Below are positions 1 to 64,000 of a stretch of DNA of 64,000 nucleotides, in pieces. The position numbers were made by a program, and so were the translations under genes. Every line of letters begins with the position of its first letter. The first letter of the stretch is position 1. The DNA lies in NCBI GenBank assembly GCA_022763425.1, contig JALEGD010000001.1, forward strand, positions 310,001-374,000, read 5' to 3'. A model generated the notes under the pieces. It was not told where the DNA came from, made no database searches, and saw nothing but the letters and a program-made list of their open reading frames with translations. This DNA is from Pelagibacteraceae bacterium (GTDB lineage: Bacteria > Pseudomonadota > Alphaproteobacteria > Pelagibacterales > Pelagibacteraceae).

Positions 1-83
1 TTAATAAAAGAAATAAATTTAAGTCGAAAAAAAAATAATTTTATTTTTTGACTATTTAAAATCAATATTTTAATAATTAAATT

Positions 84-524
84 ATGAATACACAAAACCA
101 ATTTAATTGGAGATGTAAACATACTTGGAAAAGAAGTGCAAAAAATACCATGTGGTGTTTAATTGGTTGTTCCATTGGTGATTTTGGAACGATATTATTT
201 TTTCAATTAACCCAAATTCCTTGGCCAGTTTTAGCAATTATGACCTTAGCGATTATCAATGGATTGATTACCAGTATCATTCTTGAAACGGTTATTTTAA
301 TGAGGCAACAATTTAAATTTAAAGAAGCGTTTAAAGTTGCAATCGGGATGAGTTTTATTTCAATGATTTCCATGGAAGCCGCGATGAATCTTACAGATTA
401 TTTTTTAACTGGTGGTGCAATGTTAACTTGGTGGGTTATTCCTATTATGCTTTTTGTCGGTTTTATTACTCCTTGGCCATATAATTATTGGAGATTAAAA
501 AAATTTGGACATGCTTGTCACTAA
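84..524 (+). CDS. DUF4396 family integral membrane protein
   Basis: A 146-residue protein of unknown biochemical role. It shows the DUF4396 pattern: a Cys-containing first membrane segment (LIGCSIGDFG, about residues 26-35), three further hydrophobic segments (about 47-70, 84-102, 111-132) and a basic tail ending in HACH. The N-terminus before the first segment is soluble and rich in Trp, Lys and Arg. Family assignment comes from the recognised motif pattern; the Cys and His residues suggest metal handling, but that is inference. Its stop codon directly abuts the stop of the convergent Lrp-type gene, so the two are separate units. Confidence 0.75.
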   Translation: MNTQNQFNWRCKHTWKRSAKNTMWCLIGCSIGDFGTILFFQLTQIPWPVLAIMTLAIINGLITSIILETVILMRQQFKFKEAFKVAIGMSFISMISMEAAMNLTDYFLTGGAMLTWWVIPIMLFVGFITPWPYNYWRLKKFGHACH

Positions 525-983
525 TTAAACGTAGTCTAAAGGCAGTACGGTTGTTTCTTTTAACTCTTCTAAAGATGGAAATCCGCTCACACTTGCAAAG
601 TCAATTTTATTAATCAGATCAAAATAAAATTCATTGTAACTTTCAGAATTTTTAAGTCTTACTTTTAATAGATAATCCACTTCTCCCATTAGACGGTGGC
701 ACTCAACAATTTGAGGTGTTTCTTTTACAATCTTTCTAAACTGATCTGTCCATTCTTTATTGTGACTTGTAGTTTTAATATGAACAAAGTAAGGGCGTTC
801 TAAATTTAGTTTTTGTTTATTAAGAACTGCAACGCTCTTATCGATAAATCCTGCATCCTTTAAGTTCTTTACTCTTCTGTAACAAGGAGAAGCAGATAAA
901 TTGACTTTGGATCCAAGCTCTTCCATTGATATCTCACCATTTTCCTGAAGAATTTGTAGAATTTTTTTATCGATTTCTTTCAT
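525..983 (-). CDS. Lrp/AsnC family transcriptional regulator
   Basis: 152 residues, the normal length for the family. Residues 1-50 form the AsnC-type winged HTH (start MKEIDKKILQIL, recognition region around SASPCYRRVKNL). Residues 65-145 form the RAM ligand-binding domain with the usual VECHRLMGEVDYLL core. Such proteins sense amino acids or related small molecules and bind DNA as dimers, tetramers or octamers. It is divergent from the peroxiredoxin/rhodanese cassette across a 222-base gap holding inverted repeats, so it may control that cassette; this is inference. A TATAAT-like -10 box for this gene lies at 1004-1009 (read on the minus strand). The ligand cannot be told. Confidence 0.9.
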   Translation of the reverse strand: MKEIDKKILQILQENGEISMEELGSKVNLSASPCYRRVKNLKDAGFIDKSVAVLNKQKLNLERPYFVHIKTTSHNKEWTDQFRKIVKETPQIVECHRLMGEVDYLLKVRLKNSESYNEFYFDLINKIDFASVSGFPSLEELKETTVLPLDYV

Positions 984-1115
984 AATATTAAAATATTTTA
1001 CTAATTATATTTGTTATAATAGCAATAAATTATTAGTTTAAAAACTATTTTATTCAATATTAACTTATTTTACTACTAAATATTGATTTATTAGGATTAT
1101 ATTCTAAATACTCAT

Positions 1116-1184
1116 CAGTTCGGTAGGTTACCTAGCATTTTACTTTAAAGGTCTCCTTTTTGGAAAAGTTAGGTAACCAAACTG
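1116..1184 (+). promoter_or_regulatory. Nested inverted repeats / candidate structured leader before peroxiredoxin
   Basis: CAGTT (1116-1120) pairs with AACTG (1180-1184), and GGTTACCTA (1126-1134) pairs with TAGGTAACC (1170-1178). Inside the loop AAAGG (1147-1151) pairs with CCTTT (1155-1159). Each outer arm also contains an 11-base dyad, TAGGTTACCTA at 1124-1134 (perfect apart from the central base) and TAGGTAACCAA at 1170-1180, with centres 46 bases apart. A weak promoter (TTGATT 1083-1088, TAAATA 1105-1110) would place the whole structure in the 5' UTR of the 1206 gene. It could be an RNA switch or attenuator, or a pair of operators. No known riboswitch class was recognised. Confidence 0.5.
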
Positions 1185-1205
1185 TAAAAAATAAAGGATT
1201 AAATT

Positions 1206-1874
1206 ATGACGTTAAAAATAAATGATACTGCACCTAACTTTGATGCAGAGACTACAATTGGAAAAATTAATTTTTATGACTGGGCTGGAGATAGTTGGGT
1301 TGTGTTATTTTCTCACCCAAAGAATTTCACACCTGTATGCACTACAGAATTAGGTGCACTAGAATCTGTAAAAAATGAATTTGACAAAAGAAAAGTAAAA
1401 ATTTTAGGTCTAAGTGTTGACCCCGTTGAAGATCATAAAAAATGGTCTCAGGATATTTTGGATGTAACAGGGCACAAGCCAAGTTATCCTTTAATAGGCG
1501 ATAAAGAATTATCTGTATCTAAACTTTACGGAATGTTGCCTACCTCATTAGGCAATAGTTCAGAGGGTAGAACAGCAGTAGATAACCAAACTGTGAGAAA
1601 TGTTTATATTGTTGGTCCAGATAAAAAAATTAAATTAATTTTAAGCTATCCAATGGCTACAGGTAGAAATTTTGATGAAATTTTAAGAGTTATAGACTCA
1701 TTAAAACTTACTGTTGAGCACAAAGTTGCAACACCAGCAAACTGGAAACAAGGTGGTGATGTGATTATTGTACCTGCAGTCAAAGACGAAGAAGCAAAAA
1801 ATTTATTCCCTGAAGGGTGGCAGTCACCTAAACCGTACATTCGGGTAGTAAAACAACCGAACACTAACAAATAA
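1206..1874 (+). CDS. Peroxiredoxin, 1-Cys (Prx6-type)
   Basis: A 222-residue thiol peroxidase that reduces hydrogen peroxide and organic peroxides. The peroxidatic Cys lies in FTPVCTTELG (about residues 41-50), and a Prx6-like C-terminal dimer/extension region (about 165-222, with VIIVPAVKDEEA) gives the longer length of this subfamily. No clear resolving Cys is seen, consistent with a 1-Cys mechanism. AAAGGA lies about 8 bases before the ATG. The secreted rhodanese starts 14 bases downstream, so the two are probably co-transcribed. A close paralogue lies at 4238-4903. The physiological reductant is unknown. Confidence 0.93.
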   Translation: MTLKINDTAPNFDAETTIGKINFYDWAGDSWVVLFSHPKNFTPVCTTELGALESVKNEFDKRKVKILGLSVDPVEDHKKWSQDILDVTGHKPSYPLIGDKELSVSKLYGMLPTSLGNSSEGRTAVDNQTVRNVYIVGPDKKIKLILSYPMATGRNFDEILRVIDSLKLTVEHKVATPANWKQGGDVIIVPAVKDEEAKNLFPEGWQSPKPYIRVVKQPNTNK

Positions 1875-1888
1875 AAAAAAGGAAAATA

Positions 1889-2800
1889 ATGAAAAAAATA
1901 CTATCTACCCTTATTTTGTTTTTCTTTGTAACAGCCGCTCACAGCGCAACACCTTTAGTTGAAGCGTCATGGCTAAAAGAAAACATTAATAATAAAAATG
2001 TTAAAGTCATTGAGATCAGCAGTAAATTTGTAAATGGATCTTATGATAAATTTAAACAAGGTCACATCCCAGGAAGTGTTTACATTGATCATATTGGTGA
2101 CAAATTAATTACAACTCAAAAAGGTGTCATTGGACAGTTACCAGTTAAAAAAGAATTAGAAGCGCTCTTCTCAAAACTTGGTGTTAAAAATTCTGATCAT
2201 GTTGTTGTAAGTTACCTTGGAGTAAACTCATTAGATTTTGGAAGTGCTGCAAGATTATACTGGAGTTTAAAAGTTGCAGGCCATGACAATGTTTCTATTT
2301 TAAATGGTGGCTTAAAAGCTTGGACCGCAGCTGGTTACAAATTAGCTCAAGGTGAAACACAAATCACTCCATCTAATTTCAAAGTAAAGCTTAATGACAA
2401 ATATGTTGCAAGCTACAAAGATGTTAGAAATGCAAAAAGAAAGAAAAACGGTTATGCATTAATTGATGCAAGACCTAAAGCTTTCTTTATTGGTGAAAAA
2501 AAACATCCTAAAATTCAAAGAGCTGGAACTATTCCAACTGCAGTGAATTTAGAAGAAGCAACAATTGTTGATGGAAACTTAAAAGTCAAATCAGCAGATG
2601 AGATTAAAGCTTTATTTGTAAAATCAAATGCAAAAGGAAAAAAAGGTTATGTTTCTTTTTGTAACACAGGTTGGTTTGCAAGTACGGTTTGGTTTGCTTT
2701 AAGTGAAGTTGCTGGAATCGAGAATGTAAAATTATATGACGGTTCTTTAGCACATTGGACACTTAATCCAAAAAACGAAGTTATTAACGGACAAATCTAA
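1889..2800 (+). CDS. Secreted two-domain rhodanese (sulfurtransferase)
   Basis: 303 residues with a cleavable signal peptide (about 1-20, ending HSA), so probably periplasmic. It has two tandem rhodanese domains (about 23-150 and 175-295). The catalytic Cys is in the second domain in the loop CNTGWFAS (about residue 258); the first domain lacks a Cys at that position, as in thiosulfate and 3-mercaptopyruvate sulfurtransferases. These transfer sulfane sulfur to cyanide or thiols. The substrate cannot be decided because the loop CNTGWFAS differs from both classical loops. It is followed by a strong terminator, which ends the peroxiredoxin-rhodanese unit. Confidence 0.88.
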   Translation: MKKILSTLILFFFVTAAHSATPLVEASWLKENINNKNVKVIEISSKFVNGSYDKFKQGHIPGSVYIDHIGDKLITTQKGVIGQLPVKKELEALFSKLGVKNSDHVVVSYLGVNSLDFGSAARLYWSLKVAGHDNVSILNGGLKAWTAAGYKLAQGETQITPSNFKVKLNDKYVASYKDVRNAKRKKNGYALIDARPKAFFIGEKKHPKIQRAGTIPTAVNLEEATIVDGNLKVKSADEIKALFVKSNAKGKKGYVSFCNTGWFASTVWFALSEVAGIENVKLYDGSLAHWTLNPKNEVINGQI

Positions 2801-2813
2801 TACTTAAAAATTA

Positions 2814-2845
2814 ATGCGCGGTTACCCTTAGCCGCGCATTTTTTA
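2814..2845 (+). terminator. Rho-independent terminator after rhodanese gene
   Basis: An 8-base perfect stem ATGCGCGG (2814-2821) / CCGCGCAT (2832-2839) with a 10-base loop is followed by a T-run to 2845. It is one of the most GC-rich elements of this AT-rich region. The next gene starts at 2848, only two bases after the T-run, so it must be transcribed by read-through or from a promoter inside the rhodanese gene. Confidence 0.88.
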
Positions 2846-2847
2846 TT

Positions 2848-4017
2848 ATGAGTGCAATTACAAAAAAAATTGATCTAACAGTTCTTGGCTACGCAGTTTT
2901 AGCAACGTTATTATTTTCTTTTTTATTTTTTACACAAGTTGGAAATAGACATCTTTATGTTTTCTTAATTGGAATTGGACTTGGGGTTTCGCTTTATCAT
3001 GCATCATTTGGCTTTACCGGAGGATGGAGAAGTTTTATTGAACATAGGATCAGTTCTTCACTTCGAGCTCAAATCATCATGTTAGGACTTGCGGTCATTT
3101 TATTTTCTTTTTTTATTGGCTCTAATAGCTGGATTTATGAAGGTAAAATGATTGGAGCCGTTGCACCAGTAAGTGTTTCTGTTGTGGTTGGATCTTTTAT
3201 GTTTGGTCTTGCGATGCAGTTAGCTGGTGGATGTGGATCAGGAACATTATTTACCGCAAGTAGTGGTAACGGAAAAATGGCAATCACATTAGTATTTTTT
3301 ATGATTGGCTCTTTAGTTGGCACTTATCATTTTGATTTTTGGAAATCGCTTCCATCATTTGGAGGGGTTTCGCTTATGAACGAATTTGGAAAAGTGAATT
3401 CAGTTTTTCTTCAATTAAGTGTTTTAACATTGCTTTATTATTTTATTTATAAATCCGATCAGAAAAGAAATGTTAATTTTAAACATTCAGATATTTTTGA
3501 TTTTTCAAACTTTGATTTATTTAAAGGGCCTTGGCCTTTAATTTTAGGTGCAGTTTTACTAGTTTTTTTTAATGTTTTGATGCTGCAAGCCGCAGGACAT
3601 CCATGGGGAATTACATTCGCTTTTGGTTTGTGGGCTGCAAAAATTGTACAGTTTTTTGGAGTTGAAGTAAGCAGTTGGTCTTTTTGGCAACTCTCTTATC
3701 CAAGCACGGCATTAGAAAACAGTCTCTTTGCAGATCCAACAACAGTTTCAAATCTTGGTATTATTTTTGGAGCATTAGCAGCTTCTGCACTTGCTGGTAA
3801 TTTTTTTAAAGCCTCGCTTATTAATAAAAAAATATTAATTGCTGCTATCCTTGGAGGTTTTTTCATGGGTTATGGCGCAAGACTTAGTTTTGGTTGTAAT
3901 GTCGGTGCTCTATTTAGTGGTATTGCTTCAGGATCTTTACACGGCTGGGTTTGGTTTTTATTTGCTTTTATAGGTTCAATGATTGGCGTGAGGTTTAGAA
4001 GGGTGTTTTATTCATGA
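2848..4017 (+). CDS. YeeE/YedE family (TsuA-like) sulfur-compound transporter
   Basis: 389-residue polytopic membrane protein with about ten hydrophobic segments. Two repeats each carry the family's conserved Cys motif: GGCGSGTLFT (about residues 127-136) and FGCNVGALFSG (about 350-360), followed by SLHGWVW. The family imports thiosulfate or related sulfur compounds through Cys relays. The gene sits directly downstream of a rhodanese and between two peroxiredoxins, supporting a role in uptake or handling of reduced sulfur. Its last 4 bases overlap the start of the small gene at 4014 (ATGA). The substrate is inferred from family knowledge. Confidence 0.88.
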   Translation: MSAITKKIDLTVLGYAVLATLLFSFLFFTQVGNRHLYVFLIGIGLGVSLYHASFGFTGGWRSFIEHRISSSLRAQIIMLGLAVILFSFFIGSNSWIYEGKMIGAVAPVSVSVVVGSFMFGLAMQLAGGCGSGTLFTASSGNGKMAITLVFFMIGSLVGTYHFDFWKSLPSFGGVSLMNEFGKVNSVFLQLSVLTLLYYFIYKSDQKRNVNFKHSDIFDFSNFDLFKGPWPLILGAVLLVFFNVLMLQAAGHPWGITFAFGLWAAKIVQFFGVEVSSWSFWQLSYPSTALENSLFADPTTVSNLGIIFGALAASALAGNFFKASLINKKILIAAILGGFFMGYGARLSFGCNVGALFSGIASGSLHGWVWFLFAFIGSMIGVRFRRVFYS

Positions 4018-4196
4018 AACGTATAGTCTACCTTATTGTTTTAACACTTTGTTTAACTTTTGCTTTTCTCGATCATGACAGTAACGGAGTTGCTTATAAC
4101 CCTTTATTCCATAGTCATGATGATAAAACAGACGGAGCATCCCAATCCATTTCTATGCCATGCGGACTTGGTGGCTCAGAAAACCATAAACATTAA
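4014..4196 (+). CDS. Small exported His-rich protein, unknown
   Basis: 60 residues, not recognised. The N-terminus (residues 1-20) is a hydrophobic signal-like segment. The rest is polar with several His residues (HSHDD, ENHKH at the end) and one Cys in SMPCGLGG. The start overlaps the stop of the YeeE/YedE gene by 4 bases, so translation is coupled. The position suggests an accessory to sulfur import, perhaps binding metal or a sulfur species outside the membrane. That is inference only. Confidence 0.6.
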   Translation: MKRIVYLIVLTLCLTFAFLDHDSNGVAYNPLFHSHDDKTDGASQSISMPCGLGGSENHKH

Positions 4197-4204
4197 CATA
4201 TTGT

Positions 4205-4240
4205 AAAAAAAGGAAGTTGTAATAAAAATTACAAACAATG
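4205..4240 (+). promoter_or_regulatory. Shine-Dalgarno separated from ATG by a hairpin
   Basis: AAGGAAG at 4210-4216 is a good ribosome binding site but lies about 21 bases before the ATG at 4238. The gap is filled by a perfect 7-base stem TTGTAAT (4217-4223) / ATTACAA (4228-4234) with loop AAAA. When folded, the hairpin would bring the ribosome binding site within a normal distance of the start. It may therefore act as a translational switch, or it may be chance in AT-rich DNA. Confidence 0.4.
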
Positions 4241-4903
4241 AGCTTAAAAATAAATTCAAACGCACCTAATTTTGAAGCAGAAACTACTCATGGAAAAATT
4301 GATTTTTATGAGTGGGCGGGTAATGACTGGGTCATTTTATTTTCCCATCCAAAAAACTTCACACCTGTGTGTACGACTGAGTTAGGCTCATTAGAAGGTT
4401 TAAAAGATGAGTTTGATAAAAGAGGAGTAAAAATTATTGGTTTAAGTGTTGATCCTGTAGAAGACCACGCAAAATGGTCTGAAGATATTTTAGATGTAAC
4501 TGGTTACAAACCAAGCTACCCGTTAATTGGAGATAAGTTTCTTCAAGTTTCTAAATTATACCGAATGCTACCTTCAAGTCTGAACGCAACATATGAAGAC
4601 AGAACTCCAATTGATAATCAAACAGTTAGAAATGTATTTATTATAGACCCGAATAAGAAAATTAAACTTATTCTAGCTTATCCAATGTCAACAGGAAGAA
4701 ATTTTAAAGAAATTTTAAGAGTAGTAGATTCTTTACAATTAACCCATGATCACAAGGTTGCAACTCCTGCAGATTGGAAAGAGGGAGAAGATGTTATTAT
4801 TGTTCCGGCGGTCAAAGACGAAGAAGCCAAAAAGATATTCCCAGGCGGATGGAATGCAAAAAAACCTTATCTCAGAGTAGTTAAAAACCCAAAATCTAAA
4901 TAG
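4238..4903 (+). CDS. Peroxiredoxin, 1-Cys (Prx6-type), second copy
   Basis: 221 residues, clearly paralogous to the protein at 1206-1874 over the whole length, with the same FTPVCTTELG active-site segment, the same VDPVEDH region and the same C-terminal VIIVPAVKDEEAKK. The differences are spread along the sequence (for example LPSSLNATYEDRTP in place of LPTSLGNSSEGRTA), so this is an established duplicate, not a recent copy. It lies downstream of the YeeE/YedE and small-protein genes. The two copies have different 5' leaders, which suggests separate regulation. Confidence 0.92.
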   Translation: MSLKINSNAPNFEAETTHGKIDFYEWAGNDWVILFSHPKNFTPVCTTELGSLEGLKDEFDKRGVKIIGLSVDPVEDHAKWSEDILDVTGYKPSYPLIGDKFLQVSKLYRMLPSSLNATYEDRTPIDNQTVRNVFIIDPNKKIKLILAYPMSTGRNFKEILRVVDSLQLTHDHKVATPADWKEGEDVIIVPAVKDEEAKKIFPGGWNAKKPYLRVVKNPKSK

Positions 4904-4940
4904 ATATTTAAATTTAGATCATTTCTGATAGTTCAAATTT

Positions 4941-5837
4941 ATGCGATCAAATTTAATGTTATTTTCTGGTGCACTTTTTTTTTGGTCAGCAACATGGAGT
5001 ATTATTGGATTAACTCAGGTTAATATTGATCTAGATCCAACGATATCTGTATTTATTAGATTTATTCTAGCGGGTTTAATTATTTTAGCTTATGTGATTT
5101 TAACAAATAGAAAATTAATATTTTCTTTAAAAGAGCATCTTTATTTTTTTATTCTTGGTATATTTTTATACAGCGGAAATTATATTTTTTTTTATCATTC
5201 AAACGTTTATTTACCCTCAAATATTCCAGCAACCGTTTTTTGTCTTTTAACTATTTTTAATATTTTAGGAGAGAAATTTATTTTTAAAAAACCTATAACA
5301 TCGATGACATTATCTGGAGCTTTGCTTGGTATTACTGGAATTGGAATTATTTTTTACCAAGATTTTGTTAATTTTGATTTAAATTCAGGAACCACACTAG
5401 GATTAATGTTTGCGTTATTTGCTACTTTATCTGCATCAGCTGGAAACTTAATTGCAATATACAATAAGAGAAATTACAACATTCCTCTCTTACAAAATGT
5501 AGCATTTGCAATGATTTATGGCGCGTTGGTTGCCCTGATTGTTTCTTTTATAAAAGGAGCAGAGTTTTACATTCCAATAAATAATTTTAGTTATCTTCTT
5601 GGACTAGCTTATTTAATTATCTTTGGATCTATTATTTCTTTTCTTTGTTACATACGATTTATTGAAAATACATCTGCATCAACGGGTGGATATATTGGTG
5701 TAATTATGCCTATTTTAGCTCTAATTATTTCAATGATTTTTGAAGATGTAAAACCTGATATCTTTTTTCTCACAGGATTACCTGTCGCATTAATAGGTTT
5801 ACTATTAATTTTAAAACAAGAATCTGTTAATAAATAA
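4941..5837 (+). CDS. EamA/DMT-superfamily transporter
   Basis: 298 residues with ten predicted membrane segments arranged as two EamA repeats (about 1-140 and 150-290). The repeat ends carry the typical pattern GALLGITGIGIIFY and GLPVALIGLLLIL. Members export or import amino acids, nucleotides or other small metabolites, and the substrate cannot be deduced. It follows the second peroxiredoxin by 37 bases and may be co-transcribed with it. Confidence 0.85.
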   Translation: MRSNLMLFSGALFFWSATWSIIGLTQVNIDLDPTISVFIRFILAGLIILAYVILTNRKLIFSLKEHLYFFILGIFLYSGNYIFFYHSNVYLPSNIPATVFCLLTIFNILGEKFIFKKPITSMTLSGALLGITGIGIIFYQDFVNFDLNSGTTLGLMFALFATLSASAGNLIAIYNKRNYNIPLLQNVAFAMIYGALVALIVSFIKGAEFYIPINNFSYLLGLAYLIIFGSIISFLCYIRFIENTSASTGGYIGVIMPILALIISMIFEDVKPDIFFLTGLPVALIGLLLILKQESVNK

Positions 5838-5842
5838 AAATT

Positions 5843-5926
5843 ATGAAAGATTTTGCAGTTTATATTGGCACCGCTATATTGTTTATTCTTCCAGTTTTTT
5901 GGCTTGTGCTAACCGTTACAGGTTAA
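5843..5926 (+). CDS. Possible 27-residue single-span membrane protein
   Basis: A short reading frame (start MKDFAVYIGTA, end LVLTVTG) that begins 5 bases after the EamA stop and encodes one membrane segment with an aromatic C-terminal half. There is no strong ribosome binding site. It ends 2 bases before the convergent gene. Several similar small membrane proteins fill gaps in this window, which supports it weakly. Confidence 0.35.
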   Translation: MKDFAVYIGTAILFILPVFWLVLTVTG

Positions 5927-5928
5927 AA

Positions 5929-6930
5929 TTATAGTCCTTTATTTTTTACAAAGTAGTCCATCCGGTCGATAGACTTAATGGAGTAATCAATATTCTTATC
6001 ATCTCTTTTAACTTTAATTTTAACAGTACTTCCAGGTCCGCCTGCTTTCCAAGCGTTAAGATAAAATTCTTTCATTGTTTTTACATTTGTATTATTTACA
6101 GCAACAATTAAATCACCTGCTTTAATACCGGTGTTAGCAGCTGGACCATTTTCATTAACTCTGGATACACTAAGTTGACCTGTTAAATCATCAGCAGATA
6201 ATCCAAGATAAGGGTTAATGTTTTTTGTTCTTCTTCCATTTTTAATTAAATCTTTAAGAACTGGTTTTAAGGCATTGATTGGAACGTACATGTTACCTGG
6301 TGACATAAGTCCTGGAGAAACTGTATCTGCGATATAAAGTGAGCCGATACCTAATATTTGACCTCTATCATTTAATAAAGGAGTTCCAGCCCAAGCTTGG
6401 TTCATAGGATAAACATAAATAGGTTTATCTAAATAATATTCCCAGTAACCAGTAAACGATCTTCTTGAAACTGATTTTCCAGCAGAGCCTTGTCCGTGAG
6501 TTGGATAGGGCATCACAAATAACATATCTTCATCTTTAATTTTATCAGAATCTCCCATACGAAGTGGCGCAAGATTTGTTGGAACTACAGTTTTCAAAAT
6601 ACCAAAGCCTGTTTGATGATCATAGCCAACAAGTTTACCTGGAACTGTTCTTCCATCAGGTAAACGAATATCAATTTTTTCTGCTTCAATAACAATGTAA
6701 CCAATAGTTAGAATATGCTTTTTATCAATAACCACACCAGTACCAAGGCGCTCTGTACCAAGCGACCTTGCTGTTCTAGCATTTTCCGGAACAAAACTTC
6801 TTACTTCAACAATTGATTTATAAATTTGCTCAAACTGTTTTGACGTTTTTAATTTCTGCTGAGAGTAAGATAAATTTGGAAATAAAAAAAAGATGAATAA
6901 AAATAAGAAATGAAAATATTTTATTTTCAT
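5929..6930 (-). CDS. HtrA/Deg-like trypsin-fold protein with PDZ domain, catalytic triad lost
   Basis: 333 residues: signal peptide (1-23), trypsin-like domain (about 35-225) and one PDZ domain (about 238-312). The layout and many framework motifs are those of periplasmic Deg proteases (GTGVVIDKKHILT, LPDGRTVPGKLVGYD, MGDSD, YVPINALKPVL). All three catalytic positions differ. The His of the usual TNNHVV segment is Tyr78 in TIGYIV, the Asp of TDLAVL is Gly108 in TGFGIL, and the Ser of GNSGGP is Ala181 in AWAGTP. It should therefore be proteolytically inactive and act as a chaperone or scaffold. The gene is intact, so it is probably a stable pseudo-enzyme and not a decaying gene. Confidence 0.85.
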   Translation of the reverse strand: MKIKYFHFLFLFIFFLFPNLSYSQQKLKTSKQFEQIYKSIVEVRSFVPENARTARSLGTERLGTGVVIDKKHILTIGYIVIEAEKIDIRLPDGRTVPGKLVGYDHQTGFGILKTVVPTNLAPLRMGDSDKIKDEDMLFVMPYPTHGQGSAGKSVSRRSFTGYWEYYLDKPIYVYPMNQAWAGTPLLNDRGQILGIGSLYIADTVSPGLMSPGNMYVPINALKPVLKDLIKNGRRTKNINPYLGLSADDLTGQLSVSRVNENGPAANTGIKAGDLIVAVNNTNVKTMKEFYLNAWKAGGPGSTVKIKVKRDDKNIDYSIKSIDRMDYFVKNKGL

Positions 6931-6988
6931 AACTGAATCTTAATCTTTTTAAGAAAAATTATAAATACAAGCTTTAGTTTAATAAAAT

Positions 6989-7159
6989 TTACTTATTTCT
7001 ATTTTTTGACCACTCTTTGGCTTTATTCCACTTTTCTTCCATGGTGCCTTTAGGTTGTTCAATTGGAGCTTTTCTTGAAACAGGAGAATCACCAGTTACT
7101 TTTAAACCCAGCATAAAAATTCCAAATGCTGCAAGCATTAACAATAATGTTAATTTCAT
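6989..7159 (-). CDS. Small membrane-anchored protein, 56 residues
   Basis: A reading frame with a hydrophobic N-terminus (MKLTLLLMLAAFGIFML) followed by a polar tail (KVTGDSPVSRKAP ... EEKWNKAKEWSKNRNK). Its ATG overlaps the stop of the upstream 120-residue membrane protein by 4 bases (ATGA at 7156-7159), which is good evidence for a coupled real gene. It could be a signal peptide or a membrane anchor. Function unknown. Confidence 0.65.
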   Translation of the reverse strand: MKLTLLLMLAAFGIFMLGLKVTGDSPVSRKAPIEQPKGTMEEKWNKAKEWSKNRNK

Positions 7160-7518
7160 TCGTGTTCACCGCCTGGATCTTTTTGATCAAGTTCAACTTT
7201 TTTCCCATCAACCCATAAGTTTTGACGAGATCTTGTTGTACTATGGTAACCATCATTTCTAAGATTAAATTGTCTCGCATTTTGAAAAGACTTCATTGTA
7301 AAGTAAACACCAATGATGACGAGCACGTGACCAATGACTGAAGTTGATAATACCAAGCCCCAAACTTTATATGACCAGAACATTAGAGTGAAAATGACTG
7401 ACCACATCAAAGATAAAACAACTAAGATTTGAAGCCTTACTGTTTTAGGAAGTGCTCTTAAGTCATTTTTCTTATCATCAAATAATAATAAGCCAGCTTG
7501 ATATAAAAATTCTTTCAT
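7156..7518 (-). CDS. Small two-span membrane protein, unknown
   Basis: 120 residues, not recognised. It has an amphipathic start (MKEFLYQAGLLLFDDKKND), two membrane segments (about 29-51 and 54-74) and a polar C-terminal half rich in Asn, Arg and Gln ending DPGGEHE. It is translationally coupled to the 56-residue membrane protein downstream. The pair lies between the Deg-like gene and tesA on the same strand, so it may belong to an envelope operon. Confidence 0.7.
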   Translation of the reverse strand: MKEFLYQAGLLLFDDKKNDLRALPKTVRLQILVVLSLMWSVIFTLMFWSYKVWGLVLSTSVIGHVLVIIGVYFTMKSFQNARQFNLRNDGYHSTTRSRQNLWVDGKKVELDQKDPGGEHE

Positions 7519-7559
7519 TAAATAATTAAACTAAACTATTAAGGATCAATTGATAGGGT

Positions 7560-8168
7560 TTATTTCTTTAAAATCTCATCTTGGATGATTGGAAATATAT
7601 TTTTCGCAATAACCTGAACTCCTTTAATATTGGGATGTTTTCCATCATCAAGATTAAGTTCAGGGTTTAGAGCAACCCCTTCTAATAAAAAAGGATAAAG
7701 TTTGATTTTGTATTTTTTAGATAGATCAGGATAAATTGAATTAAATTGTTTTGCATAACTTGTTCCGTAACTTTCTTGAGCCATCATTCCAGCTAAAATG
7801 ATTTTGATATTTTTGCTTTTTATTTTCTGTATCATCATATCTAAATTATCTTTTGTCACTTTTGGGTTAATACCTCTCAGCATATCATTTGCTCCAAGGC
7901 ATAAAAAAATAAGATCTGGTTTGTCACCAAGAGACCAATCTAATCGGTCTAATCCACCTTTCGTCGTATCACCACTCACACTCGCATTAATAAAAGTAAT
8001 GTTTTGTCCTTTGAATTTTTTTTGCAAAACTTTATCTAGGTGATGATTTTGAGTTAACCCGTAGCCTGCCATTAAACTATCCCCAAACAGCATAACTTTG
8101 GTTTTAGCCTCAGCTGAAACTTGTATTATGCAAAGCAAACACCATATATAAAATACTAATTTTCTCAT
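7560..8168 (-). CDS. tesA: Periplasmic GDSL/SGNH lysophospholipase/thioesterase (TesA-like)
   Basis: About 202 residues with a signal peptide (residues 1-20). SGNH hydrolase blocks are present: GDSLMAGYG (catalytic Ser), the SGDTT Gly block, GANDML (Asn block) and DGKHPN (catalytic Asp/His) near the C-terminus. TesA hydrolyses acyl-CoA, lysophospholipid and aryl esters in the periplasm. I chose the ATG at 8166-8168, not the GTG two codons upstream, because it gives a clean signal peptide. This ATG overlaps the divergent ybbA start codon, and the same tesA/ybbA arrangement is known in Escherichia coli. Confidence 0.88.
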   Translation of the reverse strand: MRKLVFYIWCLLCIIQVSAEAKTKVMLFGDSLMAGYGLTQNHHLDKVLQKKFKGQNITFINASVSGDTTKGGLDRLDWSLGDKPDLIFLCLGANDMLRGINPKVTKDNLDMMIQKIKSKNIKIILAGMMAQESYGTSYAKQFNSIYPDLSKKYKIKLYPFLLEGVALNPELNLDDGKHPNIKGVQVIAKNIFPIIQDEILKK

Positions 8169-8838
8169 GAGCACACTTTTAGAATTAAAACAAATTACTC
8201 TAAATTATAAGAATTATAATACCTCAGTTGAAGTAATCAAAGGAATAGATTTAAAAATTAATTCTGGTGAGAAATTAGCAGTCGTTGGAAAAAGTGGTTC
8301 TGGTAAAACAAGTTTAATCATGTTGATGGCTGGACTTGAACAGCCAACATCAGGAGAGATTATTTTTGATCAGCAACCTATCTCAACATTTAATGAGGAT
8401 GAGTTAGCTGATATTCGAAAGAAAAAAATTGGTATCGTTTTCCAGTCTTTTTATTTAATTCCAAATTACACAGCACTTGAAAATGTATCTTTGATTTTAG
8501 AGATTAATGGAATTGATAATTCAAAGCAAAAGGCAGAAGAGCTATTAATTCAATTTGGTCTAAAAGATAGACTACATCATTTTCCAACACAGTTATCTGG
8601 TGGTGAGCAACAACGCGTTGCCATTGCAAGATCCATGGCAGTAAAACCAAAACTTATACTTGCTGATGAGCCTACTGGAAATTTAGATAGTGAAAATTCT
8701 CAAATGATTTCAAATTTATTGTTTGAATATGCAAATAAAAATCAGTCTAGTTTTGTGTTGGTTACTCATGATCTTAAATTTGCAGAAAAGTGCGACCGTA
8801 TTATTAAAATTGAAGACGGCACTATCGTTAGTTCATGA
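8167..8838 (+). CDS. ybbA: ABC transporter ATP-binding protein, YbbA/LolD type
   Basis: 223 residues. Walker [10 protein letters not shown]-loop VFQSFYL, signature [12 protein letters not shown], Walker [10 protein letters not shown] and switch His VTHD are all present. The sequence belongs to the MacB/LolD-type ATPases that drive mechanotransmission by FtsX-like permeases. It is divergent from tesA and overlaps the permease gene downstream by 4 bases, as in the ybbA-ybbP pair. It probably powers movement of lipophilic or envelope substrates together with the adjacent permease and TesA. Confidence 0.92.
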
Positions 8839-11327
8839 TCAATCAATTTTCTTATGCATTAAGAGATTTATCAAGAAGTTATAAGAAACTTTTTTCCATC
8901 ATTGTCACATTATTTATTAGTCTATTTATTTTAAGTTTAATCATTAACTTAGAAACTGGATTAAAAAAGGAACTTCAGAATAATGCAAAAGTTTTATTAG
9001 GTGGTGATTTTGAAGTTGATACAAGAACTAAGCAAATTGATCCAAATTTTTTAAATCAATTAAAAGATAAAAGTACAGTTTCATCAACAATTGAATTTTC
9101 AACTATGTTAACTGGATCGTTAACTGATGATACAAATGCTTTTTTTATCAGGCTTAAAGCAGTTGATGATCAATATCCACTATATGGAAAAGTGTTTTCT
9201 AAACCAGAAAATGCAATGCAAAGATTACAAACTGAAGACAATACCATCGTGGTTAATCGAAAGATTTTTGAAACATTAAATTTAAAAGTTAATGATACAG
9301 TTTATGTTAAACAAGCACCATTTAAAGTGGTTGGTTATGTTGAGACGGTTCCTGATTTAGGACGAGCTTTATTGTTTGGTGATTTTGCTATCGTCAGTAA
9401 CCGTGCATTTGAAAAATTAAATGTGACTTCAATTGGAAGCTTTGTAAACTATGAATACAAAGTTAAAGCACCAAATAAGGATGTTTTAGAATTTGTTTAC
9501 GAAAGGTTAAAACAATTTCCAACTTATAAAATTAGGTTGCCAGAAAATGCAGCAAATAATTTAAAACGTTTAATCTCAAATTTTTCTGAGTTTTTATCTT
9601 TAGTTTCAATAAGTGCCATGCTGATTGCGGGAATTGGAATTTCAAATACGTTGATCTCTTTTATTAACCAAAAAAATACCAGTATTGCTATTATGAAGTC
9701 GATTGGCTTTAAATCACAAAATATTAAACAAATCTTTTATATCGAAATTTTATTACTGTTATTTTTAATCACTTCACTTGCTTATGTGATGTCTTTATTA
9801 ATTATTCCTCAAGCTAATCATTTTATTGCAAATCTTGGAATTTCTTTAGAAAGTCAATTTAGTCTAGTTAATTATGGGCTTATTTTAATGACAGGTTTTT
9901 TAGTTGTAGTGATCTTTTGTATTCCAACTATCTCGTCCATTGAACAGATTAAAGCAACAAGTTTATTTAGAAATGTTTTTCAGCTCACCCGTTTTCAATT
10001 TGGAGCAAAAAATATTATTTTAATTTTATTTAGTCTTGTTGTCCTTTTAGGAATATTTTTACTACGCTCAGATAAACTTTATTACACGACAACTTACTTC
10101 GTATTTTTCTTTATTTTCTGTGGTGTTTTTTACCTTTTATCAAAGACGATTATTTACATCCTAAAACAATTTAAATCATTCCATTCCTTGCCTTTAAGAT
10201 TTGCGGTTAGAAATATTATTCAAGATAGATCAATTTTCCCCATTACCGTTTTGTCCCTTGGAATAGGAGCTACTTTATTATTAACACTAACTTTAGTTGG
10301 AACTAATTTTAAAAGGGAGTTAGAAAAATCTATTCCTGAAATTGCACCAGATTTCTTTTATGTCAGTATTCAAAAAGACGTAAAAGACAATTTTATTAGT
10401 TATCTTAATAAACAAGATCCAAATTTAAAATATGAGACAGTACCTATTGCACCAGCTTCTGTTGCTAAAATTAATGGCGTTGATCCACTCACTTATATTA
10501 AACCATCAAATGACAGTTTTTGGGTCTTAGAGCGTGATAGAAGAATTTCTTGGAGCAATACACCACCTGAAGATAACCCAATTGTTGAAGGACAATGGTT
10601 TGATCTACAAAGTGATCAGTTACAAATTTCACTCGATGCAAAAGTTGCAAGAAATTTTGGTGTGAATTTAAATGATCAACTAACATTAAAAATTTATGGA
10701 AGAGAAATGACTGGAGTGGTGACGAGTTTAAGAAAAGTCGATTACAGAGATTTATCTATCAACTTTGCAATGATTATTAACCCAAAGTTTGCAAATCAAT
10801 TACCTCATGAATATATCGCCACAGCAAAGTTTTCAGATAAAAAATATATTAATGAAGCAAAGCTTGTTCAGAATTTTCCAAACATCTCAGGAATTAAAGT
10901 TTCAACTTACCTTGGAAAAATAACAGATCTTGTAAACAAGATATTTATGGCTGTGGTCATTATTTCTTCCGTAGTTGTGATCGTTGGTTTAATGGTGATC
11001 GCTTCAGCTGTAATTGTTCAAGCAAGACTTGGAATTTATCAAAATTTAATTTTTAAAATTTTAGGTCTAAGATCAGGTAAATTAATTCGAGCAAACTTAA
11101 TTGAATTTTTAATTACCTATGTTTCCATATTTATGATTGCAGGAATATTTGGAATATTCACATCAGAGTTTGTGATCCAGACTATTTTTAGATTAGGTTG
11201 GCAACTTGAATTTATGCCGGTTTTTAATGTTCTTGTTATTATTGGAGCGTTAACTTTGTTTTTAATATTAGTGAATACTTACCGTTTCTTAAAACCAAGT
11301 GTTTATCCAATGGTAAGAAACGAGTAG
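8835..11327 (+). CDS. ybbP: FtsX-like ABC permease, YbbP type
   Basis: 830 residues with the YbbP layout: an N-terminal membrane segment (about 18-40), a large periplasmic MacB_PCD-like domain (about 45-240), FtsX segments (about 255-375), a middle pair of spans (about 395-440), a second periplasmic domain (about 475-690), and a final FtsX block of three spans (about 695-815). It pairs with the YbbA-like ATPase. The substrate is not known for the family; proximity to TesA suggests lipid-related export or envelope maintenance. Confidence 0.87.
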   Translation: MINQFSYALRDLSRSYKKLFSIIVTLFISLFILSLIINLETGLKKELQNNAKVLLGGDFEVDTRTKQIDPNFLNQLKDKSTVSSTIEFSTMLTGSLTDDTNAFFIRLKAVDDQYPLYGKVFSKPENAMQRLQTEDNTIVVNRKIFETLNLKVNDTVYVKQAPFKVVGYVETVPDLGRALLFGDFAIVSNRAFEKLNVTSIGSFVNYEYKVKAPNKDVLEFVYERLKQFPTYKIRLPENAANNLKRLISNFSEFLSLVSISAMLIAGIGISNTLISFINQKNTSIAIMKSIGFKSQNIKQIFYIEILLLLFLITSLAYVMSLLIIPQANHFIANLGISLESQFSLVNYGLILMTGFLVVVIFCIPTISSIEQIKATSLFRNVFQLTRFQFGAKNIILILFSLVVLLGIFLLRSDKLYYTTTYFVFFFIFCGVFYLLSKTIIYILKQFKSFHSLPLRFAVRNIIQDRSIFPITVLSLGIGATLLLTLTLVGTNFKRELEKSIPEIAPDFFYVSIQKDVKDNFISYLNKQDPNLKYETVPIAPASVAKINGVDPLTYIKPSNDSFWVLERDRRISWSNTPPEDNPIVEGQWFDLQSDQLQISLDAKVARNFGVNLNDQLTLKIYGREMTGVVTSLRKVDYRDLSINFAMIINPKFANQLPHEYIATAKFSDKKYINEAKLVQNFPNISGIKVSTYLGKITDLVNKIFMAVVIISSVVVIVGLMVIASAVIVQARLGIYQNLIFKILGLRSGKLIRANLIEFLITYVSIFMIAGIFGIFTSEFVIQTIFRLGWQLEFMPVFNVLVIIGALTLFLILVNTYRFLKPSVYPMVRNE

Positions 11328-11352
11328 TTACCTTCTGCATTATATTTGATTT

Positions 11353-12180
11353 TTATTTTAAAATTAGTCCCTCATTTGGAATTGCTGATTTTAAAATCTT
11401 TAAATCATATTTTTTAAAAATATCTGTACTCGGCCAATAACCAGATTTCAATGTTTTTGCATAGTGAATATTCAATTTAATTTTCATCATTTTTTTAAAG
11501 GTCGTCAAATGATCATAGGTAAAAGATTTGTGTTCAATGATATTTTTATTGAAATCAATTATAGAGTACCAAGCTTTTTTTGATCCATCATTTGGTGGAA
11601 GACCGATTGCTCCACTATTATGCCAAAAGCCTTTTTTCAAATATCTTGTGAAGGGGATACCACTGTGTCCTGCTATAACTCCATCAAAGTTATTTAATAA
11701 TCGGCTAATCACATTTTTACTCGTTGATGGCAAAACAAATTCATTAATTTTTCTTGGAGATCCATGGCACACCAAATATTTTTTAGATTTATATTTGAGG
11801 ATGATTTCATAAGGCAATTTTTTAAGCCACCCTTTATTCTTTGCAGATATATTCTTTTTAGAGTAAGGAAACCATTGATCAGTTAATAAATCACAAGCAC
11901 TATTTTTTTTAAATCCACACCCACAGTCGTTTGCATCAAAAGCAATAGACTCTTCACAATTACCCATGATTGATATGAATTTGTTCTGTCTTACTAAATC
12001 AATAGATTTATTTGGTTCTGAAAAATAAGCAAAAATATCACCTGTGTTTATAATAGGAATATTTTTAAACTTTGGCTTTTTTATTATTTTAAGAAAGGTT
12101 TTTAACGCTTCGGTATTAGAGTAAATACCACCTAAAACAAAAACTTTACTACTGGTTAATTTTAAAGTTTTTTTTTTCAT
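11353..12180 (-). CDS. Metallophosphatase-fold protein with altered metal ligands
   Basis: 275 residues, matching a calcineurin-like phosphoesterase subfamily I recall from alphaproteobacteria. Recognisable blocks are GDIFAYF (D48), GNCEE (N74), CHGSP (H139), GHSGIPF (H172) and NSGAIGLPPNDG. The first metal motif, normally DIHGN, reads GGIYSN (residues 17-22), so its Asp and His are absent. The final GHTH is GHSG. A Cys cluster DCGCGF with a further Cys (86, 88, 96) follows the Asn motif and is typical of this subfamily as I recall it. Activity may be lost or use other ligands. The gene stands alone on the minus strand. Confidence 0.75.
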   Translation of the reverse strand: MKKKTLKLTSSKVFVLGGIYSNTEALKTFLKIIKKPKFKNIPIINTGDIFAYFSEPNKSIDLVRQNKFISIMGNCEESIAFDANDCGCGFKKNSACDLLTDQWFPYSKKNISAKNKGWLKKLPYEIILKYKSKKYLVCHGSPRKINEFVLPSTSKNVISRLLNNFDGVIAGHSGIPFTRYLKKGFWHNSGAIGLPPNDGSKKAWYSIIDFNKNIIEHKSFTYDHLTTFKKMMKIKLNIHYAKTLKSGYWPSTDIFKKYDLKILKSAIPNEGLILK

Positions 12181-12185
12181 GAAAC

Positions 12186-12353
12186 TTAATCTTTGTTCTT
12201 GTTTTCAGACATAACGTGAAACAGTCCAAAGCCTGCAATAAAAAAAGGTAAAAACACTAACCACGTATTTTGATTTTTTGTTAAAGTCAGAATGGTCGAG
12301 ATTGTTGTTAAAATAATATATAATCCAATTAATTCTTTTTTGTGTCTTTTCAT
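12186..12353 (-). CDS. Small two-span membrane protein, 55 residues
   Basis: Reading frame starting MKRHKKELIGLY with two hydrophobic segments (about 9-24 and 31-46) and a charged tail SENKNKD. It lies between the metallophosphatase gene and the divergent photolyase-like gene and would precede the metallophosphatase on the minus strand with a 5-base gap. The charge pattern (basic before the first span) is right for a membrane protein. No family was recognised. Confidence 0.55.
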   Translation of the reverse strand: MKRHKKELIGLYIILTTISTILTLTKNQNTWLVFLPFFIAGFGLFHVMSENKNKD

Positions 12354-12373
12354 AAAACCTTTATAAACAAATT

Positions 12374-13522
12374 ATGATTCAATTTCACCCTTCAAGATCT
12401 AAAGCATTAGAACAACTCCAATCCTTTGTTGAAAATCATTTAGGGTTATATGCAAGGGATCGTAACTTTGATTTTGGACCTGAGAAAAGAACGAATACTT
12501 CTTGTTTATCTCCGTATGTCACTCACGGAATACTAAGTGAAAATGAAATTATTAAACAAAGTTTAAAACAATATTCTTTTTCAAAAATAGAAAAATTTAT
12601 TCAAGAAGTGTTATGGAGGACGTATTGGAAAGGGTGGTTAGAGCGTAGACCTAGCGTTTGGACTGATTTTATTAATGATCTTAAATATCTTAAAGTTGAT
12701 TATGAAAGTGATAAAAATTTAAAAGCTGCAGTAAACGGAAACACAGATATCGAGTGTTTTAATGATTGGGTACATGAACTAAAGGATACTGGCTATCTTC
12801 ATAATCATACCCGTATGTGGTTTTCTAGCATTTGGATATTTACCTTAGAATTACCTTGGCAGTTAGGTGCAGAGTTTTTTATGCGATATTTAAAAGACGG
12901 TGATCCTGCATCAAATACACTTTCTTGGAGATGGACGGCAGGAGTGCAAACGAAGGGCAAGAATTATGTTGCTCAAAAATGGAATATTAAAAAATTTACA
13001 AACGGAAGATATGAAAAAGTGAAGTTAAATGAGAATGCAGTCCCAATTGTATCCGATAAAGATTATGTTCAAATTGATCCAGAATTAGTGAATGCAGATT
13101 ATCATGATCAAAAAACGTTGGTTATTTTTGATAATCAGCTTTCATTTGAAACCTCAGATTTTAATGACACTAAATTTAAGAAAATTTTAATTATGAAAAA
13201 TAACAATTTAACACGTTCGATCGAGTTAGATGAAAATTTAATGAATTTTAAAAATGATCTTTTAGTAGATCAAGAAAACAGGTTGAAAGATCATTATGAT
13301 GTTGAGGTAAAAGATATTTCTTTTTTAAATAATTTAGATACTACCGATATGGTAGCGCTGTATCCAGGTGTTGGAGAGAATTTAGATTTTTTAAACCAAA
13401 ATCAAATTCAAATTCCTTATTTATTTAGATCTCTAGATCAAATGACAAACAAATATTGCAACAAAGGTTTTTTTAATTTTAAAAACTTTATCCCTAAAAT
13501 TATAAGTCAAATAGATGCCTAA
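12374..13522 (+). CDS. Cryptochrome/photolyase-like FAD protein, antenna-type domain at the C-terminus
   Basis: 382 residues. Residues about 1-225 resemble the FAD-binding domain of DNA photolyases and cryptochromes, with the EVLWRTYW, HNHTRMWFSS and GDPASNTLSWRWTAG segments. Normal photolyases carry an alpha/beta antenna domain before this. Here the protein starts directly with the FAD domain, and about 140 residues follow it (about 245-382), beginning KTLVIFDNQLSFE and containing YPGVGENLDFL. That region looks like an alpha/beta domain, so the order may be reversed. Whether it repairs DNA or acts as a blue-light receptor cannot be said. Confidence 0.7.
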   Translation: MIQFHPSRSKALEQLQSFVENHLGLYARDRNFDFGPEKRTNTSCLSPYVTHGILSENEIIKQSLKQYSFSKIEKFIQEVLWRTYWKGWLERRPSVWTDFINDLKYLKVDYESDKNLKAAVNGNTDIECFNDWVHELKDTGYLHNHTRMWFSSIWIFTLELPWQLGAEFFMRYLKDGDPASNTLSWRWTAGVQTKGKNYVAQKWNIKKFTNGRYEKVKLNENAVPIVSDKDYVQIDPELVNADYHDQKTLVIFDNQLSFETSDFNDTKFKKILIMKNNNLTRSIELDENLMNFKNDLLVDQENRLKDHYDVEVKDISFLNNLDTTDMVALYPGVGENLDFLNQNQIQIPYLFRSLDQMTNKYCNKGFFNFKNFIPKIISQIDA

Positions 13523-13673
13523 TAAAAAATTACAGTTTCTAGGTTTTATGTTGCTGAAAGTTTCAGCTATTGGTTTTTTAATTGGGAGCAATGGAAATAC
13601 TGCCAATATCATTGGAAGTATTGCACTCTTAGTTGCGAGTACTGTTTTTATTCTCTCTTTATTAAAAAAGTAG
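13515..13673 (+). CDS. Small two-span membrane protein, 52 residues
   Basis: Starts 8 bases before the end of the photolyase-like gene in another frame (MPNKKLQFLGFMLLK) and has two hydrophobic stretches separated by GSNGNTAN. The overlap suggests coupling with the photolyase-like gene. It is not recognised. Small membrane partners next to light-responsive flavoproteins are not an established rule, so no role is assigned. Confidence 0.5.
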   Translation: MPNKKLQFLGFMLLKVSAIGFLIGSNGNTANIIGSIALLVASTVFILSLLKK

Positions 13674-13778
13674 GTGATAGATACACCAGATCAGTAAGAA
13701 AACTGAAAAGGTCCAAAGGAAAATTTCTTTCCCTTTTTCTTTTAACTGCTCAAAATTGATTTTATTCTTCAGTTTCAA
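13662..13778 (-). CDS. Possible 38-residue single-span membrane protein (TTG start)
   Basis: An open frame directly following and overlapping the 65-residue acidic gene on the minus strand. The likely start is TTG at 13776-13778. It encodes a basic N-terminus (KLKNKINFEQLKEKGKE) and one hydrophobic span ending YHLLF. The start is non-canonical and there is no clear ribosome binding site, so support is weak. Confidence 0.3.
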   Translation of the reverse strand: MKLKNKINFEQLKEKGKEIFLWTFSVFLLIWCIYHLLF

Positions 13779-13959
13779 TTTGATCGGCTGATCTTTTTTC
13801 TTTTTCAGATTTTATAAATTCTACTGCTTCTTCAGGGATGTCATCATCGCTTTCTTCCCAAGCTTTGACTTCATCAACTTCTAATCCAAGTGCTTCCGCG
13901 ACTTCTTCAACGTCCATGTATAGTTCACTTAACGCGTCGATAAATTCTTCGTAACTCAT
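13762..13959 (-). CDS. Small very acidic HTH-like protein, unknown
   Basis: 65 residues with a strongly acidic composition (many Glu and Asp). The middle segment VEEVAEALGLEVDEVKAWEE has the spacing of a helix-turn-helix of the phage-repressor type. The surface would be too negative for DNA, so it may instead contact a basic partner. It stands between the photolyase-like gene and the CHASE2 gene and is divergent from the latter. No family was recognised. Confidence 0.6.
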   Translation of the reverse strand: MSYEEFIDALSELYMDVEEVAEALGLEVDEVKAWEESDDDIPEEAVEFIKSEKEKRSADQIETEE

Positions 13960-14047
13960 AAATAAAAATAATTTACAATTATTAAAACTAGATTAAATGT
14001 TTATTATTTTCAAATAATAAAGCAAATATTAATATTGGTTATCCATC

Positions 14048-16084
14048 TTGTTAGAAAAATTAAAAAAAATCTTTGATAAGAAATTTTTAATTATTTTCTC
14101 AATTTTATTTGTTTTTTTAGTTCTTTTAAGGGTCATTAATCCAAGCTTTATTGTTGCGATTTCTAATTTAAGCTTAGATAGTTATCAAAAAATATTTACT
14201 TACAAAGTTAAAGATACCCCAGTTATTATTGCGGATATTGACGAAAAAAGTTTGGGAAAGATCGGTCAATTTCCATGGAATAGAAAAGTTTTTGGAAACT
14301 TAATTAACAAGCTCAATCAGTCAGGTGCAGCTGTGATTGCATTTGATGTTTTTTTCAGTGAAGCGGATAAACAAAATCCTAAACAATTTATTCAGGCCAA
14401 TAATATTGATCAAGGAAGTGAAGTAGGGCGTTTAATTTTACAGATACAAAGTAACGATCAATTTTTTATCAATCAAATTCAATCAAGTAATATTGTGATG
14501 CCAGTTTTAGGTATTACAGAAAAACCAGTACAATCCTTTAATATTGAACCAAAAGCAAAGTTTATTCAAAGAGGCCAAGATGCAAAACAATTTTTATATA
14601 AATTTCCATTTGGGTTAACTTCTTTAAATACAATTAATAATGCATCGAGCGGGCTAGGAAACATTTCAATTATTAGTGATACAGATGCTATCATTAGAAG
14701 AGCCCCACTTTTAATTAATATTGAAGATCAAATGATCCCATCTCTCGCAGTCGAAACTTTAAGAGTTTATAAGAAGCAAAAAAATGTTTTAGTTCAAAGT
14801 GATGAAAGTGGAATTAAACAAATTAAACTTCGACCATTTTCTATTCCAACAGATTTTAACTCTATGCATTGGATCAAATTTAAAGAATCAAAGGCTAGCC
14901 AAAAAGTATCCATTATTGATATTTTAAATGATCAGGTCGATCGTAATATTTTTAAAGATAAAATTGTATTAGTTGGTGCATCTGCTCAAGGATTATTTGA
15001 TTTAGTACAAACTCCAACGGGCACGATCATTCCTGGAGTTGAAGTCCATGCAAATATTATTGAAAATATTTTACAAAATGAAATTTTAACCAGAAATATT
15101 AATTCTTATATTATAGAGTTTGTAATTCTTATTCTTGGGATTACGTTTGCATTTAATGTTGCTGGGAAAACTAAACCGCAATTTAGTATTTTTTTCTATC
15201 TATCGTTAATTATCGTGGTGTTTTTGATTGGCGTCCTTTTTTACTCAAACAATTTTTTAATTGATATCTCTTACCCAATATTTGCCATTACCATGATGTT
15301 TTTGACTGGCTTATATCTAAGATATCTTCAAGAAAATTTAGCCTCGCAAGAATTTGAAAAAAAACAAATGCTTCTCAAACAAGAAAGAGAAATTGCAAGA
15401 CAAGTGCAAGAGAAACTGTTTCCTGAAGATAATGAAGATGAAGATATTATTTATGCAAAAAACATTCCAGCAAGAGACGTATCTGGCGATTATTATGATT
15501 ATGTTAAAATAGATAATGAAATATATTTTACCTTAGCGGATGTATCTGGAAAAGGGATCAAAGCTGGAATTCTTATGGCCAATGCTGCATCGGTATTTAG
15601 GTCATTTGCAAAATTAAAAAAATCAGTTTCTGAGATTGCAATGTATGTAAATAACCAAGTTGCAGACTCATCGTTTCAAGGAATGTTTATTACAGCCATT
15701 ATTGGAAAAATTAATATCGAAACTAATGAGATTGAATTTATTAATCATGGCCATGAACCCATGATGGTCACCGATGGATCTAGTTTTGAATATATTGAAT
15801 CAACCTTACCTCCACTTGGCGTATTAAGCATGGATGATCCAAGTTTTTTTGAGACGACACAAACAAAGTATGAAAATAAAAAAATCTATATCTATACAGA
15901 TGGAGTCACCGAAGGTTATCTTGAGGATGGATCAGAACTTGGACAACAAGGTTTTGAAAACATTGTTAAAACCCATAAAGAAAAGAGCACAAAAGAGGTC
16001 ATTGCACTTTTAGTGGATCTTTTAACCAAACATAGTGATAAATTGCGCGATGATATCACTTGCATGGGAATCACCTTTAAGTAA
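14048..16084 (+). CDS. CHASE2 sensor - SpoIIE-type PP2C phosphatase
   Basis: 678 residues: an N-terminal membrane anchor (about 13-36), an extracytoplasmic CHASE2 domain (about 45-345, with DIDEKSLGKIGQFPWNR and VFKDKIVLVGAS-like segments), three membrane spans (about 350-430), a short coiled coil, and a PP2C/SpoIIE phosphatase domain (about 455-678). The phosphatase acidic motifs are DVSGDYYD, LADVSGKG, TDGVTEG and RDDITCMGI. It should dephosphorylate a Ser/Thr-phosphorylated cytoplasmic partner, typically an anti-sigma-factor antagonist, in response to an outside signal; no such partner is nearby. The start is TTG, as no ATG fits. It heads a four-gene run to 19560. Confidence 0.9.
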   Translation: MLEKLKKIFDKKFLIIFSILFVFLVLLRVINPSFIVAISNLSLDSYQKIFTYKVKDTPVIIADIDEKSLGKIGQFPWNRKVFGNLINKLNQSGAAVIAFDVFFSEADKQNPKQFIQANNIDQGSEVGRLILQIQSNDQFFINQIQSSNIVMPVLGITEKPVQSFNIEPKAKFIQRGQDAKQFLYKFPFGLTSLNTINNASSGLGNISIISDTDAIIRRAPLLINIEDQMIPSLAVETLRVYKKQKNVLVQSDESGIKQIKLRPFSIPTDFNSMHWIKFKESKASQKVSIIDILNDQVDRNIFKDKIVLVGASAQGLFDLVQTPTGTIIPGVEVHANIIENILQNEILTRNINSYIIEFVILILGITFAFNVAGKTKPQFSIFFYLSLIIVVFLIGVLFYSNNFLIDISYPIFAITMMFLTGLYLRYLQENLASQEFEKKQMLLKQEREIARQVQEKLFPEDNEDEDIIYAKNIPARDVSGDYYDYVKIDNEIYFTLADVSGKGIKAGILMANAASVFRSFAKLKKSVSEIAMYVNNQVADSSFQGMFITAIIGKINIETNEIEFINHGHEPMMVTDGSSFEYIESTLPPLGVLSMDDPSFFETTQTKYENKKIYIYTDGVTEGYLEDGSELGQQGFENIVKTHKEKSTKEVIALLVDLLTKHSDKLRDDITCMGITFK

Positions 16085-16099
16085 AACCCAGATTAAATC

Positions 16100-17407
16100 A
16101 TGCAAAGATTAAAGATTTTTATCATCAGTTTGTTTGTAACAATTTCAATATCACTCAACGTGAATGCAAACGAAGTGACCTATCAACAAGTATTTAACGA
16201 TCCAACGAACCTTGAACTGAATTTAAAGTTTGTAAAACAAGAAGAGGAAAAAGGTAATTTCAAACAAGTAATCGCAACATTGGAAAGATTAATTATTCTC
16301 TATCCTCAAGATGATAAGTTAAAATTATATTTATTAAATGTATCAATAAAAGCAGATACAAAACAAAGAACCATTGTACTTCTAAGAGATTTACAAACAA
16401 GTGATCAGTTTTCAGCAGATATTAAAAATAAACTTCGATCGCTTTATGTCCAAGAGTCGAATGCACGAGAAGCAGCAAGAAAAAAGAAATATGATTGGTC
16501 GAGCTATTTAGATTTGGTGTACTCAAAAGCATTACACGACAACGTAAACTCACTTAGTAAATCAAAAACATTCTTCTCAAGTTCTACTGTAAGTAATTAT
16601 GCAGCCTCTGAAATTGAAGGCGATGATGTAGAAACGATGATTTCAAGACTTGGAGCTTTTAAAAATATTGATGATACCTCAAGTGTATTTATGACATATA
16701 GTGCATCAAAATCTACGCAGAGAAGAGCCACAACGAATGAAACAGAAGCGGATAGTTTTTTTATAAATTATAATAAAGTTTTTGAAAAAAATATTGTCTC
16801 AGCCTTTTATTCTGCAAGTAGAACGGATTACAAAACTGAGTCTGATTTAATTTCTCAAACAGTGAATATTGAAAATCGCAGATCCATTAAAGATAATCAA
16901 AATATATTATTTGGAACGAATATGGGAGTGACGAGTTACAATCAAAATCCTTCTTTTACGTCTGCCGATGCACAAGATAACGATAAGTTAGGTTTCATGT
17001 TAGGTTATGAATATTATTTTGGTCCACAACACAGTGTTCGAATTAAAGCAGATAATTCAAGAGTTGCATCTGAAAAAAATTATAAATCGTATGATAGTTT
17101 TAAAACCTCTATTGATTATGCAAAACAATTTTCATTGGCAAACTTTTCTCTATCTCATTCGATTGCAGATAATGGATATGACGTCGCAGACAGTTTCGTC
17201 CATTCAACGATTGTGAGAAAAGATACGGTGAATACGACTTCTGTCAGCTTTAATGGTGATTTAGATAAAATTATTAAAATTGGTGCCTTTAAAAATACAT
17301 TTTATAATATTAATTATAGTTATATAGATACGACTTCTACGTTGCTGAATAATGAGTATAAAAAAGAAATTCTAAACATCGGATTAACAAAAAGGATAAA
17401 CTTTTGA
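16100..17407 (+). CDS. TPR plus outer-membrane beta-barrel protein (possibly Slam-like)
   Basis: 435 residues with a signal peptide (1-23), an N-terminal alpha-helical TPR-like part (about 28-140, LKFVKQEEEKGNFKQVIATLERL) and a C-terminal half of alternating strands that ends in an aromatic residue (RINF), as outer-membrane barrels do. The order TPR then barrel, and the last segments (RKDTVNTTSVSF, YNINYSYIDTTS), resemble surface lipoprotein assembly modulators (Slam, type XI secretion). The homology is not certain. The next gene, overlapping by 4 bases with a TTG start, encodes a FecR-domain protein that could be its cargo. Confidence 0.6.
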   Translation: MQRLKIFIISLFVTISISLNVNANEVTYQQVFNDPTNLELNLKFVKQEEEKGNFKQVIATLERLIILYPQDDKLKLYLLNVSIKADTKQRTIVLLRDLQTSDQFSADIKNKLRSLYVQESNAREAARKKKYDWSSYLDLVYSKALHDNVNSLSKSKTFFSSSTVSNYAASEIEGDDVETMISRLGAFKNIDDTSSVFMTYSASKSTQRRATTNETEADSFFINYNKVFEKNIVSAFYSASRTDYKTESDLISQTVNIENRRSIKDNQNILFGTNMGVTSYNQNPSFTSADAQDNDKLGFMLGYEYYFGPQHSVRIKADNSRVASEKNYKSYDSFKTSIDYAKQFSLANFSLSHSIADNGYDVADSFVHSTIVRKDTVNTTSVSFNGDLDKIIKIGAFKNTFYNINYSYIDTTSTLLNNEYKKEILNIGLTKRINF

Positions 17408-18918
17408 AAAAATTAATTTTTACAATTACGATACTTTTACAGATAAATAACTTTGCCTACGCCAAAGAAGTGGTTGGAATTGTAGGTGCAGTGGTTGGAA
17501 CGATTACCAACCAAAAGAATGAAGTTTTAAAAGCTGGTGATAAAATATATTTTGGTGACACGATCACTTCATCTGATCAGTCTAAAACTCAGCTTATGAT
17601 GGCTGATGAAACTATCATTTCGGTTGGATCAAAAACGGAGATGATTATTGATGAGTTTACATATGATCCATCTACTCAAAATGGTAAATTTTTGGCAACC
17701 ATTCAACAAGGTTCTGTAAAATTACTGACTGGAAAAATTAGTGATAAAGATCCAAAAAAACTTGAAGTGAAGACACCAGCTGGAACGCTTGGTACAAGAG
17801 GAACGGAGTTTCAAGCGATCGTAGATCCAGGAACAACGGAAAGTAAGGTATTACTTATTGGACCAGGGCCTAATAATGAATTAGGTTTAAGACCAGGTGC
17901 CGTAGAAGTTTCAAATGATCAGGGTACCGTATTATTAGATCAGCCACTTGCTTTTACTCAGTTTTCTCAAAACACTGCTCCAACACCACCGGTGACGATT
18001 TCACCTCAGGAATTAGATAACTTTAATAAAGTGTTAGAGGCTAAAAAAGCTTTAGATGAAACTAATGACGTGCAAGAAATTATCGTTGAAGGAAACTTGT
18101 TTGATAGTGAAGGAAGTGAAGCAATTGCAGATGTGATTGAAGCAGGTTTACAAGCTGCATCAGGCGGTATTACTGCAGGACAAGTAAGTGCACTTTTAGG
18201 AGTAACCAATGAACAATTATTTGGTGAAGACTTTGCTGCAGAGATGGAAAACGAGAGTCCTGAAAATCAAGCAATCATCATGAATGCAGAATTTGGTGAT
18301 GGTTTAGCCATGTTAGCAAGATTTGGTGGAACGGATCTTGGTGCAACTACGTATGCAGATCTTAATGCAATTACTTCTGGAACTTATACTTACCAAGCAA
18401 ATGATGTGAATATGGCATCTACAACTGGAACCGGTTCTGGTTCATTTAATGGTACGGCAGTTATAGATTTTTCTGCTAGAACCATTCAAAATACGTATTC
18501 TGGAAACGTAACCTTAAATGGTGATAGCAGAACATTCTCATACACAAATACAAATTCATATGATGGTTTATCAGGACAAGTTGAGAGTTTATCAAGATTT
18601 CAAATTACTTCATCCAACACGACAAATGTTGCATCATTAGATCCTGCAGCGCAGGCGTCAAATGCAGCAATAACAGCTGGTTCTGCAAGCGATGGTATTG
18701 CACACGATCCAAGTGATTATGTAGTGAGTGGTACTAACCACTTCCACGCAGATGGAGCAGTTGCACCATTTAACATTCAGTTTAATGGAGTCAATCAATC
18801 TCCAACAGGTGGAGTTGCAACGATTGCATTAACGGTGACAAACAACAGTGACAGTTCAACAGTTGCAAACTCAGTGAATGGTCAACGAATGGGAATTACA
18901 CCAAGAAGAGAACCGTAA
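17404..18918 (+). CDS. Exported FecR-domain protein with C-terminal beta-rich domain
   Basis: 504 residues. A signal peptide (1-20) is followed by a FecR domain (about 22-185) with the hallmark TPAGTLGTRGTEFQ (about 125-138). A helical linker (about 200-290) comes next, then a beta-rich, glycine- and serine-rich domain (about 310-504, GTGSGSFNGTAVIDFSART...). FecR domains bind glycans or sense signals in the periplasm; here there is no sigma factor or TonB receptor nearby. The C-terminal domain resembles small calycin-like barrels of surface cargo proteins, but only loosely. The start is TTG, overlapping the upstream stop (TTGA). Confidence 0.8.
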   Translation: MKKLIFTITILLQINNFAYAKEVVGIVGAVVGTITNQKNEVLKAGDKIYFGDTITSSDQSKTQLMMADETIISVGSKTEMIIDEFTYDPSTQNGKFLATIQQGSVKLLTGKISDKDPKKLEVKTPAGTLGTRGTEFQAIVDPGTTESKVLLIGPGPNNELGLRPGAVEVSNDQGTVLLDQPLAFTQFSQNTAPTPPVTISPQELDNFNKVLEAKKALDETNDVQEIIVEGNLFDSEGSEAIADVIEAGLQAASGGITAGQVSALLGVTNEQLFGEDFAAEMENESPENQAIIMNAEFGDGLAMLARFGGTDLGATTYADLNAITSGTYTYQANDVNMASTTGTGSGSFNGTAVIDFSARTIQNTYSGNVTLNGDSRTFSYTNTNSYDGLSGQVESLSRFQITSSNTTNVASLDPAAQASNAAITAGSASDGIAHDPSDYVVSGTNHFHADGAVAPFNIQFNGVNQSPTGGVATIALTVTNNSDSSTVANSVNGQRMGITPRREP

Positions 18919-18921
18919 TTT

Positions 18922-19560
18922 ATGAAAATCGAAGGGCATCATAAACCAGAAAATTTAAGTGATAAAATCGCATATGCATTTACCAAAACGATGCGTTTTG
19001 TTGCCGACACTTTTTTCAAAAAACGTTATGGCCATAGAGCTGTAGTTTTAGAGACTGTTGCTGCAGTTCCTGGAATGGTTGCGGGGATGCTCATTCACCT
19101 TAAGTCTTTAAGAAAAATTGAAGACGATAAAGGTTGGATTAAAACCCTTTTAGATGAAGCTGAAAATGAACGTATGCATCTTATGATTTTTATCAATATT
19201 GCAAAACCAACAGCTATCGAACGATTTGTGATTTTGATTGCACAATTTATTTTTATATTAATGTACTTATTTATTTATCTTCTATCAAAAAGAACAGCGC
19301 ATAGAATTGTTGGATATTTTGAAGAAGAAGCTGTGTATTCTTATACGGAGTTTTTAAACGAAATTGATAGCGGTAAAATTAAGAATGATCCAGCACCTAA
19401 GATTGCAATCGATTATTATAATCTTCCATTACACGCTACACTTAGAGATGTCGTATTAAAGGTTAGAGAAGATGAGGCAGGGCATAGAGATGTGAACCAC
19501 AGTTATGCAAATATTCTAAATAATAAGTCTGACCCAAATGAAGAACAGCAAGCTGTTTAG
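18922..19560 (+). CDS. aox: Alternative oxidase (AOX), cyanide-insensitive ubiquinol oxidase
   Basis: 212 residues with every diiron ligand motif of AOX: LETVAAVPGM (E44), ENERMHL (E83, H86), FEEEAVYSY (E135) and REDEAGHRDVNH (E185, H188). A membrane-associating segment lies at about 102-122. The enzyme oxidises ubiquinol and reduces oxygen to water without pumping protons, and it resists cyanide, sulfide and nitric oxide. It is shorter than plant AOX because it has no targeting peptide. It starts 3 bases after the FecR gene, apparently in the same operon, and a truncated globin converges on it. Confidence 0.93.
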   Translation: MKIEGHHKPENLSDKIAYAFTKTMRFVADTFFKKRYGHRAVVLETVAAVPGMVAGMLIHLKSLRKIEDDKGWIKTLLDEAENERMHLMIFINIAKPTAIERFVILIAQFIFILMYLFIYLLSKRTAHRIVGYFEEEAVYSYTEFLNEIDSGKIKNDPAPKIAIDYYNLPLHATLRDVVLKVREDEAGHRDVNHSYANILNNKSDPNEEQQAV

Positions 19561-19916
19561 TCTTTTTTAATTATCTCGTCTTTATAACTACTGACTTTTT
19601 CTAAAATATGCTGAATATGATCTTCTGGAAGTTTGGCATCTTTTAGTACTTTGGTAAGAATTTGTACAAATTCAAACCAGTCTTCATCTTTAATGTTTAG
19701 ATGCTTATGGCTTTCATACAGATTAATATTAGGGTTTTTATCTGTATAACCAAATAAATAGGCAAATGTTTCTTTTTGTAATTGAATGAGTTTTTCTAAT
19801 TTAATCCCTTTAAAAAACTTCTCGTAAAACTCTTTATGCTTTTTGAGTTCAAAATACAGTCGTTCAACCAAATCATAAATTGCAGAAACTGGATAATGTT
19901 GTTTTAGATTAATCAC
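19557..19916 (-). CDS. Truncated hemoglobin-like protein
   Basis: About 119 residues with the helical pattern of truncated globins: IYDLVERLYFELKKHKEFYEKFF at the start, ETFAYLFGYTDKNPNINLYESHKHLNIKDEDWFEF in the middle (split here as ETFAYLFGY and SHKHLNIKDEDWFEF), where the His before LNI is the expected proximal heme ligand. I chose the GTG at 19914-19916, which overlaps the upstream stop (GTGA), because a longer TTG start would overlap the preceding gene by 58 bases. Possible roles are oxygen or NO binding. Its stop overlaps that of the alternative oxidase by 4 bases. Confidence 0.75.
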   Translation of the reverse strand: MINLKQHYPVSAIYDLVERLYFELKKHKEFYEKFFKGIKLEKLIQLQKETFAYLFGYTDKNPNINLYESHKHLNIKDEDWFEFVQILTKVLKDAKLPEDHIQHILEKVSSYKDEIIKKD

Positions 19917-20113
19917 TCTGCTTGGCAGTCTGTCATAGTATCTCCATCTGGACAATACTGAATATGCCAACGTTCATTGGACAAATTGACCGTGGCATGG
20001 CCCATCGTTTTTGCTTGATGAATTACATTGTGACTTACAAATTTCAAAAGTCCCTCTTCATTGAAACGAAGTTCTTTTTCATTTTTATCTGTAACAATTT
20101 TTATTTTAAACAT
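19913..20113 (-). CDS. Small soluble protein upstream of globin, unknown
   Basis: 66 residues from the ATG at 20111-20113 (a GTG start 27 bases upstream is possible). It has mixed composition and ends with IQYCPDGDTMTDCQAE, which holds two Cys residues. It overlaps the start of the globin gene by 4 bases, so the two are probably made together. It is not recognised. The Cys pair could form a disulfide or bind metal. Confidence 0.6.
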   Translation of the reverse strand: MFKIKIVTDKNEKELRFNEEGLLKFVSHNVIHQAKTMGHATVNLSNERWHIQYCPDGDTMTDCQAE

Positions 20114-20214
20114 TTTTAAAAAAACTAATAAAATATCCACTATTATTTAGTAAAATTTGACTGTCTTAAAAGAAGTAATTTTAAAAAATCTAATTTTTTT
20201 GATATTACCTTTTT

Positions 20215-21933
20215 GTGAAAAAAATCCTCATTATAATTTTTGCAATTCTCTTAAACGTAAAAGCATTTGCTGCTCCTGATGCAGGAAAATTATTAAAACA
20301 GCAACAAGAGCTAGATAAGCAAAAACAGCTTCCAAAGAAAATTCCTAAAAATTTAATAAAAGAAGGGTCACAAAAACAAGAGCAAAAAAAAGATACACAA
20401 AAAATTTACGTCAAAAAATTTGTATTCAAAGGAAACCGTGCCTTTAAAGATCAGGTTCTAAGTCAAGAAATTGAAGAATTTTATGAAAAAGATTTATCAT
20501 TTTTTGAAATTCAAAATGTGGCACTCAAAATACAAAAATTTTATAATAAGAAAGGTTACTTCTTAGCAACCGCAATTATTCCAAAACAAGAAGTAAAAGA
20601 TGGCATTATAACTATTTTAATATCTGAGGGAAAACTATCCTCTACAAATCCAATCATTTTAAAATCAAAACAATTACGATTGTCAAAAGAAATACCCAAT
20701 CTATATTTGGTGAATTCTTTAAAAAAAGGATTAACTCAACAAGGGTTAGAAAGAGGATTGTTAAACTTAAATGACAATCCAGGAGTTGCAGGTACAATTA
20801 ATCTTGAACCAGGTGATGAGCCTGGATCGACAAGAATTATTTTAGATGTAGTAGAGGGCCCATTAATTTCAGGATCTTTTGCAACTGATAATTATGGATC
20901 CAGATACACTGGAGAATTAAGAGCAGTTACAAGCGTTCAATTAAATGATCCTAGTAAATTTGGTGATCAAATTAGTTTTACAAACATTCAAACACCAAAA
21001 GAAAATTATAATTTAAATCAGGTGAACTATAATTTTCCAATAGGGAGGTCCGGTTTTCGAACCACATTATCTTATACAAAACTTAATTATAAAATTGGTA
21101 AGGAATTAGAAACTAATCCTCAATCAATGGGTAGTGCAGAACTTTTCACATCAAATTTTAAATATCCAGCTTTGCGAACTGTTAATCAAAGTTTTTTTTT
21201 GGAAGCGGGTGTAGATCATAAAAAACTATATAATGAAACAACAGGTGTAAAAACGAGTGATAAAAGATTAGACAATATAAATATTGGATTTAGTTTACAA
21301 AACACAGATAATTTTATCACAACAGGATTTTCTCAACTAAGCTTTACTAAAACATATGGAGATTTAGATTTATCTAGAATAGCTTCTAGTTTAACAAGTG
21401 ACCAAGGCGCCGGTGGAGCTAAGACTGATGGAAAATTTCAAAAACTGAATGTAGAATTATTTCGAATTCAAAGGGTAGCTGAAAAATTAAACTTACATGT
21501 TGTAGCAAACTTTCAACATGCTAATAAAAATTTAGATAGTTCAGAAAAAATGTCATTAGGCGGTGCATCAGGTGTACGAGCTTACCCATCAGGAGAAGCT
21601 TCGGGAGATGAGGGCAGAAGATTAAGTATTGATGCAAAATATAATTTAATTAGTGGTTCTAAACTTGGAGATGTCAATCTATCGATTTTTTATGATTATG
21701 GAAAAATCAAACAGTATAAAAACACGCACGATATTTCTATGACGACACCTAATCAGTACTCACTTGAGGGCTGGGGTGTTTCTGCAGATTTAATTTCATC
21801 AGGAATTTATTTTGTAAAAATAGGTTGGGCTGATGCAATTGGAGGTAATCCAGGTAAGACAAGTGCAGGCAAAAATAACGACGGCAGAGGAGATTCATCT
21901 AGATATTGGCTAATGGCCAGTGTTCAGTTTTAA
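20215..21933 (+). CDS. TpsB/FhaC-family two-partner secretion transporter
   Basis: 572 residues with a signal peptide (1-20), a Lys/Gln-rich linker (about 24-60), two POTRA domains (about 62-215, beginning KIYVKKFVFKGNRAFKDQVL) and a 16-strand barrel (about 215-572) ending in the expected C-terminal aromatic (SVQF). The conserved barrel segments of the family, GGASGVRAYPSGEASGDEG and SLEGWGVS, are present. It secretes the TpsA exoprotein encoded 3 bases downstream across the outer membrane. The start is GTG. Confidence 0.92.
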   Translation: MKKILIIIFAILLNVKAFAAPDAGKLLKQQQELDKQKQLPKKIPKNLIKEGSQKQEQKKDTQKIYVKKFVFKGNRAFKDQVLSQEIEEFYEKDLSFFEIQNVALKIQKFYNKKGYFLATAIIPKQEVKDGIITILISEGKLSSTNPIILKSKQLRLSKEIPNLYLVNSLKKGLTQQGLERGLLNLNDNPGVAGTINLEPGDEPGSTRIILDVVEGPLISGSFATDNYGSRYTGELRAVTSVQLNDPSKFGDQISFTNIQTPKENYNLNQVNYNFPIGRSGFRTTLSYTKLNYKIGKELETNPQSMGSAELFTSNFKYPALRTVNQSFFLEAGVDHKKLYNETTGVKTSDKRLDNINIGFSLQNTDNFITTGFSQLSFTKTYGDLDLSRIASSLTSDQGAGGAKTDGKFQKLNVELFRIQRVAEKLNLHVVANFQHANKNLDSSEKMSLGGASGVRAYPSGEASGDEGRRLSIDAKYNLISGSKLGDVNLSIFYDYGKIKQYKNTHDISMTTPNQYSLEGWGVSADLISSGIYFVKIGWADAIGGNPGKTSAGKNNDGRGDSSRYWLMASVQF

Positions 21934-21936
21934 ATC

Positions 21937-24900
21937 ATGAAAATCTTAAGAAAAATCAAGGCTTTTTTCTGTATTTATCTCATTTTACTCAGTTCTATTG
22001 CCCAAGCAGAAAACCCAAATACTTTACCAACAAATCCAAATATCACGAACGGTTCAGCGGTGATTAATCAGTCAGGAAGTTCTTTAACCATACACCAATC
22101 AACTGAAAAGCTAATTACCAATTGGTCGACATTTAATATTGGCAGAAACGCTTCTGTTGAATTTATTCAACCCAATTCATCATCCAGTGCATTAAATAGA
22201 GTCAATTCAAATGATCCCACTCATATTTATGGAAGTTTAAAAGCAAATGGTAAAGTTATCTTGATGAACCCATCAGGAGTTCTGTTTCACAATGGTTCAA
22301 GAGTAGATGTTGGAGCTTTAATTGCAACTTCTTTAAATATGCAAGATGGGAATTTTTTAAACAACCAATATATTTTTGAAAAGGACGGGATTGCAGGCAC
22401 AGTCAATAACAAAGGTATTATTAATGCTTTTGAAAATGGCGCAGTAGCTTTAATTGCACCAGATGTGAAAAATGAAGGATCTATTAATACTCCTTCAGGA
22501 ACAACTGCTTTATTATCAGGTGACAAAGTAACTCTTACCCTTAACGGAAATAAATTAATTCAATATTCGATCAACACCGGTACATTAAATAGTCTTGTAG
22601 AAAACAAACATGCAATCAATGCAGGTGATGGGATTATCATTTTATCTGCAAAAGGTTTAGAAAATATATCTCAATCTGTTGTTAAAAATTCAGGTACATT
22701 AAAAGCAGAAGGTATCACAAACAAAGGTGGTAAAATTTTTTTAACGGCTAGAGAGGGAGAGGTTATAAATACAGGTACGGTTAGTGTTAACTCACAAAAT
22801 AATCAAGGTGGTGACATTGAAATTACAGCAGATGATATAAAAATTAAATCTGGTTCAACGTTATCTGCAAAAGGTAGAACAGGTGGTGGTAAAATTCTAG
22901 TAGGTGGTAGCTGGCAAAACTCTGATACCAATGTTTATCAAGCTACGACAACAACCGTGGAGTCGGGTTCATTGATTGATGCATCAGCAACAGATAATGG
23001 GGATGGAGGAGAAGTCGTTATTTGGTCAGATATCTATGATTCAAATTCCATAACAAAAGCACAAGGTACCATAAATGCAAATGCTGGTCCTAATGGAGGT
23101 GATGGTGGAAGAATTGAAACATCTGGTTACAAATTAATTACGGATGGTGTTTCAGGATCTGCTTCTTCAAACTTTGGTGTAGCAGGTCTTTGGTTATTTG
23201 ATCCTACAAATATTGAAATTGGATCTTCAGGATCTTCTGCAGATGGAACAGATGATGGTTCTAATCTTACTGCAAGCTCAATTAATTCATTATTAAATGC
23301 AGGTACCAGTGTAACTGTAACCACGCAAAGTTCGAGTTCAGAACTTGGAGATCTAACAGTCAGTTCTGAAATCAATAAAAGTTCAGGAGCAAGTGATGTT
23401 ACTTTAACTTTAAGAGCAGCAAACTTAATTAGAATTAATGATGAAATTAAACATACAGGAGGAACAGGAGTTTTAAATATCATTTTAGATTCTGATAACA
23501 ATACTAGTTCATCCACTGCAGGTTCGTCACCATCTAGAGACGGTGGTGGAATTATTATTATGGAAGATAATATCTCATCAGGGGGTGGAGATATTACTTT
23601 TGGAGGAACGACATCTGGTGGTTTTACAGGAGGTGATCTTTATATTGGAGGAAGTTCTACAGCATTATCAATTAATTCTGGGGGTGGAGACATTGATATT
23701 AAAGGCCAAGTCTTAATTTCAAATACCAGTTCCTCAGGAGTTACTATTTCATCATCGAATGGAAGTGTAACGGTAGGAGGATCAATCGACTCAGCAAATA
23801 CATACAGATTTGTTGATGATAGTGAGATAACAGCCACTTCGAGCTCTACTGAGTGGCTAAATGCATCAGCTGATGCAGTATTAAAGGGTGGATATTTAGT
23901 ATCTATTACTTCTCGTATTGAAAACCAATTAGCGGCTGCAGCAACTATTAGCGGAGGGAGTTACCGTGGTGCATGGATTGGTGCGTGGAGAGATAAAGAT
24001 AATACTAAAAGTGGGGGAGCCACATACTGGTATTATGATGATAATTCCCCTGAAGCAAATACCGCGTTTTTAAATCAGGGAACGGGACCTATTAATTCAG
24101 CTTACAATAATTTTGGTACAGGTGAACCTAATGGAACCGGCACAGGTGGTGAATGGGCAGGACAATTTTTTGGTGACCAAGCCAACTGGAACGATCTTGT
24201 AGGAACTAGAGATTATTCACAAGATATGGGTTCTGTATACAATGTCATGGGTTACGTCATGGAGACGAATGTTAATCCAACAAAATTAACCATCAATGCA
24301 GGTACCGGTGATGTAACTTTAAGTGGTGCCGTTGGATCAAATAAAGTTTTATCAGATTTTACGATTACAGGCGCACAAGTGACAGGATCAAGCGTAGCAC
24401 TTAATAACTCAACGGATCTTAACATTACAAACTCAGGAACTAGTTCTCTAACTGGAGTGATATCGGGTACGTCAGTAGATTTAATTAAAAATGGTTCAGG
24501 TGTTTTAACATTATCAGGAAATAATACGTATACAGGATCAACGACAGTTTCTAATGGCACTCTTGCAATATCAAGCAATAATGCATTAGGTACCAATGCA
24601 GCAGGAACTACTGTAGCAAGTGGAGCAACACTTGATATTCAGAATACAACTTACTCTACAACAGAAGCAATTACTCTCAACGGAGGAACAATTGCAACAT
24701 CAACTGGTACATCTACTTTTGCTGGAACTATTACGTTAGGAGCAGATTCAATTATTGATATCGATGGTACCAAATTAACTCTAAGTGGAGTGATAAGCGA
24801 TGGAGTTAATAATTTTGCCATTGATAAAACAGGTACAGGAAATTTAGTTTTAAGTGGCACAAATACTTTTAGTGGTGACACAACCGTGTCTGCAGGTACG

Positions 24901-27900
24901 CTCACACTGACCGGAGCATTATCAAGTTCAACTGACTTAATTGTTAATTCAAGTTCAACCTTTGATCTCCAAACTTCACAAACTGTTGCTAGTTTAGATT
25001 TAGACGGAACTATAAGTAAGACTACTGGATCTTCATCGTTAACAGTATCAGGAGCGTCAGATATAGGTGGTAATATAACTACATCAGGTATTCAAACGTA
25101 TACTGGAGCTGTAACGTTGTCTGCTAATTCGACATTAACAACAACAAATTCACAAATTACATTCTCAAATACGTTAAACTCTGACTCAACCACAAGAAAT
25201 CTTACTGCAAGCGTTGGTACCAGTGAAGTTCAATTTGATGGAATCGTTGGGGGCACAAATAGTTTAGGGGCGATTGCTATTACAGGAGCGTTAGATTTAA
25301 ATGCTGCAATTAGTTCAGCGTCTTCTTTAAGTGTTTCAACAACCTCTAATCTTGGAGCAAATGTTACGACTTCAGGAACACAGACTTACACAGGAGAAGT
25401 TGATTTAAGTTCAGATATTACCTTCACTACTTCAAATAGTAATGTAACTTTTTCAGATAATATTATTTTATCAAGCGCATCACAAAGCTTAACCATTAGT
25501 GCAGGTACAGGTAATGTAAGCTTTGGAGGATCTGTTGGAGGATTGTTTGTTGAAGATGAAGCTGGAACGATAGGTACACAAACTGTTTTAACTTCTGCAA
25601 ATTGGGCTAGCACAGTAGACACTGTCGGAACATTTTCTCATTCAGTTAACTTTGGTGGATCCGCGGTTACAATTGGTGATATTAATTTCGTCGCAGCTAC
25701 TAATACCGCAAACCCTCTTACAGTAAATAGTGACGTAACAGTAGTAGCTGTTAATACATTAAGCGATAATTGGGATGTTGAAAATCTAGGATCTGATTCA
25801 GATTCTACAAATTTAAATACGTTACTTGGTTCGATTAAATGGAGTAATGATGGTGTAGATAATGATGCCGATGATGTAAAAGTACAGTTAAGCAATTTAA
25901 CAGCTGGCAAAGTTTATAAACTCCAAATGTTTTTTGGAGAGGATAGTAATTCAAGTCGAGGTTTCGATATTGATTTTGAAAACGGGTCAAATGTAAGAGC
26001 AGAAATTCGAGCAGACTATGATACGAATCCAGACAGTAATAGTTTGGCTAATCCTGCAAAAGCAACATTCATAGATTATACATTTCAAGCCGAAGGAACT
26101 ACGGCAAATTTAATTTTAGATGGTGATGGATGGAACGGTGATGGAGGTGCTACAACGGACAAAAACCCAATTATCAGTGGTGTCTCACTTGAGGAAATTT
26201 CAGAAATTTCTTCTAATGCTTTAAGCTCATTAACAGTAACTTCTGGATCATTTTCAAATAGCGGAAATATTTATTCTGATGGAGCCATAAGCGTTACTTC
26301 AAGTGACGGCATATCTTTGAATTCAGATATAAAATCTTCTACAGCTTCTAATATTTCTTTTTATGCAGCTAACAATATTAATACAGATACAACAGGCTTA
26401 ACTATTGAGAGTGCGGGAGGTGATATACTGTTTAACTCTAATACAGATGGCAATGGTGGAGCCATCAATCTTGATAGAGCAACTGTAAAAAGTAATGGAG
26501 GTGATATCTCACTTGTTGGAGGATCTGATGGATCTGGTTTTGCCCAGGGAATTAATACTGATGAGATATCAGGCCTTCCTACTCAAACAAAGTTAAAAGG
26601 GATATTTTTAAATGGAACTTATCTTGATGCAAGAGGAAGTTCTTCAGGTGGAAATTTATTATTAAGAGGAAGGGGATGGCAGGGAGCAACAAATACTACT
26701 AACTATCTTTATCCAATTGGTATCGACATTGTCTCATATAATAACGACTCCAATACAAGAGGCTCAAAAATTATAACCAATAACTCAGGAACAATAAATT
26801 TAAATGGTATTGGTGGAAATCAAAACAACAATACAGCTCACAATGTTGGAATTAACTTTTTTTCAAATAGTGGAACTGCCAATATAATAAGTTCTGGTAG
26901 TGGTAACATCGATATTAGCGCAACTGCAGGTAATACTACCTTATCATCTCTAAGAGCTGCACTTAATTTAGATGGAGGTACTGCAAGTATTTACTCAAAT
27001 AGCGGAGATATTACTTTAGAAGGGATTGCAGGATCAAGTAGTGATACTGGAATACGTTCTGCTGCAACGATGAATATTGGTTGGGATGGAACAAATTCTG
27101 GAACATCTGGGGATATTACTTTAACGACTGATAGTATCTCATCAAGTTCATTTAGTTTTAGAGGAAGTGGAACACTTACTGTTCAACCTTATGATGATGA
27201 TTTTGACTCCAATTTATCTTGGAGTAACATCACTACCTCTTCTGACATCACGGGTCTTACAATAGGTAAAGCTTCAAGTGCGGACGGTACAAGCGATGTC
27301 GATGTTACCATTGGATCTTCAGCATCTGTCACAGGCCCTGTTACAATTTATGCTGATGATATTACCTTAAACGCAGCATTGACCGCGGCTTCAGGATCAT
27401 CGATATTAACTGGTAAATTAGCTGGTGCTAGTAATTTTACACAAACTGCAGGTTCTTTAGAGGTGAATGCAACAGGTGACTCTTCATATTCTGGAGTTAT
27501 GTCGGGTAGCGGAAGTTTCACAAAATCTGGGAGTGGCGCTTTAACTTTAAGTGGTACAAATAGTTATACAGGATCAACAAGCATTAATGCAGGTACTTTA
27601 AAAATAACTGATGCAGCTGGATTAGGGACTACAGCATCAGGAACAACTGTTGCATCTGGAGCAACGCTTGAAGTGTCTGGTGGTTTAACTATTGCAGAAA
27701 CCTTATCACTAAGTGGAACTGGAGCATCATCAAATGGTGCATTGAGATTCACATCAGGTAACAATACCTACTCTGGAAACATTACATTAGGAGCTCATTC
27801 TTCTGTAAATGCTACTGCAGGTAATAATATAATTTCTGGAACAGTGAATGGAGCTTACAATTTTGTTGTCGTAAGTACAGCAGGTAGTTTTACTCAAAGT

Positions 27901-30900
27901 GGTATTGCAGGTGGAACTACTGCTTTAACGACATATGATGTAAATTCGTCTACTTATAACACCACTATTTCAGCTGCGGTTACGACAAATGGAAATATTA
28001 ATATTGAGGCTGGATCAATTGATATTACTGCAAATCTAACTGCAACTAGTGGCAACATTGTCCTAGATGCTGACACAGGTTCTGCAATTAATTCAGGTGA
28101 TGATGGAATTAATATTGGGGACATTACCATAAGAACAAACACTTCAGGTAATATTACGTTAACGGGTAGAAGTGGATCTGGAAATACTGCTGGGTTGATG
28201 GGAGTACAGGCCTCTGGGGGGTCAACTACAATTAATTCAGCTGGAAATTTATCAGTAACAGGTATCTCAGAGTCTACGAATACGTCAGCTACAAGAGGTA
28301 TATGGCTGAAGGGAGATTATGATGCAACAGGGAATATTACTTTGGCAGGACAAGCAAAGTCTTCCAATGATTATGATGTATCAGTTCAAGACTCTACATT
28401 TGATGCTGGGGGCAATATTACTTTCGATGCACAAAATGGTGGTCGAATTAATTTTGCAGGAACAAATACTTTAACAGCTACTGGAAATCATATTTATAAG
28501 GGTGATAATTTTGTTCCAAATAGCGCAACTTTTAATGGATCGGGTTCATTTTCATTAACTCCTGATACAGATAGTACGGCATTCAGTACTGGAATCGATA
28601 TCAGCTCAGTTACATTTGGAACTAGCTTAACTGACTTTACAGTAGGGGTGAGCACCAACAATGCTGATATCACTTTAGGAAGTGTTGATGTGGATGGAGA
28701 AATAAATGTGTTTGGTGATGATATTACTTTATCCAATACTTTAACGGCAGGAAGTAATGAAAACATTGTCCTTTCTGCAGAGACTAATTTTGTAAATAAC
28801 AGAGGAAGTGATGCGCTTAATGTATCTGGAACTGGGAGATGGATTGTGTATGCAGCTGATGACGATAACTCTACATTTGGAAACTTAAATAGTAATAATG
28901 CTCCAATATGGGATCAACAATATTCTTCTTTAGCACCTGCCAGTGTTTCGAGTGGCAATAGATATGTTTTCCAAGAGTCTTCGCCATCTCAAAATATAAC
29001 ATTTACAACTACTGACGAGACAATCACTTATGGAGATAGTGTTGATTTGTCAGATAATTATTCAATCACAAGCTCAGGTGTTAGCGGTTTAGCAAATGTG
29101 TATGCTGCAGTTCCATCTGGAGGTTCGGTATCTATTTCTGATGCCTTTTCAGCAAACCCGACTATTACATCAGCAGGTACATCAGCTGGATCACATAATA
29201 TTAGAGTTGCTTCAGGTGACGAGGGTACTGCAAATAGCGGTTATAACGTAACTTACTCTAATTCTGGAACTTTGACAGTAAATAGAAAAGCGATCACCGT
29301 AACAGCTGACGATCAATCAAAACAGTATGGTAATGCTAATCCATCACTTACCCAAACTGTAACAACAGGGAGTTTAGTTGGATCTGATACATTGTCCGGA
29401 TCAATTACAACCGCTGCAGCAACAGGATCTAATGTTGGTTCTTATAGTATTACCCAAGGCACTTTGACAAATGCAAATAATTCAAATTACGATATTACAT
29501 TTGTGAATGGCAGTTTAACAGTTAGTCGAAGAGACATAACTTTAACTGCTGATGATAAAACAAAAACTTACGGAGATAACAATCCGTCTTTAACTTACAC
29601 AGTATCAACGGGTAGTTTATATAGTTCTGATACGTTGAGTGGTTCAATAGCAACAAGCGCAACTGCATCCACTGGCGCAGGAAGTGTTAACATTACACAA
29701 GGAACGCTAACAAATGCAAATAATTCAAATTATAATATCACTTTTAACAATGGATCTTTAACCATTAACAAAAAAGCTTTAACCGTTGTGGCAGACAATA
29801 AAACACGAACCTATGGCGCTTCAAACCCGACACTAACTTATACATTAACATCTGGGTCATTGGTAGGAAGTGATAGTTTAAGTGGTGCATTAACAACCAC
29901 TGCAACGTCATCCACAAATGTTGGAAGCGCTAACATCACCCAAGGTACTTTAACGAATGCTAATAACTCAAATTATACGATTAGTTATACAACAGGAACA
30001 CTTTCAATTACGAAAGCCTCTCCTACAATTTCTGGCTTATCAAATCAGTCAAAAACAACAGATGACTCTTCTTTCACTTTAGCAGGAACGCCAAGTATTA
30101 GCGGACCTACCCTATCATATACTTCGAGTGATACGGATGTTGCAACTGTGAATTCTTCAACAGGAGAAGTTAGTATTTTAGCGTCTGGAACCTCGACTAT
30201 TACAGCAAGCTTTACAGGAAATTCTAATTGGAATTCAGGAAGTGGTACGTATTTATTAACGGTAACCGAACCAACCGTATCAAGTTCTAGCTCAACTACG
30301 CAAGTTGCTGATAATGCGGCACAAGATGTAACAACAGTTGTAAGACAAAATGTAAGAAGAAATTCAAATGTAGTCTTACCTGGAACAAATACAAATACTT
30401 TTGCAAGACCTACTTTGATCAGTTATGGGAATGTAAGTGCACCATCTCCAATTGTTAGTCCAATTACAACAACCCCATCAACTTCCGTGATACCTTCAGT
30501 ATCGACTCCATCACAATCATCGTCTACTTTAGTAGCACCAACGCCATCACAGTCATCGTCTACTTTAGTAGCACCAACACCATCACAAACATCGAATATA
30601 TCAAGAGGCGTAACAAATAATAACCAATCAGCTTCTTTACCAAATGCTTCAAGCAATCAAACACCAGCTTCACCAAGCGCAACATCACCAGGTACAACAA
30701 CGTTATCATCTAACAATGTTCAAATCACTTCATTTACAGCTCAAGTAGATGGTTCAGTTACAGTAAGAAAGTCAACGGTAACAGCTAACACAAATGTAGA
30801 GACTGAAGGTTTGATCCCAAGCGCTCAAGTGGTGGTTTTAAGGCCCAATCAAGATGCAAAGGTAGAGAACAGTTTCGAAGTAAAAGTTAATTCAAGCGAA

Positions 30901-31185
30901 GCTCAATTGAAACCACTTAGCAACACATCGCAAGATTATTTTAAACCTGGAAAACTAATTGGATCAACTAAGTTTGTCGTTGAATTAGAAAATGGCCTTG
31001 TATTTAACTATACTATCGATGTGCAAGAAGGTGGAGTGGTTATTAAACCTGCCGATAATCAGTCTATTCAATTTGCAGAGAGCAACAAACAAGTAGTTAT
31101 TGGATCAGGTATTTTAGAGGCAGTAAATGCATTAGGGGTTTCGCCTGATAATATGAAAACAATCTTCCTGGACTATAAATCTTAA
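21937..31185 (+). CDS. Giant TpsA exoprotein/adhesin (filamentous-hemagglutinin type) with lectin-like and MBG domains
   Basis: 3082 residues. A signal peptide (1-24) precedes the TPS secretion domain (about 30-275; NPSGVLFHNGSRVDVG). A C-type-lectin-like domain follows at about 639-777, with GGYLVSITS, WIGAWRDKD, GEPNGTGTGGEW, ANWNDL and GYVMET. Passenger repeats of the LTLSGNNTYTGSTTV type lie near 853, 965 and 1864 within a long beta-helix. Three MBG/YDG repeats (about 2448-2690), an Ig-like domain (about 2692-2785), a Ser/Thr/Pro-rich linker and a C-terminal beta domain (about 2930-3082) complete it. I see no Cys outside the signal peptide. It should be a secreted or surface-bound adhesin exported by the upstream TpsB. 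Confidence 0.92.
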   Translation: MKILRKIKAFFCIYLILLSSIAQAENPNTLPTNPNITNGSAVINQSGSSLTIHQSTEKLITNWSTFNIGRNASVEFIQPNSSSSALNRVNSNDPTHIYGSLKANGKVILMNPSGVLFHNGSRVDVGALIATSLNMQDGNFLNNQYIFEKDGIAGTVNNKGIINAFENGAVALIAPDVKNEGSINTPSGTTALLSGDKVTLTLNGNKLIQYSINTGTLNSLVENKHAINAGDGIIILSAKGLENISQSVVKNSGTLKAEGITNKGGKIFLTAREGEVINTGTVSVNSQNNQGGDIEITADDIKIKSGSTLSAKGRTGGGKILVGGSWQNSDTNVYQATTTTVESGSLIDASATDNGDGGEVVIWSDIYDSNSITKAQGTINANAGPNGGDGGRIETSGYKLITDGVSGSASSNFGVAGLWLFDPTNIEIGSSGSSADGTDDGSNLTASSINSLLNAGTSVTVTTQSSSSELGDLTVSSEINKSSGASDVTLTLRAANLIRINDEIKHTGGTGVLNIILDSDNNTSSSTAGSSPSRDGGGIIIMEDNISSGGGDITFGGTTSGGFTGGDLYIGGSSTALSINSGGGDIDIKGQVLISNTSSSGVTISSSNGSVTVGGSIDSANTYRFVDDSEITATSSSTEWLNASADAVLKGGYLVSITSRIENQLAAAATISGGSYRGAWIGAWRDKDNTKSGGATYWYYDDNSPEANTAFLNQGTGPINSAYNNFGTGEPNGTGTGGEWAGQFFGDQANWNDLVGTRDYSQDMGSVYNVMGYVMETNVNPTKLTINAGTGDVTLSGAVGSNKVLSDFTITGAQVTGSSVALNNSTDLNITNSGTSSLTGVISGTSVDLIKNGSGVLTLSGNNTYTGSTTVSNGTLAISSNNALGTNAAGTTVASGATLDIQNTTYSTTEAITLNGGTIATSTGTSTFAGTITLGADSIIDIDGTKLTLSGVISDGVNNFAIDKTGTGNLVLSGTNTFSGDTTVSAGTLTLTGALSSSTDLIVNSSSTFDLQTSQTVASLDLDGTISKTTGSSSLTVSGASDIGGNITTSGIQTYTGAVTLSANSTLTTTNSQITFSNTLNSDSTTRNLTASVGTSEVQFDGIVGGTNSLGAIAITGALDLNAAISSASSLSVSTTSNLGANVTTSGTQTYTGEVDLSSDITFTTSNSNVTFSDNIILSSASQSLTISAGTGNVSFGGSVGGLFVEDEAGTIGTQTVLTSANWASTVDTVGTFSHSVNFGGSAVTIGDINFVAATNTANPLTVNSDVTVVAVNTLSDNWDVENLGSDSDSTNLNTLLGSIKWSNDGVDNDADDVKVQLSNLTAGKVYKLQMFFGEDSNSSRGFDIDFENGSNVRAEIRADYDTNPDSNSLANPAKATFIDYTFQAEGTTANLILDGDGWNGDGGATTDKNPIISGVSLEEISEISSNALSSLTVTSGSFSNSGNIYSDGAISVTSSDGISLNSDIKSSTASNISFYAANNINTDTTGLTIESAGGDILFNSNTDGNGGAINLDRATVKSNGGDISLVGGSDGSGFAQGINTDEISGLPTQTKLKGIFLNGTYLDARGSSSGGNLLLRGRGWQGATNTTNYLYPIGIDIVSYNNDSNTRGSKIITNNSGTINLNGIGGNQNNNTAHNVGINFFSNSGTANIISSGSGNIDISATAGNTTLSSLRAALNLDGGTASIYSNSGDITLEGIAGSSSDTGIRSAATMNIGWDGTNSGTSGDITLTTDSISSSSFSFRGSGTLTVQPYDDDFDSNLSWSNITTSSDITGLTIGKASSADGTSDVDVTIGSSASVTGPVTIYADDITLNAALTAASGSSILTGKLAGASNFTQTAGSLEVNATGDSSYSGVMSGSGSFTKSGSGALTLSGTNSYTGSTSINAGTLKITDAAGLGTTASGTTVASGATLEVSGGLTIAETLSLSGTGASSNGALRFTSGNNTYSGNITLGAHSSVNATAGNNIISGTVNGAYNFVVVSTAGSFTQSGIAGGTTALTTYDVNSSTYNTTISAAVTTNGNINIEAGSIDITANLTATSGNIVLDADTGSAINSGDDGINIGDITIRTNTSGNITLTGRSGSGNTAGLMGVQASGGSTTINSAGNLSVTGISESTNTSATRGIWLKGDYDATGNITLAGQAKSSNDYDVSVQDSTFDAGGNITFDAQNGGRINFAGTNTLTATGNHIYKGDNFVPNSATFNGSGSFSLTPDTDSTAFSTGIDISSVTFGTSLTDFTVGVSTNNADITLGSVDVDGEINVFGDDITLSNTLTAGSNENIVLSAETNFVNNRGSDALNVSGTGRWIVYAADDDNSTFGNLNSNNAPIWDQQYSSLAPASVSSGNRYVFQESSPSQNITFTTTDETITYGDSVDLSDNYSITSSGVSGLANVYAAVPSGGSVSISDAFSANPTITSAGTSAGSHNIRVASGDEGTANSGYNVTYSNSGTLTVNRKAITVTADDQSKQYGNANPSLTQTVTTGSLVGSDTLSGSITTAAATGSNVGSYSITQGTLTNANNSNYDITFVNGSLTVSRRDITLTADDKTKTYGDNNPSLTYTVSTGSLYSSDTLSGSIATSATASTGAGSVNITQGTLTNANNSNYNITFNNGSLTINKKALTVVADNKTRTYGASNPTLTYTLTSGSLVGSDSLSGALTTTATSSTNVGSANITQGTLTNANNSNYTISYTTGTLSITKASPTISGLSNQSKTTDDSSFTLAGTPSISGPTLSYTSSDTDVATVNSSTGEVSILASGTSTITASFTGNSNWNSGSGTYLLTVTEPTVSSSSSTTQVADNAAQDVTTVVRQNVRRNSNVVLPGTNTNTFARPTLISYGNVSAPSPIVSPITTTPSTSVIPSVSTPSQSSSTLVAPTPSQSSSTLVAPTPSQTSNISRGVTNNNQSASLPNASSNQTPASPSATSPGTTTLSSNNVQITSFTAQVDGSVTVRKSTVTANTNVETEGLIPSAQVVVLRPNQDAKVENSFEVKVNSSEAQLKPLSNTSQDYFKPGKLIGSTKFVVELENGLVFNYTIDVQEGGVVIKPADNQSIQFAESNKQVVIGSGILEAVNALGVSPDNMKTIFLDYKS
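29281..30009 (+). repeat. Three direct 243-base repeats encoding MBG/YDG domains in tpsA
   Basis: Three units of 81 codons begin at about 29281, 29524 and 29767. Each encodes (R/K)(K/R)xxTxxADxxxxxYGxxNPxLT near its start and GTLTNANNSNY near its end. The DNA is partly diverged at synonymous sites, so the units are not a recent expansion, but they share enough identity to recombine. Confidence 0.8.
30508..30594 (+). repeat. 36-base tandem repeat in tpsA linker
   Basis: Two full units (30508-30543, 30544-30579) differing at only two or three positions, plus a partial third (30580-30594). They encode the 12-residue unit PSQSSSTLVAPT in the Ser/Pro-rich linker. Copy number could vary between strains, changing the length of the stalk. 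Confidence 0.85.
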
Positions 31186-32432
31186 TTTTTATTTTCTGGC
31201 GGCATGGGATCTGCCTCAGGTGACAATTCAATCGCAAGGGGTGACGTTGCTCTTGGAACTGCAACAAATGAATTATCAGATACTTCAACCTGTCTGACTG
31301 AAATTCTAAATAATCCATACACAACTGTAACAATGTGCGTGATTAAAATAAAAATAAAATATCCTTTTGATCCAAAGTAATTCATAAACAAAGTACATAA
31401 AATTGGCCCGCATATAGCACCCAAACCATATAAGAAGTTTAGACCAGCTCCAGCGGATACAATGTTATCTTTTTCAATTAAGTCATTGGTGTGTGAAATA
31501 CATAATGAAAAAATTGGAAGACATAAAAATGAATAGGCAAATAATAATGTGTAGAAATTAAACTTTGAATTTTCAAAATTAATATTACCAGCTAATAAAT
31601 AAGAGGTAATTCCTGCACCCACTGCAATTGCAACAATCACAATTCTTCGATCAAATCTGTCAGATAAATAACCAATTGGCCACTGGGATATCGCACCTGA
31701 TACCATTACAATCACAGTTGCAATTGAAATTTCAATTAAACTAAAACCGTTTGTTGCACAATAAACAGACATCAAAGTAAATAAAGCTGAGATGGCTAAA
31801 CCAAATAAAAAACTTGTTACCGTTCCATAAGGGGAAATGTCATAGAGTTTTTTAATTGATATTGATTTAATTTTTCTAAAAGTTGGCGCTTTTCGTTTCG
31901 TTACAAGAATTGGAATCAATGCAAGTGACATTAATAATGATACGATAATAAATGGCTCGTACTCATTAGGGTCTGTGGTCGATAACACAAACATTCCAAC
32001 ACCCATTCCAAGATAAATAATCATCATATAAATGGATAATAACTGACCCCTTGTTTTGTTGTTGGCTCTATCATTTAACCAACTTTCCACAATAATATGA
32101 ATTCCAACAATACAAAATCCACTGATAAATCTTGAGACTAACCAGGTATAAGGATTTACATAAAGCGAGTGTAATAAAATAATCAGTGATGCAAGGGATG
32201 CTAAAGCTGCAAATACACGGATGTGACCTACTTTAAAAATAAAATTCGTTAACTTTTGTGCACCTGTTAAGTAACCCACATAAAAGAATGACATCATCAT
32301 TCCAATTTCAATTAAGCTAAAGTTTTCATAAGTTGCTCTAACTCCAAGCAAGTTTCCTTGAAGGCCATGTGCCACCATCATGAAAACAAGGCCTGTAAAA
32401 AGAGCCCATGAATTTTTTAAAACTTTAAACAT
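31182..32432 (-). CDS. Major facilitator superfamily transporter (UMF2/YcaD-like)
   Basis: 416 residues with 12 hydrophobic segments. The loop between segments 2 and 3 and its repeat GYLSDRFDRRIVIV (between segments 8 and 9) show the MFS signature. The SWLNDRANNKTRGQLLSIYM segment is typical of a bacterial group of MFS proteins of unknown substrate (YcaD-like). The C-terminal tail is Pro-rich and soluble. Its stop overlaps that of tpsA by 4 bases, so the genes converge with no room for a terminator. Confidence 0.85.
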   Translation of the reverse strand: MFKVLKNSWALFTGLVFMMVAHGLQGNLLGVRATYENFSLIEIGMMMSFFYVGYLTGAQKLTNFIFKVGHIRVFAALASLASLIILLHSLYVNPYTWLVSRFISGFCIVGIHIIVESWLNDRANNKTRGQLLSIYMMIIYLGMGVGMFVLSTTDPNEYEPFIIVSLLMSLALIPILVTKRKAPTFRKIKSISIKKLYDISPYGTVTSFLFGLAISALFTLMSVYCATNGFSLIEISIATVIVMVSGAISQWPIGYLSDRFDRRIVIVAIAVGAGITSYLLAGNINFENSKFNFYTLLFAYSFLCLPIFSLCISHTNDLIEKDNIVSAGAGLNFLYGLGAICGPILCTLFMNYFGSKGYFIFILITHIVTVVYGLFRISVRQVEVSDNSFVAVPRATSPLAIELSPEADPMPPENKN

Positions 32433-32497
32433 AACAACCGGCGCTCATTATCATTTTTTTTAAATTTTCATATATGATTTTTGTGTTATGAAAGTTT

Positions 32498-32842
32498 ATG
32501 GACCAACCAAGCGCACTCTTTGTTTATGGCTCGCTTCAGCCAGGAGCAGAAAATGAGAAGTATTTACAAGACATTCGGGGGTCTTGGAAACAGGGTTATG
32601 TGTTAGGCAATTTAGTCACCGAGGGGTGGGGTGCAAAAATTGGTTTTCCAGCAATCAAGGTCAATGAACAAGGCGATCAAATTAAAGGGTGGTTACTAGA
32701 GTCTGATGAATTACAGGCGCACCTAAAAAGACTTGATGAATTTGAGGGTGATGAATACCAGCGTATCATTGCTAAAATTTACTTAGATGATGGAACCACA
32801 ACACATGCCTATTTATATGAATTAGCGGACCGGGATGAGTAA
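32498..32842 (+). CDS. Gamma-glutamylcyclotransferase-fold protein (AIG2-like)
   Basis: 114 residues. It begins with the fold's substrate loop FVYGSLQPG (about residues 8-16), continues with GFPAIK and ends with DEFEGDEYQR, which carries the catalytic Glu of the family (in LDEFEG). Members cyclise gamma-glutamyl amines or dipeptides to 5-oxoproline; the exact substrate is unknown. It overlaps the next gene, which starts at 32835. Confidence 0.82.
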   Translation: MDQPSALFVYGSLQPGAENEKYLQDIRGSWKQGYVLGNLVTEGWGAKIGFPAIKVNEQGDQIKGWLLESDELQAHLKRLDEFEGDEYQRIIAKIYLDDGTTTHAYLYELADRDE

Positions 32843-33248
32843 TATTAATATTTCAGGAGAAGAACGGGCTAAACAAATCGTTCAATCATTAGAACATGAT
32901 AAGCAGTTTATTATTAAACTAAGAGAAGCATCCGACACTTTCTTAAATAAGAGTATGGAGACGTATTATGACTTTTTTTACAAAGGGGTACGAGGAAGCT
33001 TATTAAATTGTGTTATCTTTTATTTCCCTGAACCAAGGGAGGCTGATGTTGGGCTTTTTATTGAAACCGATCCTTTAAGAATAAGAATACGAGCTGATTT
33101 TGATGTTGTTTTACAAGAAGATCAATCTTTTAAATCAATTAGATATTTTGACCCTGAAAAGGTAAATGAATTTTCAAATGCTCAAATGAGTGAAATACAA
33201 GAACTGTTTTTGCAGTCGATTTATAAAACGGCTGAGCGCGTTCTTTAG
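32835..33248 (+). CDS. Conserved-looking soluble protein, unknown
   Basis: 137 residues, not recognised. It has a helical N-terminal half (ERAKQIVQSLEHDKQFIIKLREA), a central beta-rich part (VGLFIETDPLRIRIRADFDVV) and a helical C-terminus. No signal peptide or membrane span is present. Its start overlaps the end of the cyclotransferase gene by 8 bases, and its stop overlaps the convergent YeiH-type gene by 4 bases. Confidence 0.65.
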   Translation: MSNINISGEERAKQIVQSLEHDKQFIIKLREASDTFLNKSMETYYDFFYKGVRGSLLNCVIFYFPEPREADVGLFIETDPLRIRIRADFDVVLQEDQSFKSIRYFDPEKVNEFSNAQMSEIQELFLQSIYKTAERVL

Positions 33249-34318
33249 ACAATAAAAATAAATATATAACTTAAACTGATTAGACCAGCAGAAGTTGCAG
33301 CGATAAATCCTACGATAAAAGGTTTGAGACCAAGTGCTTTTAAGGATTTAAAATTAGTAAGCATACCAATACCAGCCATTGCCATAATTAAGAACAATTC
33401 TGAAAATGTTTTTACAATGCTTATTACATCAGCCCATGTTTGTTGATTTAAAACATCTATTTGTTGTTCAATTATCAAATAGTCACCAACACTTCGTAAA
33501 ACTGCAAAGCCAATAAATCCTAAAATAAAATACGGAAAGATTTTGGTAATAGAAAAGTTTTGTGACTGATTAGTTTGATCGCTATACATTTGCGCAATCA
33601 GTGGAATAAGAAGAACTAAAAAAGTATTCCTTGTTAATTTAGTAACCGTTGCAATGTCCATGACTTCAGCATTAGAGTAATTATCAGTATAAATTAAACC
33701 TGATGCTGCAACTTGTGCCGTTTCATGGACTGCCGTTCCAAGAAACAACCCAATAGGAACTGCATTGTTATCAAATAAAATATTTGCAAGAAATGGATAT
33801 AAAAACATCGCGATAATTCCAAAAATTGTAATATTGGCAACCGCATACGTAACTTCTTCTTTTTTAGCATTAATCACAGGTGCGGTTGCAATGATAGCAG
33901 TTGCTCCGCAAATTCCAGTTCCAATGGAAACAAGGTATGCCATTTTTTCTGATACATTTAAAAATTTGATACAAACTTTTACAATCAGAAAAATTGCAAT
34001 AATACAGACGATGATGAGCGGAATAGCTTTGGTTCCATAGTTTGTAAGTTCATTCAAATTCAGCCTAATCCCTAATAAAACAATTCCAGTTCTTAGGATT
34101 ATTTCACCAGAAAATTTAATTCCTTTTCCAATGTCATCTGAAAACTTTGCAAAGTTTCCTAAAATCACCCCTATAATAATTGCAAGAATAACAGGTGAGG
34201 TAGGGCTTTTTTCATAACCTAAAATCTCAACACCTATAACATCACTTAGCCCAACAGCTAATAATGCTATAGCTAAAGTGAGACTTACACCTATTAAGCT
34301 CTTTAAATTATGAAACAT
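33245..34318 (-). CDS. YeiH/UPF0324 family putative sulfate exporter
   Basis: 357 residues, about ten membrane segments, with the typical family blocks SPVILAIIIGVILGN, GIVLLGIRLNL, GTGICGATAIIATAPVI, GTAVHETAQVAASG and the C-terminal GIGMLTNFKSLKALG. The family is annotated as putative sulfate exporters. Its divergent neighbour at 34363 is a single-domain rhodanese, again linking the region to sulfur handling. Confidence 0.9.
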   Translation of the reverse strand: MFHNLKSLIGVSLTLAIALLAVGLSDVIGVEILGYEKSPTSPVILAIIIGVILGNFAKFSDDIGKGIKFSGEIILRTGIVLLGIRLNLNELTNYGTKAIPLIIVCIIAIFLIVKVCIKFLNVSEKMAYLVSIGTGICGATAIIATAPVINAKKEEVTYAVANITIFGIIAMFLYPFLANILFDNNAVPIGLFLGTAVHETAQVAASGLIYTDNYSNAEVMDIATVTKLTRNTFLVLLIPLIAQMYSDQTNQSQNFSITKIFPYFILGFIGFAVLRSVGDYLIIEQQIDVLNQQTWADVISIVKTFSELFLIMAMAGIGMLTNFKSLKALGLKPFIVGFIAATSAGLISLSYIFIFIV

Positions 34319-34362
34319 TATTGTAGTAACTATCTTAAATTAATTTTTTGATAAATAGATTT

Positions 34363-34746
34363 ATGGTTAAACAAATTACTTCATCAGAATTAAAAGAATT
34401 AAAAGATCTAAAAGGACATTATTTAATTGATGTAAGAACTCCCGAGGAGTGGGAGGTTATTGGTCGTCCTGATGGAGAAGCCTTAGGGTTAACTACGCAT
34501 TTTGTGTCTTATCAATTTCAACAAGGTGAAGGTAGAATTCCAAATCCTAATTTTGAACAAGAGATGGATGCATTGAATTTAGATAAATCAAAGAAGCTTT
34601 ATTTTATTTGTAGAAGTGGTGTCAGATCAAATGCAACAGCAGAAATATATCAAAACAAGGGGTTTGATACCTATAATATCTCAAGTGGTTTTTATGTGGA
34701 TGATGTTACTCCATCATGGAAAATAGATAAGCTACCTACAAAATAG
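34363..34746 (+). CDS. Single-domain rhodanese-like protein
   Basis: About 127 residues, cytoplasmic (no signal peptide). It has a rhodanese fold with HYLIDVRTPEEWEVIG at the start and the active-site loop FICRSGVRS (catalytic Cys near residue 90). I chose the ATG at 34363 over a TTG 15 bases upstream, because the protein core starts soon after and neither has a convincing ribosome binding site. Likely a sulfur carrier or persulfide transferase. It is divergent from the YeiH-type transporter. Confidence 0.88.
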   Translation: MVKQITSSELKELKDLKGHYLIDVRTPEEWEVIGRPDGEALGLTTHFVSYQFQQGEGRIPNPNFEQEMDALNLDKSKKLYFICRSGVRSNATAEIYQNKGFDTYNISSGFYVDDVTPSWKIDKLPTK

Positions 34747-34758
34747 TTTTTTATATTT

Positions 34759-34929
34759 TTACCACCAACCCATCACTCTGCCATTACCCACGATGATCAT
34801 GATGCAGGTAACAATGTGCAACAAAACCCAGAAGGATCTTACCAGGAGTACTTGTTTGTCATAAGGTTTAGTTTTTTTGTCTGAAAAACTTCCAAGTGCG
34901 TACATTAAAATTTTAAATAAGTGGCTCAT
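34759..34929 (-). CDS. Small membrane protein, 56 residues
   Basis: The frame starts MSHLFKILMYALGSFSDKK, has one clear membrane segment (about 32-49, FWVLLHIVTCIMIIVG) and ends VMGWW. A strong ribosome binding site (GGAGGAG) lies 3-9 bases before the ATG, which is good support. It follows the 69-residue membrane protein on the same strand. No family was recognised. Confidence 0.65.
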   Translation of the reverse strand: MSHLFKILMYALGSFSDKKTKPYDKQVLLVRSFWVLLHIVTCIMIIVGNGRVMGWW

Positions 34930-34956
34930 TTCTCCTCCAAATTAATGTTGTACATT

Positions 34957-35166
34957 TTATCTAATATCATTTTTTTTTAACAAATAATGAATGATCAAAT
35001 TATAGAAAAATACAAAGTTAAAAATATAAAATAGAAAAATAACTTCTGTTGATTTAAATAAATAGCCAGTAGAAGTGATGATGACTGCAAATGCGCTCAT
35101 GGCAAGAGCCAATTTCGATTGTGCTTTTTTCTTTAAGTGCGATTGGACGATATCTTCTTTTATCAT
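34957..35166 (-). CDS. Small two-span membrane protein, 69 residues
   Basis: A basic N-terminal stretch (QSHLKKKAQSK) is followed by two hydrophobic segments (about 18-35 and 40-62) and a charged tail KKNDIR. Its start shares a base with the stop of the upstream 35166-35633 gene, so it is probably translated together with it. Function unknown. Confidence 0.6.
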   Translation of the reverse strand: MIKEDIVQSHLKKKAQSKLALAMSAFAVIITSTGYLFKSTEVIFLFYIFNFVFFYNLIIHYLLKKNDIR

Positions 35167-35633
35167 TATGTTTTCGTATCAACAGGAATGACATTAACAG
35201 TATACCAGTATGGAACTTTATTATTATCGATATAGGTAATGAGCGTCCATACAAAATCTCTACTTTTTTCGCCTTTGTAAACTCTAATCAAATAAACTTC
35301 ATGAAATTGGTCTTGATGCATGACCGCTACTTTCGAGTCGTCATGATCGAGGAACATAGAATAAGCATCTGACTTTAGCATTTTCGTAAAATTATCAATG
35401 GGACCTGTTACCTTTTTATTTTCAGGATGTGCAAAGATATAAACTTGTTTAATCCCACGATCTTGTCTTAATCTTTTATTATTTTTCAAAGACTCAAGTT
35501 GCAAAGCTAACACTTGGTATGCAGTGAGTTTGGTACTTGGATTAATAAAATCTTTTAACTGGTATTGAAAACTTCCAAAACCCAGAACTAGTGAAAAGGC
35601 TAATACAAAGAATAGGGATTTATAATTTTTCAT
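35166..35633 (-). CDS. Membrane-anchored DUF4864-like protein
   Basis: 155 residues from the ATG at 35631-35633 (a longer start 27 bases upstream would add a polar segment before the hydrophobic stretch). The N-terminal hydrophobic segment (about 5-22) is a signal peptide or anchor. The rest, with QVYIFAHPENKKVTGPIDNF and an MLKSDAYSMFL segment, matches the DUF4864 pattern as I recall it (a cystatin/NTF2-like alpha+beta domain). Role unknown, probably periplasmic. Confidence 0.6.
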   Translation of the reverse strand: MKNYKSLFFVLAFSLVLGFGSFQYQLKDFINPSTKLTAYQVLALQLESLKNNKRLRQDRGIKQVYIFAHPENKKVTGPIDNFTKMLKSDAYSMFLDHDDSKVAVMHQDQFHEVYLIRVYKGEKSRDFVWTLITYIDNNKVPYWYTVNVIPVDTKT

Positions 35634-35741
35634 CCGTCTTAGATTAACAGTAAATATCAAAAGTCATAACACATTTTTATTCAACCTAAGATTTAGTTTT
35701 TTAATATTTGTTTTTCTAATTATTCATTTAATGTGTTTTCT

Positions 35742-35876
35742 ATGAACAAAGAGAATGCATCAAAATTATGGAAAATCATTCAACAAGCAGGGGATGGTTT
35801 AAAAAGTAAAATGTTAATCACCAACAGAACCACCAATAGTCGAGAACTCAACTATATCTGGTTTGTGCATCATTAA
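35742..35876 (+). pseudogene. Truncated second copy of the 36758 gene (5' end only)
   Basis: The first 18 codons encode MNKENASKLWKIIQQAGD, identical to the start of the intact gene at 36758-36985. The two DNA copies differ at five synonymous third positions (for example GCA/GCG, TCA/TCG, AAA/AAG, TTA/TTG) in this stretch. After codon 23 the similarity stops and the frame runs into the antisense of the outer-membrane protein gene, ending at 35876. The remnant therefore descends from a paralogue that was long maintained as a protein and later lost its 3' part. It could still be translated as a 44-residue peptide. Confidence 0.7.
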
Positions 35877-36707
35877 CATTCTTTCTTTCTTTGAGGCAGC
35901 GTTTCCAAAAGGCAAGCTGTAAGTTAAGAAATATGCATCTCCATCTGCTTCTTCGCTTGTGCCATATCCAGAACCTTCAACATCTTTTCTTTCATTTTCA
36001 TAAATTTTATAGCCAGCTTGGAGATAACCTTTAGATAATTTGTATTGTGCAAACAGAGATGATACTTGAGACGTTTGCTCTGTTTTGATCACTGTTTCAT
36101 CGTATTCTTTACCAACAAAAGTATTGTAGCTAAAACCAATATCTAATTTGTCATTCATCTCACGGCTTAAAGTTAAACCTGCATAATCTCCATTTCTTAC
36201 TGTATCTTGTGCCTCAACCGATCCATCAGTTTGTTTTCCAAGCGTAATCATGTACGTAATTTTATTAAAATCATTTACAAAGGAAACATTATAACCTTGC
36301 ATTGTTTTTGATGCATTTGCACTTTCTTGAGTAGTGTTAGCATCAGCATAAAATCCACTAAAACTCATTAAAGAGTCATTAGCTAATGTTTTCATTACAG
36401 ATGCTTCAATTTCTAATGTTTCAGATGGCGTATCATCTTCAGTTCCAGTAAAATCAGAGGTATCAAAATTTACGTATTTTCCTAAAACAGAAATCGACAA
36501 GTCATCATTAATTTCTTTAATAAAATAACCACCTAAGTTTGTAGTCTTTAATTTTGCAGCTTCATCTGTACCAATAAAATCATTATCGTTTCTCTCAAAG
36601 CCCAATCCATTGTAACCTGTAAACAATTCAGATTTCATTTCTGCGTGGGCAAAAGATGAGATTGTAGGTACAATTGTTAGAATTGTAAGTAATGATTTTA
36701 AATTCAT
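35814..36707 (-). CDS. Outer-membrane beta-barrel protein (porin-like), unknown
   Basis: 297 residues with a signal peptide (1-22, ending AHA) and alternating beta-strands typical of a small barrel (LGGYFIKEINDDLSISVLGKYV, SSLFAQYKLSKGYLQAGYKIYE). The barrel seems to end at FLTYSLPFG (about residue 266), followed by an unusual 30-residue C-terminal tail without a terminal aromatic. The last bases of the gene lie against the remnant at 35742. The gene and its upstream region appear to sit between two copies of the same 5' sequence, so it may have been inserted there. Confidence 0.65.
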   Translation of the reverse strand: MNLKSLLTILTIVPTISSFAHAEMKSELFTGYNGLGFERNDNDFIGTDEAAKLKTTNLGGYFIKEINDDLSISVLGKYVNFDTSDFTGTEDDTPSETLEIEASVMKTLANDSLMSFSGFYADANTTQESANASKTMQGYNVSFVNDFNKITYMITLGKQTDGSVEAQDTVRNGDYAGLTLSREMNDKLDIGFSYNTFVGKEYDETVIKTEQTSQVSSLFAQYKLSKGYLQAGYKIYENERKDVEGSGYGTSEEADGDAYFLTYSLPFGNAASKKERMLMMHKPDIVEFSTIGGSVGD

Positions 36708-36757
36708 GATGCTTCATTATAAAATATACTTTCTATTGTCAATTTGAAATAAATTAT

Positions 36758-36985
36758 ATGAACAAAGAGAATGCGTCGAAGTTGTGGAAAATCATTCAAC
36801 AGGCAGGGGATGATTTACAAGGAAAACTTCCAGATCACCCCAACCATCCTAAAGGAAGAAACCCTTATGCGCATGTTGCACTATGTGTCAAAAACAAATT
36901 TAAACTGAGTTACAAAGATATTCCTGATAGCTTATTTGATGATGTGGTTCAGTATATTGAACACTTAAAAGATAATCCTAGCTAA
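36758..36985 (+). CDS. Small conserved-looking soluble protein, unknown
   Basis: 75 residues, not recognised. A helical N-terminus (MNKENASKLWKIIQQAGDDL) is followed by a loop with PDHPNHPKGRNPYAHVA and a helical C-terminus. There is no membrane segment. Existence of a diverged second copy with synonymous changes (35742) shows that the protein sequence has been under selection. It may bind nucleic acid or a metal through the His/Asn-rich loop, but nothing proves it. Confidence 0.7.
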   Translation: MNKENASKLWKIIQQAGDDLQGKLPDHPNHPKGRNPYAHVALCVKNKFKLSYKDIPDSLFDDVVQYIEHLKDNPS

Positions 36986-36988
36986 GTC

Positions 36989-37111
36989 TTAAAATCCCAT
37001 ATTAGACCAATTGTCTTTATTACTAAATCGATCAAGTTCTTTTTTGGTGGCTGGTTTAAATAAGATCCAACCCACGACAAGGGTTAAGAGAAATAGAATA
37101 AGTGTCTGCAT
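36989..37111 (-). CDS. Small single-span membrane protein, 40 residues
   Basis: Starts MQTLILFLLTLVVGWILF and continues with a charged tail (KPATKKELDRFSNKDNW). The topology is one N-terminal span with a cytoplasmic tail, similar to several other small proteins in the window. There is no strong ribosome binding site. No family was recognised. Confidence 0.5.
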   Translation of the reverse strand: MQTLILFLLTLVVGWILFKPATKKELDRFSNKDNWSNMGF

Positions 37112-37126
37112 ATTAATTATATAACC

Positions 37127-37270
37127 TTAAATAAAACCGAGTTTCGTTAAAATTCCAATTGCAACAAAGGTAATTACAAGCATGGTCATCAGATACAACA
37201 GAGTCTTAATTATTTTCTCACGTTGCTTTGTTTTTTTATCGTGCTCTTGTTGTAATTCGTTTTCGTCCAT
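37127..37270 (-). CDS. Small tail-anchored membrane protein, 47 residues
   Basis: From the ATG at 37268-37270 the protein is MDENELQQEHDKKTKQREKI followed by a C-terminal hydrophobic span (about 22-45). A TATAAT box lies just upstream of this ATG on the minus strand (about 12 bases), which would give a leaderless transcript. A longer frame starting further upstream is possible but adds a poorly structured stretch. This is the last gene before the defence island. Confidence 0.5.
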   Translation of the reverse strand: MDENELQQEHDKKTKQREKIIKTLLYLMTMLVITFVAIGILTKLGFI

Positions 37271-37431
37271 AAGATTTATTATAACAGAAGAGTTGTTATC
37301 GCAAAAAGGGAAATACTTTGAAATGTGGGGCAAACAAAAGCCAGAAGCTACGCAATAATTTTATGAACAGATATTTTTTTATAAGAAATAAAATCATAAA
37401 AATGTCATTATTATAAATTAGCTTTTAAATA

Positions 37432-37866
37432 ATGGGGCAAGTCCTTAGAATTAGAGAACCTTTATCTTACAGGTATACTAGCAGAATCAAACGAAAGCAT
37501 GAGACTCTAGAAGCTAAAATTATCATTCGTAGTAGTGATTTTCCTCCAACAGTAAGACTGCCCTTTGAAAAATTAATTGATAAATGGTCAAAAATTTATC
37601 CATATGACAGTTTTTTGAGGTACAGACGGTATCTAAAGCAAATTGAAATACCTTTTATTACCAAATTCCCACTTCTTAATGGCTGGGGCAATATTTATAT
37701 GTTTTCACCTTTTGAGTCTGAAGAAAAAAGCATTTATTATGAAAATCGTCACCGTGTCAGACAAGAGTTTGATGAAGCTATAAAAAGTTTACCAATATTT
37801 GACGGTACTTTTGTAGATAAAAATAAAATCATACCAATTGCTAAACAGTACGAGCTAGATTTTTAA
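37432..37866 (+). CDS. Unknown protein at left edge of defence island
   Basis: 144 residues, not recognised. It is basic and rich in aromatic residues (SYRYTSRIKRKHE, RYRRYLKQIEIPF), with no membrane segment. It lies alone, with about 160 bases of AT-rich sequence before it and 52 after. It could be a nucleic-acid-binding protein on composition, but no domain is visible. It marks the start of the stretch with strongly AT-biased codon use. Confidence 0.6.
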   Translation: MGQVLRIREPLSYRYTSRIKRKHETLEAKIIIRSSDFPPTVRLPFEKLIDKWSKIYPYDSFLRYRRYLKQIEIPFITKFPLLNGWGNIYMFSPFESEEKSIYYENRHRVRQEFDEAIKSLPIFDGTFVDKNKIIPIAKQYELDF

Positions 37867-37918
37867 AAATATATTTTAAAAGTGTTAAATTGTCGTTTAA
37901 TTTTGTTAATGTAATTTA

Positions 37919-38128
37919 ATGAAAAAACTTATTGTAGAATTTGAAAACAGCATATCTTTAAAAGAATTTGATGATAACATTGATCTTCTTGTAGAGACAT
38001 TTCCGAAACAAATGTCTATTGTGATAAAAGTGGAAAATCATAAAGATAAATCCGTAGCAACATTGTGGCCCAATACAGACACCAAGTCTAAAGAAAGAAA
38101 AGTTTGGCAAATACAAGAAGCGCTATGA
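37919..38128 (+). CDS. Small protein coupled to 38125 gene, unknown
   Basis: 69 residues, soluble, not recognised (start MKKLIVEFENSISLKEFDDN, end VWQIQEAL). Its stop overlaps the next ATG by 4 bases (ATGA at 38125-38128), so the two gene products are probably made in fixed proportion, as in a two-subunit or toxin-antitoxin-like pair. No toxin or antitoxin motif is recognised. Confidence 0.55.
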   Translation: MKKLIVEFENSISLKEFDDNIDLLVETFPKQMSIVIKVENHKDKSVATLWPNTDTKSKERKVWQIQEAL

Positions 38129-38535
38129 AGAGCAAAATTATTTCATTTTCAACTTATGCTGATGAATATCTCATTTATGAAAAGAAAACTAAGATAGGTG
38201 ATAAAGAGTATAAAACTATAATTGAAATTAATAAGAAGCTTGTAAGTCCATATAATTTTGCATTAATTTCAAAAAAATTTAATCCACTAGATTTTGATAT
38301 CATTGAACTTGGAGAGTTTTTGTATCAAAATGAGATATCGTTTAAATTGATACTACCTTTAAAAAATACAAAAGGCTTCTATTATAAGTATTTTCCTCAA
38401 AACCAAGGTTACCGAGATCATTATACTATGGATGATAATTTCAGTCTTAGAGAAAAAAGACCGGCAGAACATTTTGAGTATTTAGATATTTTTAATAATC
38501 AGATTAATGGTTTTTTTAAAAATACAAAGCTTTAA
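38125..38535 (+). CDS. Unknown protein, coupled to the 37919 gene
   Basis: 136 residues from the ATG at 38125 (a TTG start 21 bases upstream is less likely because the ATG forms an ATGA overlap). It is an alpha/beta-looking soluble protein (KSKIISFSTYADEYLIYEKK, FKLILPLKNTKGFYYKYFP) with no recognised domain. Small size and position in a defence island make it a candidate accessory or toxin-like protein; that is inference. Confidence 0.55.
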   Translation: MKSKIISFSTYADEYLIYEKKTKIGDKEYKTIIEINKKLVSPYNFALISKKFNPLDFDIIELGEFLYQNEISFKLILPLKNTKGFYYKYFPQNQGYRDHYTMDDNFSLREKRPAEHFEYLDIFNNQINGFFKNTKL

Positions 38536-38628
38536 AAATAATCTTTAATATAGTAATTTTATTTAAGTCCTGATTTAGAAAATAAACTCTACTTGCTGGG
38601 ACTCTAAACACAACGCTAAAGGAGACAT

Positions 38629-38802
38629 ATGAAACAATCTAAAAAATCTGTTCTTCAAAGAATGTATGAAGAAATACAAAGAAATGGCGGTCCTTCTGGT
38701 CCAATATCGCAAGCATTAGTTGATGCTTATGAAGGCAAAGATTATACCAAGCCTTATGAGTTCAAAAGAATTATTCAATTTAAAAAAAGAGGAATATTTT
38801 GA
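38629..38802 (+). CDS. Small basic protein before membrane nuclease, 57 residues
   Basis: Starts MKQSKKSVLQRMYEEIQR, then GGPSGPISQALVDAYEGKDY, and ends with a basic FKRIIQFKKRGIF. An excellent ribosome binding site (AAAGGAG) lies 5-11 bases before the ATG. The stop overlaps the start of the nuclease-like gene by one base (TGATG). The strong ribosome binding site and tight coupling make it a real gene; it may be a regulator or inhibitor of its large partner. Confidence 0.6.
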   Translation: MKQSKKSVLQRMYEEIQRNGGPSGPISQALVDAYEGKDYTKPYEFKRIIQFKKRGIF

Positions 38803-40406
38803 TGAGTCTTTTTAGTGATATCAAATCAAGAATTAATTTAAGAAAAGTTTTAATTCTAAAAGACCAGTGGAAGAAGTATTTTCCTTCAGTTAAAGAATTT
38901 TTATCTGTTGAAAATCTAAGATCAAATATTTTAGATGAATTAGATCCAATTAAGAAAATTGCATTTCCAAAATCAAAAGAGGATGTCTACAGGACGATAA
39001 CACTTGTTGCGATTACCAATGCTATATTAGCAGGACTTCCAGGAAAAATGGGTATTGGAGTTGTAATATCCATAGCTCTTGAAGTTGGAATGGCTGTATC
39101 TATTGCTAATCACTATGGATTTCATGAAGTTAAAAAAGAAAATATCTATAAATATTTAGGTACAGTTACGACTGTAATTTTATCAATTATATTTTTATTT
39201 AAAGAAATTTTGTCTGCTACTTTTTCAGTATTTTCATCATTTACAGGCCCTATAAATCCTTTAATCCCCGCTGAATTGCTAGTGACTAATCTTTTTGGAA
39301 TTATATTTTTAGTTGGATTTAAAGAAATGAAAAGCAAGGGAAGTTTCAATGTTCCAATCTTGACCTTTTATTCTATCGTAAAAGAAACAATTTCTCTCAC
39401 AAATCATCAATATGAATTTGTTAAAAATAAGCCTCCAGAAATATTTAAAAAAGTAAGAAAAAAATTAGTTAGCTTTTTTAAAGGCGAGGTAGATTTAAAA
39501 GATATCTCTAACTCTGAAATCAGAGGGGATGCATTTACTGTGCTGTGTAGTGCACAATTATTAGATAAAAACTATAGCGCTTTAGAAGGTCCACTTGGTC
39601 AAAAATTTATTGAAGCGGTCAGACAATCTTTTCCAACACAAATTAAGCCCGATGCATCTTTAGATGATATTCGAAATCACTTAATGTCATACGACAGCGA
39701 TCAATTACAAAGTTTAATTGATAAAAATATCAAAGGTAAATTGTTTGAAATTTTAGTTAAAACCAGAGAAAATGCTGATGGCAATGAATGGTCAGCCGAG
39801 CAACATCCTGACATAAACCATCCTGGAACCGATCTTGTTTTAACCAATTCAGAGACTGGTGAGCAGATTGAAGTACAGTTAAAATCAACATTTAATAAAT
39901 CTTATGTAGAGACAGAAATGGAAAAAAATCCAGATACTATTTTTATTGTATCTGATGAGGTAGCTGCGAAAATTAACGATCCAAGAGTAATTCCCGCAGG
40001 TTTAACAAATGATGAAGTTAGTAATATCGCGAGGGATAAAGCAAAAAAATTCATAGACGGAAAAATAGATATTGATGACCTTGTTATTAATGTCGGAGGA
40101 ACATCTTTGGCATCAGGTGTTTTTTCAATAGTTCCTTATTTTATTGCTTATAAGAAAAAGAAAATTTCAAATGAGCAATACCAAAAGGTTCTCGAAACTC
40201 TAATTCCAAATTCAACAACCAATTCAATTAATTTAATCTTAAAATATTCTGCTGGAGGAATGTTGTATCTTTGGTGGAGACCAGCACGACTAATTATAGG
40301 TTCTTTATTTGACGATGAGAAACAGGAAGAACCTAAAATTTCACAAACTGAAAAAAAATATTCTAGAAGAGAATTGCTAAAACTCAGTTTTATAAAAATA
40401 ATTTAA
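38802..40406 (+). CDS. Membrane-anchored protein with Mrr-like PD-(D/E)XK nuclease domain
   Basis: 534 residues. Four hydrophobic stretches at about 65-105, 118-146 and 158-174 include a segment resembling DUF697 (LPGKMGIGVVISIALEVGMA). The central domain (about 305-395) has a nuclease-type layout: E316 in KGKLFEIL, D344 in HPGTDLVL and E-V-Q-L-K at 357-361, as in Mrr-like enzymes (D ... QxK). A second hydrophobic pair lies at about 430-510. It could cut incoming DNA at the membrane. The domain assignment is mine from motif spacing; no known full-length family came to mind. Confidence 0.6.
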   Translation: MSLFSDIKSRINLRKVLILKDQWKKYFPSVKEFLSVENLRSNILDELDPIKKIAFPKSKEDVYRTITLVAITNAILAGLPGKMGIGVVISIALEVGMAVSIANHYGFHEVKKENIYKYLGTVTTVILSIIFLFKEILSATFSVFSSFTGPINPLIPAELLVTNLFGIIFLVGFKEMKSKGSFNVPILTFYSIVKETISLTNHQYEFVKNKPPEIFKKVRKKLVSFFKGEVDLKDISNSEIRGDAFTVLCSAQLLDKNYSALEGPLGQKFIEAVRQSFPTQIKPDASLDDIRNHLMSYDSDQLQSLIDKNIKGKLFEILVKTRENADGNEWSAEQHPDINHPGTDLVLTNSETGEQIEVQLKSTFNKSYVETEMEKNPDTIFIVSDEVAAKINDPRVIPAGLTNDEVSNIARDKAKKFIDGKIDIDDLVINVGGTSLASGVFSIVPYFIAYKKKKISNEQYQKVLETLIPNSTTNSINLILKYSAGGMLYLWWRPARLIIGSLFDDEKQEEPKISQTEKKYSRRELLKLSFIKII

Positions 40407-40416
40407 TATTTTTACT

Positions 40417-40430
40417 TTGATCTAAATCAC
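40417..40430 (+). promoter_or_regulatory. CRP/FNR-like dyad upstream of methyltransferase
   Basis: TTGATCTAAATCAC matches the FNR consensus (TTGAT, four bases, ATCAA) at 9 of 10 defined positions. In its wider context (TTTGATCTAAATCACAAA) it is also close to the CRP consensus. It lies 21 bases before the GTG start of the methyltransferase and 10 after the previous stop, the right place for a repressor or activator site. The binding protein is unknown. Confidence 0.5.
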
Positions 40431-40451
40431 AAATAACTTTATCAATAATTT

Positions 40452-41465
40452 GTGAAAACAATTAAGTTTATTGATTTATTTGCTGGCGTAGGGGGAATGA
40501 GGATAGCACTTGAACGTTCTGCTTTTAAAAATAATATTTCGCAAAAATGTGTTTTATCTTGCGAAATTGATAAACGGTGTAGAGAAGTTTATCAAAATAA
40601 CTTCTTAGATAATGATTTTGTAGAAGACATAAAATCTATAAATAAAAAAAATATTCACAAAATAGTTCCAGATCATGATGTTTTATTGGCCGGTTTTCCT
40701 TGCCAACCATTTTCAAATGCAGGAGTTGTGCAAAGAAGGTACTTAAATAGGCCACATGGTTTTAGTGATAAAAAACAAGGCAATTTAATTTTTAACGTTA
40801 TAGATATTTTAAGACATAAAAAACCTAGTGCTTTTATTTTAGAAAATGTGAAAAATTTAGGTTCTCATAACAAAGGACGAACACTCCAAGTTATTTTAAA
40901 AGAATTAAGAAAAGATTTTTATGTTCCAGATCCAAAAATATTAAATGCAAAAGATTTTGGATTACCTCAAAAACGAGAGCGGATTTATATAATTGGTTTT
41001 AAAAAAAAGAAATCAACAGAATTTAATTATCCAACACCAACGTCGCAAAGGACATCTGTTGGAAAGATTTTAGAGAAAAAAGTTAGCAAAGAATATACAA
41101 TCTCTGATCGTTTATGGACTGGTCATAAAAATAGAAAAATAAGAAATTTAAAAAGAGGAGCGGGATTTGGATATAGGTTGTCAAAATCAAATGAACCTTT
41201 TACTAGAACAATTACTTCTAGATACGCTAAAGATGGAAGTGAATGTTTAATTTATCAGGGCAAGAATAAAAACCCAAGATTTCTCACTCCCAGAGAGTGT
41301 TTCAGATTGCAAGGATTTCCAGAGAGTTTTAAAATATCAAAATACAAGACACATGCTTACCAACAAGCGGGGAATGCAGTACCTGTAAATGTTGTAACCA
41401 AAATTTGTGATAATATTTTTAATTATATTTTTACAACTTCAAAAAACTTAAAAAAAACAGCTTAA
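40452..41465 (+). CDS. drmMII: DNA cytosine-5 methyltransferase (DISARM DrmMII-like)
   Basis: 337 residues with the full set of C5-methyltransferase motifs: I (DLFAGVGGMR, residues 8-17), IV (GFPCQPFSNAG, catalytic Cys84), VI (ILENVKNLG, Glu131), VIII (PQKRERIYI), IX/X (TPRECFRLQGFPESF, YQQAGNAVPV). The target-recognition region between VIII and IX is short. It methylates cytosine to protect host DNA; the target sequence cannot be predicted. Class 2 DISARM uses such a methylase. The start is GTG, preceded by a CRP/FNR-like dyad. Confidence 0.9.
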   Translation: MKTIKFIDLFAGVGGMRIALERSAFKNNISQKCVLSCEIDKRCREVYQNNFLDNDFVEDIKSINKKNIHKIVPDHDVLLAGFPCQPFSNAGVVQRRYLNRPHGFSDKKQGNLIFNVIDILRHKKPSAFILENVKNLGSHNKGRTLQVILKELRKDFYVPDPKILNAKDFGLPQKRERIYIIGFKKKKSTEFNYPTPTSQRTSVGKILEKKVSKEYTISDRLWTGHKNRKIRNLKRGAGFGYRLSKSNEPFTRTITSRYAKDGSECLIYQGKNKNPRFLTPRECFRLQGFPESFKISKYKTHAYQQAGNAVPVNVVTKICDNIFNYIFTTSKNLKKTA

Positions 41466-41471
41466 TTTTTT

Positions 41472-41500
41472 TTTACATCAAAGTTTGTCAATGTTAAACT
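41472..41500 (+). promoter_or_regulatory. Sigma-70-like promoter of the restriction genes, likely leaderless
   Basis: -35 TTTACA (41472-41477), 17-base spacer, -10 TAAACT (41495-41500). Transcription would start at about 41507-41508, on or next to the ATG at 41508. No ribosome binding site precedes this ATG, so the drmE-like transcript is probably leaderless. The promoter lies right after the methyltransferase stop, which separates expression of the modification gene from that of the other genes. Confidence 0.5.
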
Positions 41501-41507
41501 AGATGTT

Positions 41508-44228
41508 ATGGGGAATGCTAATAAAGATATTATAAGCGCATTACCAAAAGACTACGATTGGATCGATAGTATTAATTTTGAGACATTTGCAAGCAAAGAG
41601 CATTATTCATCTCCGCCAAAAATATTAAAATTTCTTTTAAATATTATAGACCATTTTGAGGACCAGCATTTGAGTTTTGTACTACCTGCTAAAAAAAATA
41701 TTTCTTATATTTTGTCGATTTTATTTGCTTTAGAAAAAATCAGAAAAAATCAAAAAAACTTTATTGATGATTTTGAAAACTTTTTGAAACCTGGAACTAA
41801 TGTAATTTATAATTTAGAAAATTCAGAAAAAGGGAAGGTTTATAAATACCTTGGAAAAAAGGAGGGTGAAGAAGAAATTACAGTTATTGAAACATTGCCA
41901 TCTAGAGGTTTAGATCCATGCAGAATAGAGAGAAAAATAACAAATCTTTTACAATTTTATCCAACGACAAAAAATAAACCAGTAGGAAGGAGACCTCCAA
42001 AAGATTATCTACCAGAGCGTAATCATTTAGATAAATTGTTAAATATTGATACTTTTAATAACCCATTCTTATTAAGAAATTCAATAATAGTTCTCACAGA
42101 AAAAAAGAGCATTAACACTTTTTTCGATAATCAAAAAATTAACGGCAGTTTACTCAAAGATTTTATTTCAATCGCTCAAATCAATGAGGAAGGTGATTTA
42201 GAAAAGTTTAAAAAATTTGACTCGATCTCAAATGATGAAAAAAAAGAAAGTATAAAAATTGAACCATTAATTATTTATTGTCACAACATCTATTCATTAT
42301 ATGAATATTTAAAAAAACACAAAGATACTAAAGTTATTTTAACCGATACAGTTTCTAAGTTAAATAATGTTTCTATTTTAAAACAAATACAAGAAATTAA
42401 TTCTAACCACAAATTTATTACTTTAAATGACTATGATGACTTTGAAAATTTAGAGGATTTTAAATTAAAAATTGATCACCCGATTTGGAAATTTGAAAAA
42501 TCTGAATTAGATGATTGGATAGAATTAGATGAAAATACTATACAAAATAATAGAAATTATAATTCTTTTGACAGTAACTCAAAAATAAAAAAATATTTTG
42601 TAAATTATATAAATAAAAAAAAAACAATTTTAGACATTCCTGAAAATATTTTTGATAAAATTAATAGAAAATTAAAAATTTTGGATGAATTAGTTAAAAA
42701 ATCAGAAGAAAACTCCGATGAATTAATTGATATAAATTACAAGTTCAGAAAACTAAAAGGTAGAGTCCAAGATTACATTTTTGGCTTTAATGATGAATTA
42801 AAAAATATTTTTGAAGAAAGTTTAAAAGAAATAGCAAGTTTTAGAAAAGATAGACAAAATCTATTTTCAGACCAGACTTATGACACAATAGTAAATATTG
42901 AAAATTATTTTAAAGAAATAGATTTAACAAATAATAATTTTTTTAAAAATCGTCTTAAATTATTAAAAAATATTTTAGAAGATTCTCAAAACCAATTTAA
43001 TAAATCAACCACAACTTTTATCGTTGATAATCCTAAAGTAAAAAAACATTATGAAGAAAACATAAGAGAAAAATTTAATTTAGATTTTGAAATTAATTCA
43101 TCCTTTAGACCAAGGCGAAATTTTAAATTTGCTTTAATTTTATCCGAGTTATCTGAAAGAAGAATAAGTAAAATTTTAAATAAAAATTACTATAAAGAAT
43201 TAATATTTATTGCAACACCAACAATGAAAGAAAATATAAATAAAATTATTGATTATGATAATTTCAAATGGAAAAAATTTTTACTAGATAACGGTATTAA
43301 ACACAAATTATCCAAGCTAAATAATATTACAGATAATCATTTTAATTATAAAGAACACCATCAATATCAAAATTCAAAAGAAGATTTGACTAATAATGTT
43401 TTTATTCAATTAGATAATCCGCTTTTAAAAGAATTGAAAAATGTAGAAAAATCAGAGGATAAACTAGAAACAAATTATGTAGAATTCTATGGTGATTGTT
43501 ATTCATTATTCTCTCAAAATACACAGATCAAAGTTTTAAATAATATTTTTTTTAATTCTAAGTCTCGAGAAACCAAGTCAGTTAAAGAGTTGGTACCCGA
43601 GGATTATGTATTATTGAGAGACTCATCTGATCGAGATGTAGTAGAAAGTGAAGCGAGAATATTAGCAGTTGAAAATAATATTAATTATGAAGATTTAAAG
43701 AAATATTCTTCATTATGGTTAGAATTAATTTGGGAGCATTTAAAAATAGCCGAAAATACTGCGGCATCTCACAGTAATAAATCTAAGTATAAAAAAATAT
43801 TAAGAAAAAATGGTTATAAAAAAAGTGATGGCACCATTAGAAATCTTATAAACAACTTAATTATTTGTCCTGATGATGAGATAGATTTAAAGATTCTTAT
43901 GTCATCTTTGAATGAGTTTGTTGGGAGGGAGGTCATTACAAAAGAAGAGGTAAAAAAAATCTATATTTCAGCCTACAATCAAAAAAATATTCACAGACAA
44001 GCAGGAAGAAATATTTCTTTAAAAATTTCACAATCTTTAAGTAATGAAGAGGTAATTATTGATAGAGAGCCAGTTAGAGTCGATTACAATAGAGATGGCT
44101 CAATTTCATTAAATTCTAATGAAAGTAATAACCCAGAAGCTTGGATTGTGCAGGTAAAAAAAGTTGATGATGATGTAATTTACACATCAAAAATTGACTC
44201 CAATAGACTAAAATGGATTGATACATGA
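41508..44228 (+). CDS. drmE: DrmE-like protein of class 2 DISARM
   Basis: 906 residues, with no well-known domain. Position between the methyltransferase and the DrmA/DrmB genes, length and the C-terminal region (YKKILRKNGYKKSDGTIRNL, ending with a small beta domain) fit DrmE of class 2 DISARM. The N-terminal part (LSFVLPAKKNISYILSILFALEKIRK) looks like a degenerate helicase- or ATPase-like first domain without a Walker A motif, and coiled coil-rich helices fill the middle (about 370-520). The role is unknown in the family. It overlaps the next gene by 4 bases. Codon use is strongly A/T-biased. Confidence 0.6.
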   Translation: MGNANKDIISALPKDYDWIDSINFETFASKEHYSSPPKILKFLLNIIDHFEDQHLSFVLPAKKNISYILSILFALEKIRKNQKNFIDDFENFLKPGTNVIYNLENSEKGKVYKYLGKKEGEEEITVIETLPSRGLDPCRIERKITNLLQFYPTTKNKPVGRRPPKDYLPERNHLDKLLNIDTFNNPFLLRNSIIVLTEKKSINTFFDNQKINGSLLKDFISIAQINEEGDLEKFKKFDSISNDEKKESIKIEPLIIYCHNIYSLYEYLKKHKDTKVILTDTVSKLNNVSILKQIQEINSNHKFITLNDYDDFENLEDFKLKIDHPIWKFEKSELDDWIELDENTIQNNRNYNSFDSNSKIKKYFVNYINKKKTILDIPENIFDKINRKLKILDELVKKSEENSDELIDINYKFRKLKGRVQDYIFGFNDELKNIFEESLKEIASFRKDRQNLFSDQTYDTIVNIENYFKEIDLTNNNFFKNRLKLLKNILEDSQNQFNKSTTTFIVDNPKVKKHYEENIREKFNLDFEINSSFRPRRNFKFALILSELSERRISKILNKNYYKELIFIATPTMKENINKIIDYDNFKWKKFLLDNGIKHKLSKLNNITDNHFNYKEHHQYQNSKEDLTNNVFIQLDNPLLKELKNVEKSEDKLETNYVEFYGDCYSLFSQNTQIKVLNNIFFNSKSRETKSVKELVPEDYVLLRDSSDRDVVESEARILAVENNINYEDLKKYSSLWLELIWEHLKIAENTAASHSNKSKYKKILRKNGYKKSDGTIRNLINNLIICPDDEIDLKILMSSLNEFVGREVITKEEVKKIYISAYNQKNIHRQAGRNISLKISQSLSNEEVIIDREPVRVDYNRDGSISLNSNESNNPEAWIVQVKKVDDDVIYTSKIDSNRLKWIDT

Positions 44229-46093
44229 GATTAGTACCAAACTATATTTCAGAAGGTGCCCCCACAGGAGAAAAAAGGGTTTTTAATATTTTAAAATCAT
44301 TAAATGATAAAAAATATGAAAAATGGGTTGTTTACCATTCACTAAATTATCCTGTTCATGTTCAAAAAAAAGATAAAACAAGTTTTCAATATTTTGGAGA
44401 AACAGATTTTTTAATTTTTAATCCCGATAAAGGTTTGATTAATATTGAAATAAAAGGTGGCAGAATATCAGTAGAAGATGGCACTTGGTATACAGAGAAT
44501 CGTTCTGGAAAAAGTAAACTAAAGAAAAGTCCATTTGTACAAGCAACAGACTCAATGAAAAATATTGAAAGATATCTTAATAAACAATTTTTAAAAATTT
44601 CTCAAGATTTTTTAGTTATTTTTCCAGATTGTGATTTTGATCAGGATTCAATTGAATGGTCAAAGGATAGTTTTTGCAGCGGTCAAGTAGACCAACTTCT
44701 AGAAAAAAAAATTCTAACTTTAGAAAAAAAACTAACCGAAACCGGTGGGCGATTTTATCCAAGCTTAGAAGATCAAAAAAAATTAAAAAATATTTTTAGA
44801 TCAAATTTTGAAAGTTTTCAATCTTACCATACACTATTAAAACAGAGTTTATTTGAGATAAACAAATTTACTGATGAGCAGATAAATATTTTAGATCAAT
44901 TTGAAACTAACAGAATGTTGATTGAGGGCAGTCAAGGAACAGGCAAAACTGTACTTGCAATTGAAATAGCAAAAAAAAAAATATTTGAAGGAAAAAAAGT
45001 TTTATTTCTAAATTCAAATAGATTAGCTAGTGAAAATATTATAAATAAATTTAAAGATTTTAATCAATCAAATTTAAATCAAATAACAATAAATACTTTT
45101 AGTAGTTTTATTTTTAAAAGAGCACACAACTATTTTTCTAAATCATCACATAAAGATGAAAAATATATAATCGCAGACCAAGGAGATTTTCATTATAAAC
45201 ACAACATTTTAACAGGATATGTTGTAGACAAGTCAATAGAGGATGTATCGCTTCTTCAATACGACTGTATAATATTAGATGAAATTCAGAATTATTATTT
45301 TTACGAAAATTTTTACGATCTTTTAGACTGCCTCTTGAAAGATGGTTTGAGCAAAGGATCTTGGTATTTCTTTGGTGATTTTGATTTTCAGAAACTTTTT
45401 ACGATCAATGAAAATTTAAGCGAAGAATTTTTAGAACAGAAACATCCCAAAAATAATTTAAAAGATTATGGGTATTATAATCAAAGATTAACCCATAACG
45501 TTAGGAATGCCTATGAAATTTGTATTCAATCTCCAATAATTTCAAATGTAACTGATAAACATCCATCAATTTATAGAAATACAACAGGAGAGGTACATCA
45601 TCATTTTGCGGAAAAAAAAGAAAATGAAATACAAATTTTAAAAGATTTAATAGAAAAGCTTTATAAAAATGGGATAGATGGAAATGATATTACAGTTCTC
45701 TCTCCATTTAGACTTGAAAACGATAAAAACCTGTTAAAACATTGTGATATATCAAAATTTTACAGTGTGCTTAATTTAAATAAAGTAAATAATTTTGGTG
45801 AAGAAATTGTTAGCGAAAATAAAAATTCTATTTATTTTTCTACTATTCAATATTTTCAAGGTATGGAAAATAAAATTATAATTTTAACAGACCCAATGCT
45901 AACTTCTTTTGGTACATCAGAAACTATAGAAAAAATTAAAAATAAAGAACCACTCGATCAAAGATATCCTGAAAACTTTTTAACTTTTAATGCCATGGGA
46001 AGGGCTAATTCGATATTATATGTTATTTGGAATAAAATATTTGAAAAATATGTTTCACAAAAAATAGCAAAATCAATTTCTTTAATAAAATGA
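44225..46093 (+). CDS. NERD nuclease - superfamily 1 helicase fusion in DISARM-like operon
   Basis: 622 residues. A NERD (nuclease-related) domain occupies about 10-130, with E16, D61 and E75-x-K77 as the likely nuclease residues (GETDFLIFN ... NIEIKGG). A P-loop helicase domain follows: Walker A GSQGTGKT (235-242), Walker B ILDEIQ (D352, E353), late motifs YFQGMENKIIILTD and GRANSILYVI. It resembles UvrD/DUF2075-type helicases. It sits between drmE and drmA with 4-base overlaps on both sides and so is part of the system. Known DISARM loci as I recall them carry a phospholipase D gene (drmC) instead; this nuclease may replace it. Confidence 0.85.
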   Translation: MRLVPNYISEGAPTGEKRVFNILKSLNDKKYEKWVVYHSLNYPVHVQKKDKTSFQYFGETDFLIFNPDKGLINIEIKGGRISVEDGTWYTENRSGKSKLKKSPFVQATDSMKNIERYLNKQFLKISQDFLVIFPDCDFDQDSIEWSKDSFCSGQVDQLLEKKILTLEKKLTETGGRFYPSLEDQKKLKNIFRSNFESFQSYHTLLKQSLFEINKFTDEQINILDQFETNRMLIEGSQGTGKTVLAIEIAKKKIFEGKKVLFLNSNRLASENIINKFKDFNQSNLNQITINTFSSFIFKRAHNYFSKSSHKDEKYIIADQGDFHYKHNILTGYVVDKSIEDVSLLQYDCIILDEIQNYYFYENFYDLLDCLLKDGLSKGSWYFFGDFDFQKLFTINENLSEEFLEQKHPKNNLKDYGYYNQRLTHNVRNAYEICIQSPIISNVTDKHPSIYRNTTGEVHHHFAEKKENEIQILKDLIEKLYKNGIDGNDITVLSPFRLENDKNLLKHCDISKFYSVLNLNKVNNFGEEIVSENKNSIYFSTIQYFQGMENKIIILTDPMLTSFGTSETIEKIKNKEPLDQRYPENFLTFNAMGRANSILYVIWNKIFEKYVSQKIAKSISLIK

Positions 46094-49000
46094 TAGATAA
46101 AAAATTTAATAATCAGAAAGAGTGTAGAGATTTTATATTTGAAGAACTTAAAAGGGAATTGATTGGTCCTTATGGAAATATTTTCCATCCTAGTGGAAAA
46201 GACTGGAATAATTTAACTCCTTCAACAAGTATAGATTTTCAAGATACGTCTAAACATCAGCAAGAAGTTTTATCACAATCACCAAAATTTAATTATATTG
46301 CCGGTGTTTTATATCCAAAAAAGTCATCTAAGGATGAATTAGTTGATGAAGATAGTTCTAATGAAGATGAAAGTGAATCAAATAACGAGTTAGATAATTT
46401 TGATAGTAAAGATGCAGATAGTTCAAATATTGAAAATGATAATGTAGAAGATCATTCTTCAGATAATGAAAATATTATTGACTTAACAAACGAAATGCAG
46501 CCCTCGGCGATGGGTCTGACATTTTGTGTAAAAGATATTTTTGATCTTAATGTTGAAGTTAAGGATATAGGTCAGTATTATAAAATAGGTACCAAAGAGC
46601 TAGTTCCTGAGGAAGCTAGAATTGTAGCGTTTTATATATCTTTTTTTGCTGGTGATAAATCATCGTATAAGTTTATTTCAAATCATTTCAAATTAGCAAA
46701 CTCACAAAGAAATACATGTGAAAATTATTTGGCTGATATTTTTAAAGTTAAACAAAATACTTTCAAAAATTTAGTAGATTATTTTGATAAATTTAGCGAA
46801 CATAGAGAAGGGTGGAAGAATTCAACTGTTAAAATAAATGAAGATATTTATAAAAAATTAAAAGATTTAGACCAATCAACATTTGAACAAAGAATTATTG
46901 AAATTATTAATAATGAAACTACTAATGAAAAAAATTTAATTGAATATGATGGTTACTTTAGACGATCAATAAATTCAAAAATACTATTTACAAAAGAAGA
47001 ATTAGAAACAAATTTATCAAAATCACTCACCAAACAATTTGTTGCTAATGATAACGATGAACTAGGATTATCTTGCTCTGTAAAAGTACGGAAAAATAAT
47101 AATGACCAGCTATATTATATTACATGCTCAATTATTAATACTAGCGATGATAGTGATGGTTCCTCGCCAATAGATAATTATTTTTTTCAATGTAATTTTT
47201 CTGTTTTTTCATCTGATAAAAAAAATACTTTTTACGAATATCAAGAAAAGAAATTAGATTTTTTAGATGAAGAAGAAAAATCTATAAATTTACTACATCA
47301 TAATAAAAAATCATTTGCCATAGGTCATGGATGTTCATCGAATTGGATATTAGATAACGATGGAAGTTGTACAAGAGTATTTTCAGAAATTTTTCCTTCA
47401 TATGAAATAAAACCAATAGTTCCCCAACAATTTGATGATGTAGATTTAGATATGGTTACATTTTCTGAGGATATTAACTTCGCTGTTTCACAATTAAAAA
47501 ACTTGTTACAAAAATATGGAGATTGGCTAAATCATGAAAAAGAAAATACCTTAAAACTAAATCCTATTTTACAACAAACATCTAAAGCAAATATCAAAAA
47601 AGCAGAAACTTCATTAATGAGAATGAATGAAGGTTTAGAAATATTGAAAAAAGATAAAAAGGTTCAAAATGCATTTAAATTTATGAACAAAGCTATTGCG
47701 CAACAACAATGGCATTATGAATTTTCAACTAAAAGAAAAAGTAAAGAAAATATAGATTTTAAGAATCTAAATTATCAAGAGGAATTATTAAAAAATAAGA
47801 AGGGTAAGTGGTATCCATTTCAAATTGCTTTTATCATATTGAACATAAAAAGTTTTCAAGATCCACACTCTGATGAGAGAGATATAGTTGATTTAATATG
47901 GTTTCCTACAGGAGGTGGTAAAACAGAAGCTTATCTTGGTCTATCGGCTTTTGTAATTTTTTTCAGAAAATTAATGAATAAAGATAGTTCAGGTACAGCA
48001 GTTGTAATGCGATATACTCTAAGATTATTAACCACTCAGCAGTTTCAAAGAGCTTCAGCCTTAATATGTGCATGTGAAAAAATAAGAAAAGAGAATGAGG
48101 ATTTACTTGGTGTAAAAAAAATCACAATTGGATTATGGATTGGAGGAGAAACTACTCCGAACAAAGAGGATTCAGCAAAGAAAAAATTGGAAGCAATGCA
48201 TAAGAGTAAATATGCCCAAAATGATTTCTTATTACTGAACTGTCCATGGTGTGGTGAAGAGATGGGTGGAGAGGAAGTTAAAGGTTATAGAATAGAAAAT
48301 CGAAGATTTACATTTGCCTGTCCAGATAATAATTGTCATTTTTGTGAAAATCATCTTCCAATATATTTAATTGACGAAAGCATTTATAAAATTTCTCCAG
48401 ATTTACTAATAGGTACAGTAGATAAGTTTGCTAGCTTACCGTGGAAGCAAGAAGCCATCGGATGTTTTGAAAATAACGATAATAATTTAAGTCCTGATTT
48501 AATTGTTCAAGATGAACTTCATTTAATTTCGGGACCGCTAGGTTCAGTGTCTGGAATGTACGAAATATTAATAGACTCTGTTTTTGAGAAAAAAATTAAC
48601 AATAAAAATGTTAGAAGCAAAATAGTAGCTTCTACGGCAACTATTAGTAGGTCTGAAGACCAAATCAAATCATTGTATGCAAGAGATAGTGCTTTATTTC
48701 CACCTCAAACTAATCAGATCGAAGATAATTTTTTTGCTATAGAAGATAAGGAAGCTGATGGAAGAAAATACGTTGGTTTATTTTGTTCTTCAGCTACTTC
48801 ACCCCAGATTACTACTTCAAAAATAGTATCTTCTATTTTAATTAGCGGTAAGATATTAGAAAAAAACTCAATAAAATCAGAGATTTTTGACCCTTATTGG
48901 ACACAATTAATTTATTTCAACAGTATTAGAGAACTCATGGCTGGAGCCACTTTAATTAATGATGATGTTAAAGATTATATACAAGGAATTTATTCTAAAA

Positions 49001-49815
49001 AAGGTTTTCAACTATTTGATAAGTCTTATTATAGAAATACAAGCTTTGATGAATTAACTTCAAGGGTACAAAGCAGTGATATTCCAAAAATCTTATCAAA
49101 ACTTTTTGTAGAAAAAGAGGATAATAAAAAAACCTATCCCCTAGATATTTGTTTGGCAACAAATATGATCCAAGTAGGTATAGATATTCCTCGATTGAGT
49201 CTTATGGTTATTAATGGTCAGCCTAAAACTACCTCAGAATATATTCAAGCCTCAAGTCGAGTTGGACGTAAAGGCGGAAATCCAGGTATTGTATTTACAG
49301 TTTTGTCACCTTTCAGAGCAAGAGATAGATCTCATTATGAGCATTTTAAAAATTATCATCAATCAATTTATAATTTTGTAGAACCAACAAGTGTTACTGC
49401 TCATTCAGACGCTGTAAGAAAACGCGCTTTACATGCGGTAGTTATTGGCCTTTGTAGGCTTTGGGGAGATGACTCCTTGAGAAAAAAACCAAACCCATTA
49501 CCAAGTCAAGAACTAAAAAAAAGAATAGAAGATAAAATAATTAATTATGCAAGAATAGCAGACCCAATTCATTTTGATGAAATTGAAAAAACAAAAAAAG
49601 ATATCAAAAATATCTTTGATAAATGGGAAAGAATTAGTCCAAATAATTATGGTTCAATGGACTCAAATCAAAAATCAAAAGATATTTTAATGCATCCTTC
49701 TGGAAATGAAAAAATAGTAGATGTACAGCCATTTGAAACTTTAACGTCAATGAGAAATGTAGATCAAGAATGTAATGCTAATATTATAGCAGATTTTAGA
49801 GGTAATAGAGAATGA
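46090..49815 (+). CDS. drmA: DISARM helicase DrmA
   Basis: 1241 residues. Superfamily 2 helicase motifs: Walker A FPTGGGKTEA (605-614, K611), RYTLRLLTTQQFQRA with WIGGETTP following (both DrmA hallmarks), DELH (808-811), and motif VI QASSRVGRKGG (R1057, R1060). A zinc-binding insert uses C718, C721, C744, C749 and C752 (CPWC, CPDNNCHFC). The N-terminal 500 residues are acidic and poorly conserved, with a Asp/Glu/Ser-rich stretch at about 75-145. DrmA is the translocase of DISARM and works with DrmB. It overlaps both neighbours by 4 bases. Confidence 0.9.
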   Translation: MIDKKFNNQKECRDFIFEELKRELIGPYGNIFHPSGKDWNNLTPSTSIDFQDTSKHQQEVLSQSPKFNYIAGVLYPKKSSKDELVDEDSSNEDESESNNELDNFDSKDADSSNIENDNVEDHSSDNENIIDLTNEMQPSAMGLTFCVKDIFDLNVEVKDIGQYYKIGTKELVPEEARIVAFYISFFAGDKSSYKFISNHFKLANSQRNTCENYLADIFKVKQNTFKNLVDYFDKFSEHREGWKNSTVKINEDIYKKLKDLDQSTFEQRIIEIINNETTNEKNLIEYDGYFRRSINSKILFTKEELETNLSKSLTKQFVANDNDELGLSCSVKVRKNNNDQLYYITCSIINTSDDSDGSSPIDNYFFQCNFSVFSSDKKNTFYEYQEKKLDFLDEEEKSINLLHHNKKSFAIGHGCSSNWILDNDGSCTRVFSEIFPSYEIKPIVPQQFDDVDLDMVTFSEDINFAVSQLKNLLQKYGDWLNHEKENTLKLNPILQQTSKANIKKAETSLMRMNEGLEILKKDKKVQNAFKFMNKAIAQQQWHYEFSTKRKSKENIDFKNLNYQEELLKNKKGKWYPFQIAFIILNIKSFQDPHSDERDIVDLIWFPTGGGKTEAYLGLSAFVIFFRKLMNKDSSGTAVVMRYTLRLLTTQQFQRASALICACEKIRKENEDLLGVKKITIGLWIGGETTPNKEDSAKKKLEAMHKSKYAQNDFLLLNCPWCGEEMGGEEVKGYRIENRRFTFACPDNNCHFCENHLPIYLIDESIYKISPDLLIGTVDKFASLPWKQEAIGCFENNDNNLSPDLIVQDELHLISGPLGSVSGMYEILIDSVFEKKINNKNVRSKIVASTATISRSEDQIKSLYARDSALFPPQTNQIEDNFFAIEDKEADGRKYVGLFCSSATSPQITTSKIVSSILISGKILEKNSIKSEIFDPYWTQLIYFNSIRELMAGATLINDDVKDYIQGIYSKKGFQLFDKSYYRNTSFDELTSRVQSSDIPKILSKLFVEKEDNKKTYPLDICLATNMIQVGIDIPRLSLMVINGQPKTTSEYIQASSRVGRKGGNPGIVFTVLSPFRARDRSHYEHFKNYHQSIYNFVEPTSVTAHSDAVRKRALHAVVIGLCRLWGDDSLRKKPNPLPSQELKKRIEDKIINYARIADPIHFDEIEKTKKDIKNIFDKWERISPNNYGSMDSNQKSKDILMHPSGNEKIVDVQPFETLTSMRNVDQECNANIIADFRGNRE

Positions 49816-51749
49816 GTAAGTTTAAAGAAAAAAAAAATGCTAAAAGAACAATAAGAAGATCACACATTATTTCTACATATGGAGTAGGTTCAATTTATCA
49901 ATTTAAAAATAGATATAGTATTCAGGGAGAATCCGATTCTCTTATGTTAGCAGGATTAGATGAATGGTTTGATAATGAAAATTTAATACCTGAAGAATGG
50001 ACAATTCATGAGCCAAGATTAGAAACTTTATTATCTAAAAAATTTTTTGTTAGCCCCCCTGATTATAGAACAAGATCTGAAGATAGTAGACTTAATTTTA
50101 AAAAATTACCTTATCTAAGATTTCCTAATTGGCATAGATGCTTTTCTTGTGGTTGGATGAAAAAAGTTTCTCCACATCAAATAAATCCTATCTGTACCTC
50201 TAGCGATGATACCAACAAGCACAAAGCATTTAAAAACTGCTCGAATAACAAAGTTCCAAAAAGCTTAATACCCGTTAGATTTATTGTTGCATGTAAAAAA
50301 GGTCATATTGATGATTTTCCATTTTTAGATTGGGTTCATCAAGGCAAAAAAGCAGAAAGTGATTGTAAAAATTTTTTAAAAATTTTTGGAGGTAAACAAG
50401 GAAATTCCTCACTTGCTGGTTTGACAATAAAATGTGTAAAATGTGATACAAAACCAATTAGTCTAGCGGCATTTTTTGGTGGAAGAACTAAGGAAAATGA
50501 AAACCCTGATAATAGTCCGTTTTCTAAAATTAAATATACATGTACTGGCCGTACGCCATGGACAAATAGTAATGAAAAATGCGATGAAAAGGTGCCAAAA
50601 GTAATTTTAAGAGGAGCTTCAAACGCTTACTATCCTGTTGTTAAAAGCTCAATTTACATACCTCTTCTTACAGATAATTTTGATCAATCAATAATAGAAA
50701 TTATTGATAATCCTATTAAATGGAAAACTATTTCTGAAGAGGCTGCAAAATCTAAAGAAGATGAACAGAGCTTTAAAGATTTTTTAACAAACCTTGCTAA
50801 ATTCTCAAATGTTGATCCTCAGCAGTTTACTCTAGCGGTTAATAAGAAACTTGGAAATTTAAATGATCAAGTAGAAGAGATATCAAAAGATAATAGTGAA
50901 GAGAATTATCGTTTTCAAGAATATAATTTTATTATTAACAAAGAGACAGGAGAAGATACTCAAATGTTAAAAAAGCAAATGAGTATGAATGACTATAGTC
51001 CAATATCAGATTATTTTAATAATATTTTTTTAATACCAAGATTGATTGAAACGAGAGTTCAAATGGGTTTCACAAGATTACTCCCTTATGATGAAGGTAT
51101 GAAAGCTGAAAATATTCAAAAGTTATCTAAGGGTAAGCAACAATGGCTTCCCGGTATGGTTGTGAAAGGCGAAGGTATATTTTTAGAATTTAATAAAGAA
51201 AAAATTGATCATTGGGTTAAAAAATTTAACTCTCAATCAATTGAATCGATTAAAAAAAATTATAATCAATCGAGGAAAGATAGGGGCTTGTCGTCTAGAG
51301 AAATTGATGCAAAATTTATATTAATTCATACTTTTTCACATCTTCTGATTAATCAGTTAAGTTATAGTTGTGGCTATGCCAGTGCTTCATTGAGAGAAAG
51401 AATATATTGTAATTTATCTAATAAAGACAAAAGTATGCAGGGCATACTTATTTATACATCATCAGGTGACTCAGAAGGAACTCTTGGTGGTCTTGTGAGA
51501 GAAGGGGAGCCCCAAAATTTACCGAGAATTATTTCAGAAGCATTAAAGAAAGCACTTAATTGCTCATATGATCCTGTGTGTCTAGAGACTACATCCCAAG
51601 GACTAGGTGGGACAAACGCCTCATCATGTCATGCCTGCACTTTTTTAGCTGAAACGTCTTGTGAAGAGGGAAATCAATTATTAGATAGAACGACCGTTAT
51701 TGGAAGCAATGATGATCTTAAAGGTTTTTTTCAAGACATTATTGATTAA
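49812..51749 (+). CDS. drmB: DISARM protein DrmB (DUF1998)
   Basis: 645 residues. The N-terminal part contains Cys pairs (CFSCGWMKK and others) and the ACKKGHIDDFPFLDWVHQG segment common to DrmB. The C-terminal DUF1998 domain starts near H506 (HTFSHLLINQLSYSCGYASA) and ends with a Cys cluster C606, C609, C617 (SCHACTFLAETSC). DrmB forms a complex with DrmA that loads on foreign DNA. It follows drmA with a 4-base overlap and precedes the zinc-ribbon gene by 2 bases. Confidence 0.9.
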   Translation: MSKFKEKKNAKRTIRRSHIISTYGVGSIYQFKNRYSIQGESDSLMLAGLDEWFDNENLIPEEWTIHEPRLETLLSKKFFVSPPDYRTRSEDSRLNFKKLPYLRFPNWHRCFSCGWMKKVSPHQINPICTSSDDTNKHKAFKNCSNNKVPKSLIPVRFIVACKKGHIDDFPFLDWVHQGKKAESDCKNFLKIFGGKQGNSSLAGLTIKCVKCDTKPISLAAFFGGRTKENENPDNSPFSKIKYTCTGRTPWTNSNEKCDEKVPKVILRGASNAYYPVVKSSIYIPLLTDNFDQSIIEIIDNPIKWKTISEEAAKSKEDEQSFKDFLTNLAKFSNVDPQQFTLAVNKKLGNLNDQVEEISKDNSEENYRFQEYNFIINKETGEDTQMLKKQMSMNDYSPISDYFNNIFLIPRLIETRVQMGFTRLLPYDEGMKAENIQKLSKGKQQWLPGMVVKGEGIFLEFNKEKIDHWVKKFNSQSIESIKKNYNQSRKDRGLSSREIDAKFILIHTFSHLLINQLSYSCGYASASLRERIYCNLSNKDKSMQGILIYTSSGDSEGTLGGLVREGEPQNLPRIISEALKKALNCSYDPVCLETTSQGLGGTNASSCHACTFLAETSCEEGNQLLDRTTVIGSNDDLKGFFQDIID

Positions 51750-51751
51750 TA

Positions 51752-51997
51752 ATGAACCAATTTTTGTGCCCTGAATGTGGATCCAAAGATGGAGGTTTGG
51801 AAACTCTGTTAAATAAGGAGATGAATGAGGAATCTAAAGATCCTTGGGATTCTGTTCTTGAGCAAATTGAATGTTCAGTCTGTGGATCTGTAATTCCAGC
51901 TCATTTAGCAGAACGTTGGGATAATCTTTCTATTGAGGATGCTAAAAAAGAATGGAAAGAAAAATATAAAAAAAATAATCAAAAACAAAAATTTTAA
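51752..51997 (+). CDS. Small zinc-ribbon protein ending the DISARM-like operon
   Basis: 81 residues with two CxxC knuckles (LCPECGSKDG at the start, ECSVCGSVIP in the middle), expected to bind one zinc ion, and a very basic Lys-rich tail. It begins 2 bases after the drmB stop and has its ATG in the TAATAATGA context, so it is part of the operon. It is not a known core DISARM component as I recall them. It could aid DNA binding. Confidence 0.7.
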   Translation: MNQFLCPECGSKDGGLETLLNKEMNEESKDPWDSVLEQIECSVCGSVIPAHLAERWDNLSIEDAKKEWKEKYKKNNQKQKF

Positions 51998-52187
51998 GGT
52001 AAGTTTGGCTAAGTCGAATTCACCGTAATAAAACGTAAGTTATTTTTTTTATTTTTTTTTGTTTTAACTCTTGATCCCAGAATCATTTTTGTGTTAAGGA
52101 GTTTTTATAAGTACATAATTCTTTCTAATTATGCGCCCTTAAATATTCCTTAATGGAGGGCCCTTACACCATAAACATAAATCTTAC

Positions 52188-52209
52188 CGAGCAGAACTGT
52201 GTCTGCACG
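52188..52209 (+). promoter_or_regulatory. Hairpin in 5' leader of the 52240-53581 cluster
   Basis: A stem CGaGCAGA (52188-52195) / TCTGCaCG (52202-52209) with one A-A mismatch and a 6-base loop. An earlier possible stem GCCCT (52136-52140) / AGGGC (52157-52161) lies upstream, and GGGCCC is a short palindrome. No T-run follows, so these are not terminators. A strong AGAAGGAG ribosome binding site follows at 52226-52233. The leader is 200 bases long and GC-richer than its surroundings; a regulatory RNA or attenuator is possible. No known class was recognised. Confidence 0.4.
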
Positions 52210-52239
52210 TTTGGGATTTAAAATTAGAAGGAGAAACTT

Positions 52240-52521
52240 ATGTTTTTCAATTTTAATAAAGGCCAATCTAAAGGGTCTTTAATGGATAAAAGTCTTAATC
52301 AAAATGGATTAAGCGCTGCATTTACCAAACAGCTAAGTGCGGTTTCAAATACAAGATATAAATTTCAAGATGGTGGATCAGTAGATCCAATTGATGAAGA
52401 GATCCTCCAGCTGGAGAGATTCGTTGGCTTGAGACCTACAAATGCCATGGAGGCATTTTGGGTGGAGCAAATGAAAGACCGTTTGTCTTATCTTTATGAA
52501 GTTAAAAAAGGGAAACAGTAG
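52240..52521 (+). CDS. Small unknown protein, first gene of three-gene cluster
   Basis: 93 residues with a good ribosome binding site (AGAAGGAG). It starts MFFNFNKGQSKGSLMDKSLN, has a Gly/Ser-rich middle and a helical C-terminus (AFWVEQMKDRLSYLYEVKKG). No signal peptide or membrane span. It lies 10 bases before the next gene. Function unknown. Confidence 0.6.
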   Translation: MFFNFNKGQSKGSLMDKSLNQNGLSAAFTKQLSAVSNTRYKFQDGGSVDPIDEEILQLERFVGLRPTNAMEAFWVEQMKDRLSYLYEVKKGKQ

Positions 52522-52530
52522 GAGGTTTGT

Positions 52531-53076
52531 ATGACGACGATGAAAAAGATTATTGCAAACCGTGCTAATGGAAAAAAAAGCAAAGGACCTGTAACCTTTA
52601 ATGGCAAGCGTTGGTCTTCTAAAAATGCTATAAAACACGGGTTAAACGCTACCCAAAGTACTTTAACTATTGGAGAAAATACCAAAGAACACAGTGAGTT
52701 TGTTAAGCAATTAACACTTCATTATCGTCCTTTTGATTACTACTCTCAAATTTTAGTTGATCGTATCGTTGATATTCATTGGAAATTAAAAAGAATTTCT
52801 AAAATTGAAAGTGGCATCTATGCTTTTGAAATCCAGGCACATGAAGCTGATCAGTATAAAACACCTGTCAAAGATGAAGTAAATCATGAGGACTTTGCTT
52901 GTGATGATAAAAAAAGAGTGAGTTATCAAAATCTTTTATACGGTATTGCTTATTTAAAAGATTCTAATAGCGGAAATGCTTTTATCAAACTTAGCTCTCA
53001 TGAAAGTAAGTTAATTAACAAGTTAACTCAGCTTGAAAAAATCTATCAGCAACACAAGGAGAAGCATAATGGATAA
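52531..53076 (+). CDS. Protein with KHGLNA motif, unknown family
   Basis: 181 residues. The N-terminus (IIANRANGKKSKGP ... SSKNAIKHGLNA) is a well-recurring motif (ANRANAxKSTGPxTxxGKxxSSxNAxKHGL) seen, as I recall, in many unrelated bacterial genomes, often in many copies and without known function. The helical remainder (about 50-181) contains YYSQILVDRIVDIHWKLKRI. The ribosome binding site GGAGG lies 7 bases before the ATG. The next gene starts within its last codons. Confidence 0.7.
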   Translation: MTTMKKIIANRANGKKSKGPVTFNGKRWSSKNAIKHGLNATQSTLTIGENTKEHSEFVKQLTLHYRPFDYYSQILVDRIVDIHWKLKRISKIESGIYAFEIQAHEADQYKTPVKDEVNHEDFACDDKKRVSYQNLLYGIAYLKDSNSGNAFIKLSSHESKLINKLTQLEKIYQQHKEKHNG

Positions 53077-53581
53077 AGAAAAAACTAGTCATATCAATAA
53101 AAGCAAAAAGCTTTGGATAAAGGGTAGAAAATCTTTAATTAACAAAACGAACCCAAATAATCGTTATTTTATGCGACTGATTAAAAAAGCAACTGAAGAT
53201 TTTCTGTCTGTTCATGGAGAACAGATTAAAAAAGATCAGCCTAAAGTTTATTATTCCATGATTAACAGGCCTCTTCCTAAAAAGTATCAAAAGGAAGAAG
53301 TGGTTAAACCAGTTGAAGTTAAACCAAGTGTTCCTGATCCTGTTCGAGAAAATGAACTTGTTTTGTTTCAAAAAAAACGTGAGCTTGAAAGAAAAGCTGA
53401 GGTTGAAAAGATTAGGAATGAACAAAAAGAAAGTATGAAACTTTCTTTTAGCGTGGATAGAAAAGATCCTAATTGTGGCATGAGATTTGTGAGTGCTTAT
53501 AGTCCTGTGAATACTAATAGGTTTGGTCACTCACAATCGTGGAAATATAAGGAGGAGAAAAAAAGATCTTACTACTGGTAA
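53069..53581 (+). CDS. Basic protein, third gene of cluster, unknown
   Basis: 170 residues from the ATG at 53069, chosen because AAGGAG lies 8 bases before it; the longer upstream frame would overlap the preceding gene by 44 bases. It is very basic (many Lys and Arg), with a Pro/Val-rich middle (VVKPVEVKPSVPDPV) and a C-terminal AGFSFVDRKDP-like segment that ends in RSYYW. Nucleic-acid binding is plausible from charge. No family was recognised. Confidence 0.6.
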   Translation: MDKEKTSHINKSKKLWIKGRKSLINKTNPNNRYFMRLIKKATEDFLSVHGEQIKKDQPKVYYSMINRPLPKKYQKEEVVKPVEVKPSVPDPVRENELVLFQKKRELERKAEVEKIRNEQKESMKLSFSVDRKDPNCGMRFVSAYSPVNTNRFGHSQSWKYKEEKKRSYYW

Positions 53582-53676
53582 GAATCATGCTATGTTTTGT
53601 TTATTAGTTAACATTGTATTGGGAAGCTAATGGTTAGAGTTCTTTATTATATTTCCTTACATGTTCTAATTAAATT

Positions 53677-54582
53677 ATGATGGAGATAATTGTTTATATT
53701 ACTTGTGGTTTGGTTGTTGGGTTTATCCTGTTTTCTTTTTTAAAGAAAAAGGATGGGGGAGATAGCTCTGTTTTAAGTACTCAGCTTAGTGAATTGTCTC
53801 GTCGTTTTACAGTACTTGAAGAAGCTGCAAAGCAAATGGGGACCATGCAATCGTCCATTGATACGACATTTAAAAATTTTCAGAATATGCTTGATGATAA
53901 ACAAGAACGAGGTGCATTTTCTGAAGTAGAGCTTGAGAAATTGTTACGTGATCGTTTGCCTTCTAATTACTTAAAGTTTCAAGAAACATTGAGTAATGGA
54001 AAACGAGTGGATTGCTTAATTGATTTTGGTGATGCCAATTCAAGAATTGGAATTGATAGTAAATTTGTTCTAGATAATTTTAAAGTTTTTAAATCATCTG
54101 AAACTGAAGAAGAAATTAAGAAATATAAAAAACTCTTTGAAGAAGATGTAATGAAGAATGTTAAGAAAATATCTAGTGATTATATTATTCCAGGTGAAAC
54201 AGCACCACACGCTATTATGTTTGTAAGATCTGAAAGTGTGTATCGTTCAATTCAAGACAGCGAAAATGATTTGATGGGAAAAGCACGTGAGAAAAATGTA
54301 CTAATCGTATCCCCGTCTTATTTGTGGGGATTACTCAATACCCTTCGTGTTTTTTTAAAAGACAGTGAAATGAATAAAAAAGCTCAAATGATTATTAAGG
54401 AAATTGGGTTAATTGGGAAAGATATTGGAAGGTTATCTGAGCGAACGGCTGATATTGAAAAGCGTTTTAATTTGGTTGCTGAACAATTTAGAAATGTAAA
54501 AGTTTCTGCTGATAAAATTCAAAGCAGAGCTGAAAAGATTCAAGATTTAGAAGGTATTAAAGTTGAGGAGATTGAAAAATAA
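53677..54582 (+). CDS. rmuC: DNA recombination protein RmuC
   Basis: 301 residues, at the shorter end of the family. It starts with one membrane segment (about 3-22), continues with a coiled coil (about 30-75) and has a RmuC domain (about 80-260) with the nuclease-like signature GIDSKFVLDNF and an APHAIMFVRSES-YR block. RmuC is a predicted nuclease that limits DNA inversions. It overlaps sbcB by one base (TAATG), so the two nuclease genes are an operon. The next 95 bases upstream hold no gene. Confidence 0.9.
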   Translation: MMEIIVYITCGLVVGFILFSFLKKKDGGDSSVLSTQLSELSRRFTVLEEAAKQMGTMQSSIDTTFKNFQNMLDDKQERGAFSEVELEKLLRDRLPSNYLKFQETLSNGKRVDCLIDFGDANSRIGIDSKFVLDNFKVFKSSETEEEIKKYKKLFEEDVMKNVKKISSDYIIPGETAPHAIMFVRSESVYRSIQDSENDLMGKAREKNVLIVSPSYLWGLLNTLRVFLKDSEMNKKAQMIIKEIGLIGKDIGRLSERTADIEKRFNLVAEQFRNVKVSADKIQSRAEKIQDLEGIKVEEIEK

Positions 54583-56003
54583 TGAATTACGTATTTTATG
54601 ATTTTGAAACTACGGGGAGATCTTCAACCTGGGATCAGATTATTCAAGTCGGAGCAATTCTTGTTAATGATACCTTTGATATCTTAGATCGTTTTGAAGC
54701 AAGGTGTTCATTAAAACCTGGAACGGTTCCTGAACCTGGTGCGCTGTTAGTAAACAAAACAACCCCTGAAATGCTTAAGAAAACAAATTTATCTCATTTT
54801 GGAATGGTGCAGATGATGAAAGAGACCTTTGAGAAATGGTCTCCAGCAATGTTTATTGGATATAACAGCTTGAGTTTTGATGAAGAGTTTTTAAGAAAAA
54901 CTTTTTTTAAATCTTTAACCGATGTTTATTTAACTAATACGAATGGAAACAAGAGGGGAGATATTTTAGGTTTGGTAAGATCCGCCCATCTTTATTATCC
55001 AGAATGTTTAAAGACTCCAATTTCAGAAAAAGGAAATGCAGTATTTAAACTTGATCAGATTGCATCGATGAATGGCATTTCACATGATAATGCACATGAT
55101 GCGATGGGAGATGTTTTAGCAACAATGGGGATGGCAAAAATTATTGCGGATAAAGCACCTAGTGTTTGGAAAGCAAGTTTAATGACGATGAGCAAACAAG
55201 ATGTTGGAAACATTGTTCAAAAAGAAAAATTGTTTTGTGTAAATGAATATTTTTACGGAAAAGCAAGACCCTTTGTCGTTTCATTTGTTTGTAATCACCC
55301 GGTTTATAATTGGCCTCAGTGCTTTGATTTAAAGAATGATCCTGAAGATTATTTTAATATGGATATGTCTACCCTAAAAGAAGCGATGAAAAAAAGCCCT
55401 AAGATTTTAAGAAGTGTAAAAGATAACAAACACCCAATTATTATGAACCCAACTTATGCTAATAACTTTGATACTTATAAGCAACTTGGAATTAAAAAAT
55501 TAAATGAAAGAGCTGAGAAGATTAAACAAAATGAAGAATTTGGAAAAAAGGTTTCAGCTATTCTTCAAGAAGAAGCTCAAGAAAAACAAGATTTAGATAG
55601 CCAACTTGATGTTCAAGCTGAAGAGTCGATTTATTCTGGTGGTTTTCCTGATGATAAAACGAAGATGGCTTTAAAAGAATTTCAAAAGGCAGAATGGAAA
55701 GATAGGTTAGTGATTGCAGATAAGATGAAGGATGAAAGGTATAATTATTTTGCAAAAAGACTGATGTATGAAGAAGCCCCAGATATCATGCCAAAAGATT
55801 TATATAATGAAATTCATCGTGGGATTGCAAAAAGGATTTTAAGTACCAATGATGAAAAATGGAATACCATTCCAAAAGCTTATAACGAACTTGATTCTCT
55901 TCGTGCCAAATATGAAGAAGACGGGGATGAAGAGAGACTTTCGATTACAAATGATATCAACAACTTCCTTGAAGAAATAGAGAAAAAATATCAGGAAGCT
56001 TAG
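54582..56003 (+). CDS. sbcB: Exodeoxyribonuclease I (SbcB)
   Basis: 473 residues. DnaQ-type (DEDDh) nuclease core: Exo I YDFETTG (D7, E9), Exo II GYNSLSFDEEFL, Exo III HDNAHDAMGDV with the catalytic His and Asp. The C-terminal half (about 200-473) matches the SH3-like and helical extensions of ExoI (length of the family is about 475). It degrades single-stranded DNA 3'-5' and acts in repair and recombination. It is translationally coupled to rmuC. Confidence 0.92.
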   Translation: MNYVFYDFETTGRSSTWDQIIQVGAILVNDTFDILDRFEARCSLKPGTVPEPGALLVNKTTPEMLKKTNLSHFGMVQMMKETFEKWSPAMFIGYNSLSFDEEFLRKTFFKSLTDVYLTNTNGNKRGDILGLVRSAHLYYPECLKTPISEKGNAVFKLDQIASMNGISHDNAHDAMGDVLATMGMAKIIADKAPSVWKASLMTMSKQDVGNIVQKEKLFCVNEYFYGKARPFVVSFVCNHPVYNWPQCFDLKNDPEDYFNMDMSTLKEAMKKSPKILRSVKDNKHPIIMNPTYANNFDTYKQLGIKKLNERAEKIKQNEEFGKKVSAILQEEAQEKQDLDSQLDVQAEESIYSGGFPDDKTKMALKEFQKAEWKDRLVIADKMKDERYNYFAKRLMYEEAPDIMPKDLYNEIHRGIAKRILSTNDEKWNTIPKAYNELDSLRAKYEEDGDEERLSITNDINNFLEEIEKKYQEA

Positions 56004-56031
56004 TTGACACTTTAGGGTTAATGCTTACATT
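56004..56031 (+). promoter_or_regulatory. Promoter of trxA
   Basis: TTGACA (56004-56009) is a perfect -35 box starting directly after the sbcB stop. A TACATT -10 box follows at 56026-56031 after 16 bases. The start would be near 56038, followed by the AAGGAG ribosome binding site (56046-56051) and the ATG at 56059. Confidence 0.6.
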
Positions 56032-56058
56032 TTAATTATAACAACAAGGAGATTCTTA

Positions 56059-56382
56059 ATGCCTGCATTGAAAGTAACAGATGAAAATTTTGAAGAAACG
56101 ATTGGCAATAAAGATAAACCAGTTCTTGTGAAATTCGGAGCAGAATGGTGCGGACCATGTAAGATGGTAACACCAGTATTAAATGAATTAGCAGATGAAA
56201 TGTCTGATCAAATTGTAATCGGTGATCATGATATTGATAACTCTCCAAATGCACCAACCAAATTTGGTGTGAGAGGAGTTCCTACAATGCTACTTTTTAA
56301 AGGTGGAGAAGTTGTAGACTCTAAAGTTGGAGCCGCTTCAAAAGAAGATATTAAAACTTGGATTAATTCTAAAGTTGGATAG
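56059..56382 (+). CDS. trxA: Thioredoxin
   Basis: 107 residues with the active-site motif WCGPCK (Cys at about 33 and 36), the cis-Pro segment GVRGVPTMLLF and the usual length. It is the general thiol-disulfide reductant for many enzymes. It has its own promoter and a downstream terminator, so it is a single-gene unit. A 1-Cys peroxiredoxin pair elsewhere in the window could use it, but that is not shown. Confidence 0.95.
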   Translation: MPALKVTDENFEETIGNKDKPVLVKFGAEWCGPCKMVTPVLNELADEMSDQIVIGDHDIDNSPNAPTKFGVRGVPTMLLFKGGEVVDSKVGAASKEDIKTWINSKVG

Positions 56383-56388
56383 TTTTTT

Positions 56389-56426
56389 AAACTAGGAATT
56401 TTATTTCAAAGTTCCTAGTTTTTAAT
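56389..56426. terminator. Bidirectional terminator between trxA and the histidine-phosphatase gene
   Basis: A perfect 10-base stem AAACTAGGAA (56389-56398) / TTCCTAGTTT (56412-56421) with a 13-base loop, followed on the plus strand by a T-run to 56426. On the minus strand the stem is followed by AAAAAACTATCC-type T/A sequence (T-run from the other side), so it can end both convergent units. The stop codon of the minus-strand gene (56415-56417) lies inside the stem. Confidence 0.75.
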
Positions 56427-56966
56427 TTTTAATCTGTATTTCGCTAAAATTTTTAAATTCTTATCAGTTAGAACCATCTCACCTTCGCTAGCCCCATAAT
56501 CTAAATGCTCTCCAACAATTACATAATGAGCGCAAAGTAATAAGTTTCCATCGCCATTCCAATTCTTTATGTATTCTCTTAACTGCCTTCTTTGCTTTGC
56601 TGTGTTATGAGAAAATTGTGAACTAAACGTTGAGTTTAATGCAGAGAAAGTTTTAAACTCTCCGAAGAATTGACAGGTTTCCATTGCTCTAAACCACTGC
56701 GAACTTAATGCATGTTTAATGTTAACTTTATTTTTTTTAAAAAGTTTTGAGTATGCTTTTCCTTGTTTAATTCCAAATTTACCTAAATTTCTTTGAGTGC
56801 TACGAACTCTAACATCAAAATGATCAGGATCTCCTCCACCTGGAGCTGAAAAATGCCTTAGCCATAAAATTTTGTCATTTCCTTTTAATAGATCAAAAAA
56901 TTTTTGTTCTTCATTAGCGTTTGAACTTGTACAAAGTATTAAAAATAAAACTAAAAACTTTTTCAT
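56415..56966 (-). CDS. Secreted histidine phosphatase-family protein
   Basis: 183 residues with a signal peptide (1-17). It has the phosphohistidine core LWLRHFSAPGGGDPD (about 34-48), the SSQWFRAMETC segment (second Arg), and the C-terminal catalytic His in LLLCAHYVIVGEHL. The set and spacing are those of the histidine phosphatase clan. The substrate is not known; as an exported enzyme it may act on a phosphate ester. It overlaps folC by 4 bases. Confidence 0.8.
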   Translation of the reverse strand: MKKFLVLFLILCTSSNANEEQKFFDLLKGNDKILWLRHFSAPGGGDPDHFDVRVRSTQRNLGKFGIKQGKAYSKLFKKNKVNIKHALSSQWFRAMETCQFFGEFKTFSALNSTFSSQFSHNTAKQRRQLREYIKNWNGDGNLLLCAHYVIVGEHLDYGASEGEMVLTDKNLKILAKYRLKIKN

Positions 56967-58252
56967 ATATTTTGTTCTAATACCTTACCTGCAGAATAAA
57001 GTGAACCACAAACAACAATGATGGCATTAGGATCTTGTATAGCAAGTTGAGCAATAGCTTCAGTGGCTGAATTATTTGGATTTGCATGAATGCCTAGCTC
57101 TTTTGCTTGAGCGATAATATCTTTAGTTTCATAAAAATTTTCTCTAAGTTTAAAACATTTAATCTCTGTTACTAGTGAACTAAAGCTTGAGAGATAAGCT
57201 TTTAAATCTTTGGAAGTGAGCATTGAAAAGACAAGGTAGATTGAGCGTTTGCCTTTAATTTTTTCTAAGTATTCTGCTAACGATTTTCCAGCTTGTTCAT
57301 TATGACCACCATCAATGATTAAAGTATTTGTTTCTTCATGAATATATGAAAGTAATTTGCCCTTAGTGATATGTTGAATTCTTCCTTCAATTTTGGTGTT
57401 TTTTATACCTTCTGAAATCTTTTTATTATCAAGTTTTAAACCAATAGATTTTAAAGCTTTTAATGCAACAGCTGCATTTTGAATTTGAAAAGAACCTTTC
57501 ATAGTTGGCATATCAAGATCAATTAAACCATCATCATCTTGATAGATCATTCTGTTATTTTCTACGCTGACATTAAAATCTTCTGAAAAAATATATTTTT
57601 TTATTTTTTTTCTTTTTAGTTCTTCATCAATGTAACCTAAAACTTCACTGCTTTGTTTTGCAATAATGACATTGGAATTATCTTTAATAATTCCGCATTT
57701 ATTATGCGTTATTTCTTTAAGGTTATCTCCTAAAAAATCTTTATGATCCATACTAATAGGAGTTAGCGCTTGTGCTTTTAGATCTTGGTAATCAACATTG
57801 GTACTATCATATTTTCCACCAAGACCTGTCTCCATAATATTAAAATCACAGTTTGCTTCTTCAAATGCTTTAAAGGCAATACAAGTTATATATTCAAAAA
57901 AAGTAATATCTTGATTGTTATTTGCTTTATCAACTTCTATGACGTAGTTAATAAATTTTTCTTCATCTAGTGGTTCGCCATTAATCAAAAATCTTGTTAA
58001 AAAATTATAAAGAAAAGGTGATTGAAATAAAGCAACACTATAACCATGAGCTTGTAAAATTTCTTTTAAATAAAAAGCCGTTCCACCTTTGCCATTGGTT
58101 CCAGTCACTGTAATTACATTTTTTAGTTTTTTATGAGGATTACCAAGGTCATTTGCAAGCCTTAAAACACGATCAAGTTTAAGTTCAATCTTATCAGGAT
58201 TAAGCTCATAAAGTTTATTTAAAATAAATTGTAATTTTTTGGAGTGAGACAC
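56963..58252 (-). CDS. folC: Bifunctional dihydrofolate synthase/folylpolyglutamate synthase
   Basis: 429 residues. The Mur-ligase-type P-loop VTGTNGKGGTAFYL (about 48-61), the LGGKYDSTNV segment and SMDHKDFLGD (metal/ATP) are present, and the C-terminal domain carries IDGGHNEQAGKSL. It adds glutamate to dihydropteroate and to folates. GTG start. It lies 4 bases from accD, as usual for this operon in many proteobacteria. Confidence 0.93.
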   Translation of the reverse strand: MSHSKKLQFILNKLYELNPDKIELKLDRVLRLANDLGNPHKKLKNVITVTGTNGKGGTAFYLKEILQAHGYSVALFQSPFLYNFLTRFLINGEPLDEEKFINYVIEVDKANNNQDITFFEYITCIAFKAFEEANCDFNIMETGLGGKYDSTNVDYQDLKAQALTPISMDHKDFLGDNLKEITHNKCGIIKDNSNVIIAKQSSEVLGYIDEELKRKKIKKYIFSEDFNVSVENNRMIYQDDDGLIDLDMPTMKGSFQIQNAAVALKALKSIGLKLDNKKISEGIKNTKIEGRIQHITKGKLLSYIHEETNTLIIDGGHNEQAGKSLAEYLEKIKGKRSIYLVFSMLTSKDLKAYLSSFSSLVTEIKCFKLRENFYETKDIIAQAKELGIHANPNNSATEAIAQLAIQDPNAIIVVCGSLYSAGKVLEQNI

Positions 58253-58256
58253 TACA

Positions 58257-59195
58257 CTACTGATTTACAGCTTGTGCTTCTTCAGAACTAGAGAGTGTAG
58301 AATACTGTACATTTTCTTTTTTAAGAAGAATAGAAACTAAATTTGAAATAACATTTTTTTGATCTTTTCTATGCGTAATCATATCAATTGCACCTGTGGT
58401 AATCACATGTGATGCAGATTGAAAGTCTTCTGGTAACGGTTCAGATATTGTTCCTTGAACAACACGTTTTCCGGCAAATCCCCAGATTGTTTTTTTACCT
58501 GGCTCCATAATATGAAAATCACCAAGAGAACCAAAGCTAGCACTTACTCCGCCGATATTCACGTTAGCTACAACAAAATAAGGAATTTTATTTTCTTTTA
58601 ACATTTGAACCCCAAGAATTGTTTTTGGCATTTGATAAAGCGCAAATAAGTTTTCTTGAAGAGCCGCTCCCCCTGTTGTGATAAATACTGTGAGTGCTGA
58701 TACTTTGTTCTTAACTGCATATTCACAAGCCTCATAAAAGTTTTGGCCAGACTGCATGCTTAATGTTCCACCATTAAAATTAAAATCAAATGATGAACAA
58801 ATCATATCTAATCCATTTACTTTTCCGTGAGCTGATACAAGAGATGCAATTTGTTTAGTTTTCTTTTTAGCAGATTTAAGTTGGTCTTTATAGGCTTTAA
58901 GTTCAGTTTTAAATTTATTAGGATCTTCTGCTAGTCTTTTTGTATCTATCATTTCGTATGAGGCATTATCGAAAAATATTTTGAACCTTTCATCTGCACT
59001 TATTCGAAAATGATAATCACACTGAGTACAAACGTGCATATTTTTTTTAAGTTCTTTTCCTAAAAACATTTTTTTACATTCAGGACAAGAACTCCATAGA
59101 TCAGCGTTTTCGATTGTTTTTTTCTTAAATGAATCTGATAATTTTGCACCAGCAGCTTTTGCTTTTGATAAAATTTTATCTAACCAGTTAGTCAT
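58257..59195 (-). CDS. accD: Acetyl-CoA carboxylase carboxyltransferase subunit beta
   Basis: 312 residues. The N-terminal zinc ribbon uses four Cys (CPECKKMF ... CTQCDYHF, about 38-60). The carboxyltransferase core (about 70-290) has VFITTGGAALQENLFAL and the oxyanion-forming GGVSASFGSLGD. It joins with AccA for the second half-reaction of malonyl-CoA synthesis. Its own promoter lies just upstream (59211-59238). Confidence 0.95.
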   Translation of the reverse strand: MTNWLDKILSKAKAAGAKLSDSFKKKTIENADLWSSCPECKKMFLGKELKKNMHVCTQCDYHFRISADERFKIFFDNASYEMIDTKRLAEDPNKFKTELKAYKDQLKSAKKKTKQIASLVSAHGKVNGLDMICSSFDFNFNGGTLSMQSGQNFYEACEYAVKNKVSALTVFITTGGAALQENLFALYQMPKTILGVQMLKENKIPYFVVANVNIGGVSASFGSLGDFHIMEPGKKTIWGFAGKRVVQGTISEPLPEDFQSASHVITTGAIDMITHRKDQKNVISNLVSILLKKENVQYSTLSSSEEAQAVNQ

Positions 59196-59210
59196 AATTT
59201 AAGTTGTTTT

Positions 59211-59238
59211 AGCATAAACTTTAAAACTTTGGCTACAA
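59211..59238 (-). promoter_or_regulatory. Probable accD-folC promoter
   Basis: Read on the minus strand: TTGTAG (59233-59238), 16-base spacer, TATGCT (59211-59216), with the accD ATG about 15 bases further. It lies in the 71-base gap after trpA. Confidence 0.45.
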
Positions 59239-59266
59239 TGTGATTGTTCTAAAAATGTTGATTTTC

Positions 59267-60064
59267 TTATGCTATTTTAGACTTTAATTTCATTACCATT
59301 TTTTTAGCAGCAATTGCTGGTTTTTTTCTTCGATTAACCGAATCTGTAATTGTTTTACAAAGTGCACTTCCAACAACAAGTCCATCTGCCCTCTTAAGCG
59401 ATGCAATGGTTTTTTCAGTAATACCAAAACCTATGACAACATTTTTATTTTTATTTAGTCTTTTAATTTTTTTGTAATTTTGAATAATTTTCTTAGGAGC
59501 AACTTTCAACTTTCCCCCTGTAGTAGATAACATGCTGATATAGTAAACCATATCATGAGAGTCTCTAACAATTTTTTTTAATCTCTCATTTGAAGTTGTT
59601 GGTGCAACTAGTTGAATAAAATTAATTGATTTTTTTTTGCACTTTGCAGCAAAATTTTTATTTTCTGGCCAAGGAAGGTCGACAACGATCAAGCCATCAA
59701 CTTTGTTTTTTTTACACTGATTAATAAAGTTTTGTTCACCAAATTGTTTAATTGTATTAAAGTAACCCATCAAAATGATTGGTTTTGCAAATTTGAATTT
59801 TTTATACTGATTTGTAATTTTAAAAATATCTTTAATTTTAATTCCATTTTTTAAAGCACGGTGCGAGCAGTTTTGTATCTGACCACCATCTGCAACTGGA
59901 GTATTATGAGGCATGCCCATTTCACAAATATCTACATATGGCGAGATAGATTTTAAAATTTCCAATGAATTTTTATGAGTATTATCTCCTGCAACAGTAA
60001 AAGTTAAAAGTGCAGGGCGCTTTTCTTTTTTGCAAGTTTGAAATGCTTTTTTAATAAGACTCAT
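59267..60064 (-). CDS. trpA: Tryptophan synthase alpha subunit
   Basis: 265 residues. The catalytic Glu lies in ICEMGMPHNTPVADG (about residue 49) and the Asp in VDGLIVVDLPW; loop 6 MLSTTGGK is present, and the phosphate site GFGITEKT near the end. It cleaves indole-3-glycerol phosphate to indole. The start is 1 base after the stop of trpB, and the product passes to that subunit. Confidence 0.96.
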   Translation of the reverse strand: MSLIKKAFQTCKKEKRPALLTFTVAGDNTHKNSLEILKSISPYVDICEMGMPHNTPVADGGQIQNCSHRALKNGIKIKDIFKITNQYKKFKFAKPIILMGYFNTIKQFGEQNFINQCKKNKVDGLIVVDLPWPENKNFAAKCKKKSINFIQLVAPTTSNERLKKIVRDSHDMVYYISMLSTTGGKLKVAPKKIIQNYKKIKRLNKNKNVVIGFGITEKTIASLKRADGLVVGSALCKTITDSVNRRKKPAIAAKKMVMKLKSKIA

Positions 60065-60065
60065 A

Positions 60066-61298
60066 TTAGATTTTTTTCCCCAATCTTTTCTTTAAAATAT
60101 CTCTATCTTTTTTGGCATCACCACAACTGTTAACAATGATCACAGTATCTTTACTCAACTTAGGTGCAATTCTAATCGCTTCTGCGAATGCATGTGAAGG
60201 TTCAAGTGATGGTGAAATATTTTCAAATTTAGTTACAAGTTGATGAGCGTGTAATGCTTCTTCATCGGTAGCACTTGTGTATCTTGCTCTTTTCGTATCC
60301 TTTAAAAAACAATGGACTGGTGAAATGCCAGGGTAATCTAAGCCGGCACTAATACTTGCGGTATTACTAATTTGACCTTCTTTATCTTGAATCACATATT
60401 GAGCTGCACCATGAAGGATTCCAACTTTTGCGTTTGTACTAAGTGGCGCTGCATGAAGTTTACTATTCTTGGGACCACCCGCTTCAACTCCAATCATCTC
60501 AACTTGATTTTTATTATAATCCATAAATGAATTCCAAAAACCTAAAGCAGAACTTCCTCCACCAACACAGTTGATAAGTTTCATTTTTTTAGGAATTTTT
60601 CCAAATTCTTTTTTTACTTGAACAATAAGCTCTCTTGAAATTTGCGCAGTACTCCATGCACAAATTTTAATGAAAATATTTGGACCAACTGTTGATCCAA
60701 CACACATGTGAGTAGTATCGCAATTAGATACCCAATATCTCATGCATTCACTTACAGCATCAACTAATGTTTTGCTCCCTGTATGAACTGGAACAATTTC
60801 TGCACCATTTTTTTTCATCGCATCACAGTTTGGTTTTTGACGCTCAATATCTTTAGCGCCCATAAATATTTTACATTTAAGGCCAAATTTTTTAGCTGCC
60901 ATGGATAACATTTTTCCAGCATAACCAGCGCCTGTATCTCCAACGATATATTTTTTTCCTGCTTTTTTGCAAATTAATGCATGTACTGTTGCGTTGTAAA
61001 TTTTATGAGCGCCACCATTTGCTTCGGCTACAACTTTTGCCCAAATTTGAGCACCCCCTAAATGATTGGTTAGATTATTAAGTTTTATAAAAGGAGTAGG
61101 AGCTCCAACATAATTTTTAAAATAATAGTCTCTTTGCTTTAAAAATTCTTTATTTTTTCTAAGTTTTTCAAACAGTATTGTTAAATCTTCTACAGGCTTT
61201 TTGAGCGTCTCTGGAATAAAGTTTCCACCAAATTTTCCACCATACATATAATTTTTGTCATGTTGGTCTATGACTGGAATACCTTTTTTAATTTTCAT
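60066..61298 (-). CDS. trpB: Tryptophan synthase beta subunit
   Basis: 410 residues. The PLP lysine is in NGGAHKIYNATVHA (K at about 97); the glycine-rich loop is CVGGGSSALG, and ETGAG is replaced by VGDTGAGYAGKMLS. The last 30 residues carry INSCGDAKKD. It condenses indole with serine to form tryptophan. GDTGAG in place of the usual AETGAG motif changes the Glu that acts in catalysis, which deserves a check. Its start overlaps trpF by 11 bases. Confidence 0.94.
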   Translation of the reverse strand: MKIKKGIPVIDQHDKNYMYGGKFGGNFIPETLKKPVEDLTILFEKLRKNKEFLKQRDYYFKNYVGAPTPFIKLNNLTNHLGGAQIWAKVVAEANGGAHKIYNATVHALICKKAGKKYIVGDTGAGYAGKMLSMAAKKFGLKCKIFMGAKDIERQKPNCDAMKKNGAEIVPVHTGSKTLVDAVSECMRYWVSNCDTTHMCVGSTVGPNIFIKICAWSTAQISRELIVQVKKEFGKIPKKMKLINCVGGGSSALGFWNSFMDYNKNQVEMIGVEAGGPKNSKLHAAPLSTNAKVGILHGAAQYVIQDKEGQISNTASISAGLDYPGISPVHCFLKDTKRARYTSATDEEALHAHQLVTKFENISPSLEPSHAFAEAIRIAPKLSKDTVIIVNSCGDAKKDRDILKKRLGKKI

Positions 61299-61902
61299 TT
61301 TTTTTTAATATATTGAAAAATTGTTTAATTTTTTCTGGGTCTTTTATACCCTTTTTTGTTTCTAGACCAGAATTTACATCAATCTTATCAGTATAGAGCA
61401 GAGCTGTTTCAATATTATTTTTATCTATTTTTCCTGCTATAAAAAAATTTCTATTTTTTAAATCTTTGAGCATTTCAAAATTAAAAGCTTCACCATTTTG
61501 ACCCATGCTTGGCGTATCATAGAGAAAAATATCAGCAGATATAAATTGTTTATTTGTTTGAAGATCTTCTTTATTGTTTACTTTGATTACTTTGATTACC
61601 TCAAGATCTGTTTCTTTTTTTATTTGTTGAATAAATTCTTCAGTTTCATCTCCATGTAACTGAATAACATTACAGTAGTTTGAAATTTCTTTTACTTGTT
61701 CTATAGATGGATTTACCATTACAGCTACTTTTTTAATATTGTCCGGAATATTTTTTGTTAATAGTTTTAGTTGTTCAATTGAAATTGATCTTGGGCTTTT
61801 AGGATAGTTGATAATAAATCCTATTAGCTTTGCTCCTTGCTCAATGCATAGTTTTATGATTTCTGGATCTGTTTGACCACAGACTTTTACAGTTTGTTTC
61901 AT
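61288..61902 (-). CDS. trpF: Phosphoribosylanthranilate isomerase
   Basis: 204 residues, TIM barrel. It starts with the catalytic Cys in VKVCGQTDPEI, has NYPKSPRSIS, VIQLHGDET, and the catalytic Asp in DIFLYDTPSMG. The C-terminal phosphate motif is IDVNSGLETKKGIKD. It converts phosphoribosylanthranilate to the ribulose form in tryptophan synthesis. It overlaps pyrF by 4 bases (ATGA). Confidence 0.95.
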   Translation of the reverse strand: MKQTVKVCGQTDPEIIKLCIEQGAKLIGFIINYPKSPRSISIEQLKLLTKNIPDNIKKVAVMVNPSIEQVKEISNYCNVIQLHGDETEEFIQQIKKETDLEVIKVIKVNNKEDLQTNKQFISADIFLYDTPSMGQNGEAFNFEMLKDLKNRNFFIAGKIDKNNIETALLYTDKIDVNSGLETKKGIKDPEKIKQFFNILKKNEN

Positions 61903-62585
61903 GAGTCTAGGTGTTGAAAAAGTCTTTTAAAATTATTTTTAATATTACCTTTGATTAAAGACCGACCCATCACAATTCCTATGGCGCCATTATCAAAAGC
62001 AAATCTTGGGGTAGCAATTCGTTTTTGATCACCAGATTGATCGCCAGGAAGTCTTATTCCAGGAGTAATAGATGGTAGTTTAGAAAGTTTTTTTATTTTT
62101 TTAGATTCATGGGGACTACAAATCATAGCATAAGCACCTGCTTTTTTTGCAAGTTTACTAAGATGAATAACAAGTTTATCTAATTGCCTTGTATGACCAA
62201 TTTCAGTTAGATTTTTTTTATTCATACTAGTAAGTACTGACACTGCTAGAAGCTTTGTTTTACCAGAATATTTTTTTGCTAATTTTATCGCATCATAACC
62301 TGCGCTTGCATGAATAGTGATGTAATCAGCTTTTAAATCTCTTAAAGATAATATTCCATTTTTAACAGTATTAGGAACATCATTAAGTTTTAAATCTATG
62401 AATTTTTTGTATCCCTTTAATGATTTAATAAAATTTCTTCCCTTATCAGAATAAAGGATTTGATAACCTGCTTTAATACCAATCTCATATTTTTTTGATC
62501 TAACTTTTGGAATGGATTTAATGATTACTTTAGCTTTTGATACTGAGCAATCAAGAGCAATAAAAATTATCTTTCTATTCTTCAA
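61899..62585 (-). CDS. pyrF: Orotidine 5'-phosphate decarboxylase
   Basis: 228 residues. IALDCSVSKA is at the start, the catalytic DLKLNDVPNT (Lys-Asp-Asp tetrad) in the middle, and the C-terminal phosphate motifs SITPGIRLPGDQSGDQ and GAIGIVMGRSL at the end. It forms UMP. The start codon is TTG at 62583-62585, overlapping the end of ihfB by 11 bases, as no ATG fits better. Confidence 0.93.
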   Translation of the reverse strand: MKNRKIIFIALDCSVSKAKVIIKSIPKVRSKKYEIGIKAGYQILYSDKGRNFIKSLKGYKKFIDLKLNDVPNTVKNGILSLRDLKADYITIHASAGYDAIKLAKKYSGKTKLLAVSVLTSMNKKNLTEIGHTRQLDKLVIHLSKLAKKAGAYAMICSPHESKKIKKLSKLPSITPGIRLPGDQSGDQKRIATPRFAFDNGAIGIVMGRSLIKGNIKNNFKRLFQHLDS

Positions 62586-62886
62586 TTTTTTTATCCTTAT
62601 TAATTCTATAATTTAATAATTTAGAACTTTTCCATTTTACTTTATTTTTTTCTTCAATTTTAATTTCTTCACCAGTTTTTGGGTTTCTCGCATTTCTTGC
62701 GGGCATTTTTTTAACTTTAAAAGTACCCAGCCCTCTTATTTCTATGTTTCTCCCTTCCGAGAGGGCATTACTTAAGTATTTAAAAATAGACTCAACAATG
62801 TGTTCAACATTGTTATTTGGGATTTTTTGAAAATGTCCTTGAAGATTTTTTACAATATCTGATTTTACAAAAGTTTTTTTAGACAT
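62575..62886 (-). CDS. ihfB: Integration host factor subunit beta (HU/IHF family)
   Basis: 103 residues. HU/IHF fold with the beta-arm segment IRGLGTFKVKKMPARNARNPKTGEEI (given here as IRGLGTFKVKK and ARNARNPKTGE), where the arm Pro inserts between bases. The RGLGTF and NPKTG motifs and the position directly after rpsA support ihfB. It bends DNA. A weak 7-base inverted repeat (62887-62903) lies in front of it. Confidence 0.9.
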   Translation of the reverse strand: MSKKTFVKSDIVKNLQGHFQKIPNNNVEHIVESIFKYLSNALSEGRNIEIRGLGTFKVKKMPARNARNPKTGEEIKIEEKNKVKWKSSKLLNYRINKDKKIEE

Positions 62887-62938
62887 TTCAATAAAGTATT
62901 GAAATTATTATAGATTTAGATTGTAAGAAAAGGAAGAG

Positions 62939-64000
62939 TTAATCTTTTTTCTGATCTTTTTTCTCTAAAGCTTCGCCTAAAATTCCTGCTAATGATTGAC
63001 CAGAACTTGTAGAGCCGTACTTTTCAATTGCTTCATCAGCTTGTTGTTGCTCTAGTTTTTTAACAGATAGTTTAACTCTTCTTTTTTCAGCGTCCATTTC
63101 AAGGATAGCTGCATCAATTGAGTCACCTGATGAAAAACGATTTGGTCTTTGATCTGATTTTTCTAATGCAAGTTCAGATTTTCTAATAATGGTTTGATAT
63201 CTATCAGGTCCAACGTCAACTTTTAAACCATTGTCTTGCACTTCAACAACTCTTGTTGAAACAATATCACCAATTTTTTTATCATCGAAGAATGAGAAAG
63301 GATCTTTTTTAAGTGCTCGAATTGACCCATTTACTTTATCATCTTTGATATCAATTATTTTTAATTCTACTTCATCACCTTTATTAAAGTTATCTAAAGC
63401 TTTAGAGCTTTCAGCATAATCTAATTGTTTATAGTGAACGAAGATATCGATATCACTATCACCAGTATTACAGAAAATACCAAAGTCTTTTTTAGTCACT
63501 ACTTTTGTTTTAACAATAGTTCCAATAGGGTATTTTGTAATAAATTCATCTACTGGATTTGGTAAGCAATCTTTGTAACTTAAACCAATTTTTCTCTTTT
63601 CAGTATCAACTTCTTTTAATTTCACTTTAACAGTATCACCAATTTTGAATACAGATTTAGGATTAACATTTTTTTGCATATGTTTAATTTCACTAGAATG
63701 AATTAGTCCAACAATACCTTCTTGCATTTCTGCAAATGCACCAAAATCAGTTAATTTTACAATTTTAACTTCATATTCATTACCAATAGAAAACTTATCT
63801 TTAATCGTTTCGAACGGATCTGGAAGCATGGCTTTTACAGATAAGCTCATTCTCATATTTTCATTATCAATTTCTAATACTTTGACTTTAATTTTTTCTC
63901 CAACTGTAAACATATCGTTTAAGTTTGCGATTTTAAGATGAGAAACTTCTGAAGAGTGAAGTAAACAATCCAAGCTTTCAATGCTTACAAAACATCCATA
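62939..64000 (-). CDS. rpsA: 30S ribosomal protein S1 (3' part; 5' end beyond window)
   Basis: 353 residues are visible, open to the right edge. It contains a series of S1 RNA-binding domains. The first visible one is partial (YGCFVSIESLDCLLHSSEVSH), followed by repeats with GAFAEMQEGIVGLIHSSEI, FGIFCNTGDSDIDIFVHYKQL, and GLKVDVGPDRYQTIIRKSEL. S1 helps load mRNA on the ribosome. The usual protein has about 550-570 residues, so about 200 are outside. Confidence 0.93.
   Translation of the reverse strand, partial: YGCFVSIESLDCLLHSSEVSHLKIANLNDMFTVGEKIKVKVLEIDNENMRMSLSVKAMLPDPFETIKDKFSIGNEYEVKIVKLTDFGAFAEMQEGIVGLIHSSEIKHMQKNVNPKSVFKIGDTVKVKLKEVDTEKRKIGLSYKDCLPNPVDEFITKYPIGTIVKTKVVTKKDFGIFCNTGDSDIDIFVHYKQLDYAESSKALDNFNKGDEVELKIIDIKDDKVNGSIRALKKDPFSFFDDKKIGDIVSTRVVEVQDNGLKVDVGPDRYQTIIRKSELALEKSDQRPNRFSSGDSIDAAILEMDAEKRRVKLSVKKLEQQQADEAIEKYGSTSSGQSLAGILGEALEKKDQKKD

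What the first reader, a model, noticed from the sequence alone, without database searches (positions are those of the whole stretch)
40452..51997. Class 2 DISARM-like system with no drmC and two extra genes
Methyltransferase, DrmE-like, DrmA and DrmB are in the class 2 DISARM order. A phospholipase D gene (drmC) is not present. A NERD-helicase sits inside the operon and a zinc-ribbon protein ends it. All of drmE to drmB overlap by 4 bases, so the extra genes are integral. This may be a distinct DISARM subtype in AT-rich marine bacteria. DISARM components are known from published family definitions; the subtype claim is inference.
Basis: partly seen in the sequence, partly recalled or inferred. 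Interest (0 to 1): 0.85.

Follow-up and report, generated by a model that had tools for sequence, protein, structure and literature searches.

The report
DISARM-like defence with NERD nuclease-helicase
This is a virus-defence operon related to the known DISARM system, in which the usual cutting enzyme (DrmC) is missing and a fused nuclease-helicase sits inside the operon instead; the same arrangement recurs in at least ten bacterial phyla, so it looks like an undescribed branch of DISARM rather than a local oddity.

Summary
In detail: an intact operon with a DrmMII-type methyltransferase, a DrmE-family protein, a NERD-nuclease/SF1-helicase, DrmA, DrmB and a small Cys4 protein. drmE to drmB overlap by exactly 4 bp each, and there is no drmC. 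drmE-NERD/helicase-drmA-drmB is recurrent: 30 of 95 surveyed DrmA loci, in at least ten phyla, usually tightly overlapping. The drmC-type PLD nuclease is absent from all 46 drmE loci of that survey. NERD catalytic residues and helicase motifs are conserved in 51 homologues. Over the 30 loci the NERD-helicase tree tracks DrmA (r=0.92) almost as well as DrmB does (0.95), while the methyltransferase does not (0.28). DrmA falls in a clade apart from canonical class 2 and PLD-bearing systems. The host genome has no PLD-family protein at all, so the published idea of a borrowed PLD nuclease cannot apply here. The published class 2 definition requires DrmC, so this is class-2-like, not a member. Best reading: a DISARM-related variant whose nuclease is a NERD-helicase. 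No function was tested.

The parts
40452..41465 (+). DNA (cytosine-5) methyltransferase, DrmMII-type (337 aa)
   Evidence: PADLOC DrmMII 358 bits, Pfam DNA_methylase 288 bits, TIGR00675 290 bits. Its tree correlates poorly with DrmA (r=0.28): exchangeable part.
41508..44228 (+). DrmE-family protein (906 aa); predicted degenerate SF2-helicase-like fold plus beta/HTH-like C-terminal part
   Evidence: NF038316 117 bits over cut-off 80, no match to DISARM_DrmE NF038323; AF2 model pLDDT 70.5, pTM 0.54; best PDB folds are SF2 helicases, E 6e-5, TM about 0.2; no P-loop.
44225..46093 (+). NERD nuclease fused to SF1 helicase (622 aa): the proposed nuclease of the system
   Evidence: Pfam NERD aa 15-133; D61, E75, K77 and helicase motifs conserved in 51 homologues; model pLDDT 80, best folds SLFN11, UvrD, Dna2.
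44267..44623 (+). NERD nuclease domain
   Evidence: PF08378 aa 15-133; catalytic D61/E75/K77 98/100/100% conserved
44879..46024 (+). SF1 helicase domain (Walker A GSQGTGKT aa 235-242; DEIQ aa 352-355)
46090..49815 (+). DrmA helicase (1241 aa)
   Evidence: PADLOC DrmA E=1e-220; NF038325 919 bits (cut-off 950); PDB DrmA 7s9v E=2e-133
46318..46500 (+). Acidic 61-aa low-complexity segment of DrmA (aa 77-137, 36% D/E) at the position of the DrmA trigger loop
   Evidence: weak alignment with Serratia DrmA 166-263 around the published trigger loop 176-232; similar acidic segments in relatives
49812..51749 (+). DrmB, DUF1998/MZB zinc-binding partner of DrmA (645 aa)
   Evidence: NF038324 462 bits (cut-off 240), PF09369 39 bits
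51752..51997 (+). Small Cys4 protein (81 aa, two CxxC); accessory, not conserved
   Evidence: 2 bp after drmB; nothing similar downstream of drmB in the other loci
37344..53545 (.). Approximate extent of the genomic island carrying the operon
   Evidence: Congeners carry 180 bp (G398) or 927 bp (G403) at the same place between homologous flanks

Best explanation
The operon is an anti-phage defence system of the DISARM family. DrmA (SF2 helicase) and DrmB form the DNA-sensing motor, held off by an acidic trigger loop in DrmA until single-stranded or 5'-overhang phage DNA displaces it. DrmE is a large, probably catalytically dead helicase-like scaffold or DNA-binding subunit. The NERD-helicase replaces DrmC as the system's own nuclease: its SF1 motor moves on the DNA opened by DrmAB and its PD-(D/E)xK-type NERD domain cuts it. 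The DrmMII methyltransferase marks host DNA and is an exchangeable accessory. Shown: gene content, intactness, overlaps, recurrence, catalytic-residue conservation, co-inheritance, separate DrmA branch, no PLD protein in the host. Inferred: defence function, the trigger-loop role here, DrmE's role, and that the NERD domain is the effector that cuts phage DNA.
For: Family assignments. Contiguous drmE-NERDhel-drmA-drmB in 30 of 95 loci, at least ten phyla, mostly overlapping by 4 bp or a few bases. PLD gene in 0 of 46 drmE loci. Less biased samples: in 398 Pseudomonadota both DrmE_fam-positive genomes, and in 398 Bacillota 4 of 5 over cut-off, have the NERD-helicase directly after drmE; none has PLD. 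NERD D/E/K and helicase motifs conserved in 51 proteins. Tree correlation with DrmA: NERDhel 0.917, DrmE 0.937, DrmB 0.949, MTase 0.282. Separate DrmA branch (SH-aLRT 99). No PLD protein in the host. Acidic segment at the trigger-loop position. Island absent from congeners.
Against: No experiment. 13 of 46 drmE loci have neither NERD-helicase nor PLD nearby, one of them with only a 68-aa NERDhel stub (L025), so the NERD-helicase may be dispensable or replaceable. Canonical DISARM works without DrmC in published assays, so an in-operon nuclease may not be the main effector at all (PMC9142583). The DrmE model is of moderate confidence and its helicase resemblance rests on low TM-scores. The survey started from the window's own DrmA, so it is biased towards relatives.
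Confidence: 0.62

Rival explanations
1. The operon is an ordinary class 2 DISARM that lost drmC; the NERD-helicase is an accessory repair or second-line gene that travels with it and is not the effector. DrmAB blocks phage DNA by itself.
For: DrmC is reported dispensable and often missing from DISARM operons (PMC9142583). 13 drmE loci lack both nucleases, one with a NERDhel remnant.
Against: DrmA lies outside the canonical and PLD-bearing branch. The NERD-helicase is embedded between drmE and drmA in 30 loci and co-inherited with DrmA nearly as well as DrmB. PLD is absent from the whole branch, not lost once.
Confidence: 0.22
2. The NERD-helicase is a self-targeting (abortive) effector or a separate defence module merged into the operon, as proposed in the literature for the NERD domain of PglW in type 2 BREX.
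For: NERD-REases are proposed backup, suicidal effectors in BREX (PMC12839542). The nearest PADLOC label is the NERD-helicase of reverse-transcriptase (DRT) systems (95 bits).
Against: It is interleaved by overlapping reading frames with drmE and drmA, and two placements (before drmA, after drmB) both stay with drmAB. The fusion to a processive-type helicase suggests DNA processing.
Confidence: 0.1
3. The operon is mainly a modification-dependent DNA repair or uptake system, not phage defence.
For: YprA-family helicases and UvrD-like helicases also serve repair (established knowledge of these families); no defence assay exists for this branch.
Against: Sporadic distribution (no close homologue of the NERD-helicase in 60 relatives), an island missing in congeners, the methyltransferase, and homology of four components to DISARM proteins.
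Confidence: 0.06

Closest known systems
DISARM class 2 (type II; DrmE, DrmMII, DrmA, DrmB, DrmC)
   Same: DrmA, DrmB, DrmMII and a DrmE homologue; drmE before drmA-drmB; helicase and DUF1998 module in separate genes.
   Different: Canonical loci L109/L110 read drmE-drmA-drmB-drmC-MTase with a PLD DrmC and no NERD-helicase. Here drmC is absent, the NERD-helicase is inserted, the methyltransferase comes first, DrmE matches only the broad family and DrmA lies on another branch.
DISARM class 1 (DrmD, DrmMI, DrmA, DrmB, DrmC)
   Same: DrmA/DrmB core; DrmA of the solved Serratia complex aligns over the helicase core, with an acidic segment at the trigger-loop position.
   Different: No SNF2 helicase DrmD, no adenine methylase DrmMI, no DrmC.
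TALON (Bell et al. 2025, PMC12458937)
   Same: YprA-family helicase operon with a NERD nuclease.
   Different: TALON has an ARMADA-like YprA homologue with TPR-CSD and TBP genes, largely in Chloroflexota. Here the helicase is split as DrmA/DrmB and NERD is fused to an SF1 helicase.
NERD-helicases of DRT (RTasNERD-Hel) and C3a187 (NERD+UvrD) in PADLOC
   Same: NERD plus SF1 helicase fusion (95 and 32 bits).
   Different: Those belong to other systems; none is labelled a Drm component.

Membership tests
DISARM (any class) | DrmA-type SF2 helicase | tested here: met
   PADLOC DrmA 732 bits; NF038325 919 bits, just under its cut-off of 950; PDB DrmA 7s9v E=2e-133
DISARM (any class) | DrmB with DUF1998/MZB encoded as a separate gene next to DrmA | tested here: met
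   NF038324 462 bits over 240; PF09369 over its cut-off
DISARM class 2 | DrmE (DISARM DrmE equivalog NF038323) | tested here: not met
   Only the broad NF038316 DrmE_fam is matched, 117 bits over 80; NF038323 and all PADLOC DrmE models give nothing
DISARM class 2 | DrmMII cytosine methyltransferase | tested here: met
   PADLOC DrmMII 358 bits, its best match; target sequence unknown
DISARM class 2 | DrmC, PLD nuclease (required by PADLOC's published type II definition) | tested here: not met
   No PLD in the operon or genome; definition from PMC9252829
DISARM class 2 | DrmA groups with canonical class 2 DrmA | tested here: not met
   Window in the drmE+NERDhel branch (99), canonical L109/L110 in the PLD-bearing branch
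DISARM (any class) | Protection against phages | not testable with these tools
   needs an experiment
TALON | ARMADA-like YprA with TPR-CSD and TBP genes | tested here: not met
   Operon gene content against the description in PMC12458937

The most novel reading that the evidence does not exclude
A third major class of DISARM, spread over at least ten phyla and largely unrecognised by current models, in which a co-evolving NERD nuclease-helicase is the obligate effector and the methyltransferase is an exchangeable add-on. It would supply the missing nuclease step in the DISARM mechanism.
Probability: 0.45. Interest if true: 0.75.

Novelty: new variant of a known kind. Interest (0 to 1): 0.62.

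Why it matters
How DISARM destroys phage DNA is open: DrmC is dispensable and often absent, and the structural study proposed that a host PLD nuclease is borrowed (PMC9142583). This branch carries its own conserved nuclease-helicase in the operon, in a host with no PLD protein at all, so the nuclease step becomes directly testable with one point mutant. It also shows that definitions requiring DrmC miss a widespread branch: PADLOC's DrmE models give nothing for the window and next to nothing for its relatives, and split-DrmE members are missed or score under the cut-off of the NCBIfam DrmE model.

Tried and rejected
A viral-contig scan with the single DrmA protein found nothing, because patterns from one sequence were not conservation-guided. 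A tblastn of window DrmE against plasmids gave no match: DrmE is too divergent (13-18% identity in alignment A3). Considered and rejected: the zinc ribbon as a subtype marker (only in the window); restriction to AT-rich marine hosts; a borrowed host PLD nuclease; one-off insertion of the NERD-helicase; DrmE as an active helicase (no P-loop in the window protein or nearly all homologues). The sequence profile of DrmE finds no solved structure.

Full report
OBSERVATION. The six ORFs are intact and located as stated. drmE (ends 44228) / NERD-helicase (starts 44225), NERD-helicase (46093) / drmA (46090) and drmA (49815) / drmB (49812) each overlap by 4 bp; the small Cys4 ORF starts 2 bp after drmB. 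Profiles: MTase = DrmMII, 358 bits; DrmE_fam NF038316, 117 bits (cut-off 80); NERD PF08378, 41 bits (cut-off 22); DrmA, PADLOC 732 bits and NF038325 919 (cut-off 950); DrmB_fam, 462 (cut-off 240). No PADLOC DrmE model and no NF038323 (the DISARM DrmE equivalog) match was reported for the window DrmE.

HOST AND ISLAND. No PLD-domain protein (PF13091, PF00614) exists anywhere in it, although 12 and 11 of 14 control genomes have one. The operon sits on an island of about 16 kb (roughly 37344-53545). Congeners G398 and G403 have 180 bp and 927 bp there between homologous flanks; the left flank keeps only the last ~60 bp of a 592-aa ABC-transporter gene intact in those relatives. The drmE-drmA stretch is poorer in G+C (0.23-0.26) than the rest of the window (0.29-0.38). 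No close homologue of the NERD-helicase occurs in 60 relatives (the best is 28% identical).

RECURRENCE. A DrmA alignment was used to scan 84,980 species genomes: 570 relatives, the best 80 kept. With 14 plasmid loci and the window this gave 95 DrmA loci, annotated with profiles built here. drmE is present in 46. The NERD-helicase lies between drmE and drmA in 30, and after drmB in 3 more. 13 drmE loci have no NERD-helicase; one of these, L025, retains a 68-aa C-terminal stub. PLD genes: 0 of 46 drmE loci, 3 of 95 overall. The 33 drmE+NERD-helicase loci cover ten named phyla: Pseudomonadota, Actinomycetota, Bacillota, Acidobacteriota, Myxococcota, Verrucomicrobiota, Nitrospirota, Thermodesulfobacteriota, Dormiibacterota, Bacteroidota. 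Gene junctions are mostly 1-4 bp overlaps or a few bases.

LESS BIASED SAMPLES. Of 398 Pseudomonadota drawn evenly, two carry DrmE_fam: the window's genome and G289. G289 reads drmE(1792 aa)-NERDhel-drmA-drmB. Of 398 Bacillota, five exceed the cut-off: three read drmE-NERDhel-drmA, one has drmE-NERDhel at a contig end, one reads drmE-drmA-drmB-MTase; none has PLD (L137 is probably the same genome as L027). Canonical class 2, found with the DISARM_DrmE equivalog in 2 of 397 Bacillales, reads drmE-drmA-drmB-drmC-MTase with no NERD-helicase.

THE NERD-HELICASE. In 51 homologues the NERD residues D61, E75 and K77 are 98, 100 and 100% conserved, as are E16 (96%) and Q106 (100%). The helicase motifs GxxGxGK and DExQ, and R427 and R593, are invariant. 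The AlphaFold2 model (pLDDT 80) matches UvrD/Rep, Schlafen-11, UPF1 and Dna2; sequence profiles match HelD, PcrA, UvrD and GajB. It is therefore very likely an active nuclease-helicase.

DRME. The protein is split into ~330-aa and ~510-aa genes in 24 loci. Homology of the C-terminal half to long DrmE is supported by NF038316 on L042 (E=4e-21) and by hhalign (97.6% probability). The window model is of moderate confidence (pLDDT 70.5, pTM 0.54). Its best folds are SF2 helicases (RIG-I, SNF2, XPB; E 6e-5 and up, TM about 0.2), and no P-loop is present. A dead helicase-like scaffold is a reasonable inference, not a demonstration.

EVOLUTION. In DrmA trees (FastTree, 97 rows; IQ-TREE quick, 39 rows) the window and the drmE+NERDhel loci form one branch (99), with canonical class 2 and PLD-bearing DISARM in the other. 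Not every drmE locus is in it: the clostridial L044/L053/L065 group falls outside, and the position of L037 differs between the trees. The sister of the window is L028, a marine alphaproteobacterial single-cell genome. Distance correlations over the 30 loci: DrmA-DrmB 0.949, DrmA-DrmE 0.937, DrmA-NERDhel 0.917 (0 of 2000 permutations as high), DrmA-MTase 0.282. The NERD-helicase is inherited like a core subunit; the methyltransferase is swapped. The MTase value uses the best match anywhere in the locus, so some unlinked enzymes may be included.

MECHANISM. The solved DrmAB complex is autoinhibited by a loop (residues 176-232) displaced by 5'-overhang DNA (PMC9142583). Window DrmA has a 61-aa segment with 36% D/E between the motifs GVLYP and PSAMG, which flank that loop in the solved protein (aligned only weakly, 2.7 bits). 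Where both motifs could be recognised, relatives have a similar acidic segment, about 65 aa long in the drmE groups. The same sensor logic is therefore plausible. The published gap is the nuclease: DrmC is dispensable and often missing, and a borrowed host PLD was proposed. Here no such protein exists in the host and a conserved nuclease-helicase is in the operon, so I infer it does the cutting. This is untested.

LITERATURE. No paper held describes a NERD-helicase in DISARM. Bell et al. 2025 mention many uncharacterised DISARM-like classes without describing this one, and assign a NERD nuclease to TALON, which is different. Ofir et al. 2018 is not held, so accessory genes listed there cannot be excluded.

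VERDICT. Observation confirmed; subtype idea largely right; zinc ribbon and ecological restriction wrong. New variant of a known kind.

Noticed in passing
L063, L075, L078, L081, L083-L085, L087, L090, L091, L093, L094, L097-L099: Further DrmAB loci, mostly actinobacterial, with a 1550-1830 aa protein upstream and usually a UvrD-like helicase next to drmA, without drmE or PLD (L094 and L098 carry a NERD-type helicase before drmA, L084 one after drmB): probably another undescribed DISARM-like class.
   Followed up: partly
L009 16606-17061, L021 5602-6054, L037 3130-3567, L042 15444-15857, L044 4743-5156, L053 6910-7350, L056 664-1122: Vsr-type (very short patch repair) endonuclease genes near the drmE/drmAB operons or their cytosine methyltransferase; two are annotated so, the others are recognised only by a similar N-terminal sequence. 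The window has none.
   Followed up: no
L025 9795-10001: NERD-helicase reduced to a 68-aa C-terminal stub between drmE and drmA in a Latescibacterota genome: an apparent loss in progress.
   Followed up: no
window 38799-40406: 535-aa protein directly upstream of the methyltransferase: hydrophobic N-terminal half and a C-terminal part matching PADLOC candidate PDC-M72B (61 bits); no homologue in the surveyed loci.
   Followed up: partly
L044, L051, L065: Clostridial loci with the NERD-helicase after drmB instead of before drmA, on a separate DrmA branch.
   Followed up: partly
L029 2552-7729; L124 6613-11991: DrmE fused behind an N-terminal P-loop domain (about 1725-1792 aa), next to a NERD-helicase.
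   Followed up: no
window 37284-37343: Last ~60 bp of an ABC-transporter gene that is complete in relatives; the rest is gone at the island's left edge, so the place is a variable site in this genus.
   Followed up: partly
window 21937-31185: A single 3082-aa ORF, not examined.
   Followed up: no
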